From Acidobacteriaceae bacterium (GTDB taxonomy: Bacteria; Acidobacteriota; Terriglobia; Terriglobales; Acidobacteriaceae): DNA of 35,487 nt. The first letter of the stretch is position 1. Every line of letters starts with the position of its first letter. Where the stretch lies: NCBI GenBank assembly GCA_025361625.1, contig JANYKL010000038.1, forward strand, positions 1-35,487, read 5' to 3'. This document shows, one piece after another, positions 1-35,487 of this stretch. The position numbers were made by a program, and so were the translations under genes. The notes beneath the pieces were generated by a model. That model searched no databases. It was not told the origin of the DNA and worked only from the letters and a program-made list of their open reading frames with translations.

Positions 1-120
1 CCACTCCCACGTTGAACCAAATCTATCGAAACTTTCGAATGGGAACTCCGCCGCTTGAGCTGCGATTGAAGCAAGTAGCGCGAGCGCCAGAAGAAAAGCG
101 AGAAACAATCGTGTTGCCAT
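1..120 (-). CDS. Exported protein, N-terminal part only (runs off window start)
   Basis: Forty codons of a minus-strand gene are visible before the window edge. An ATG at 118-120 is preceded by a good ribosome binding site (GAGAGGG, 124-130). The first 24 residues form a textbook signal peptide: Met-Ala-Thr-Arg, then a Leu/Ala-rich core (LFLAFLLALALLASIAA) ending in AQAA. The mature part begins EFPFESFDRFGSTWEW. It lies 55 bp downstream of the DUF4097 gene on the same strand, so it is probably the last visible member of the sigma-factor operon. Nothing in the visible part identifies the family. Confidence 0.75.
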   Translation of the reverse strand, partial: MATRLFLAFLLALALLASIAAQAAEFPFESFDRFGSTWEW

Positions 121-175
121 ACACCCTCTCAGATAAATGAACCTTTGCAAAGGAATAAATCTCGCAACCAAGTGT

Positions 176-1366
176 TTAGTGGCTGATCCGCCGGAAACTG
201 ACGTTGCCCGAATTCGTTCGAACTTTCAATACAGGTCCGCCGCCATTGAGCTGGCCTTGCGCCTTCACCGTTTTCTCCCACGGTCCACCTTCACTCGAAA
301 TGCGAATATCAGAAAAATCGCTACGAATAGTGTGCCCATTAGCGACCTCAATCTCAGCGTTGATCGAAATCGGAAGGTTGTCGGCCAGATAAACGGTGAT
401 GTCGCCTGCCGATGTTTCAAGCGTGGAATTGTTGCTGACTGCCGTGGCGGAGACCAGTTTTACTACGATACCTCCCGCGGCAGTTTCTGCCTGCACGAAC
501 GAAGCGCCATCAAGCTGAATGCTGCCTCCTCCGGTCTGGGCGCGCACGCGACCCTTTGCGGATGCAAGCCGGATGCTTCCGGCACCGGTTTCAAGTAGAG
601 CTTCGCCGCCGATGTCGCCCAGCACTATGCTGCCTCCGCCGGTCGTGGCCTTTACTGCGCCGATGCACTTATCGACCTGAATGCTTCCGCCGCCCGTTTC
701 CAGAACCGCCCCCTGCAGTCCAGAAAGCACGACCACGCTGCCTCCGCCGCTTTCGGCTTTGATCTCGCCCTTGGCAGATGCGATCTTTATGTTGCCTCCG
801 CCGGTCTGCAGAGTAACGTCGCCTTCAATGTGTCCGACCTCAATGGATCCGCCTCCGGTTTCAGCAACCGCGTCTCCTGCGATGTCGTCGAGTTTAAGAT
901 TCCCCCCACCGCTCTCGATTTCCGTACGCCCCGAAATTCCGCTCGCGTTCACGTTGCCGCCGCCAGTTTCGATTTTGGCGGATTCCAAACTGCGTGGAAC
1001 CTTTATGACAAAATCGTCGACGCAATTCGATTCCTTGCCATGTGACTCGGCTACGATCCACGCGGTACCGCCCTTAACCGAAGCATTGATCTTGTAGGAC
1101 TCGAATTCGTGGCGCGCCTGCTGCTCGGAGTTTGTAAAAGCCCGACGATGAATGACGTAAGTGATTCCGGATTGCGATCCGCCCTGAACTCGCGCCGAGC
1201 CGGCCGAAAGCTTCACTCGTAAGCTCCTGGCCGCTCCTAGATCACCTGTGAGTTCTTGCACCCAACTGCCGCCGTCGCGGTAGATTCGCCCCTCCTGGCA
1301 ATAGCCGAGGGATGCCAGTAGAGTGACGAACATTGTGATGCTGGCGAGTTTGATTGACTGCTTCAA
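176..1366 (-). CDS. Exported DUF4097-type beta-helix protein
   Basis: About 396 residues, read from a TTG start at 1364-1366. That start has a GGGAGAA ribosome binding site at 1373-1379, clears the upstream gene by 61 bp and places a signal sequence (Lys-Gln-Ser-Ile-Lys, then a hydrophobic core ending near LGYC) at the N terminus. An upstream in-frame ATG at 1486 would overlap the anti-sigma gene and put charged residues before the signal. The central region has roughly nine copies of a 20-22 residue unit around ETGGGSI.., the right-handed beta-helix pattern of DUF4097 'putative adhesin' proteins. Cys before Gln at the signal end does not match a normal lipobox. Its place behind an ECF sigma/anti-sigma pair suggests an envelope role; the biochemical function is unknown. 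Confidence 0.85.
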   Translation of the reverse strand: MKQSIKLASITMFVTLLASLGYCQEGRIYRDGGSWVQELTGDLGAARSLRVKLSAGSARVQGGSQSGITYVIHRRAFTNSEQQARHEFESYKINASVKGGTAWIVAESHGKESNCVDDFVIKVPRSLESAKIETGGGNVNASGISGRTEIESGGGNLKLDDIAGDAVAETGGGSIEVGHIEGDVTLQTGGGNIKIASAKGEIKAESGGGSVVVLSGLQGAVLETGGGSIQVDKCIGAVKATTGGGSIVLGDIGGEALLETGAGSIRLASAKGRVRAQTGGGSIQLDGASFVQAETAAGGIVVKLVSATAVSNNSTLETSAGDITVYLADNLPISINAEIEVANGHTIRSDFSDIRISSEGGPWEKTVKAQGQLNGGGPVLKVRTNSGNVSFRRISH

Positions 1367-1427
1367 AGAAAGTTCTCCCAAAAAATCTGTCGACGAACAA
1401 TTACCAACCGCTAAACCAGGTTCATGC

Positions 1428-2384
1428 TCAATCCATCTGCGGCGTCTGGGCCAGCATGGACCGCGCTTGCGAGCGAATCGAAACATTCGAATCAGCCTTG
1501 GAAATCTTGGTCAGGACGGACCGAACGTTACTATCCGCCTTCATCGGTTCCACCAGGTGCAGAGCCTGCAAGCGGACTCCTGAATTTGTGTCGCTGATCA
1601 GGGAGCGCAGCACACCGTCACGCACAATTGGATCCCTGCGCACAAAGCCGCTCAGCCCATCAAGAGCTTTTAAGCGCACGCCGGGGTTTGTGTCGTTTTG
1701 CAGCGCGTACATCAGCGCCTCCCGAACTCGAATGTCGTCCGGACGCTGAGTCAAAAGGTCTACCGAATCCATCCGAACTCCGGAGTTGTAATTGTTGCGC
1801 GCCGCGAACAACAACAATTGCTGGATGCGCTGATCGTTCAACGGGCCCTGCGCTTCCTGGGTCGATAAAGTGTCGTATTTAATGCTGACTCGGTTGGAGT
1901 TCGGTTCCTGCGTCACTGAACGGATCCCGGCGATCGCGGCAGCCTCGACCGGTTGCGCCGTGCTGGAGTTGCCTTGCGAAATAGTGGTGCCTTGAACCGC
2001 CCCGCGTCCAGAGGCGACAGCGTTGTAGGTAGCGGCGATGCCCCCGCCAAATCCCACCATAAAAATAACAGCGGCAAGAGATGGGGCCATGCGAATCTGC
2101 CGCACCCAGGTGGTTGGCTCCAGGATGAAGCGCTGCAGAATGCCGCCCTGGCGCGCGGTTTCAAGGCCCTCTTGCAACCGCATCCGTGATGCCGCGAGTA
2201 AGTTTGGGGTGGGCTCGCTGACAGGCAGTTCCGAAAGCGTCGACTGGAACTGGCGAGTGGCCTTCAACTCGACCGCGCATTCCGGACACCGCGCTAGATG
2301 CTGTTCTACTTCATAGCGAGCGTCGTCCTCAAGCTCGTTGTAGACGTAAAACAAGATGTTCTGCCGTACCCAATCACACTTCAT
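1428..2384 (-). CDS. Anti-sigma factor, zinc finger plus HEAT-like repeats
   Basis: 318 residues. The N terminus carries a zinc-finger anti-sigma domain (zf-HC2 type): Cys3 and an H-x3-C-x2-C motif near residues 29-36 (EQHLARCPEC). One hydrophobic segment near residues 95-120 (LAAVIFMVGFGGGIAA) should anchor it in the inner membrane with the zinc finger in the cytoplasm. The C-terminal third consists of repeated helical units with the signature DTNxGVRLxAL, resembling HEAT repeats, an unusual sensor domain for this family. It starts 32 bp after the ECF sigma gene, so the two are almost certainly cotranscribed and it should hold that sigma factor. Family is confident; the sensed signal is not evident. 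Confidence 0.88.
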   Translation of the reverse strand: MKCDWVRQNILFYVYNELEDDARYEVEQHLARCPECAVELKATRQFQSTLSELPVSEPTPNLLAASRMRLQEGLETARQGGILQRFILEPTTWVRQIRMAPSLAAVIFMVGFGGGIAATYNAVASGRGAVQGTTISQGNSSTAQPVEAAAIAGIRSVTQEPNSNRVSIKYDTLSTQEAQGPLNDQRIQQLLLFAARNNYNSGVRMDSVDLLTQRPDDIRVREALMYALQNDTNPGVRLKALDGLSGFVRRDPIVRDGVLRSLISDTNSGVRLQALHLVEPMKADSNVRSVLTKISKADSNVSIRSQARSMLAQTPQMD

Positions 2385-2415
2385 GTTCGTCTCCCTTCGC
2401 AGGGAAAATTGATCG

Positions 2416-3114
2416 TCATCGCATCTCCGCCAGCGCGGCCCGCAGTTTTTGCGTTGCGCGAAACAACGTATTCTTGGCCGTCTCTTCGGTCGTATTCAGC
2501 ATCTCGCCGACGGTTCGCAGCTTTAATCCCTGATAGTGCTTCAACTCAAATACCATCCGTTCACGCGGCGTCAGGCGCGCTAGAGCCGCGCCGATCTTCC
2601 CGCCTAACTCGCGCCTCATCAAATCGCGCTCCGGATTTGCCCCGGCCCTCGCATCTGGAAACTGTTCGATCCGGCTGTACTCTTCACCCGACGAATCGAC
2701 CGCGACCGGAGCATCTTCCTTTCCTACGTTTCGTTTTCGAAGATGATCCAGGCAGAGATTGGTCACAATCCGGTAAATCCAGGTGTAGAACGAACACTCG
2801 AACCTGAAACTTCCAAGATTCTTATAGGCTTTGAGGAAGGCTTCCTGATAGACGTCTTGCGCGTCCGACTCTGATCCCGTCAGGTGCAGCGCCAGTCGCA
2901 GCACACTCTGGTCGTAGTGGCGCACCAATACCTCGAAGGCCGCACGGTTGCCATGCTGGGCCTCACGAATCAGACTCGTATCGTCGATGCGGTTGCTTTG
3001 TGCTGCCAAAGAGCCCCTCACGGTGGGGTTCTGGATGCTTCTGCTCTGTCCCGCCTGCCTCTGACGGTAATGGTCGCCAACCGCAAGTCTTATTGCGTAG
3101 GAATCGGCCGGCAT
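2416..3114 (-). CDS. RNA polymerase sigma factor, ECF (RpoE/SigW-like)
   Basis: 232 residues with both conserved sigma-70 parts of ECF factors. Region 2 contains DAQDVYQEAFLKAYKNL followed by the FxxWIYRIxxNxxxDxxRKR stretch, which melts and reads the -10 element. Region 4 contains LTPRERMVFELKHYQGL followed by the helix-turn-helix (IGEML-like VGEMLNTTEETAKN), which reads the -35. The first about 45 residues before SLIREAQHGN are longer than usual and poorly conserved in look, so the true start could be internal. The ATG at 3114 has AGGGGA about 12 nt upstream. It heads a minus-strand operon with its likely anti-sigma factor and two exported proteins, which suggests envelope-stress control, probably autoregulated. 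Confidence 0.92.
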   Translation of the reverse strand: MPADSYAIRLAVGDHYRQRQAGQSRSIQNPTVRGSLAAQSNRIDDTSLIREAQHGNRAAFEVLVRHYDQSVLRLALHLTGSESDAQDVYQEAFLKAYKNLGSFRFECSFYTWIYRIVTNLCLDHLRKRNVGKEDAPVAVDSSGEEYSRIEQFPDARAGANPERDLMRRELGGKIGAALARLTPRERMVFELKHYQGLKLRTVGEMLNTTEETAKNTLFRATQKLRAALAEMR

Positions 3115-3373
3115 GGTCTGTCTCTGTCCCCTACAAGTGTTACCAAACTTTGTACTTCCATTGCACAGAGATAGACGGGATAACAGCCGAAAGGTTAGCA
3201 GATTGCGGGATTGCAGGTAAGCTAAAGCGAGGTCGGTTTTGGGTCAATTCGCAACGCGTGAAGCCAGAGGCCAGTTACTGAACCTAACGACGTCAATACC
3301 GGCCAGGGGGCCCACGGTTGATTCTCCCGTCCCGCCGAGCGACCCGCGACAACCCTGTCTGTTTTTACCTAGA

Positions 3374-3862
3374 TTAGCCGCCGTCGAAAAGACTGAAGTT
3401 AAGCCGCATCTCGTTGGTCGGCTCAAATCCCAGCTCTTCATACAAAGCCCGGCCCTCCGCACTGGAATGCAGGTTGACTGCACGAAAGCCCTTTGCCCTG
3501 ACCCATTCGAGAATTGTTGTCATAACTTGACGGGCAATTCCTTTGCGGCGGAATTCCGGTTCGGTGTAGACATTTAAGATCACCGCGCGCTCGGTGCAAG
3601 GATCCTTCGGATTCGGCGGCCAGGGGCTCACCAGAACTCCTCCTCCGCCCGCCACGCGCCCCGAACGGTCGACGGCAAGCCAGTGCCGATATGTCCCCTG
3701 GGCTAAAGCTGCCTCGAGCCATGGTGCAGCTACTTCGACCATGCGATCCAGATTGGAGGACGTGCCTTCACCCATGTCGCGAAACATCGATCTTCGATGG
3801 TGCAGAATGATCGCCGCCTCTGTCGGCAGCGCCTCGCGAATCGTGATTTGGTAGGCACTCAT
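3374..3862 (-). CDS. GNAT family N-acetyltransferase
   Basis: About 162 residues from ATG 3862 (MSAYQITIREAL). A longer reading from 4006 adds 48 residues that overlap the divergent queD promoter and do not resemble a GNAT N terminus, so the shorter start is preferred although its ribosome binding site is weak. The acetyl-CoA binding motif A is clear: VILNVYTEPEFRRKGIARQV (R-x-x-G-I/x-A), followed by the beta-alpha unit ending RALYEELGFEPTNEMRL, the usual GNAT C-terminal signature. The substrate cannot be told. It is divergent from queD and stands alone. Confidence 0.86.
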   Translation of the reverse strand: MSAYQITIREALPTEAAIILHHRRSMFRDMGEGTSSNLDRMVEVAAPWLEAALAQGTYRHWLAVDRSGRVAGGGGVLVSPWPPNPKDPCTERAVILNVYTEPEFRRKGIARQVMTTILEWVRAKGFRAVNLHSSAEGRALYEELGFEPTNEMRLNFSLFDGG

Positions 3863-4004
3863 GATGGAGCTTGTAGCGCTACTCTTCAGATGACCATCTC
3901 GACGGCACAACTGACCTGCAGTTCCTCGAAGCTGGAGGCGTGTGCGCGCGACTCTCAAAAAGGTACAATAAATGTGACAAGCTTCTCGAGGAACACCGAA
4001 ATTC

Positions 4005-4382
4005 ATGTACGAAGTAACAGTAGAGGATACATTCGCCGCAGGGCACTATCTCCGCAACTACAAAGGCAAGTGCGAGAACCCGCACGGCCACAATTATAAA
4101 ATTCAAGTCACGCTCGCCGGGGCTGAGCTTGACAGGGCAGGTCTGCTGCTTGATTTCAAAGATTTAAAAGAGGTAATGAAGAGCACGATTGATCGTCTTG
4201 ACCACCAGATGATTAACGATATAGAGCCTTTCACAAAGATCAATCCGTCGGCCGAAAATCTGGCTAAATATTTTTACGACCAGACAAACAGCCGCCTCAG
4301 TCAAGTGACCAACGGCCGCGTGAGGGTGAAAGACGTCACTGTTTTCGAGACCGACATTACCACCGCCCGCTACAGCGAGTGA
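4005..4382 (+). CDS. queD: 6-carboxytetrahydropterin synthase QueD
   Basis: 125 residues, full length for the PTPS/QueD family. It converts dihydroneopterin triphosphate to 6-carboxy-5,6,7,8-tetrahydropterin, the second step toward queuosine/7-deazaguanine. The zinc ligands are visible as His14 (AAGHY) and His27/His29 (PHGHNY). The nucleophile is Cys23 in KGKCENPHGH, the spacing typical of QueD rather than eukaryotic PTPS. Asp66-His67 (LDHQ) and Glu115 (FETD) complete the catalytic and pterin-binding set. queE follows about 145 bp downstream on the same strand, supporting the queuosine assignment over biopterin synthesis. The intervening DNA carries a 16-bp tandem repeat. queC and queF are not in the window. 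Confidence 0.95.
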   Translation: MYEVTVEDTFAAGHYLRNYKGKCENPHGHNYKIQVTLAGAELDRAGLLLDFKDLKEVMKSTIDRLDHQMINDIEPFTKINPSAENLAKYFYDQTNSRLSQVTNGRVRVKDVTVFETDITTARYSE

Positions 4383-4391
4383 AATCATCGG

Positions 4392-4455
4392 CCCAGTTAG
4401 TGATCGGCCAAGTTGATGATTGGTCAAGTTAGTGATCGGTCCACGGCGCGATCGG
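4392..4455. repeat. Four degenerate 16-bp tandem repeats between queD and queE
   Basis: Units at 4392-4407, 4408-4423, 4424-4439 and 4440-4455 read CCCAGTTAGTGATCGG, CCAAGTTGATGATTGG, TCAAGTTAGTGATCGG and TCCACGGCGCGATCGG. A weaker unit seems to end at 4391, overlapping the queD stop codon. There is no coding capacity here. Confidence 0.8.
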
Positions 4456-4526
4456 AATAACGAAAGCTGAAAGAGACGCTAGGTCTTAGATCTCCACGTA
4501 GTCAAGTCACCCGATTCTTTCGTTCC

Positions 4527-5210
4527 ATGCAAATCTCAGAGATATATAAGTCGCTACAGGGAGAATCGACCTACGCAGGCCTCGCTTGCGTCTTTGTGCG
4601 CCTCACGGGCTGCAACCTGCGTTGCTCCTGGTGCGACAGCGAGTTCAGCTTTTATGGGGGGAAGAAGATGACGGTGCAGGAAGTGCTAGAGGAAGTGGCT
4701 CGGCTCAGCCCGTCAGGCGGTTTCGTTGAGATTACAGGCGGCGAGCCCATGCTGCAGGAGCGCGAAGTCATACCGCTTATGGAACAACTTTTAGATGCCG
4801 ACTACACAGTATTGCTGGAGACGAGCGGCGAACGCGTACTGTCGCGGGTGCCGAAAGCTGTAGTCAAAATCGTTGACGTTAAGTGTCCGCACTCCGGCGA
4901 GGCCGACACGTTCGCGATGGAGAATCTGCAAGCGATACGGCCGCACGATGAACTTAAATTTGTTCTGACCGACCGCGCGGACTATGAGTTTGCGTGTAGT
5001 TTCGTAGTTTCGAACCACCTTGCCGGGCGAGTCAACGCAATTTTATTTTCCCCAGCATTTGAAAAAACGGCATCGGGCGCGCGCGACACGTCGCACTGCC
5101 AACTGGACCCGCAACAACTTGCACAATGGATTCTCGAAGATAATATTCCCGCGCGTTTGAGTCTGCAGATTCATAAATTAATCTGGGATCCGGCTGCGAA
5201 GGGTGTTTAA
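4527..5210 (+). CDS. queE: 7-carboxy-7-deazaguanine synthase QueE (radical SAM)
   Basis: 227 residues. It converts carboxytetrahydropterin, the QueD product, to 7-carboxy-7-deazaguanine with S-adenosylmethionine and a [4Fe-4S] cluster. The N terminus has the QueE signature SLQGESTYAG. The cluster-binding Cys29-x3-Cys33-x2-Cys36 lies in GCNLRCSWCDSEF, and the SAM-binding ITGGEPML follows near residue 75. The C-terminal stretch LSLQIHKLIWDP is the usual QueE ending (Q-x-H-K). The ATG at 4527 has no strong ribosome binding site. It sits directly downstream of queD on the same strand. Confidence 0.95.
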   Translation: MQISEIYKSLQGESTYAGLACVFVRLTGCNLRCSWCDSEFSFYGGKKMTVQEVLEEVARLSPSGGFVEITGGEPMLQEREVIPLMEQLLDADYTVLLETSGERVLSRVPKAVVKIVDVKCPHSGEADTFAMENLQAIRPHDELKFVLTDRADYEFACSFVVSNHLAGRVNAILFSPAFEKTASGARDTSHCQLDPQQLAQWILEDNIPARLSLQIHKLIWDPAAKGV

Positions 5211-5330
5211 GCTTCGGTTTGAGATCGCAGATCGTTTGAAATCTTCATCAAACATGGCTCCCCATACCACAAATTCAATTATGGCATTCCTTCGGCGCGC
5301 TGCAAAAACCGCGACCGATGAATCCGATCT

Positions 5331-7256
5331 CTACGCTGGCTGCGTCTGCACACGGTTCTCTGCCCGCAGATGCGCAACCACCAGTCGTATATCTTCAAAA
5401 CTCACGTAAGGCGGAAGGGCTTCTTTGATGTCGCGCAGCCGCTCGACTCCTTGTTTCAGGCACGCTTCTTCAATGAGAGGTTGCGCGTCTGGAGAGATCC
5501 ACCTCGGATCGAGCTTTATCTGCTTCGTCTCGACCAGGCTCGCAACGGTACAAATGACGGTTGAAACCTGTCGAGCCCGGATACGGGCAATCTCATCAAA
5601 GGTCTTTCCTTCTTTAAGCAGAGTGAGCGTCTGCTCTGCCGGACCGAGTTCCTTCGAGGTGATCGGGACGGCTCGTGCGCCTATGTCAAAATTACGTAAG
5701 GCCTGAAGAATTTCGGACCCGTACACGTCCGCCTTCCTTTCTCCGATGCCTATCACCTGCAGTAACGCAGCAAGATTGGCCGGGCGCTGGCGGCACAACT
5801 CTTCAAGCGTGCTGTCGTGCAGAATGATGTATGCGGGAACCTTGTTTTCTTTCGCCATAGTGCGTCGCCATTCGCGCAGGTAATCGGCCAATGCCGGATT
5901 TGCCTCGGCTGGCGTTTCATTGCGCAATCGCCGCTTTTCGGATGACGTTCGGGGCGTGTAAGAAGAAGATAAAGACGATTCGGTCGCGCTTCGCCGTCCT
6001 TTAGGTTCTGGCAGACTCACACGCACTTTTTCCTTGGTCCACTCCGGTTTCGTTCCACAATTGTCGCAACTGCTGCATTTCTCCCATGTCGGAGTTTCGC
6101 CAAAGTGCAAACAAATCTGGCGGTGGCGGCACGCGCGAGAATCGGCGAATCGGCTGATAATGCGCTTGCGGCTGGAGGCGCGTTCGCGCTCGGCGTCATC
6201 CGCAATTTTGTCGATGAAAAAATCCAAAAGTATGTGATCGCGCTTTTGCCACAACAGTACGCAATCGGCGGGGCGGCCATCCCGCCCTGCACGGCCTGCT
6301 TCCTGGTAGTACTGTTCGATCGACTGGGGCAGCGATAGATGAATCACGGCGCGTACTGCGGGTTTGTTGATTCCCAGACCGAAAGCAATCGTGCCCACAA
6401 GTACTCGCACCTCATCAGACATCCAGCGTTCCTGGTTTTGCCGGCGCAGCGAAGCTTCCATCTTCGCGTGATAGGGAACTGCGGCAATCCCATTTTCCTC
6501 GAGGTATTCGACTGTCTCCTCGACGCGCTTGATCGTCGGAGAGTAGACGATAACGCTCTCCCCCGCATAGCTGCGCAGGGCGCGGCTCAGCATTTCAAGC
6601 TGCGTACGCGCTTCGCATTCCTGTACGACATATCGCAGATTTTCGCGATGGAAGCTGGCGATGTAGCAATCGGGCTGGCGCATCTGCAACTGCTTCAAAA
6701 TGTCATGCCGCACCTGGCGAGTGGCGCTTGCCGTGAACGCGGCAATAGGAAACTGCGGGAAGGTTGAGCGCAGGCGGTTCAACTGGCGGTAGTCCGGACG
6801 AAATTCGTGTCCCCACTCTGAAATGCAATGCGCCTCATCGACCGCAAAAAAACCAACCGGCACTAGGTTGAGCCATTCAAAAGTGTTACTCATTGCCAGC
6901 CGTTCGGGCGAAAGGTAAAGCAAACGGTATTTTCCCCTTGCCGCGGTATGCATGATGTTTTTGCGCTCGTCGGATGTCTGCTGGCTATTGATGACGGCGG
7001 CGGGAATTCCCATCTGGGCAAGCTGTGCCGCCTGGTCTTGCATGAGCGCGATGAGGGGAGAAACCACGATCGCAGTCTTCTCTGACACTACTGCCGGAAG
7101 CTGGTAGCAGAGAGATTTCCCCCCTCCAGTAGGCATAACCACGCAGGTGTCATGCCCCGCCAGCACACTCCGAATCACATTTTCTTGCTTGGGACGGAAC
7201 TCGTGGTATCCCCAATATCGACGCAAGATTTCCGAAACATTTGCAGCGGCTGACAT
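5331..7256 (-). CDS. recQ: ATP-dependent DNA helicase RecQ
   Basis: 641 residues. Superfamily 2 3'-5' helicase for recombination and fork repair. Visible motifs: Walker A MPTGGGKS (41-48), DEAH box (139-142) followed by the aromatic-rich loop CISEWGHEFRPDY, motif III AFTASAT, and motif VI QYYQEAGRAGRDG (about 325-337). A zinc-binding region C-x-H...CSSCDNC follows near 385-410. An HRDC domain (LREWRRTMAKENKVPAYIIL ... IGIGERKADVYG) lies near 465-540, then an HTH_40-like C-terminal helix-turn-helix (EGKTFDEIARIRARQVSTV). Between the zinc site and HRDC there is only a short polar linker rich in Ser/Arg, with no recognisable RQC winged helix. The flanking genes are unrelated. Confidence 0.93.
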   Translation of the reverse strand: MSAAANVSEILRRYWGYHEFRPKQENVIRSVLAGHDTCVVMPTGGGKSLCYQLPAVVSEKTAIVVSPLIALMQDQAAQLAQMGIPAAVINSQQTSDERKNIMHTAARGKYRLLYLSPERLAMSNTFEWLNLVPVGFFAVDEAHCISEWGHEFRPDYRQLNRLRSTFPQFPIAAFTASATRQVRHDILKQLQMRQPDCYIASFHRENLRYVVQECEARTQLEMLSRALRSYAGESVIVYSPTIKRVEETVEYLEENGIAAVPYHAKMEASLRRQNQERWMSDEVRVLVGTIAFGLGINKPAVRAVIHLSLPQSIEQYYQEAGRAGRDGRPADCVLLWQKRDHILLDFFIDKIADDAERERASSRKRIISRFADSRACRHRQICLHFGETPTWEKCSSCDNCGTKPEWTKEKVRVSLPEPKGRRSATESSLSSSYTPRTSSEKRRLRNETPAEANPALADYLREWRRTMAKENKVPAYIILHDSTLEELCRQRPANLAALLQVIGIGERKADVYGSEILQALRNFDIGARAVPITSKELGPAEQTLTLLKEGKTFDEIARIRARQVSTVICTVASLVETKQIKLDPRWISPDAQPLIEEACLKQGVERLRDIKEALPPYVSFEDIRLVVAHLRAENRVQTQPA

Positions 7257-7368
7257 TCCTTGCAGTATAGCCTTACGGCAGGTGGCGATTTGTTAATGCC
7301 TGATCATGATTTGTGATGAAACGAAGTGTGATCGAGATAAATTAAGCGGCGAATAGCGCGAAGGGGCG

Positions 7369-7845
7369 ATGACAGGAAAAGCAATTACGATCGGCATAAT
7401 TTCAGACACTCATAGTTTGCTTCGTCCTGAGGCACTGAGCGGGCTGCAAGGCTCGGACCAGATTCTGCACGCGGGCGACGTCGGCGACCAGGAGATTCTC
7501 TCCAGGCTCAGGACGATCGCACCGGTTACAGCGGTTCGCGGTAACGTTGATACCGCGCCGTGGTCACGACACTTGCCATTGACCGAGGCAATCGAAGTCG
7601 GCGGCCTGTTGATTTACATGCTTCATAATATTGGGCAACTCGATCTGAAGCTCCAGGCACCCGTATTCCGCGTAGTCGTCTACGGTCACAGCCATCAGCC
7701 GAGAGTCGAGGAAAAAAACGGAGTTCTTTTCTTTAACCCTGGAAGTGCTGGCCCACGCCGTTTTACGAAGCCCATCACGATTGGAAGGTTGACGATCAAA
7801 GCTGGAGAAGTTCGACCGGAAATTATCAACCTCGTACGAGTTTAA
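7369..7845 (+). CDS. YfcE/MJ0936-family metallophosphoesterase
   Basis: 158 residues, a single calcineurin-like phosphoesterase domain of the short YfcE type, which hydrolyses phosphodiesters with Mn2+ or similar metals. The metal-binding motifs appear in order: SDTH (12-15), GDVGD (36-40), GNVD (58-61) and GHSHQP (107-112), with FFNPGSAGPRR as the family's C-terminal signature. The usual His-Gly motif between them reads MLHNIG, so His is kept but Gly is replaced by Asn. The ATG at 7369 has AAGGGGCG immediately upstream. The physiological substrate is unknown. Confidence 0.92.
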   Translation: MTGKAITIGIISDTHSLLRPEALSGLQGSDQILHAGDVGDQEILSRLRTIAPVTAVRGNVDTAPWSRHLPLTEAIEVGGLLIYMLHNIGQLDLKLQAPVFRVVVYGHSHQPRVEEKNGVLFFNPGSAGPRRFTKPITIGRLTIKAGEVRPEIINLVRV

Positions 7846-7860
7846 GAATTTAGCTCCCAA

Positions 7861-7890
7861 AAATGGAAAAGGCCGGCTGCTAGGCCGACC
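7861..7890 (-). terminator. Intrinsic terminator of the HU gene
   Basis: On the minus strand, GGTCGGC and GCCGGCC arms (7871-7890, one mismatch, loop CTAGCA) are followed by TTTTCCATTTTT. It lies about 70 bp past the HU stop codon. Confidence 0.6.
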
Positions 7891-7900
7891 TCATTCTCAA

Positions 7901-7926
7901 TGCTAACGTTCTTTGCTAACGTTCTT
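7901..7926. repeat. Perfect 13-bp tandem duplication
   Basis: TGCTAACGTTCTT occurs twice head to tail at 7901-7913 and 7914-7926, between the HU stop codon and its terminator. It is probably a slippage product within the 3' untranslated region. Confidence 0.85.
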
Positions 7927-7958
7927 TCTTGCCGATACGTAAGATCGTCCGGGCTAAA

Positions 7959-8255
7959 CTATGCCTTCTTCGGAGCGATTGAGTCCTTCGCGGCCTTGGC
8001 CACGCGGAACTTCACAACCGTCTTCGCTTTGATCTGAATCGGTTCGCCAGTCTGCGGGTTGCGCCCCATGCGGGCCTTGCGATGTGCTTTCACCAAGCGA
8101 CCAAGGCCGGGAACGACAAATACGCCATTCTTCTTCGTCTCTTTAATCGCTGTGTCTGCCAGGTGTTCCAGGAACGCGGCGACAGTCTTGTTGTTGAGTT
8201 CCATCTTCTCTGCTAAGTGGCGAGTGAGTTGTGTCTTGGTCATGCCAGAAGCCAT
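7959..8255 (-). CDS. HU-family DNA-binding protein
   Basis: 98 residues, the normal length for HU/IHF. It should bend and compact DNA as a dimer. The N-terminal helices (MTKTQLTRHLAEKMELNNKT) are followed by the DNA-binding beta arm, GLGRLVKAHRKARMGRNPQTGEPIQIKA, which contains the conserved R-x-G-RNPQTGE turn with the intercalating Pro. The C terminus is Lys/Ala-rich (AKAAKDSIAPKKA). The ATG at 8255 has an excellent GAGGAGG ribosome binding site about 7 nt upstream, consistent with high expression. The gene is monocistronic with a terminator at 7861-7890. The N terminus MASGMTK offers a second in-frame ATG, but the ribosome binding site spacing favours the first. Confidence 0.96.
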   Translation of the reverse strand: MASGMTKTQLTRHLAEKMELNNKTVAAFLEHLADTAIKETKKNGVFVVPGLGRLVKAHRKARMGRNPQTGEPIQIKAKTVVKFRVAKAAKDSIAPKKA

Positions 8256-8643
8256 TAATTTCCTCCTCAGGGATCTATACAGATTTGCGTTATGAGCGCA
8301 TGGTAACGCACTCCGCTGTGGAAAACTAACATTTAGTATTGATTTTATGCGGTTCCCAATAAGGTACCCCTATCAAATCGTGCATGAAATGCGGGGTTTC
8401 GCGAGTTTTTGGAGAAGAAAGTGCTCCAGTCGCGTAGTTTTCTGCCATGTCTGACACCACGATTGACCCGCATTCTCAGTTTGGCCGTTCGTGCTCGAAG
8501 CGGTCTTTCTGTTGAACTGGATTTTCTGTCTTGCAGTCACCTGCAAAAAAGTCTCGCCCTTCCAATCGCAGCATCGCAGTGTGGTTTACACTGAGACCCA
8601 TTTCGCTCGATAAAAATTTAGAAGTCGTTGAGGAGAATTAGTT
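8256..8643. other. 388-bp intergenic region between HU and aldolase genes
   Basis: Divergent promoter region without a convincing gene; the 61-codon plus-strand ORF at 8409-8594 has no ribosome binding site and no family look. On the minus strand a loose sigma-70 candidate for HU (TTGGGA, 17-18 nt, CTAAAT/TAAATG, about 8327-8355) can be drawn but is weak. The last 20 bp contain the GAGGAG ribosome binding site of the aldolase gene. Confidence 0.5.
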
Positions 8644-9489
8644 ATGGCAGATGCCGCCCTGAGTGGCGCGGAGTTCAAAAAGCAGTTACACGCGGGAACG
8701 CTAAAGGTGGGCTTGTTCATCAATTCGCATAGCGCAACCGTTGCCGGGCAACTCGCGTCTAGCGGGTACGATTGGCTGCTGGTTGATACCCAGCATGGTC
8801 CAATGAATCACGAAAACCTTTCTGCCATGTTGAGTGCGATTGAAAACGGCGGCGCAAAATCAATGGTTCGCGTCGGCGGGTACGATGACCGTCCGGGTAT
8901 TCAGCAGGCGCTTGATCTTGGTGCCGATGGCGTCCTGGTTCCGTACATCAACACCGCTGAAGAAGCGCGCCAGGCGGTGAGTTGCACGAAATATCCGACG
9001 GTCGGAACGCGTTCAGTCTATTTTCCGCAGCGCAGCATGAACCAAGCCGGTCTGCTCGGTTATGCCGGAAATTGGAACAACGAAGGCATCGTTGCGTTGC
9101 AAGTTGAAACCGCCTCATGTATCGAAAACATCGCAGAGATTGCGACGGTGCCAGGCGTCGATATTCTATTTCTCGGGCAAAACGATCTTTGCATGTCGAT
9201 GGGACTTTTCAATAAGTATGAATTTCCGCACATGTACACTTCGCCGGAACTCGGCGCCGCGACGGACAAATTGATCGCGCACGCGCAAAAAAATAACATC
9301 GCGCTCGGCGTCTTTCTGTTCGGAACAGCTCGGGTGGGAGAATTTCTTGAGAAAGGGTTCTCGTTCATCAGCCTGGGCAACGATTTGCATCACATGCTGA
9401 CACAGGCAGGCGCCTATGTGAACGACGTAGAAAAATTTTCGAAAGAAAAAAACAAGAGTTGGAAACGCCGCACTACGGCGCTGTTTTAG
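8644..9489 (+). CDS. HpcH/HpaI-family aldolase
   Basis: 281 residues, a TIM-barrel class II (metal-dependent) aldolase of the HpcH/HpaI superfamily, which cleaves or forms 2-oxo-4-hydroxy acids to pyruvate plus an aldehyde. Family landmarks: VDTQHGPMNHENL near 48-60 (usually D-x-EH-x), RVGGYDDRPGIQQALDLGADGVLVPYI near 78-104, the metal-binding Glu in ALQVET (family MIET), and LGQNDLCMSMG with the metal Asp (family GPNDLS). The catalytic His of the usual D-x-EH pair is kept as QH. ATG 8644 is preceded by TTGAGGAG. It stands alone, so the natural substrate is not indicated. 2,4-dihydroxyhept-2-ene-1,7-dioate or rhamnonate-type aldolase are possibilities, neither proven. Confidence 0.9.
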   Translation: MADAALSGAEFKKQLHAGTLKVGLFINSHSATVAGQLASSGYDWLLVDTQHGPMNHENLSAMLSAIENGGAKSMVRVGGYDDRPGIQQALDLGADGVLVPYINTAEEARQAVSCTKYPTVGTRSVYFPQRSMNQAGLLGYAGNWNNEGIVALQVETASCIENIAEIATVPGVDILFLGQNDLCMSMGLFNKYEFPHMYTSPELGAATDKLIAHAQKNNIALGVFLFGTARVGEFLEKGFSFISLGNDLHHMLTQAGAYVNDVEKFSKEKNKSWKRRTTALF

Positions 9490-9609
9490 CTCCGGTGTAA
9501 TTCTTTCATCCCTGGGCGAGTGATGGGGACATGCACTTACTGCCAGCAAGTGGTGCGGGTGAATGGCCGTTCGCTTCGCTCAGGGTGGCCAATCTAATTG
9601 AGCGCTAAC

Positions 9610-10044
9610 TCAGGAAGGGAGACGGCACGCGCTCGATATCCGATGGCGGTGGCGGGCAAACCAGCGGTAGCCTGTGTAAATGAGACGATTGAAGCCGGGC
9701 AGACTGAAAATGGCATAAAAAGGCCAGGCCCACCAAATTCGCCGACTCGCGTACAAATAGACGTCTGCTCCTGATACGAGTCGTCCGTCGTTGGTCAACA
9801 AGCGGATATCTTGAAACAAATCTTCTCTCGACATTCTTATTTTTGCCGCAACCCATGGTTCATCCATGGAAGCAATCGTAAAGCCGTGTCGGGCAAGCGT
9901 TCGAGCCCAGAATTTCGCCCAGCGCGAGCAAAATCCGCACTGTCCATCGTACAGAATGACGCCAAGAACGACGCCGGATACTGGCTTCATTTCGACCCGC
10001 TCATTGTCTCGATCATCGTCCCGCTCTTGCCCTCGCGTGCTCAT
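9610..10044 (-). CDS. DCC-family (DUF393) thiol-disulfide oxidoreductase-like protein
   Basis: 144 residues. It has the namesake D-x-x-C-x-x-C motif as YDGQCGFCSRW near residue 30, then the family's RLLTNDGRLVSGADVYLYASR and a C-terminal hydrophobic/aromatic half (WWAWPFYAIFSLPGFNRLIY) ending in YRWFARHRHR. These proteins are predicted redox-active, but no reaction is established. It starts only 3 bp after the DUF2071 stop codon, so the two are translationally linked, a pairing that suggests joint function. The first 25 residues are acidic and low-complexity, so an internal start is possible. Confidence 0.9.
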   Translation of the reverse strand: MSTRGQERDDDRDNERVEMKPVSGVVLGVILYDGQCGFCSRWAKFWARTLARHGFTIASMDEPWVAAKIRMSREDLFQDIRLLTNDGRLVSGADVYLYASRRIWWAWPFYAIFSLPGFNRLIYTGYRWFARHRHRISSACRLPS

Positions 10045-10047
10045 AAA

Positions 10048-10770
10048 CTATAGCTTGCGCCCGAACATGACTGTAACCGCCGAGCCTTCCGCAAGAAAAG
10101 CTGAATGCGGCGCGCTTTGGAGCACCGCAGACAATTCGTTGCCAAACAGATTCCTTTGTTCTCCGGTGAAACTGCTTTGCTGAACCTGCCAAACCTTCCA
10201 TGAAGGGTGCGCTACTCGATATTCAACGCATCCGCCACCGCGCTGCGAACTGTAGCCCCAGTAGTGCTCAGTGATAAATTGCTCCACCGAATCGGCAGCC
10301 GGAACTTGAGCCACCCCAACCGTCCTAACGCTGATGTCGTTCCAACTCCCATCGAAGCGCCAACGATATGTGGCGCAGACTGCACCCTCGGTACTGTGCA
10401 CTTGGTGCGCCATGGGAAGCGCAATATAGTTTTCGTTGTAGAAGACCTTTGCAACGAAGGCCGTCGCTCTTCTTGGGACGATTTCACGAATAAACACGAC
10501 CCCCCTGCGCACCTCGTCTTGCACTTGCCGTCGCACGTAGAACCTCAAATTAATTTCGTCAAAGTCGGAATGAAACGGAATCGGCAGCATCCCAAACAGC
10601 TTCGTATTGAGAAATTGGAATCCGATCAGGCTGACGAAAACTTTATTTTCCCAACGATCAAGCTCGGTTCCGCGAGGTACAAGGGGCAGCAGCAGGCGCG
10701 CGTCGGCTTCGTAGTTCAAAATGGCCAGGTAATGCCATTTAGAGGTAAGAAAAACCGATTCTGCGCTCAC
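10048..10770 (-). CDS. DUF2071 (YqjF-like) protein
   Basis: About 241 residues from a GTG at 10770 (VSAESVFLTSKWHYLAILNY). This start fits the family, whose members begin just before F-L-T-A-x-W, and leaves about 110 bp for divergent promoters. An ATG at 10854 adds 28 non-conserved-looking residues and lies 27 bp from thyX. Family features: LLPLVPRGTELDRW, a FVSLIGFQFLNTKLFG strand, DFDEINLRFYVRR and GVVFIREIVPRRATAFVAK. The domain resembles acetoacetate decarboxylase folds, but a catalytic role is not established. It forms an operon with the downstream DCC gene. Confidence 0.85.
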   Translation of the reverse strand: MSAESVFLTSKWHYLAILNYEADARLLLPLVPRGTELDRWENKVFVSLIGFQFLNTKLFGMLPIPFHSDFDEINLRFYVRRQVQDEVRRGVVFIREIVPRRATAFVAKVFYNENYIALPMAHQVHSTEGAVCATYRWRFDGSWNDISVRTVGVAQVPAADSVEQFITEHYWGYSSQRGGGCVEYRVAHPSWKVWQVQQSSFTGEQRNLFGNELSAVLQSAPHSAFLAEGSAVTVMFGRKL

Positions 10771-10880
10771 GTGGATTGGATGATTGTAATCGCTCGAGAT
10801 GCAGGGCGGATGCAGTGCAAAGAATTGCAACAAACAGGTTTGCGTCGAGCGCATCGGGCGATTAAGATTTCACCACTCCC

Positions 10881-12524
10881 ATGTCTGAAGTGATCTCGAC
10901 CGACCCCGTGGTTGCCAATACTGTTTCTGCCGCTGCGAATGAGCCTTCCGTTGAAGTGTTTGCCGTCTACGGCGTCGAGCCTGAAATTCAAGCCTACGCC
11001 ATGGCGAAGTATTCGCGGTCCTCGCTCTCGATGAAAGAGTCACTGAAAGAGATCACTCAGCAAAAAGCAGAGAAATTTCTTAACACTTTCTACTTTCAAT
11101 ACGGGCATCGCTCGATCGCCGACCTGGCACACATTGCGCTCGCAATCGAAAAGCTGTCGATTCTCGCTGCAATCGCCGTCGCTGATGAGCAACGTTGGGA
11201 CGGCCAGGAGCGGTCAACTCGTTATCAGGACTTCAGGAAGAGCGGCTACTTCACGCCTAAGTTTCAGAACAGCGACCGAAGCGTGTCGAGCGCGATGAGT
11301 GCTACAGACGCTCAATCGTTGTATCAAGAGACGATCGAATTTCTTTTCACGAGCTACGAAAAAGTTTCGCAAAGCACGTTCGAGTATCTCCGCGGTATTA
11401 CGCCGCGACCTACGGAGATGAAGCCTGACGGCTACGAACGCACTTTGCGCGCTCGTGCGTTTGACGTGTCGCGCTACCTGTTGCCGCTCGCAACCAACAC
11501 TTCACTGGGAGAAATCGTTAACGCGCGCACTCTTGAAACTCAAGTGGCGCATTTGCTCACCCAGCCACATCGGGAAGTGCGCGATCTAGGGGAACGACTC
11601 AAGCGCGCAGCGGTTACCAGGGCCTACAACGCCAATGAAGAATCGCTGCGGGCGCTGGTCGAAGATATTCGTTCTGTGTCGCCCGAGCTGGCCGATCGCG
11701 CAGAGCGTGAGCTTCTGCGCGAAGTTCGGGTCGCCCCAACCCTCGTGAAGTATGCGGATCCTAATCATTATGAAATAAAAAATCGGGAAGAACTGGAGCA
11801 GGCGGCCGCTGATTTAGCGCGAGGCACCGCGATTGATAGCGCTCCGCTTGTTGATCTGGTGGATGACGATGGACAAGGGCAGATCTCGGAATCCGACTCA
11901 TTCGAGATCGAGCTTGCGACCACGCTGGTCTATGGCCAATGTCATTACTCTTATCGCCAGTTGCGCAAGATGATCGAAGACGCGGGCGAAGCTCGACGGC
12001 GAGAAATTATTGATCTCGGCCTCCGGCACCGCGGAAAGCACGACGAATTGCCGCGTCCGTTTTCTGCGGGACAACAATTCCGCTTCGACATTCTTATGGA
12101 CATTGGCGGCTTCCGCGATATGCACCGCCATCGGAAGTGCGTTCAAATCATGCAGGATTTCACCACCGCCCACGGCTTTGACGCTCCGCTGGAAATTGAC
12201 GCTGCAGGCATTCGCTCGGATTACGAGTCGGCGATGAATCGCACCGCCGCCGCCGTACAAAAGATTGCCGGATCAAGCGGTGAAGAGGCCGCGCAAAACG
12301 CGCAGTATGCCATCCCGCTCGCCTTTCGCAAGCGTACGTTATTCAAAATGGATTTCGCGGAGGCCGTTTACATCTCTGAACTTCGCACCACGCCCGCCGG
12401 GCACGCCTCTTATCGCAACGTCGCCTATGCTATGTATGAAGCGGTTGCCGCAAAATACCCGGCGCTCGCAAAATATTTTCGGGTGATCGATGTGCGCGAG
12501 CCGGTCGATTTACTCAGACGCTAG
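10881..12524 (+). CDS. thyX: Tandem-domain FAD-dependent thymidylate synthase (ThyX-like)
   Basis: 547 residues, about twice a normal ThyX (about 220-250). Two ThyX-type domains are fused. The first spans roughly 20-270 (VEVFAVYGVEP, YGHRSIADLAH, ERSTRY); the second roughly 310-540 (LVYGQCHYSYRQL, FRDMHRHRKCVQ, ISELRTTPAGHASYRNV). In single-domain ThyX one motif, RHRxxSxNExSxRY, supplies FAD-binding RHR and dUMP-binding ExSxRY. Here the first domain keeps ExSxRY but has DEQ in place of RHR, and the second keeps RHR but lacks ExSxRY. ThyX makes dTMP from dUMP using methylene-tetrahydrofolate and NADPH. No thyA is in the window. Whether this protein is active or regulatory cannot be told from the sequence. 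Confidence 0.85.
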   Translation: MSEVISTDPVVANTVSAAANEPSVEVFAVYGVEPEIQAYAMAKYSRSSLSMKESLKEITQQKAEKFLNTFYFQYGHRSIADLAHIALAIEKLSILAAIAVADEQRWDGQERSTRYQDFRKSGYFTPKFQNSDRSVSSAMSATDAQSLYQETIEFLFTSYEKVSQSTFEYLRGITPRPTEMKPDGYERTLRARAFDVSRYLLPLATNTSLGEIVNARTLETQVAHLLTQPHREVRDLGERLKRAAVTRAYNANEESLRALVEDIRSVSPELADRAERELLREVRVAPTLVKYADPNHYEIKNREELEQAAADLARGTAIDSAPLVDLVDDDGQGQISESDSFEIELATTLVYGQCHYSYRQLRKMIEDAGEARRREIIDLGLRHRGKHDELPRPFSAGQQFRFDILMDIGGFRDMHRHRKCVQIMQDFTTAHGFDAPLEIDAAGIRSDYESAMNRTAAAVQKIAGSSGEEAAQNAQYAIPLAFRKRTLFKMDFAEAVYISELRTTPAGHASYRNVAYAMYEAVAAKYPALAKYFRVIDVREPVDLLRR

Positions 12525-12642
12525 CCTGCTGAGCGGCAAGATAGGATCGCGGACGAGCTCGCTTGCAAGTCCCAAAATCGGCTCGCTTGCTGTCGGCCAA
12601 ATTGACGCCAATGAATCCCGCCCTCTAGAATCAAGCTCACAC

Positions 12643-13035
12643 ATGCCTCTCTACGAATATCTGTGCAAGAAGTGCGGAAACCGCTTCGAAGAAATCAAGA
12701 AATTTTCTGACAAACAGCCCACAAAATGTATGAAGTGCGGCGGCGCAATCGAGCAGGTGATCTCAGCTCCCGCCGTGCAGTTCAAAGGATCCGGATGGTA
12801 CGTGACCGATTACGCCAAGAAGGGCTCAAGTGGCGGCGGGACGTCATCTTCGTCCAATTCGTCTGATGGGGATGGCGGCGATAAAAAGTCCTCCGATTCG
12901 AAAGAGTCTGATTCGAAAGAATCTAAAGGGTCGAAGGAAACGAAGGAAACGAAGGATACGAAGGAAACTAAGGAAATCAAGAAAGACGACAAGCCCAAGG
13001 CCGAAAGTTCTTCCACAAAGCAGAAAAAAAATTAG
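12643..13035 (+). CDS. FmdB-family zinc-ribbon protein with charged tail
   Basis: 130 residues from ATG 12643 (MPLYEYLCKKCGNRFEE), the classic FmdB start. A longer in-frame reading from 12490 overlaps thyX and is rejected. Two C-x-x-C knuckles (CKKCG and CMKCG, about 19 residues apart) form the zinc ribbon, followed by ISAPAVQFKGSGWYVTDY, the conserved FmdB end. The last about 60 residues are low-complexity: a Ser/Gly/Asp stretch, then repeats of Lys-Glu-Thr (KETKETKDTKETKE). Proposed roles of the family (formamidase regulation) are weakly supported. The gene follows thyX by 118 bp. Confidence 0.88.
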   Translation: MPLYEYLCKKCGNRFEEIKKFSDKQPTKCMKCGGAIEQVISAPAVQFKGSGWYVTDYAKKGSSGGGTSSSSNSSDGDGGDKKSSDSKESDSKESKGSKETKETKDTKETKEIKKDDKPKAESSSTKQKKN

Positions 13036-13089
13036 TTATAACGTAGAAAAAAACGAGCTCTCCTGTTCGATCACCTTGAGTGGTTCTAC

Positions 13090-13425
13090 TCAATCCGGTC
13101 TCGGACTCGCACCCGCACCGGTACGTTCCGGAATGCCTACCACCAGAGTGTGTCGCTTCGGTAACTCCTCGTCATTAACGGTCGCGAGAAAATTGAGCTG
13201 CAGATCGAGTTGCTCGGCCGCGACACATGCCGGCTCGTTGAAGAAGTAGACAATGTCTCCGCCAAAGCGGTCTTTCATCCTTCTTCTCTCGTCGAGGTCG
13301 AACGGGCTTGCCGAGTAAACCTTGATTTCAGGGTGCTCGCGGAGGATGTTGCCCAACTGGCGGTGCCAGCCGAGCGACCCCTGCCGAATCTGCGCCATGG
13401 TGAAGGCAATAACTTTGTAAGACAT
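13090..13425 (-). CDS. Hypothetical protein, family not recognised
   Basis: About 111 residues from ATG 13425 (MSYKVIAFTMAQIRQGSLGW). A longer reading from 13575 adds 50 residues that look non-coding and runs into the pirin promoter. The protein alternates strand and helix segments (VIAFTMAQI, HRQLGNILREHPEIKVYSAS, GGDIVYFFNEPACVAAEQL, HTLVVGIPERTG) and could be a small alpha/beta domain. The C terminus GAGASPRPD is probably disordered. There is no strong ribosome binding site. It is divergent from pirin and convergent with the FmdB gene. Confidence 0.55.
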   Translation of the reverse strand: MSYKVIAFTMAQIRQGSLGWHRQLGNILREHPEIKVYSASPFDLDERRRMKDRFGGDIVYFFNEPACVAAEQLDLQLNFLATVNDEELPKRHTLVVGIPERTGAGASPRPD

Positions 13426-13550
13426 AGGCTTGGTCTGCCGCGGCAACTCGCACCCGAGCAGAGCGGGCCGGTTCGCCCGATCTCCACGGCCGGAGATAGA
13501 AGAATAGCAGCGCTGAATCCTCCCTGCGGTTTCGTCATCTAAATCAGGGG

Positions 13551-13576
13551 AATGGTCGTTATAACGACTAACCATT
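13551..13576. promoter_or_regulatory. Nested palindromes upstream of pirin (candidate operator)
   Basis: GTCGTTATAACGAC (13555-13568) is a perfect 14-bp palindrome. It sits inside an outer AATGGT (13551-13556) / ACCATT (13571-13576) inverted repeat. The pair ends 16 bp before the pirin start, where a dimeric repressor would block transcription. No regulator gene is nearby. Confidence 0.45.
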
Positions 13577-13592
13577 GGAGAGGTGAAAAGGC

Positions 13593-14288
13593 ATGATTAC
13601 GATTCGTCCCAGCAACCAGCGCGGTGGCGGCGATTATGGATGGCTGAAGACTCGGCACACTTTCAGTTTTAGCGATTATCACGATCCAAAGTGGATGGGA
13701 TTTCGTTCTTTGCGCGTGATTAACGAAGATTGGGTTGCGCCGAACGGCGGATTTCCAACGCATCCGCATCGAGATATGGAGATCATCACCTATGTTTTGT
13801 CGGGCAAGTTGGAACACAAAGACAGCCTGGGAACGGGATCGGTCATTTTGCCGGGCGACGGCCAGAGAATGAGCGCTGGTCGAGGCATTCGGCACAGTGA
13901 AGCCAATCCGTCATCGAAAGATCCAGTCCATCTTTTGCAAATTTGGATTCTGCCCGACAAGCAAGGGCATGAACCGGGCTACGAGCAAAAGAGCTTTTCT
14001 GAAGCCGAAAAGCGGGGCAAGTTTCGGCTTGTTGCTTCGAACGATGGAGCCGATGGTTCGGTGAAAATTAACCAGGACGCAAAGTTGTTCGTGACGCTAC
14101 TTGCACCCGGAGAAGAAGTGACGCAATCGCTCGAAAAGCGCCATGCCTGGCTGCAAGTCGCCAAGGGCGACGTAGAACTGAATGGTAAGAAGTTGCAACA
14201 GGGAGATGGAGCTGCAATAAGCGAGGAGACAAAGCTGACGATCAAGGCGAACAACGATGCGGAGGTTTTGCTCTTCGAATTAGCCTGA
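13593..14288 (+). CDS. Pirin family protein (YhaK-like bicupin)
   Basis: 231 residues, the typical length for bacterial pirins. The N-terminal cupin carries the metal-binding motif PTHPHRDMEIITYVL (two His plus a later Glu), followed by GSVILPGDGQRMSAGRGIRHSEAN, which holds further ligands, and HLLQIWILPD. The second cupin (EKRHAWLQVAKGDVELNGKK) lacks the metal ligands, as usual. Some members, such as E. coli YhaK relatives, have quercetin 2,3-dioxygenase activity; others act as redox sensors, so the role here is open. ATG 13593 follows GGAGAGGTGAAAAGG. A palindromic operator candidate lies just upstream. Confidence 0.93.
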   Translation: MITIRPSNQRGGGDYGWLKTRHTFSFSDYHDPKWMGFRSLRVINEDWVAPNGGFPTHPHRDMEIITYVLSGKLEHKDSLGTGSVILPGDGQRMSAGRGIRHSEANPSSKDPVHLLQIWILPDKQGHEPGYEQKSFSEAEKRGKFRLVASNDGADGSVKINQDAKLFVTLLAPGEEVTQSLEKRHAWLQVAKGDVELNGKKLQQGDGAAISEETKLTIKANNDAEVLLFELA

Positions 14289-14367
14289 TGAATCGGCTTT
14301 TATATCGAGCATTCCGTGATGGACCCCTTGGATTATCACATCCAAAGGATCCGATTGTTTCTTAATC

Positions 14368-15270
14368 TTAAGGCCTGATTCCCGCAGCCGCCATCATTCT
14401 TCCGGTTATCCCTTTCTCGGCTCGATAACTGAACAGAAGATTGGTATTGCATGCGGTGCATGGGAACGAAGAATCAATGTTCTTCGCAGTTAGTCCTGCG
14501 TCCAGCAACTGGCGACGGTTTGCCTCATTCAGATCCAGAAAAAGCTTGGTGGGAAGCTGGCTGTGCCCGGGCGCGCGCGCGGTCAGGAATAATAAAGGGT
14601 ATTTTTCGCGAATGGGGTCTGAATCTTTCACTTCACGAAATAGGCTATCGGCGTACGAAAACTGAGACTGAAAATTCGTTCGCACCTCATCGCCCACGTC
14701 ATAGCAGCACGAGTGCACGCCAGGACCAATCGCGGCCAGCATATTTCGCGGCTCGCATCCATAGTATCTGCGCATTTCGCCCACGCCTTTTTCTGCCATG
14801 CGCTTCACCGTGCCGCGCCATCCAGCATGGAACACGCCGACCACCTTGCGCTTTGGATCGACCAAAATGATGGGGAGACAATCAGCGGTCTGTATGGATA
14901 TCGCAAGACCGGGAGCGTTTGTGATCAGGCCGTCGCCCGCCAAGGTTGTGTCGCCTGCGAGATCGACTTTGTGGATCAGATCGGAATGGATTTGCTTCAG
15001 CGAAATCAAGCTCCAGGCTTTGCGCGGTTGGGCGCCATCCAACGCGTTCAGGAAGAGTTCTCGATTACGCTCGACCGCAGCTCGAGAATCATGTGGCGTG
15101 AATCCGAGGTTCAGTGCCTTCCCTTTGTAGGTGCGGGATACGCCGCTGTTGCGTGTCGAAAACCCATGCAGCATCCATGATAAGTTGTCGAACTTAGACG
15201 AGCGTAAAACTAGTAGTTCATTTTTTTTAGTGGCAGTTTTTGGCACATTCCGATCATACCTCGATGACAT
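14368..15270 (-). CDS. pgeF: PgeF/YfiH-family purine nucleoside phosphorylase-like protein
   Basis: About 300 residues from ATG 15270 (MSSRYDRNVPK). The ORF stays open to 15867, but that part overlaps the divergent GluQ-RS gene and looks non-coding. It belongs to the DUF152/laccase-domain family, now linked to purine nucleoside phosphorolysis/deamination and to peptidoglycan-edit functions in E. coli. Zinc ligands and active-site motifs: SLKQIHSD, IQTADCLPIIL and VGVFHAGWRGTVKRM, i.e. the His/Cys/His triad. AIGPGVHSCCYDVGDEV and the C-terminal FPCTACNTNLLFSYRAEKG are further signatures. The N-terminal extension of about 30 residues is longer than usual. Confidence 0.9.
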   Translation of the reverse strand: MSSRYDRNVPKTATKKNELLVLRSSKFDNLSWMLHGFSTRNSGVSRTYKGKALNLGFTPHDSRAAVERNRELFLNALDGAQPRKAWSLISLKQIHSDLIHKVDLAGDTTLAGDGLITNAPGLAISIQTADCLPIILVDPKRKVVGVFHAGWRGTVKRMAEKGVGEMRRYYGCEPRNMLAAIGPGVHSCCYDVGDEVRTNFQSQFSYADSLFREVKDSDPIREKYPLLFLTARAPGHSQLPTKLFLDLNEANRRQLLDAGLTAKNIDSSFPCTACNTNLLFSYRAEKGITGRMMAAAGIRP

Positions 15271-15473
15271 TTTTCGAGCGATAAGGCAGCCGTAGATTCG
15301 AATCTTTTCAGCTGCTAAAGCGGACACTTTTGGCGCGGCGTCGACATAGCAAGAGCGATGTCCTGATTCGAACGTGTTTCGCTCCCGATTGTATGCATGG
15401 CAAATTGTTTTCAAGCTCCAGTACTCGTTACGGCTTACCATGAACGATGCGATCGCGAAGTTAAAATGCCTTG

Positions 15474-16343
15474 ATGGGATCTGGCGAAACCTATCGCGGG
15501 CGTCTTGCCCCATCCCCGACCGGACTGCTGCATCTGGGACATGCGAGAACGTTCTGGATCGCGGCTCAGCGTTGTCGGGAACGAGACGGTCGCTTGGTTT
15601 TGCGAAACGAAGATCTCGATTCGCAGCGCTCTCGCGCCGAGTTCTTTCGCGCCATGATCGACGACCTGCGCTGGCTCGGCATTGACTGGGAGGAGGGGCC
15701 CGATTGCGGCGGGCCATATGCGCCATATTCGCAAAGCGAACGCCATGAATATTATTTGGCCGCGTGGCAGCGCTTACGCAGAGGTGGCCACATTTATCCA
15801 TGTTTTTGCTCGCGAAAAGATCGGCCGCAATCAGCGAGTGCTCCGAATGACAACGATGACGAGCCACTCTATCCCGAAACTTGCCGCAACCGACCTGACG
15901 CTGCGATCATTTCCGACCCCCGCGGCATGAGCTGGCGCTTTCGCATCCCCAATGGAAACGCGATCGAATTCACCGATTTAAAGCTTGGGCCGCAACATTT
16001 TGTCGCGGGGAAAGATTTCGGCGACTTTCTTATATGGAGGCGCGACGATGTTCCCGCTTACCAACTTGCGGTCGTAGTCGATGATGCGCTGATGCAAATC
16101 ACCGAAGTGGTACGCGGAGCGGACCTGCTCAAATCGACCGCGCGTCAGATTCTTATTTGGCAAGCGCTCGCGAACGTCTCGCGGGAATTCAGTGGGCAGA
16201 TACCCTCTTACTATCATTGCGATTTGGTGCGCGACGGCGCGGGAGTCAGATTGGCGAAGCGACACGACGCCTTAAGTATTCGGCACTTGCGCGAGACTGG
16301 CACGACTCGGCAAGAAGTTCTGAGACTGGCCGGGGTTCAGTAA
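15474..16343 (+). CDS. gluQ: Glutamyl-Q tRNA(Asp) synthetase
   Basis: About 289 residues, a glutamyl-tRNA synthetase catalytic domain without an anticodon-binding domain, the length of GluQ-RS (YadB). It attaches glutamate to the queuosine base of tRNA-Asp, which fits a genome that carries queD/queE. The HIGH motif reads HLGH in APSPTGLLHLGHAR; the KMSKS position reads RLAKRHDAL. The C-x-C ... Y-x-x-x-C zinc site typical of GluQ-RS is visible as CFCSRKD ... YPETC. A TTG at 15471 directly precedes the ATG at 15474 and could also serve. There is no strong ribosome binding site. Confidence 0.94.
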   Translation: MGSGETYRGRLAPSPTGLLHLGHARTFWIAAQRCRERDGRLVLRNEDLDSQRSRAEFFRAMIDDLRWLGIDWEEGPDCGGPYAPYSQSERHEYYLAAWQRLRRGGHIYPCFCSRKDRPQSASAPNDNDDEPLYPETCRNRPDAAIISDPRGMSWRFRIPNGNAIEFTDLKLGPQHFVAGKDFGDFLIWRRDDVPAYQLAVVVDDALMQITEVVRGADLLKSTARQILIWQALANVSREFSGQIPSYYHCDLVRDGAGVRLAKRHDALSIRHLRETGTTRQEVLRLAGVQ

Positions 16344-16395
16344 TCATCGCCCTCGGCAGTTTCTTCGACCGTTTGGTTAGGCGGCTAGTAATCAA

Positions 16396-17065
16396 CTATG
16401 GCCCAACCACGCTGGTGATTTTATTGTTTGGCCCCATTACTGCGCATACGGCCTTTCCCGAACCGAGCGCGGCGCAAGACGGCGAGCCGGTTCCGCTGCC
16501 GCCAATTTTTAGCCATCCTGTCCAATTCGTTCCGTTGTAGACGTTGGCGTAAAAAGCGTTGTCGAGCGCGCTGACAGCCCCGCACAGGAGTTCGCCAGCC
16601 GCTTGAGTCGTGCAAGCCGCGTTGTCGTTCACACTACCGCCCAAGGCGAGGTATCCGGACCAGTCTCCGACGGCCCATGTTCCGCCTTTAAACTCGTTGA
16701 TGTATATGCCTGAGTTATATGCCTTCGCGAAGCACGCCACCTTGCCGCTTGAATCCATGGAGACGCAGTCGGGTTCGCCGCCTGCTGTCCCGCCGACGTT
16801 GAGAAACGGACTGAACACTCCGGCGGCAAAGCGAGTCACCAAGGTCACGCCTGTGGTTGTGAATAATGAGCAAACGATTTCGTTGTTATTATCCGTGGTG
16901 CAGCTAGGAGCGGAAATAGCCGCGGCCTTTAGCGTTTTGATGGCGCTGAAGGCACTTCCGTTATAAAGCGTCCATGAAAGGCCGCCGGTTTCGTTGCGTG
17001 CCATGCATAGCACCTGACCAGCCGTGTACTGCGCACAGCTCGGAGCGGAGTAAAGTGCGGCGACT
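16396..17065 (-). pseudogene. 5'-truncated Cys-paired beta-propeller (lectin-like) gene fragment
   Basis: An open frame of about 220 codons begins at the flgN stop codon and ends at TAG 16396-16398. It carries five repeats of about 45-50 residues, each with a Cys pair spaced 9-11 residues apart (SC..GQVLC, SC..NEIVC, DC..GKVAC, AC..GELLC, SC..GKAVC) and Trp/Gly-rich stretches such as WTGWLKIGG. This pattern resembles PLL-like or tectonin-type beta-propellers of secreted proteins. There is no signal peptide, no ribosome binding site and no good start; the only upstream ATG (17196) lies inside flgN. Seven blades would be expected, so one or two plus the leader seem missing. The gene position is where flgK/flgL normally follow flgN. 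Confidence 0.6.
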
Positions 17066-17480
17066 AGGCCAGAGCATGCGTCGGAGCATAGGCATCGACA
17101 ATTCGCGCAAAAATTGCCATGCTCCGCTCCGCGTGCCGCAGCAAGGAGGCGTGCATGCGCATAAGAGAGCGAATGCGGCCTTCTAAATGGTCCCAATCAT
17201 CCTGCCAACGATCGGATTGCGCGGCCGAGCTGGAATCCAGGTTTCGCGCTGCCAAGGCGAGTCGCGATGGCGGCGCGGCGCAACGCAACTTCTCCTCGAG
17301 CGCGCTCCATTGGCGGCAGAGTTCTGCCTGGTGCTCCGCCCCGCGCGAGATCATCTCAGCTTCGTTTCGTCCGATTGCTTCAGTACTAGCCTGCAAGCTC
17401 TCAGCGAGATTCGACACGAGGGCGAGCCGCTGTTCGAGAAGCTGGCGCAGGTTCTCGGCGGACTGCTCTTCTTCATTCAT
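17064..17480 (-). CDS. flgN: FlgN-like flagellar export chaperone
   Basis: 138 residues, mostly helical, starting MNEEEQSAENLRQLLEQRLAL and continuing in heptad-like helices, as in FlgN, which chaperones the hook-filament junction proteins FlgK and FlgL to the flagellar export gate. The C terminus ends VDAYAPTHALA, close to the YAPTY-type ending seen in many FlgN proteins. After this the frame hits a TAG that also lies inside the downstream beta-propeller frame, so the last few residues may come from that foreign sequence. The FlgK and FlgL partners are absent from this window. The name rests on helical pattern, length and position after flgM; confidence is moderate. Confidence 0.72.
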   Translation of the reverse strand: MNEEEQSAENLRQLLEQRLALVSNLAESLQASTEAIGRNEAEMISRGAEHQAELCRQWSALEEKLRCAAPPSRLALAARNLDSSSAAQSDRWQDDWDHLEGRIRSLMRMHASLLRHAERSMAIFARIVDAYAPTHALA

Positions 17481-17528
17481 AAAAGGAATACCCGGGCAAG
17501 CGCGGCTGCTAGGGTTAGGCAGCCCAAA

Positions 17529-17711
17529 TCACGCAAGGTCGTCGAGCACATGTTGCGGGGCTTCAGAAATAGAGGATTCATCGTCTTTCTTGGGCTTGCT
17601 ACGAGGCCTCGCCAAACGTCTCCGGCGAGGAGCCGAGTCGAACTCCGGACGACGCTCTTCGGCTTGGCTCAACCGCGCCGCCGCTACCGAGGTTGTAAAA
17701 ACACGGTCCAT
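17529..17711 (-). CDS. Small hypothetical protein between flgM and flgN
   Basis: 60 codons from ATG 17711, 9 bp after the flgM stop codon, with AGGGAT about 6 nt upstream. The product (MDRVFTTSVAAARLSQ ... HVLDDLA) is very basic in the middle (PRRRRLARPRSKPKK) and acidic near the end. No family is recognised. Position and spacing inside a tight same-strand run support a real gene, but chance cannot be excluded at this length. Confidence 0.45.
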   Translation of the reverse strand: MDRVFTTSVAAARLSQAEERRPEFDSAPRRRRLARPRSKPKKDDESSISEAPQHVLDDLA

Positions 17712-17720
17712 CTTCTATCC

Positions 17721-18044
17721 CTAGTGTCCCGGGGCGTACAGCCCGCCAAAGTCCCGTGCCAGTGCTTCGGCAATCTGACCGGGCGAGACGGAGTATTGAT
17801 CTTGGTGAATCGCCTGCCGCAATGACTGGACTTTGGCCTCGCGCACCTCGGGCTGCGCCAAGGCCTGCGCCGTCAGGGATTGCACCCTGATCTGGTCGAA
17901 GGAGAAGCTCGCCTGATCGCTCGACGAATTCCCCCCGGCCGGCGCAGTCGCTCGTGGTCCGAGGCTTGACAGAGACTGCGCGGCTCGGCTGCTCTTGCTA
18001 CTCTCCAGCGCCTCGGAGTTTATGCTGTTTAAAACAACCCTCAT
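17721..18044 (-). CDS. flgM: FlgM, anti-sigma-28 factor
   Basis: 107 residues. FlgM binds sigma-28 (FliA) and is exported through the completed hook, releasing late flagellar transcription. The C-terminal half has the family signature: REAKVQSLRQAIHQDQYSV followed by SPGQIAEALARD, where I-x-x-G-x-Y-x-V is the common core. The N-terminal half is Ser/Ala-rich and presumably unfolded, as usual. ATG 18044 is preceded by CAGGAG about 7 nt upstream. A near-consensus sigma-28 promoter lies about 155-180 bp upstream (18200-18226), as expected for negative feedback on FliA. No fliA is in the window. Confidence 0.9.
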   Translation of the reverse strand: MRVVLNSINSEALESSKSSRAAQSLSSLGPRATAPAGGNSSSDQASFSFDQIRVQSLTAQALAQPEVREAKVQSLRQAIHQDQYSVSPGQIAEALARDFGGLYAPGH

Positions 18045-18199
18045 ACGGATTCTCCTGTTAGTTCATGTATCGGCAAAACGTTAAAGCACCTTAATCATTA
18101 CCAATTATTCGCATCTTCCCAGGCTGCAAGAACGTCTCTATGCCGGGCAAACTCCGGCAAATCCGGACCTCAGTTCGTCTCCGAAATGTCCCAAACCAG

Positions 18200-18226
18200 A
18201 GATCGGCAGCCCGGCAAAAAACTTTA
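18200..18226 (-). promoter_or_regulatory. Sigma-28 (FliA) promoter for flgM
   Basis: On the minus strand TAAAGTTT (18226-18219), 11 nt, GCCGATCT (18207-18200). The consensus is TAAAGTTT-N11-GCCGATAA: the -35 matches fully, the spacing is exact, and six of eight -10 bases match. It lies upstream of flgM within the gap after flgJ. Confidence 0.82.
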
Positions 18227-18247
18227 GCGAACAAGATAATCGCTGGT

Positions 18248-18589
18248 TCACTTGCCCCCTTGTACCTTTTCCGACTGCAGATGCCGCAAAATTATGGGCG
18301 CGATACCAATTCCACCGCGCGCAGCAAACGCCTGTGCCAGGGCTTGCGTGGCCATCTGCCGGTAATCGCTGGCCCCCACCATGGAACCTCCGCTGGAGCC
18401 GCCGAATGTCTTCTGCAGGGAGTCAAGCACCGGCGCGAGCAGCATGGATTCAAAGTCGAGTGCCGCCTTCTGATTCTTCAGAGAAGCCTTCACGGCTGTG
18501 GGATCCTGAGCGTTGACTTTCCCGCCGAACCCTTCCGCATAATCTACCGCCGCTGGCATCGCCAGGGCTGGCTTCATGTCAATCTGCAT
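18248..18589 (-). CDS. flgJ: FlgJ-like rod-binding protein (N-terminal domain only)
   Basis: 113 residues. The core AALDFESMLLAPVLDSLQKTF and ASDYRQMATQALAQAFAARGGIGIAPIIL match the rod-binding domain of FlgJ, which caps the growing rod. The muramidase domain of gamma-proteobacterial FlgJ is absent, as is normal in many phyla. ATG 18589 has GAGGAGGG about 5 nt upstream. The preceding gene on the strand ends at 18764. In the usual order flgF-flgG-flgA-flgH-flgI-flgJ it follows flgI directly, which agrees with the upstream gene ending in FlgI sequence. Confidence 0.88.
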   Translation of the reverse strand: MQIDMKPALAMPAAVDYAEGFGGKVNAQDPTAVKASLKNQKAALDFESMLLAPVLDSLQKTFGGSSGGSMVGASDYRQMATQALAQAFAARGGIGIAPIILRHLQSEKVQGGK

Positions 18590-18624
18590 GGCACCCTCCT
18601 CGGTTTACACTGCTCGGTCAGACT

Positions 18625-18663
18625 TCTTCGTTCAGAATCTTCGTTCAGAATCTTCGGTCCAGC
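18625..18663. repeat. 13-bp tandem repeat, three copies
   Basis: TCTTCGTTCAGAA (18625-18637) and an identical copy (18638-18650) are followed by a diverged third unit TCTTCGGTCCAGC (18651-18663). It lies in the 174-bp gap between the flgF-flgI chimera and flgJ. Confidence 0.8.
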
Positions 18664-18712
18664 CTCGGTTGAGACTCTCAACCAGATTGCCAGGCGAAAG
18701 GCGAAGCAGCTA

Positions 18713-18768
18713 ACGCCAATCGTGCAAGGCCAATCGTGAAACGTCAATCGTAAAACGCCAACCTTAAA
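18713..18768. repeat. 14-bp tandem repeat, four copies, overlapping a stop codon
   Basis: Units ACGCCAATCGTGCA, AGGCCAATCGTGAA, ACGTCAATCGTAAA and ACGCCAACCTTAAA (plus-strand reading) run head to tail. The last unit includes the TAA stop of the flgF-flgI chimera (18764-18766), so the array grew from, or into, the end of that gene. Confidence 0.8.
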
Positions 18769-19531
18769 TCAGCTCAAGATCAGCATCCAGTGCCCCCGCC
18801 GATTTGATCGCCTGCAAGATCGAAATCACATCCCGCGCGGTCGCGCCCATGTGTTGCAACCCGCTGACCAGCTGGTCGATCGTCGCCCCTTCACCTACTT
18901 CCATTCGTTTTGCCGAAGCGTCCTTCGCCTGCAAGTCGGTCTTCGGCACGACTTCGGTCGTACCGTTCGAAAGAGAATTCGGCTGCGACACGCCATATTC
19001 GGCCACGACTTGCACCGAGAATCCGCCATGCAGGATCGAGACCGCGCCCAGGCGAACGTCCCTCACTGATATCGTTCCGTCCGAGGCAATCGACACGGCT
19101 CCCGGCGGAACGTTGATCAGCCCTTTCGGCTTAAGGGAGGGGTCGCCGTAGACCGGGTCGCCAGTGGCCGTCACCAATATCCCGGTGCTTGAGACCTGAA
19201 AACTTCCATTGCGCGTGTAGCGCGTGCCGCGCGGCGTCTGAATCACAAAGTAGCCCTGACCCTCGATGCCTACGTCCAAGGGGTTTCCGGTCGTCTGCAA
19301 ATTGCCGGCGCTGGTATCCATGTGTGCGCCTTCCATCGCGCCGTAATTGTTGGTCGCGAGGTTAAGCACATTCGGCAGGGTGGGATGGGAGACGGCCACA
19401 AGCGACTGAAATGTTGACTGCTCGCCGCGAAATCCAACGGTACTTAGATTAGCGAGATTATGCGCTACCACTTCGAGCGCCTGACTCTGTGCTCGTAACC
19501 CTGCACAGGCGGCATAGAATCCACTGTCCAC
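18764..19531 (-). CDS. In-frame FlgF-FlgI chimera (proximal rod N-terminal part joined to P-ring C-terminal part)
   Basis: 255 residues from GTG 19531 (VDSGFYAACAGLRAQ), with GGGGG 5 nt upstream and a sigma-54-like promoter just before it. Residues 1 to about 155 are FlgF: the flagellar rod signature ALEVVAHNLANLSTVGFR, then TGNPLDVGIEGQGYFVIQTP, RYTRNGSFQVSSTGILVT and VPPGAVSIASDGTISV. From about residue 157 the sequence becomes the FlgI C terminus: DVRLGAVSILHGGFSVQVV, VSQPNSLSNGTTEVVPKTDL, EGATIDQLVSGLQHMGATA and RDVISILQAIKSAGALDADLELI. The normal FlgF ending (MIELQRAYE-like) and the FlgI signal peptide are both missing. The junction maps to 19064-19078. Such a protein should not form a P ring; a rod role is doubtful. 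Confidence 0.82.
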   Translation of the reverse strand: MDSGFYAACAGLRAQSQALEVVAHNLANLSTVGFRGEQSTFQSLVAVSHPTLPNVLNLATNNYGAMEGAHMDTSAGNLQTTGNPLDVGIEGQGYFVIQTPRGTRYTRNGSFQVSSTGILVTATGDPVYGDPSLKPKGLINVPPGAVSIASDGTISVRDVRLGAVSILHGGFSVQVVAEYGVSQPNSLSNGTTEVVPKTDLQAKDASAKRMEVGEGATIDQLVSGLQHMGATARDVISILQAIKSAGALDADLELI

Positions 19532-19556
19532 GGTTGCCCCCGACTGTCTATGCTGG

Positions 19557-19572
19557 AGCAAACGAAGCGCCA
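19557..19572 (-). promoter_or_regulatory. Sigma-54-like promoter for the flgF-flgI chimera
   Basis: On the minus strand TGGCGCTTCGTTTGCT against the consensus TGGCACG(A/G)NNNTTGC(A/T): GG and GC are spaced correctly and 10 of 12 defined positions match in my alignment. It ends about 26 bp before the GTG start and supports that start. Confidence 0.6.
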
Positions 19573-19684
19573 CGCTTGCTAGATGAGAGTTTTTCAGAAG
19601 CAGTCGTGTTTGTAACTAGTTAGGGAATTCGAAGAGGGGACGCAGATTGGAAAAATCTTAAGTTGATTCCGACCTTGAGCGACC

Positions 19685-19713
19685 GGAAAAAATTGCCGCA
19701 GCCAAGGCGGCAA
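19685..19713 (-). terminator. Intrinsic terminator after cheX
   Basis: Minus strand TTGCCGC, loop CTTGGCT, GCGGCAA, then TTTTTT: a perfect 7-bp stem with a six-T tail, ending the cheY-cheX transcript 14 bp after the cheX stop. Confidence 0.9.
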
Positions 19714-19726
19714 GATTCAGCGCATT

Positions 19727-20209
19727 TTAGTTGCTCAGTTGCAGCGTCGCCGTCACCGGCCCACCTTCAAACAGGACAAGGGTTGTGATCGAGACGCCGT
19801 GCAGCATAGAGTGAACCGTATAATGTCCGCCGCTTACGACGGTCGGCACACTCAGCTTGCAGCGATCGTCGGTACCGGCCAGCTTGTTCTTGAAATTTCC
19901 AGTCACCATGTTGCAGATTTCCCCGAGCGCATCGCGCACTTCCTCCTGAGATTGCGCGGCGGCGCCGAGCATGGCCCTTGCCACCGCCCCCGCTGTTTTT
20001 CCGCTACAGCAAATGGTAAGGATGCCGCACAGGGATCCCGTCAATCCGACCATGGCTGTAAATTCTCGGTCGGGCGTATGTGCCGACAGAGGCTCCGGTC
20101 TTACCCGACTGCCGACCATAATCTCAAAGACCTCTTCGAGGGCAATTTCAAGAATCGGCTGCCAGTTCTCTTCCCGGGAGCGGGTGACGAACGAGATATC
20201 TGTGCTCAT
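19727..20209 (-). CDS. cheX: CheX-like CheY-P phosphatase
   Basis: 160 residues. CheX dephosphorylates CheY-P in chemotaxis systems lacking CheZ. The catalytic helix carries E-x-x-N as Glu97 and Asn100 (ALGEICNMVTGNFKNKLAG), with the following GN-x-K typical of CheX/CheC/FliY. The surrounding fold TAMVGLTGSLCGILTICCSG and the C-terminal PVTATLQLSN also fit CheX. Its ATG overlaps the stop of cheY by 4 bp, so translation is coupled and the substrate is probably the upstream CheY. Confidence 0.88.
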   Translation of the reverse strand: MSTDISFVTRSREENWQPILEIALEEVFEIMVGSRVRPEPLSAHTPDREFTAMVGLTGSLCGILTICCSGKTAGAVARAMLGAAAQSQEEVRDALGEICNMVTGNFKNKLAGTDDRCKLSVPTVVSGGHYTVHSMLHGVSITTLVLFEGGPVTATLQLSN

Positions 20210-20592
20210 GGCTTTTTTGCCAGCACCGGCAAGACGTGTTCCTTGACCTGTTCCGGGGTGAAGGGCTTACGAATGTATCCGCGGGCACCCGAGGTCAACG
20301 CCTGTACCACGTGATTCTCGCTGCCTTCGGTTGTAATCATCACGATCGGCACCCCTTTGGCGGATTCGAGCATCGCCGCGTGAGACACAAATTCCAGGCC
20401 GTTCATGACCGGCATATTGATGTCGCACAAGATGAGATCCACCGGATTCTCCCGCAAAGACGAGAGCGCCTCGGCTCCGTTGGAGGCCTCAAAAATCTTA
20501 TCGAGATCGATCCCAGCCTGTCGCAGGGAACGCTCGACTATCTTGCGCATCACCGAAGAATCGTCGACGATGAGCACTCGAATCTTATCCAT
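20206..20592 (-). CDS. cheY: CheY-type single-domain response regulator
   Basis: 128 residues, one receiver domain without an output domain. The acidic pair Asp10-Asp11, phospho-acceptor Asp57 (LILCDINMPVMNG), Thr87/Thr88 (VMITTEG) and Lys109 (IRKPFTPEQ) are all in place. It overlaps cheX by 4 bp and sits behind a sigma-28 promoter (20662-20688), so it belongs to the motility regulon. A general response regulator with another role is the alternative, but the neighbours favour chemotaxis. No cheA is present in the window. Confidence 0.93.
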   Translation of the reverse strand: MDKIRVLIVDDSSVMRKIVERSLRQAGIDLDKIFEASNGAEALSSLRENPVDLILCDINMPVMNGLEFVSHAAMLESAKGVPIVMITTEGSENHVVQALTSGARGYIRKPFTPEQVKEHVLPVLAKKP

Positions 20593-20661
20593 GGGCTATC
20601 ACCACTCTGCGTTTCATTGATTCCGAGACTTCTACCAACCTTCCTTTATGCGCCATAACTT

Positions 20662-20688
20662 ACATCGGCAGTTCAGGACTGCGCTTTA
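20662..20688 (-). promoter_or_regulatory. Sigma-28 (FliA) promoter for cheY-cheX
   Basis: On the minus strand TAAAGCGC (20688-20681), 11 nt, GCCGATGT (20669-20662). The TAAA, exact 11-nt spacing and GCCGAT agree with the FliA consensus and with the second copy before flgM. It is about 70 bp from the cheY start. Confidence 0.78.
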
Positions 20689-20793
20689 GCAAGTTTGGGG
20701 CACATCAGCGCGTGCTGGTCCTTTCGGAAATGGGAATCGCAATTCCTTATGCGCCTCCCATCCGTTATTCTTGTTGCATACTTGTTATCGAAT

Positions 20794-21240
20794 ATGACGC
20801 TTCTCGACGCCCAACCCTACAACGCAGCGAAAGAACGACGACGACGCATTCTGATTCTATCGGCCCTGGTAGCGGTGATCATCATCGCCGGTCTCGGGTG
20901 GTTCTACCGCAACTGGCCGGAAGAGCAGGTCGTCGACAAGTTCTTTACCGCGATCCAGAACAAGGATTTTGAAAGCGCCTACGGTATCTACTTTCACGAT
21001 CCGGCATGGCGGGAACACCAGAAAAAATATGCGCAGTACACTTACGCCGACTTCTATCGCGATTGGGGGCCGGGCGGAGAATGGGGATTAGTGAAGTCCC
21101 ACCGAATCTTGGGCACCGCAAACACGCGTGGCTTCGGTCGAGGAGGGGTGGTGGTTGAAGTGATTGTGAATGATCGCGCCGAACATGCCCGCATGTTTGT
21201 GCAGAAATCAGATAAGACAATCACCGTTTATCCCTACTGA
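20794..21240 (+). CDS. Small membrane-anchored hypothetical protein
   Basis: 148 residues from ATG 20794 (MTLLDAQPYNAAKERRRR). The ORF is open from 20695, but that part overlaps the cheY promoter. A basic segment precedes one transmembrane helix near 19-38 (ILILSALVAVIIIAGLGWFY), leaving a soluble domain outside. The rest (EEQVVDKFFTAIQNKDFESAYGIYF ... ITVYPY) resembles small NTF2/DUF4878-like lipid- or stress-domain proteins, where an alpha helix with a ..FF.AI..KD...AY signature starts the fold. Function unknown. The start is uncertain because no ribosome binding site is clear. Confidence 0.7.
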   Translation: MTLLDAQPYNAAKERRRRILILSALVAVIIIAGLGWFYRNWPEEQVVDKFFTAIQNKDFESAYGIYFHDPAWREHQKKYAQYTYADFYRDWGPGGEWGLVKSHRILGTANTRGFGRGGVVVEVIVNDRAEHARMFVQKSDKTITVYPY

Positions 21241-21301
21241 AGATTAAAAAAGCTTCTTGAGGCGGCTGTTGAAGCGTGCGGCGGCCGAAAGCTTGCGGAC
21301 C

Positions 21302-22261
21302 CTACACCGTCGCGTCCCGCAAAAACTGGGGCAAAGCCTTCTGTAACGACGCTTCATCTCCAACGGCGAAACTGCTCTTCGAGCGGTCGATCTGGCGCAT
21401 CAGTCCCCACAGAACTTTTCCTGGACCAACTTCAACGAATTGCTGGGCGCCTTTCTCAATCAGCACTCGAATCGACGGTTCCCACCTCACTGCTCCAGTA
21501 ACCTGCCGCACCAGGGCATCGCGCGCGGCTTCCGCGGACGGCACGATGGCGGCGTCAACATTGCAGACAACCGGGCATGACGGTTTTTGAAATCTCAGCG
21601 CGGCGAGGTCCGCTGCCAATCGATCCTGCGCGGGTTGCATGAGTGAGCAGTGGAATGGAGCGCTGACCGGGAGACTGACCGCCTTTTTCGCCCCCCGTTC
21701 AGTAGCGATAATGACGGCGCGAGCGATCGCTCCGGAATTCCCCGACAATACAATTTGCTCCGGGGAATTAATATTGGCTGCCTGGCAGACTTCCCCCTGC
21801 GCCGCGTCCCTCGCAATTTCGTTCACCTTGTCGAGAGTCATGCCCACGATGGCAGCCATCGCTCCGACGCCGACCGGAACCGCTTCCTGCATGTACCTTC
21901 CGCGATGTTGCACGGTGAGCACGGCATCGGCAAACGCCAGTGTGCCGGCAGCGACGTGAGCTGAATATTCTCCAAGGCTGTGCCCGGCGACGAATTGCGG
22001 CGGCACCCCTTTCTCCTTCAACACTCGAAAGGCGGCAACCGAAGCTGTCAGAATTGCCGGCTGCGTGATCTCCGTCAACTTCAGCTTTTCTTCTGGACCA
22101 TCAAAACAAAACTGCGAAAGTTTGAAGCCGAGAGCTTCATCCGCCTCTTCGAAAGTTTGCCGCGCCACCGCGTATTTTTCCGATAGCTCTTTACCCATGC
22201 CAACCACTTGCGAGCCTTGGCCGGGAAATAAAAAAGCAATTGGGGAACTTGAGTTTGTCAT
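21302..22261 (-). CDS. fabD: Malonyl CoA-acyl carrier protein transacylase FabD
   Basis: 319 residues. It moves malonyl groups from CoA to acyl carrier protein for fatty-acid synthesis. The N terminus has FLFPGQGSQVVGMG; the nucleophile Ser95 lies in VAGHSLGEYSA; the catalytic His is in PVSAPFHCSLM; a conserved Gln-containing EVGPGKVLWGLMRQI closes the domain. It lies 48 bp after plsX on the same strand. fabH, often between them, is missing here. Confidence 0.96.
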   Translation of the reverse strand: MTNSSSPIAFLFPGQGSQVVGMGKELSEKYAVARQTFEEADEALGFKLSQFCFDGPEEKLKLTEITQPAILTASVAAFRVLKEKGVPPQFVAGHSLGEYSAHVAAGTLAFADAVLTVQHRGRYMQEAVPVGVGAMAAIVGMTLDKVNEIARDAAQGEVCQAANINSPEQIVLSGNSGAIARAVIIATERGAKKAVSLPVSAPFHCSLMQPAQDRLAADLAALRFQKPSCPVVCNVDAAIVPSAEAARDALVRQVTGAVRWEPSIRVLIEKGAQQFVEVGPGKVLWGLMRQIDRSKSSFAVGDEASLQKALPQFLRDATV

Positions 22262-22308
22262 GAGAATCTCGCTACGAAAAGCCTGCAGATATCGAAGATT
22301 TGTTTTTG

Positions 22309-23325
22309 CTAAGGGGTGACCGCGACGCTGAGGCCAGCCAGTTCGCGCTCGATCGACTCGTTAACCTTGCCCTCGGCGAATTCAGCAGCCACGCGCACCG
22401 CGTTCTTGATGGCATTCGTATTCGACGACCCGTGGGTAATGATGCATACGCCCTTGATTCCAAGCAAAGGGGCTCCGCCATATTCGGTGTGATCGAGACG
22501 CTTTTTAAAATCAGAAAAGGCGTGCCGGGAAAGGTATGCGCCTACCTGGCGGGTGATTGTCGTCTTCAGGGTTTCTTTCAACACAGCGCGCACGAGTCGC
22601 GCCACACCTTCGGAAGTCTTGAGCGCCACGTTGCCGACAAATCCATCGGCGACGATCACATCTACATCACCGTTGTAAAGATCGCGTCCTTCTACATTTC
22701 CGACAAAATTGATTGGGAGCCGTTTGAGCAACGGAAATGCTTCACGAGTCAGGTCGTTGCCCTTGCCTTCTTCTTCGCCGATCGACAGGAGCCCGACGCG
22801 CGGATGCTTCTTGCCGAAAATCGAACGGCAATAGATGTCGCCCATGACCGCGAATTGCGCCAGGTTCGTGGCATTGCAATCGACGTTCGCGCCAACATCG
22901 AGCAGAATTGCGGCAGTATTGAGCGCCGTCGGAAAGGCTGCAGCCAGCGCCGGGCGATCGACGCCGGGCAGTGCCCCGAGCACGACCTTGGCCGTGGCCA
23001 TCGCGGCACCGGTATTTCCGGCAGTAACAAAGCCCGCTGCCTTACCCTCGCGCACTAGGCGCAGGCCGACGCGAATCGACGAATCGCGCTTGCCGCGAAT
23101 CGCGTCTACCTTGTCTTCCATGGTGATGACTTCGCTTGCGTGCACGATTTCAACCGGCAGGCGGCGCGCGCCGGGGTAGCGCTCCAGGTCAGCCCGCAGT
23201 TGCTCCTCCGGCCCGACCAAAAGAACGCGGACGCCGTGATGACGGGCCGCTTGCAGGGCGCCTTCGATCTCCGGCCTCGGCGCCTTATCGGACCCCATCG
23301 CATCCAGAGCGATTACGGTATGCAT
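22309..23325 (-). CDS. plsX: Phosphate acyltransferase PlsX
   Basis: 338 residues, full length. It makes acyl-phosphate from acyl-ACP and inorganic phosphate, the first committed step of the PlsX/PlsY route to phosphatidic acid. The N terminus [20 protein letters not shown] is the family hallmark, with [62 protein letters not shown] and [20 protein letters not shown] further on. It lies 15 bp downstream of rpmF and upstream of fabD, a conserved bacterial order. Confidence 0.97.
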
Positions 23326-23340
23326 GTGAGGATTACGAAG

Positions 23341-23526
23341 CTAGGACTTGTCGTCGACCTCTAAAACTTCGCGGCCCTTATAGGTCCCGCATTTCGGGCA
23401 GGCACGGTGCGGCATCTTGCGCTCGTGGCAATTCGGGCACTCCGATAATGAGTGCTTGGAGAGGAAATCGTGAGCGCGCCGCGTTGCAGTGCGCTTCTGT
23501 GAATGTCGTCGTTTTGGATTAGGCAT
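23341..23526 (-). CDS. rpmF: Ribosomal protein bL32
   Basis: 61 residues. MPNPKRRHSQKRTATRRAHD is the conserved N terminus of bL32. Two C-x-x-C pairs (CPNCHERK ... RACPKCGTYKGREVLEV) form the zinc site, so this is the zinc-containing (C+) form. It sits between yceD and plsX, the classic arrangement. Confidence 0.97.
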   Translation of the reverse strand: MPNPKRRHSQKRTATRRAHDFLSKHSLSECPNCHERKMPHRACPKCGTYKGREVLEVDDKS

Positions 23527-23556
23527 CGATGTTCCTTATGTGGCTCGCAGTTTTCA

Positions 23557-23599
23557 GCTTTCAGCTATCAAATAAGTAGCTGTGCTGATGGCTGAAAGC
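23557..23599. repeat. 9-bp perfect inverted repeat between yceD and rpmF
   Basis: GCTTTCAGC (23557-23565) and GCTGAAAGC (23591-23599) can pair across a 25-nt loop within the intergenic part of the operon. Related AGCTGAAAG text also occurs near 4465-4472. It could be a REP-like or mRNA-processing element. Confidence 0.5.
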
Positions 23600-23604
23600 C
23601 GATA

Positions 23605-24156
23605 TTACGGATTCAGTTTATCGCGTATGTCTTTTAGCGCAGACCAGCGCGCGTCTTCAACAGCGTCCACGCAATTGCATTGCGCTTCGTTTAAATTCTT
23701 GCCGCAGTGCGGGCACAAGCCTTTGCAATCAATGCGGCAGAGCGTCTTCAACGGCAACGCCAGCAAGACCTGCTCGCGCAATGTATCTTCGAGCAACAAG
23801 CCGCGGTTTTCGTAGTATCCGATCTCAGCTTCGGCGTCCGTTACCGATAACTCAGCGTGGCCGGAATCAATTCCGAGCGGGCGGTAGAGCAGATCGAAAC
23901 TGCGTTCGACTGGATGTACGACCGGATCGAGACAACGTGCGCAGAGTACCTCAAGGCTTGTATCAAGCTTGCCCTTGACTCGAATATCCTGCACCACTTC
24001 GTGCTTACCGTGATGCTCCTCTACGAGATCGACTCGACCTTCGGTTCGTAAGGGCAACTTTTGGCGCACATCCGGGCCAAGGTCGATGGCGCCCGCAGCA
24101 AATTCCTCCCGAAAATCAAGCGGACGATTCTCAAGGTCTTTCAGTTCGATGTGCAT
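23605..24156 (-). CDS. yceD: YceD/DUF177 protein (large ribosomal RNA accumulation-associated)
   Basis: 183 residues. The DUF177 core is visible as LEVLCARCLDPVVHPVERSFDLLYRP and the C-terminal Cys-rich tail as CRIDCKGLCPHCGKNLNEAQCNC, which looks like a zinc knuckle. E. coli YceD and its plant homologue are linked to 23S rRNA accumulation; a chaperone-like role is likely but not proven. It heads the operon yceD-rpmF-plsX-fabD. The start (24156) lacks a strong ribosome binding site. ATGCACATCGA is duplicated around it, so a second out-of-frame ATG sits 13 nt upstream. Confidence 0.92.
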   Translation of the reverse strand: MHIELKDLENRPLDFREEFAAGAIDLGPDVRQKLPLRTEGRVDLVEEHHGKHEVVQDIRVKGKLDTSLEVLCARCLDPVVHPVERSFDLLYRPLGIDSGHAELSVTDAEAEIGYYENRGLLLEDTLREQVLLALPLKTLCRIDCKGLCPHCGKNLNEAQCNCVDAVEDARWSALKDIRDKLNP

Positions 24157-24383
24157 GGTCGATGTGCATATTTCGATAGATATGGTTTGATGGAACAGGA
24201 GACGTGGAACCTCCTCCGCGCCACCTCAAATCACCGCAATGGACTGCGGTAGTGCCGATACAGACCTAAGTCTGTCGAGGAGCAATACATAAGAATAAAG
24301 GTGGTGGTAGGGGGTGTCAAGGAAGGTCCGAACAAACCATGCGATGCTCACGACCTAGTTCATTCCGGGCTATGCCGCGCTGC

Positions 24384-24389
24384 TATACT
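24384..24389 (+). promoter_or_regulatory. Candidate -10 element of the fluoride riboswitch transcript
   Basis: TATACT seven bases before the first aptamer base (24397) places transcription start at about 24396. A -35 element is not clear. Confidence 0.45.
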
Positions 24390-24396
24390 GCGCGCT

Positions 24397-24446
24397 GGCG
24401 ATGGGGTTCGCCACTAACCGCCCCTCGGGGCTGATAACTCCTACCG
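24397..24446 (+). promoter_or_regulatory. Fluoride riboswitch (crcB RNA motif)
   Basis: The conserved blocks of the crcB motif appear in order: GGCGATGG, TTCGCC, TAACCGCC, a GGGGCTGAT turn and AACTCCTACC (consensus GGCGAUGGnnUUCGCCnnUAACCG ... GCUGAUGACUCCUAC). It lies 22 bp before the crcB/fluC start codon. Its ACTCCT (24437-24442) is complementary to AGGAGT (24456-24461) of the ribosome binding region, so ligand-dependent exposure of the Shine-Dalgarno is plausible. Confidence 0.95.
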
Positions 24447-24467
24447 AACTAATGGAGGAGTCCCGTC

Positions 24468-24851
24468 TTGAATTCCTGGGTCAATTATCTTTGGATTGCG
24501 CTTGGTGCCGTCGTCGGAGCGAGCGCTCGTTACGCACTCAGCCTCTGGATCGCCCGCGATTTCTCCTCGACATTTCCTTACGGCACATTACTCATCAACG
24601 CTTCGGGAAGCCTGCTCGTCGGGTTTTTTCTCGTCTTCTCGACCGAGCGAGTACTGCTCGATCCGAAGTGGCGGCTGTTGGTAGTCATCGGTTTCTGCGG
24701 GTCATACACGACTTTTTCCAGCTACGCGTACGAAAGCTTAGCGCTCTTGGAAAACCGGCAATGGCTCTTAACCGGAATCAACATCTTCGGGAGCAATCTG
24801 TTAGCGCTCGCGGCGGTGATAGCGGGCGCGACATTAGCCCGGGCACTGTAA
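24468..24851 (+). CDS. crcB: Fluoride channel CrcB/FluC
   Basis: 127 residues, four predicted transmembrane helices. As a dual-topology dimer it exports fluoride. Family signatures: GAVVGASARYALSLW in helix 1, PYGTLLINASGSLLVGFFL in helix 2, and GFCGSYTTFSSYAYES in helix 3, with the G-x-x-T-F-S-(S/T) box near the sodium/fluoride site. The start is TTG 24468 with GGAGGAG at 24454-24460; there is no better ATG in frame. The fluoride riboswitch immediately upstream confirms the assignment. Confidence 0.97.
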   Translation: MNSWVNYLWIALGAVVGASARYALSLWIARDFSSTFPYGTLLINASGSLLVGFFLVFSTERVLLDPKWRLLVVIGFCGSYTTFSSYAYESLALLENRQWLLTGINIFGSNLLALAAVIAGATLARAL

Positions 24852-24885
24852 ACTTTCGTCTCAATCAAGTTCATCACGGTGGAAG

Positions 24886-26025
24886 ATGCTCCCTTGCCAG
24901 CGCCATCTCTTCGATATTCCGGACGACGTTGCCTACTTCAACTGCGCCTACATGTCTCCGTTGATGAAGTCGGCGGTCGAGGCCGGCACGGCCGGGCTGG
25001 CGCGCAAGGCGCGACCGTGGCAGATTACAAGCGATCAATATTTCAGTGGCCCGGAAGAATTTCGGGAGATGGCTTCGCAATTCTTCGACTGCGAATCAGA
25101 TTGCATCGCGATTGTGCCGTCGGCGAGTTATGGGATCGGCGCGGCCGCCAAAAATCTGCCGCTGAAAAAAGGTCAGAGTGTGCTCGTGCTCGCAGAGCAG
25201 TTCCCGTCGCACTACTATCCGTGGAAAAGACTGGCGGCGGAGAACGGCGGGGCGTTGAAGCTCGTCCCTTGGCCTGAGAATTATGACTGGACAGCAGCGG
25301 TTCTATCTGCACTGACCCCCGAGGTGGCCATCGCAGCCCTCCCGCACGTGCAGTGGACGAGCGGCGGAAAGCTTGACCTCGTTCGCATCGGAGAGGCGTG
25401 CCGCAAAATCGGCGCCGCCCTTGCACTCGATCTGACGCAGTCACTCGGCGTGCTTCCCTTCAGTGTTCGCGACGTGCAGCCTGACTTTGCGGTCGCTGCA
25501 AGCTATAAGTGGATGCTCGCGCCGTACACCGTCGGGATGCTCTACGTGGCTCCCAAATGGCATGACGGAAAGCCGCTGGAAGAGGGTTGGATTCAACGGA
25601 ACAACTCACGAGATTTCTCAAGCCTGACGCTTTATAGCGACGGCTACGATTCCGGGGCGCGTCGTTTCGATATGGGCGAGCGCTCAAACTTTGCTTTGCT
25701 TCCGGCGGCGGTTCGCGCCATGAAGCAGATACTTGAATGGGATATCTCGCTAATCTCCGAAACGATCGGCGGCCAAAATCGCCAACTGGCAAGCGCTGCG
25801 GCAGAACTTGGATTCAATTCTCCACCGGAAAATCTTCGGGGTCCGCACTACTTATGCCTGCAAAAAGAAAAGGGCGTTCCGCCAGGACTCTCCGAAAAGC
25901 TCGCTCGCGAGAAAGTCTACGTCAGCGTCCGCGGAAATTCGATTCGTATCGCGCCGCATTTGTACAACTCCGCTCGGGATGTCAAGCGGGTCATCGAGTG
26001 CCTTCAGCGGCTAGACGGCGCCTAG
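24886..26025 (+). CDS. Class V aminotransferase (PLP-dependent)
   Basis: 379 residues. It has the fold-type I PLP layout of the aminotransferase V / cysteine desulfurase-like family: YFNCAYMSPL near the N terminus, HVQWTSGGKLDLVRIG near 150, ALALDLTQSLGVLPF (PLP-ring Asp) and the PLP lysine in AVAASYKWMLAPYTVGMLYV. No catalytic Cys loop of a true cysteine desulfurase is evident, so a kynureninase- or isopenicillin-epimerase-like aminotransferase is equally possible. It begins about 35 bp after crcB with GGTGGAAG upstream and may be cotranscribed. The substrate is unknown. Confidence 0.9.
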   Translation: MLPCQRHLFDIPDDVAYFNCAYMSPLMKSAVEAGTAGLARKARPWQITSDQYFSGPEEFREMASQFFDCESDCIAIVPSASYGIGAAAKNLPLKKGQSVLVLAEQFPSHYYPWKRLAAENGGALKLVPWPENYDWTAAVLSALTPEVAIAALPHVQWTSGGKLDLVRIGEACRKIGAALALDLTQSLGVLPFSVRDVQPDFAVAASYKWMLAPYTVGMLYVAPKWHDGKPLEEGWIQRNNSRDFSSLTLYSDGYDSGARRFDMGERSNFALLPAAVRAMKQILEWDISLISETIGGQNRQLASAAAELGFNSPPENLRGPHYLCLQKEKGVPPGLSEKLAREKVYVSVRGNSIRIAPHLYNSARDVKRVIECLQRLDGA

Positions 26026-26096
26026 AGTTTTCGGGCCAGTTTGGGGTGGCTGCTTCTAAGAAGGCTTACGGCGCAACAATTCGAGCGAGAGAGGTT

Positions 26097-26822
26097 TTAT
26101 TTACTAGCGCCCATCCGCCGTTGAGCGATGGATGAGGCCTCGGAGGAAGGGTTTTCCTTGACGACGTCCTGATAGAGCTTCTTTGCGTCGTCCGATTTTT
26201 TTCGGGATTCATAAAATCCCGCGAGTTCCAGTTGGGCAGTCGCCTTGCTGACGGCGATGGTCGGCCGGTCTATCAACTTTTTATAAAGATCGATCGCATC
26301 CGCGTCTTTCCCTTCCGACCCATAAACCGACGCCAGCGAAAGCTTGCCTAACGACGCGAGATCAGAATTGGAGGCCTTCGCAGCCTCCCGCAAACTACGC
26401 TCGGCCGCAGCGTTGTCGCCCAGTTGCGACGATGCCAGGCCGACGAAATATCGGGCCATGTCGGCGGTGCGAGTTCGTGGATATTTGTCGACAATATCCT
26501 GGAATTGCTGGCGGGCTGCCGTCGCTCGTTCCTGCGATGAGGCGAAGCTGTCTTGCCCCGGCTGCGGAGGCACTCCCGGAGGTCGGACCTGCGCTTCAAA
26601 TGTCCTCACCGCTGTTGTGAGTTGAGCGCTCGCTTTTTCATCCTGCGCATTGATGTAATACCACCCGCCCAGAGCGATGGCGGCGATCACCACCAAGGCA
26701 ATGACTCCCGCGACGAGTTTCGCCTTATGCTCGGCAGACCAGTGGACGGTTCGCTCCGCTGCCTGGAATGTGACCTTGCTGAAACGGTCCTCTTTCAACT
26801 GATGTCTGGCTTCTGCGCGCAC
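26097..26822 (-). CDS. YfgM-like membrane-anchored TPR protein
   Basis: 241 residues from GTG 26822 with AGGGA upstream. A basic N terminus is followed by one transmembrane helix near 36-57 (LVAGVIALVVIAAIALGGWYYI). The outside part has several tetratricopeptide-like helix pairs (ARQQFQDIVDKYPRTRTADMA, AERSLREAAKASNSDLASLG, AIDLYKKLIDRPTIAVSKA, AKKLYQDVVKENPSSEASS). This layout matches the YfgM/tetratricopeptide repeat-like family, which in E. coli is an ancillary SecYEG and BAM-linked protein. It is convergent with the aminotransferase gene and not tied to the pqq cluster. Confidence 0.85.
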   Translation of the reverse strand: MRAEARHQLKEDRFSKVTFQAAERTVHWSAEHKAKLVAGVIALVVIAAIALGGWYYINAQDEKASAQLTTAVRTFEAQVRPPGVPPQPGQDSFASSQERATAARQQFQDIVDKYPRTRTADMARYFVGLASSQLGDNAAAERSLREAAKASNSDLASLGKLSLASVYGSEGKDADAIDLYKKLIDRPTIAVSKATAQLELAGFYESRKKSDDAKKLYQDVVKENPSSEASSIAQRRMGASK

Positions 26823-27058
26823 AGGGTCCCTTTTTTACTTGGATATAGGCTAATGAACGTCCAGTCTAACAGGCTGATTTCAGGAGCGTCAAAGCCGCGA
26901 AAAGCGGTCGTAGAGGAATTTGCGTTTCGAAGCTCCTCTAGAAACGAGCTTTTCAAGCGAAGAGATTCATATCAGGGCATCGGGTTGCCGAAGGCCTCGG
27001 GATAGACCGTCACCCGGATTAAAAAGAACGCAGGCTTTCGCCGGGTCCTCCGGTGCTT
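26823..27058. other. 236-bp intergenic region downstream of pqqE
   Basis: No gene is seen. It contains a 7-bp inverted repeat TAGAGGA / TCCTCTA (26911-26940). On the minus strand a weak hairpin around GGCGAAAGCC is followed by TGCGTTCTTTTT just past pqqE (about 27020-27045), which may terminate the pqq transcript. Confidence 0.4.
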
Positions 27059-28183
27059 TTACTTCGGGTCGGTGCGATAGCTCCAAAAATCTGCCATTTT
27101 TTCCTGAAGAACGTGGAATGGCGCCTGGCTAGATTCGCCTCGCGGTCCAGCGGTATCTTCGCGCACCGCGTCTTCGATCAAATGATGCAGCGGCGACAGC
27201 TCACACACAGGATCTGTCAGCGATGCGTCTCCTGCGAGAAGGAAAGCCTGGCAGCGGCAGCCTCCGAAATCTTCCTTGCGGCGATCGCAGGAGCGGCAGG
27301 GCTCCGGCATCCAATCTTCGCCGCGAAATTTTTGAAACGCGCCCGAATTTTGCCAGATCCAATCGAGAGAATGCTCAAGCACACTGTCGAAGGTCATTCC
27401 CGGAATCACGGTAGCAGCATGGCAGGGCAGCACGTCTCCAGAGGGATCGATCAGAAGGAGTTGTCGTCCCCAGCCACCCATGCAGGCTTTTGGGAACCGG
27501 GCATGATAATCAGGAACGACCATGTCGATTCGGACCCTTCCACGCATGCGTTCTTCCGCCGCTTTAACGACCGTGATCGCGCGATCTAGTTGAGTCCGCG
27601 TGGGCAGCAATGCCGAACGGTTTTTTAAGGCCCATCCGTAGTATTGCGCATGTGCGATCTCCATGCGATCGGGCTGAAGGGCTTCGAGGCCCGCAATCAT
27701 CTGATCGAGATGGTCGATGTTCTGGCGATGCACGACTAAATTTGCGGTGAAGGCGATGCGGTGCTCGCGAATCCATTCCGCGAGTTCGAGCTTGTGGGCG
27801 TGCGCGCGAGTTCCGGCGATCCAGTTGGCGTGGCCTTCTTCCGAATCCTGAAAACTTAATTGGATGTGATCAAGGCCAGCCCCGACGAGTTGCGCGAGCC
27901 GCTCGCGGTTGAGGCCGATTCCGGAAGTAATTAAATTCGTATAGAGACGGGACTCTCTCGCCCCCGCGATCAGCTCCGCAATATCAGGACGCGTGATAGG
28001 TTCGCCTCCAGTCAAGTGCAGGTGCAGAACGCCGAGCGCCGCTGCCTCATTGAAAACCCGCAGCCAGTCCCCGGTTGCAAGCTCTTCGGTGCGCGCTATC
28101 AGCTCCAGAGGATTCGAACAGTAAACGCAGTGCAGGGGGCAGCGATGCGTGACTTCGGCGATGAGGGCCAGGGGATTTTGCAT
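27059..28183 (-). CDS. pqqE: PQQ biosynthesis radical SAM protein PqqE
   Basis: 374 residues. PqqE links Glu and Tyr side chains of the PqqA peptide, the first step of pyrroloquinoline quinone synthesis. The radical-SAM Cys15-x3-Cys19-x2-Cys22 lies in HRCPLHCVYCSNP. The LTGGEP SAM site follows near residue 59. A SPASM domain occupies roughly 240-330 (CMGGWGRQLLLIDPSGDVLPC ... CRSCDRR ... GGCRCQAF) for auxiliary iron-sulfur clusters. It is last in pqqABCDE, 143 bp after pqqD. That gap contains a short inverted repeat and degenerate 15-bp repetition. Confidence 0.96.
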   Translation of the reverse strand: MQNPLALIAEVTHRCPLHCVYCSNPLELIARTEELATGDWLRVFNEAAALGVLHLHLTGGEPITRPDIAELIAGARESRLYTNLITSGIGLNRERLAQLVGAGLDHIQLSFQDSEEGHANWIAGTRAHAHKLELAEWIREHRIAFTANLVVHRQNIDHLDQMIAGLEALQPDRMEIAHAQYYGWALKNRSALLPTRTQLDRAITVVKAAEERMRGRVRIDMVVPDYHARFPKACMGGWGRQLLLIDPSGDVLPCHAATVIPGMTFDSVLEHSLDWIWQNSGAFQKFRGEDWMPEPCRSCDRRKEDFGGCRCQAFLLAGDASLTDPVCELSPLHHLIEDAVREDTAGPRGESSQAPFHVLQEKMADFWSYRTDPK

Positions 28184-28302
28184 GGTTATCTACGTCGGTC
28201 TTGCGATCCGCTGACTTTACGATTCATGACTCAGTCATCCTTCGCCGTGATAGAGGCAAGCACGCTTAGAAGGTAGGCGTTTGCGATTTGCGCGCAGTAA
28301 AA

Positions 28303-28323
28303 GTTGACGATATACAGGTCAAC
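28303..28323. repeat. Inverted repeat at the pqqD stop codon
   Basis: GTTGAC (28303-28308) and GTCAAC (28318-28323) can pair over a 9-nt loop, directly after pqqD (stop at 28327). On the minus strand the surrounding text repeats loosely with period 15. It is too weak to call a terminator. Confidence 0.3.
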
Positions 28324-28326
28324 GAT

Positions 28327-28620
28327 TCAGAAATCAACAATGCGCTTGTCGTGCAGCCGTTCCAGAAACATCCTTACATCGGCGCGAATTTTGTCTTTCG
28401 GGGCGAGCATGAATTGGGCTTCCAGTCGCTGCATGATTTCGGCCAGCGCCAGCTTCCCGTCGCAAAGTTCCAGTATGACGCGTCCGGTTCCCTCAACGCG
28501 AATCGCGCCTTCCGGAAACAACACGACCGGATTTTCTGTGGTGCCGCCCCAACGGCATCCAGCAGCCAGTTTCGGAATGCTAGCTTCGGTCAATTCAGCC
28601 ACGGTTGCTCCCGCTCGCAT
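28327..28620 (-). CDS. pqqD: PQQ biosynthesis peptide chaperone PqqD
   Basis: 97 residues from ATG 28620 (MRAGATVAELTEASIPKLAAG). A 62-residue upstream extension lies entirely inside pqqC and is rejected. PqqD is a small winged-helix protein that binds PqqA and presents it to PqqE. Typical features: PVVLFPEGAIRVEGTGRVILELCDGKLALAEIM, where the beta hairpin binds the peptide, and the C-terminal DVRMFLERLHDKRIVDF. It overlaps the end of pqqC by 26 bp, so translation is coupled. Confidence 0.94.
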   Translation of the reverse strand: MRAGATVAELTEASIPKLAAGCRWGGTTENPVVLFPEGAIRVEGTGRVILELCDGKLALAEIMQRLEAQFMLAPKDKIRADVRMFLERLHDKRIVDF

Positions 28621-29353
28621 CGTTGCGATTGGGCTGAAATGCATCGAGTTGAAATGCTCCCGGCGGCGGCCATCCGGGCTCGACGTAAGCAAAGTAGAGT
28701 GCGTCAAGTTGCGCCCAGAGAATGTCGCATTTGTCGCGCAAGGCGCGGATCGCGTTCTCCTGATCTTGACGAGTTTGGGCGTGATCGAAGACATATTGAA
28801 TCGCAAAGGCTGCGTCTTCGGGAGCCTCTGTCAGCCGTGCTTCGAAATAATCCAATCCTGAAGCTAGATAAGGATAATGGTGACGCAGGCGATCCATGCG
28901 CAGCGAAATCAGGTCGCGCGAAAACAGCTCAGTTAGAGATGACGCCACGCAATCGAGAAACGGACGGGTTCTCACTAGATTCAGGTATTCGTTTCCGATA
29001 AAGCGAGTTGCGGGCAGGACTTCATCGCCGCGCATCACTCGTTCACGGTCAAGGCCGGTCGCCTCGGCAAGTTTGATCCAGCGGATAATTCCGCCGTTAC
29101 GTGTATCGTCGCCGTCGTGGTCGACGATACGCTTTCGCCACAGGCGTCGAAACGATGGGTCAAGCGCGCGCGAAAGAATAATCGCGTCTTTCAATGGAAT
29201 GATCGACTGGTAGTAGTAACGGTTTAGCGCCCAGGCTTGCAGTTGTCCACGGCTGAGCTTGCCTTCATGCATAAGCAAGTGAAACGGATGGCGGTGATGG
29301 TAGCGCTCCTCTCCGACATGGCGCATCGCGGCGCGCAGTTCGTCGAAGGTCAT
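28595..29353 (-). CDS. pqqC: Pyrroloquinoline-quinone synthase PqqC
   Basis: 252 residues from ATG 29353 (MTFDELRAAM), the usual length of PqqC. A GTG at 29434 adds 27 residues and overlaps pqqB. PqqC catalyses the final cyclisation and eight-electron oxidation to PQQ without a metal. The signature RYHHRHPFHLLMHEGKLSRGQ, then ALNRYYYQSIIPLKDAIILSR, VDHDGD, a FIGNEYLNLVRTRPFLDCVASSL stretch and RHHYPYLASGLDYFEARL carry the active-site His, Tyr and Arg residues of the family. Position between pqqB and pqqD is as expected. Confidence 0.96.
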   Translation of the reverse strand: MTFDELRAAMRHVGEERYHHRHPFHLLMHEGKLSRGQLQAWALNRYYYQSIIPLKDAIILSRALDPSFRRLWRKRIVDHDGDDTRNGGIIRWIKLAEATGLDRERVMRGDEVLPATRFIGNEYLNLVRTRPFLDCVASSLTELFSRDLISLRMDRLRHHYPYLASGLDYFEARLTEAPEDAAFAIQYVFDHAQTRQDQENAIRALRDKCDILWAQLDALYFAYVEPGWPPPGAFQLDAFQPNRNDASGSNRG

Positions 29354-29394
29354 CTTTGGAGCATTCGCAGGAAAGTGCGCGATATTTTCGGAAG

Positions 29395-30309
29395 CTACAG
29401 TTCCAATCGCCAATTGTCCTCCGCCACTTCCCACCCGGCTTGACGCACCGCCCGATGTTCGGCGCTCGATTCGTTCAGCACAGGATTCGTATTGTTCAGG
29501 TGAATAAACATTTTGCGCTTAATTTTCAAATCCTTCAGCAACTGTAGACTCTCTTCGACCGGAACGTGGCCCATCTGGTGCGCGGTCTCACCGACGCCCT
29601 GCACGCGAATCAATTCGTCATCGCTCCAGAATGTTCCGTCGAACATGAGCAGGTCGACGCCGTCGATTTTTCGGAGCAAATCGTGGTTCAGATTTCCGAT
29701 TGCGGGAAGATATGCTAAACGCTTCCCGGACTTTGATTGGAAGAACAAACCTGCACTCGCCTCGAGCGCGCCAAGGTTCGTCGCGTCCGTCTTCACGTAC
29801 TTAGGATAGCGTCCGGAAAGAAAAATGGCCTCGCAGTTCAGCCCAGTCTCTTTCTCGTCAGATCCGAGCAACGGGAAGGGAGTTCCCGATTTCATCGTGG
29901 TCCAGAGCACTTGAGGATCGACGCGATTCAGCATACCGAACATGCTGTTCTCCTCGCGCAAAATTCTCAAGATCGAGGCGGAAGCGTAAACGCGCAGAGG
30001 TTGCAGTTCGCGCAAGAGAAGAAGTCCGGCAACGTGGTCGAGGTCGGCGCTGGCAAGGACGAGGCCGGAGACGGGTGATCCGCGTGTCCCGCGAGGATGC
30101 AGCTCAGGGAAGTTTTCGATTTGACTCGTAAGGTCGGGAGAGGCCCCAGCCAAAAACCAACTGAAACCATCCGAACTAATAGCGATTTGAGCTTGCGTGC
30201 GCGCTTTGCCGGGAAATCTTCTTTCGCGAACGCCAGCACAATTCGAGCAGCCGCAGTTCCACTGCGGAAACCCACCCCCGGCCGCAGAACCGAGGATCAG
30301 AATGTGCAT
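29395..30309 (-). CDS. pqqB: PQQ biosynthesis protein PqqB (metallo-beta-lactamase fold)
   Basis: 304 residues. PqqB is a nonheme-iron-dependent hydroxylase acting on the Glu-Tyr product. The N-terminal ILGSAAGGGFPQWNCGCSNC is diagnostic. Further landmarks include LVLASADLDHVAGLLLLREL (metal ligands in the D-x-D-H pattern), LLMFDGTFWSDDELI and MFIHLNNTNPVLNE. ATG 30309 starts 10 bp after the pqqA stop codon. Confidence 0.96.
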   Translation of the reverse strand: MHILILGSAAGGGFPQWNCGCSNCAGVRERRFPGKARTQAQIAISSDGFSWFLAGASPDLTSQIENFPELHPRGTRGSPVSGLVLASADLDHVAGLLLLRELQPLRVYASASILRILREENSMFGMLNRVDPQVLWTTMKSGTPFPLLGSDEKETGLNCEAIFLSGRYPKYVKTDATNLGALEASAGLFFQSKSGKRLAYLPAIGNLNHDLLRKIDGVDLLMFDGTFWSDDELIRVQGVGETAHQMGHVPVEESLQLLKDLKIKRKMFIHLNNTNPVLNESSAEHRAVRQAGWEVAEDNWRLEL

Positions 30310-30319
30310 GGAGCGAAGT

Positions 30320-30397
30320 TTAGAGTTTCGCGCTCACGTAAGAATTGATTTCGCAGCAGAGAACGACTTCTTCGAAAACTGGGCTGGTCCAAGCCAT
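30320..30397 (-). CDS. pqqA: PqqA, precursor peptide of pyrroloquinoline quinone
   Basis: A 25-codon gene, ATG 30397 to TAA 30320-30322. The peptide starts MAWTSPVFEEVVLCC and ends EINSYVSAKL. Its E-I-N-S-Y has the Glu-x3-Tyr spacing whose side chains become PQQ, and the W-T-x-P start matches known PqqA peptides. AGGTGA lies 11-16 nt before the ATG, and pqqB begins 10 bp later. Two adjacent Cys just before the Glu are uncommon in the PqqA sequences I know. Confidence 0.93.
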   Translation of the reverse strand: MAWTSPVFEEVVLCCEINSYVSAKL

Positions 30398-30432
30398 GAG
30401 TTGATTCACCTATTAAATAGATTTTGACAATT

Positions 30433-30454
30433 GCCGGGGAGACACTAACCCGGC
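30433..30454 (-). other. GC-rich hairpin in the pqqA leader
   Basis: GCCGGG (30433-30438) and CCCGGC (30449-30454) form a perfect 6-bp stem with a 10-nt loop. No T tract follows on either strand. It lies about 40 bp before pqqA and about 115 bp after the MFS stop. Confidence 0.4.
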
Positions 30455-30569
30455 TCTCAGTTAGAGAATACTAGCACTTTTTTGGTTGCCATCATCGACC
30501 GAGTTTGAGTGCGGGGATGGCCCGAAAGAGCCATAAGTTCGGTGCCATACTTCTCGCTCACTTTCGGAA

Positions 30570-31844
30570 TCAGTCTTTAGGCATCAACTCGGCAACGGTA
30601 AGTTCGTCTGCCTTTCGTAATTCGGGGAAGATCCACGCCCAGAGCGCGATTACGAGCAAAGTACCGACGCCGCCCAGAATGACCGCCGGAACTGCCCCAA
30701 GCCATTGAGCCGTAAGGCCGGACTCGAATTCGCCGAGTTCGTTCGATACCCCTATAAAGAGGAAATCGACGGCGTTGACCCGTCCCCGCATTTCATCCGG
30801 AGTAGCAATCTGCACCAGCGTGGCGCGGATGATCACGCTCACCATGTCGGATGCGCCCAGCAAAAATAATGCGAGGATGGAGAAGATCAGGCTATGGGAA
30901 ATCCCAAATAATATTGTCAGTATCCCGAAAGAAGCGACGGCCATGAGCATGGTGAGGCCTGCCCTTCGCCGAATCGGGCGGTAGGCAACGACGATTGCCA
31001 TGAGTGCAGCTCCGACGCCCGGCGCGCTGCGCAGCAACCCAAGGCCCCACGGCCCGGTATGAAGAATGCTCTTGGCGTAGACCGGAAGGAGCGCCACCGC
31101 TCCTCCGAGCAAGACCGCAACCATGTCGAGAGTGATCGAGCCGAGAATAAGTTTCTTCATCCAGATAAAACGGAAGCCGGCGAACACGGTGCGCGGCGTG
31201 ATCGGCTCGCGTCCAGTCCCAGTTCTTGTTGAAGGCGTCTTGAACGGATGTATGCGAAAAGTAAGCAGAACTGACGCGATCGAAACGGCGAGACTTAACG
31301 CGTAGACGCCTTCCGGGCCATGGAACCAGGCGTATGCCAGGCCTCCGATTGCCGGCCCCGCGATATTCGACATCTGCAGCGTGCTCGCATTCCAGGCGAC
31401 GGCGTTCGGAAAATGTTCTTCCGGCACAAGTTGCGGCAAGATGGCGCGGCTAACTGGGAAGCTGAATGATCGGAAGATGCCGAGCATCACGAGGACGACA
31501 TAGATGGCATGAACCGAATGCGGAGAAAAGCGGCTGATGTAGAGCAGAAGCCCGGAGCAGAGAGCGAACCCGGCATAGCAAGCCATAAGCAGCTTACGGC
31601 GATCGAATATGTCGGCGGCGTGTCCGGCAAATAGAAACAAGACGAAGCCTGGGGCGAATTGCGCCAGCCCAACATAGCCGAGATCGATGGGCCGCTGCGT
31701 CACCTCGTACACTTGCCAAGCCACGGCAACCGACTGCATCTCGAGCGCCAGCACCACGAAGAATCGCGCCAGCGAATAGGAGACGAAATTGGGATACGTG
31801 AAGGCGACTCGCCCGGCAAGGCGCGGGTCTCTAGCGGTGGGCAT
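30570..31844 (-). CDS. MFS transporter (EntS-like exporter family)
   Basis: 424 residues with about 12 predicted transmembrane helices. The start FVSYSLARFFVVLALEMQSVAVAWQVYEVT and the loop DLGYVGLAQFAPGFVLFLFAGHAADIFDRRKLL (motif A, G-x-x-x-D-x-x-x-R-R) fit the MFS_3/EntS exporter group. The motif C-like AIGGLAYAWFHGP and SRAILPQLVPEEHFPNAVAWNASTLQMSNIAGPA are also family-typical. It lies upstream of pqqA on the same strand with a 172-bp gap. A role in PQQ export cannot be inferred from position alone. Confidence 0.92.
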   Translation of the reverse strand: MPTARDPRLAGRVAFTYPNFVSYSLARFFVVLALEMQSVAVAWQVYEVTQRPIDLGYVGLAQFAPGFVLFLFAGHAADIFDRRKLLMACYAGFALCSGLLLYISRFSPHSVHAIYVVLVMLGIFRSFSFPVSRAILPQLVPEEHFPNAVAWNASTLQMSNIAGPAIGGLAYAWFHGPEGVYALSLAVSIASVLLTFRIHPFKTPSTRTGTGREPITPRTVFAGFRFIWMKKLILGSITLDMVAVLLGGAVALLPVYAKSILHTGPWGLGLLRSAPGVGAALMAIVVAYRPIRRRAGLTMLMAVASFGILTILFGISHSLIFSILALFLLGASDMVSVIIRATLVQIATPDEMRGRVNAVDFLFIGVSNELGEFESGLTAQWLGAVPAVILGGVGTLLVIALWAWIFPELRKADELTVAELMPKD

Positions 31845-31933
31845 GCTCTAATACTTTGCCACAAAGCTTGGAGCGGAAGTGAATGTTGGCGGGCGGCTAA
31901 ACAGTCCGCGATTTTCGCCTGCTGTTTATTGTC

Positions 31934-32704
31934 TTATTTTCTGTTGATGAGCGAGGCGACGTAGCCGGCGCCGAATCCGTTATCGATGTTTACGACGCTG
32001 ACATTGGACGCGCATGAATTCAACATCCCAAGTAATGCTGCAAGGCCTTTAAACGCTGCCCCGTATCCAATGCTCGTCGGGACGGCAATCACGGGCACTC
32101 CAACTAAGCCTCCAACCACACTCGGCAGCGCACCTTCCATGCCGGCGCAGACCACGACCACGCGAGCTTTCATTAATTCGGCCCGATGGGCCAAGAGGCG
32201 GTGAATCCCGGCGACTCCGACGTCGTAGATATGTTGGACTCGATTTCCCATAAGCTCTGCCGTGATGACCGCCTCTTCCGCGACCGGAATATCGCTGGTT
32301 CCTGCGGAGATCACCGCTATGACACCCTTACCGTAAACTTTACGGTCGCGCTTTAAAGCGATCGCACGCGCCAGCGGAAAATACTCCGGTTTGTATTTGG
32401 TCCGAACCGCGCCGAGGTCTAACTGGGCAATCACAGCCGCGTACTGTTCTTCGCTGGCCCGAGTGGCCAGCACGTTGCCGCTGTGCCTGGCCAGTTTGCC
32501 AAAAATCTGCGCCACCTGGCCGGGCGTTTTGCCCTGCGCGAAAATCACCTCCGGCATGCCCTGGCGTAGAGCTCGATGATGATCGACCTTGGCGAAGCCG
32601 AGATCTTCGAATGGAAGGTGGCGCAACCGCTCAACCGCCTCATCCGGGCTTATTTTCTTGCTTTTCACTCGTTCGAACAAACTGCGAAGATCTTTGGAAT
32701 TCAC
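31934..32704 (-). CDS. larB: Nickel-pincer cofactor biosynthesis protein LarB
   Basis: 256 residues from GTG 32704 with GAGGGA upstream. LarB carboxylates and hydrolyses nicotinic acid adenine dinucleotide, the first step of the nickel-pincer nucleotide used by lactate racemase. The C-terminal half is a PurE-like domain: [67 protein letters not shown] and [18 protein letters not shown], all LarB signatures. The N terminus has [29 protein letters not shown]. larC and larE are not in the window. It is divergent from the methyltransferase gene. Confidence 0.95.
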
Positions 32705-32871
32705 CGGTCCCTCGAAAACTATTTTACGCGGTCGCCGGGCTGAGACCTTTTCGATCGCTTTGTTTGCCCGGATCTGAAAGACTCGAGTGAGAAGTTTCCG
32801 GAGTCGGCCTGCAAGGGAGAGTGTTTCCCTACTTCACTACCGTGGCGAGTGTTTGGTTATACCATCTGTGA

Positions 32872-34089
32872 ATGACTAAACGAACCGCCGCCTCAAAGTC
32901 AGTTGCAGCCACCGTGAAGCTCACTGCGCGCGGGGCCCAGCGACTGCTAACCCGCCATCCGTGGGTTTATCGCTCGGATGTCGATGCCGGCGCTGCCAAC
33001 GATGTGGCGCCCGGCTCGGTCGTCCGGGTACAAGATCAGCGCGGGAAATTTCTTGGGTCCGCGCTCTATAGCTCGTCCTCTCAAATTGCGATTCGAATGA
33101 TTTCGCATGGGCCGGTGGAAGATTTGCCGACACTCATCGCCGACCGCATCCGCGCGAGCATCGAGTATCGCAAAGAGCTTGTGCATCAAACGAATGCCTA
33201 TCGTCTAGTCTTCAGCGAGGCCGATTTCCTTCCCGGACTGATAATCGACCGCTATAACGACGTCGTCTCCGTTCAAATTCTGACGCAGGCTATGGACGGC
33301 GCCGCGGTTCGGAGGGCGATCATTGAAACGCTGAAGAAGGAATTGCAGCCTTCGGGGATCGTCGAGCGAGTCGAGCCCCGCATTCGCGACCTGGAACAAT
33401 TACCTCCGCGGCAATCGGGATTACTCTGGGGCGAGAAGACAGGCACTGAAGTCGAGATGAACGGTGTCAAATTCGTTTACGACGGTCTCGAAGGCCAGAA
33501 GACTGGAGCGTTTCTTGACCAGCGAGAGAATTACGCTGCGGCTGCACGGTACGCCCACGGAGACGCGCTCGACGCGTTTTGCTATCAGGGCGCGTTTGCC
33601 CTCCACCTCGCATTGCAGCGGGACGATCGCTGTTCGAGCGTAATGGGTGTCGATAGCTCGCGTTCAGCGCTCGAAATGGCGGACAGGAACACCGCGCTCA
33701 ATGGTCGCGAACTGGAGTGGATCGAGGCCAATGCCTTCGACCTTCTCCGTGACTATTCGACGGCAAACCGTCGCTTCGACACCATCATTCTTGATCCTCC
33801 TGCCTTTGCTAAAAGCAAGCGCGATTTGGAGAAGGCTTATGCCGGGTACAAAGAACTCAACCTGCGCGCCATGAAGATGCTGCGTCCGGGAGGAATTCTG
33901 GTTACATGCTCCTGCTCCTTCCACGTCAGCCCGGCAGACTTCATAAAAGTTGTGGCGGACGCGGCGCAGGACGCCCATAAATCCATGCGAATGATCGAGA
34001 GCCGCGGAGCAGCGAAAGACCATCCGGTGCTGCTGAATGTTCCAGAAACACGGTATTTGCAATGCCTGATACTATCCGCAAGTGATTGA
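32872..34089 (+). CDS. Class I SAM-dependent rRNA methyltransferase (RlmI-like)
   Basis: 405 residues. It has the RlmI layout: an N-terminal PUA domain (LTARGAQRLLTRHPWVYRSDV), an insertion with RLVFSEADFLPGLIIDRYNDVVSVQ and a Rossmann methyltransferase domain. SAM-binding motif I is DALDAFCYQGAFALHLA, the DPPAF motif is IILDPPAFAKSKRD, and the C-rich GGILVTCSCSFHVSP follows. RlmI methylates C1962 of 23S rRNA at position C5; substrate identity is inferred from family. Start ATG 32872 lies 167 bp from divergent larB. No clear ribosome binding site. Confidence 0.92.
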   Translation: MTKRTAASKSVAATVKLTARGAQRLLTRHPWVYRSDVDAGAANDVAPGSVVRVQDQRGKFLGSALYSSSSQIAIRMISHGPVEDLPTLIADRIRASIEYRKELVHQTNAYRLVFSEADFLPGLIIDRYNDVVSVQILTQAMDGAAVRRAIIETLKKELQPSGIVERVEPRIRDLEQLPPRQSGLLWGEKTGTEVEMNGVKFVYDGLEGQKTGAFLDQRENYAAAARYAHGDALDAFCYQGAFALHLALQRDDRCSSVMGVDSSRSALEMADRNTALNGRELEWIEANAFDLLRDYSTANRRFDTIILDPPAFAKSKRDLEKAYAGYKELNLRAMKMLRPGGILVTCSCSFHVSPADFIKVVADAAQDAHKSMRMIESRGAAKDHPVLLNVPETRYLQCLILSASD

Positions 34090-34102
34090 AGATAAGGCTA
34101 AT

Positions 34103-34118
34103 GTTGTCTCTTGACAAC
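34103..34118. promoter_or_regulatory. Inverted repeat overlapping the hsp20 -35 element
   Basis: GTTGTC (34103-34108), TCTT, GACAAC (34113-34118) is a perfect 6-bp inverted repeat that overlaps TTGACA. A repressor bound here would block the promoter. It does not match the CIRCE element of HrcA. Confidence 0.4.
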
Positions 34119-34139
34119 AAGTCGCTCATATTTTATTAT
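34111..34139 (+). promoter_or_regulatory. Consensus sigma-70 promoter for hsp20
   Basis: TTGACA (34111-34116), exactly 17 nt, TATTAT (34134-34139). The start codon at 34209 has GGAGGAGGG about 8 nt upstream. Confidence 0.8.
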
Positions 34140-34208
34140 CTGTTTACGCTAATAGATAAGCGGCAGGGCCCAAAGGGGCTCTGAGAACTTAGGAGGAGGG
34201 TTTCCATT

Positions 34209-34760
34209 ATGACTTCGATTCGACAGTTTGATCCATTCCGCGAGTATGCCAGTCTCCAAAGCCGCATGAATCGGTTGTTCCGCGATTCGCAGGGACCAGA
34301 GGGGCAAGAAACCTTGACCACGACGGCATTTGCGCCTCCAGTCGATGTGTACGAAGACGAGCATCAGGTGACGTTGAAGATTGAGGTACCGGGTATCGAC
34401 GAGAAAGATATTGATATTCGCGTCGAGAACAACACTTTGACCGTGCACGGCGAGCGCAAGTTTGAGAAAGAAGAGAAAGAAGAGAAAGAGGAGAACTTCC
34501 GCCGCGTGGAAAGCCAATACGGCAGCTTCACCCGTACCTTTACATTGCCGACGACCGTTGACCATGACAATATTCAAGCCGATTACGACAAGGGCGTTCT
34601 GAAGGTAAAGTTGGCGAAGAAGTCAGAAGCCAAGCCTCGGCAGATCAAAGTAAGCGTCGGCGGGCAGAAGACGCTCGAGGGCAAAGACAAAGACCTCGAG
34701 AGCAGAAACAAAGACAAAGACCAAGACAAAGGGCCAAAGAGCGTGAGCCAAGCCGCGTAA
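34209..34760 (+). CDS. Hsp20/alpha-crystallin small heat-shock protein
   Basis: 183 residues. ATP-independent holdase. The N terminus MTSIRQFDPFREYASLQSRMNRLF is typical of bacterial Hsp20. The alpha-crystallin domain spans about 40-140: PPVDVYEDEHQVTLKIEVPG, DIDIRVENNTLTVHGERK, YGSFTRTFTLPTTVD and ADYDKGVLKVKLAKK (the GVLxVxLPK motif). The tail after PRQIKVSV is long and Lys/Asp-rich and has no good I-x-I motif, which normally anchors oligomers. The gene has its own consensus promoter and terminator, and clpB follows. Confidence 0.95.
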   Translation: MTSIRQFDPFREYASLQSRMNRLFRDSQGPEGQETLTTTAFAPPVDVYEDEHQVTLKIEVPGIDEKDIDIRVENNTLTVHGERKFEKEEKEEKEENFRRVESQYGSFTRTFTLPTTVDHDNIQADYDKGVLKVKLAKKSEAKPRQIKVSVGGQKTLEGKDKDLESRNKDKDQDKGPKSVSQAA

Positions 34761-34800
34761 GAAAAGTTGGTTGCGGTGGGTGAGGGAAGTGCTGCTCCTC

Positions 34801-34832
34801 CATTCGCCGGTGCGCTCATTCGCCGGTACGCT
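34801..34832. repeat. 16-bp tandem duplication after hsp20
   Basis: CATTCGCCGGTGCGCT (34801-34816) is followed by CATTCGCCGGTACGCT (34817-34832), one mismatch, between the hsp20 stop and its terminator. Confidence 0.8.
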
Positions 34833-34848
34833 GCGGCAGTTGTAACTG

Positions 34849-34883
34849 CGGGAGGCGGGAATTGCGCCTCCCGTTTATGTTTG
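34849..34883 (+). terminator. Intrinsic terminator after hsp20
   Basis: CGGGAGGCG, loop GGAATTG, CGCCTCCCG (34849-34873) forms a perfect 9-bp stem followed by TTTATGTTT on the plus strand. Confidence 0.82.
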
Positions 34884-35030
34884 CGATGCAAAATTTTGTC
34901 ACGCTGAGCAAAGCGTCGAGCCGAATGTCTGGAATTGCGGCAGCATTGCCTCTCGTTACCTGCAGCTCTTAAAGTTGCGTAGTGCCTCCGCTGTGGTCAG
35001 AATCATAATAGTTAAAAGGCAGGGAAAAAT

Positions 35031-35487
35031 ATGGCGATCCGTTGGGATAAATTCACAGTAAAAGCGCAAGAGGCGGTGCAGCGGGCAAGCGAACTTGCCT
35101 CCGAGCATGGCAATCCTGAACTCATGCCGCTGCATCTGTTGGCAGCGCTGGTTGAGGATCGCGAGGGCATCATTGCGCCCGTGCTCGAGAAGATTGGTAT
35201 CGGCCCGCAAGCCGCGCTCAGCGATATATACAAAGAGATTGAAAAGCTGCCAAAAGTTTCTGGAAACAGCGGTGTGAATCAGCCGTCAATGTCTTCTCAG
35301 ATCAATGAACTGCTCGACAAGTCGCTGAAGGAAGCGGACAACTTTAAGGATGAGTACGTATCGACCGAGCATTTGCTGCTTGCGTTGACCGGGTTGAAGC
35401 GCGATCCGGCGCAGCAACTCCTGGCGCGTCTGGGCGCCACGCACGACGCCATTTTGCAGGCTCTGACCGCGGTGCGCGGATCGCAGC
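35031..35487 (+). CDS. clpB: ATP-dependent chaperone ClpB, N-terminal part (runs off window end)
   Basis: 152 codons are visible from ATG 35031, preceded by GGCAGGGAAAAAT. The start MAIRWDKFTVKAQEAVQRAS and the two Clp_N repeats (PLHLLAALVEDREGIIAPVL ... YVSTEHLLLALTGLKRDPAQQL) are those of ClpB, which with DnaK resolves protein aggregates. The ATPase domains lie beyond the window. It follows hsp20, so the two disaggregation partners are neighbours; the terminator between them implies separate transcripts. Confidence 0.93.
   Translation, partial: MAIRWDKFTVKAQEAVQRASELASEHGNPELMPLHLLAALVEDREGIIAPVLEKIGIGPQAALSDIYKEIEKLPKVSGNSGVNQPSMSSQINELLDKSLKEADNFKDEYVSTEHLLLALTGLKRDPAQQLLARLGATHDAILQALTAVRGSQ

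Follow-up and report, generated by a model that had tools for sequence, protein, structure and literature searches.

Does an open reading frame that begins as flgF and ends as flgI encode a working flagellar part, a new protein with another role, or the remnant of an operon that has been lost? This question was raised by a stretch of 35,487 nucleotides (the window; G000:C37:1-35487) from the assembly of an Acidobacteriaceae bacterium (G000; 3.83 Mb, 196 contigs, 95.7% completeness). The original prediction had described an in-frame chimera of the two genes, and this description was borne out: a single frame is open throughout, and Pfam, NCBIfam and alignments to relatives all divide it at the same place into two parts.

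18764..19531, minus strand: FlgF-FlgI chimeric open reading frame, 255 amino acids, GTG start (Pfam, NCBIfam, alignment to relatives)
19064..19531, minus strand: FlgF part, residues 1-156, with the rod N-terminal motif and the D1 domain but without the C-terminal part (Pfam, NCBIfam, alignment)
18767..19063, minus strand: FlgI part, the C-terminal 98 to 99 residues or so, without the N-terminal part (Pfam, alignment)

Pfam placed Flg_bb_rod at residues 6-35 and LlgE_F_G_D1 (the FlgE/F/G D1 domain) at residues 89-156, while residues 155-253 matched positions 244-342 of the 343-position FlgI profile (PF02119) with a protein E value of 1.2e-25. The NCBIfam split was the same, with the FlgF model TIGR02490 at residues 5-160 and FlgI models beginning at residues 150 and 154. 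Each family thus took a separate half, and none took the whole protein. TIGR02490 covered profile positions 1-148 of 218 and reached 140.3 bits, below its whole-protein cut-off of 178.5; the FlgI equivalog and subfamily models reached 83.7 and 81.5 bits, below whole-protein cut-offs of 557 and 300. In Pfam the FlgI half scored 90.6 and passed the low cut-off of 25.3. Genus relatives supplied eight flgF and nine flgI genes for an alignment, in which the product was FlgF-like up to V156 (58-72% identity to the relatives' matches) and FlgI-like from D158 (71-78%); its N terminus is that of FlgF, and the first ~265 residues of FlgI, including the signal peptide region, are absent. The E values rule out chance as the source of the split. 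As judged from these matches, the chimera is real, in frame and composed of two families.

The order from which it arose could be read from relatives. In the genus, the cluster runs cheY, cheX, flgF, flgG, flgA, flgH, flgI, flgJ, flgM, flgN, flgK, flgL, with plsX and fabD nearby; we take flgG, flgA, flgH, flgK and flgL to be correctly named from position and size, and Pfam supports the FlgH and FlgK homologues. Separate flgF and flgI genes with other genes between them are found in genus relatives, and full-length FlgI also occurs elsewhere in the class, in further genera, families and orders. A separate flgF and flgI, divided by native genes, would represent the ancestral state. Since the relatives keep the order flgF-flgG-flgA-flgH-flgI, about 3.3 kb has been deleted in G000 (coordinate arithmetic against locus L066 of G008), and the loss of the 3' part of flgF, of flgG, flgA and flgH and of the 5' part of flgI agrees with what had been proposed.

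The join itself had been placed at about 19064-19078, in a G-T-x-x-V stretch present in both families. The frame is indeed intact across it, but the exact join lies just downstream, at about 19060-19064, where FlgF 'GTISV' is followed by FlgI '(K/R)DVRLG'. Microhomology at the G-T-x-x-V stretch was therefore abandoned as the crossover: the FlgF version is retained through 'SV', with one codon fewer than FlgI has there, so the crossover lies downstream of it, at a breakpoint that shares at most a few bases when relatives are used as stand-ins for the parental genes. No long repeat and no shared word of assembly length was found at the join, again as judged from relatives, which makes a repeat-driven assembly error unlikely.

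The window retains plsX, fabD, cheY, cheX, the chimera, flgJ, flgM and a flgN cut at its 3' end; flgK and flgL are gone downstream of flgN. The features surrounding the chimera are as follows.

20206..20592, minus strand: cheY-like response regulator, upstream, open reading frame intact (Pfam, relatives)
19727..20209, minus strand: cheX, upstream, open reading frame intact (Pfam, relatives)
19557..19572, minus strand: candidate sigma-54 type promoter (-24/-12 type), TGGCGCTTCGTTTGCT, at -41 to -26 from the start codon
18248..18589, minus strand: flgJ (rod-binding domain), open reading frame intact (Pfam, NCBIfam)
17721..18044, minus strand: flgM (anti-sigma-28), open reading frame intact, though no FliA above the cut-off was found (Pfam, NCBIfam)
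17064..17480, minus strand: flgN, truncated at the 3' end and continuing out of frame into the open reading frame at 16396-17196 (Pfam)
16396..17196, minus strand: open reading frame read as a 3' fragment, at the place of flgK-flgL in relatives, without a Pfam or NCBIfam match

Elsewhere in the window (27059-30309), a radical SAM-like gene and its neighbors presumably resemble a PQQ biosynthesis cluster, going by the list of open reading frames.

Of the signals that were said to be kept upstream of the chimera, the start is supported, as relatives begin at the same place (19531); the listed start at 19573 is a longer in-frame alternative. The sigma-54-like promoter gained support as a candidate. 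Its TGGCGCTTCGTTTGCT match scores 10; of 2,000 mononucleotide shuffles of the region upstream of the chimera, 7 did as well and 98 more reached 9. In five of nine related flgF copies the best match lies equally far from the start (score 9 of 12), with the remaining four at -37, -40, -65 and -143, and RpoN is present in G000. The ribosome binding site did not live up to its description as a good one: it reads GGGGGC, weaker than the AAGGAG of 7/9 relatives. Transcription of the chimera from the retained promoter may occur, and this would not require any function of the product.

Searches of the whole assembly for key flagellar genes gave little sign of a flagellum. The chimera was the sole FlgI match, with no second, intact flgI elsewhere in the assembly by profile search, and likewise the sole match to the rod-protein N terminus (Flg_bb_rod). 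Neither FlhA nor the flagellin N terminus was found in the assembly. FliA was rejected as well: its best match, in a 566-amino-acid frame that we take to be RpoD, scored 111.8 bits, below the cut-off of 189.6. FliF is present on contig 159, where two sigma-54 activators and a kinase (presumably FlrA, FlrB and FlrC by analogy) are followed by fliE (identified by tblastn) and by a fliF that is cut at ~434 of ~530 and followed by an opposite-strand gene. The second of the two activators, which adjoins fliE and the C-terminally cut fliF, is itself a further chimera.

G000:C159 (L081), 13503-14852: FlrC-FlgC in-frame chimera

Its residues 1 to ~385 are FlrC-like and homologous to those of relatives, and they are followed by FlgC residues ~73-144 (the last ~72), which match Flg_bbr_C at 1.3e-10 and are 82-86% identical to FlgC of relatives. 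G000 thus carries two in-frame chimeras on two contigs.

We conclude that the FlgF-FlgI frame is most probably the scar of a deletion in a lineage that lost its flagellum, rather than a working flagellar part, and we put the probability of this reading at roughly 0.87. A soil acidobacterium would have lost motility, and a ~3.3-kb deletion inside the flg operon would have placed the last ~98 flgI codons in frame behind flgF codon 156. The odds of an in-frame outcome would exceed 1/3 because short stretches common to two codon-periodic genes are more often in phase, and the frame would still be open mainly because the deletion is recent. The product would be unable to work in a flagellum, since its FlgF lacks the C-terminal part, its FlgI lacks the N terminus and most of the body, and neither FlhA nor flagellin turned up.

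To what extent the chimera is shared and constrained was followed in relatives. Of 24 genomes searched in the genus, G000 alone gave a match spanning both halves, the other 23 giving none, and none of 29 related GTDB loci, a set that may omit the own or a very near genome, matched beyond chimera residue 206. Two FlgI matches each were observed in G001, G013 and G016; G001 and G013 also have two FliF places each, pointing to two flagellar systems. In a two-omega codon model (253 codons, 11 taxa), the G000 branch had an omega of 0.092, which did not differ significantly from the 0.104 of the remaining branches (likelihood ratio 0.33). With the same taxa, FlgF alone gave 0.093 versus 0.144 and FlgI alone gave 0.081 versus 0.055, slightly higher on the G000 branch but not significantly so (ratio 0.85). 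A 7-taxon model of FlgF plus FlgI gave 0.089 (profile about 0.057-0.135 with the other parameters fixed) versus 0.122 for the rest. In all of these models, the G000 branch includes the stem to the relatives and merges the time before and after the fusion. Branch estimates for flgN, cheX and flgJ plus flgM were saturated (t of 3.6-5.1, with lower omega) and were excluded. Pairwise dN for G000 was raised in the seven genes compared, most of all in the FlgI half (2.58 times) and flgN (2.74). Acceleration by lost constraint was rejected as a cause, as G000 stands outside the relatives used in the comparison (with a pS that is likewise higher) and the omega of FlgF plus FlgI is not raised on its branch. 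By our estimate, a neutral phase would fill only a small part of the G000 branch, a few per cent. Either a recent deletion or continued constraint thus explains why the frame is still open; a low omega is equally expected from retained function, and one genome cannot separate a recent scar from function.

Other genomes of the order were surveyed as well. Among 384 of them with a completeness of at least 80%, 251 had a match to PF00460. Forty-four other genomes had one to three matches, and 34 of these were taken, which makes 35 examined with G000; the ten left out were G006, G010, G215, G216, G280, G333, G384, G395, G396 and G399. Several of the 34 have mostly intact flagellar clusters in fragmented assemblies. 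Joins were surveyed by frame-blind tblastn with flagellar references, then by open-frame reading and then by Pfam; partial matches in normal gene order were taken by eye as divergence, and single-gene frameshifts were not counted. Besides the two chimeras of G000, the following joins were found.

L076 (G014), 3827-5185 and 2969-3145: FlgF-FlgK chimera, and cheY with an in-frame internal deletion, spotted by eye; in frame
L178 (G018), 7257-8336: FlgC-FliM; in frame
L185 (G226), 9971-10756: FlgB-FliA; in frame
L191 (G239), 4455-6368: FlhB-FlgI; in frame
L179 (G028), 2829-4007: FlgC-OmpA; in frame
L181 (G243), 9400-10350: FlgF-OmpA; in frame
G255: FlgE-CheR; in frame
L222 (G331): FlgH-CheR; in frame
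L197 (G335): FlgH-CheB; in frame
G049: FliG-HDOD; in frame
G138: FlgG-FlgL, a weaker case in a frameshifted pseudogene, FlgL piece without a Pfam match; in frame
G353: FliR-FlgN, a weaker case without a Pfam match; in frame
G122: FlgC-FliF; out of frame
G122: FliG-FlgJ, FlgJ by a weak Rod-binding match (E 0.018) and tblastn; out of frame
G310: FlgF-FlgJ, in a frameshifted flgF, by a weak Rod-binding match (E 0.0043); out of frame
G000: flgN and an unnamed open reading frame; out of frame

Few rod genes are left in G018, G226 and G239. The OmpA-family partners of G028 and G243, which belong to two genera, are joined at the same 'SQVD' motif; from motif and context we read them as MotB-like, while Pfam gives the OmpA family only. 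G331 and G335 share the codon at which FlgH breaks off ('NISQNL'), but FlgH continues into CheR in G331 and into CheB in G335; an old FlgH join may have been followed by a second deletion. Some chimeras keep only a small piece of the partner, for instance ~50-60 residues from the end of CheR. The FlgN part in G353 matches relatives between flgM and flgK, and its other part, of ~21 residues, is presumably FliR. The flgL gene beside the FlgF-FlgK chimera of G014 has two frameshifts. A flgK with a FlgE-like middle stretch was seen in L182 (G353), 4269-6242, and L202 (G398), 2713-4803. Six cut ends had no nameable same-strand coding partner and were not counted (G000 fliF, G213 flgF, G310 fliM, G310 flhA, judged by eye from the upstream sequence alone, G136 flgE and G421 fliI); when five partner pieces were later searched frame-blind, none of these ends was hit, the matches in these loci lying elsewhere.

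In total, 15 of the 19 joins counted in the 35 genomes were in frame. Leaving out the FlgF-FlgI join, which was originally chosen for being in frame, gave 14/18 (P = 1.4e-4 against 1/3). A strict set gave 9/13 (P = 0.009); it also drops FlgF-FlgK (guided by paralogy), the CheY deletion and both of the weaker in-frame joins, retains the weak out-of-frame cases and merges G331 with G335 because FlgH is broken at the same codon in both. The counts carry a bias, in that non-flagellar partners were named by in-frame read-through and are easier to notice in frame. A share above 1/3 would be expected from the genes themselves. Exact matches between different flagellar genes of G008 were in codon phase in 47-65.5% of cases at lengths of 4-9 bases and in 39-43% at 2-3 bases; the in-phase share fell from k = 11, which we ascribe to overlapping neighboring genes in the input. 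Over six genomes, with paralogous rod genes included, 45-80% of 10-mer pairs agreeing at 7, 8 or 9 positions or more were in phase. The strict count is compatible with this bias (P = 0.05 at an in-phase share of 0.43 and 0.09 at 0.47), while the wider count fits only its upper range (P = 0.008 at 0.47, 0.04 at 0.55 and 0.09 at 0.60). Exact shared bases are few at the FlgF-FlgI and FlgC-FliM joins, where the parents are clearest (relatives serving as stand-ins), the FlrC-FlgC breakpoint is not sharply defined, and the FlgF-FlgK join follows a conserved paralogous motif. The phase bias is thus statistical: it holds for gene sets, while the FlgF-FlgI breakpoint of G000 itself has almost no shared bases.

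Selection might in addition have retained in-frame deletions, owing to less polarity or fewer harmful tails, an idea that is compatible with a deletion scar and that we regard as unlikely, though worth keeping in view. It draws on the excess in the wider count (P = 0.041 still at a share of 0.55) and on the very few shared bases at the two clearest joins, matches as short as 2-4 bases being the ones with the weakest phase bias (0.39-0.47). The strict count needs no such selection, the excess may be inflated by non-flagellar partners, which are easier to spot in frame, and polarity was rejected as a cause in G000, where the only same-strand genes after the scars are flagellar leftovers (flgJ, flgM and the cut flgN; fliE and the cut fliF) that need no protection. 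We would tentatively suggest, at somewhat less than even odds, that the decay of flagellar clusters in this order repeatedly yields in-frame chimeras through phase-biased short similarities in GC3-rich operons, with selection as a possible addition. If so, gene loss would be biased towards new fused proteins, and the loss of a machinery would be a steady source of fusion genes.

Two other explanations would deny that the chimera is a scar at all. Selection could have retained it as a FlgF-FlgI hybrid, a new protein that functions outside the flagellum, as might be argued from the open frame, the retained sigma-54 type promoter together with RpoN, a G000-branch omega that matches the low values of intact relatives, and the in-frame chimeras of relatives. 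Against this reading, fusion partners vary by genome, some retain little more than the end of CheR, and the FlgF-FlgI fusion itself recurs in 0/23 further genomes of the genus. With FlhA not found and a ribosome binding site weaker than that of relatives, we consider such a hybrid very improbable. Equally improbable is a wrong joining of flgF and flgI in a metagenome contig. The join is known from the assembly alone, and the genome is a draft in 196 contigs; yet, going by relatives, there is no assembly-length word at the join, the searches turned up no intact flgI and no other rod-protein N terminus, and similar scars are present on the second G000 contig and in other genomes. A deletion scar thus remains the preferred reading.

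One such chimera alone is a curiosity. As a pattern, these are natural deletion joins within one machinery of known ancestral order, which makes it testable how often gene loss gives in-frame fusions and whether in-phase similarity or selection is responsible. There is also a risk for annotation, as such frames may bear the name of one half (FlgF, FlgI, FlgK, FliM) and falsely suggest a flagellum in a non-motile organism.

Compared with FlgF, the proximal rod protein (TIGR02490), the chimera has the same N-terminal rod motif, D1 domain, start, place after cheX and promoter but lacks the C-terminal part; with FlgI, the P-ring protein (PF02119), it shares the last ~98 residues but not the N terminus. 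No description of a FlgF-FlgI fusion was found in the literature searched. The kind has been described, in a 2026 preprint by Kaul, Rossine, Brinda and Baym, as deletion-born fusions (PMC12803068), which according to its text are mostly without evident function and are proposed to hitch-hike on an advantageous deletion. That screen compared the coding genes of five type strains, plus a gene-first set, with isolate genomes, and the preprint reports one in-frame and one out-of-frame mycobacterial case; its main text uses none of the terms flagell, microhomology and Acidobacteri. As in the cases set out there, the start of one open reading frame and the end of another are brought together by a deletion, the ancestral state is split, and the intervening DNA is poor in mobile elements. 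The FlgF-FlgI scar is therefore ordinary in kind, in a setting that is unusually clear and recurrent. What differs here, and as far as our searches show is new, is the recurrence in decaying flagellar operons, with several fusions in one machinery across genera and 15 of the 19 joins in frame.
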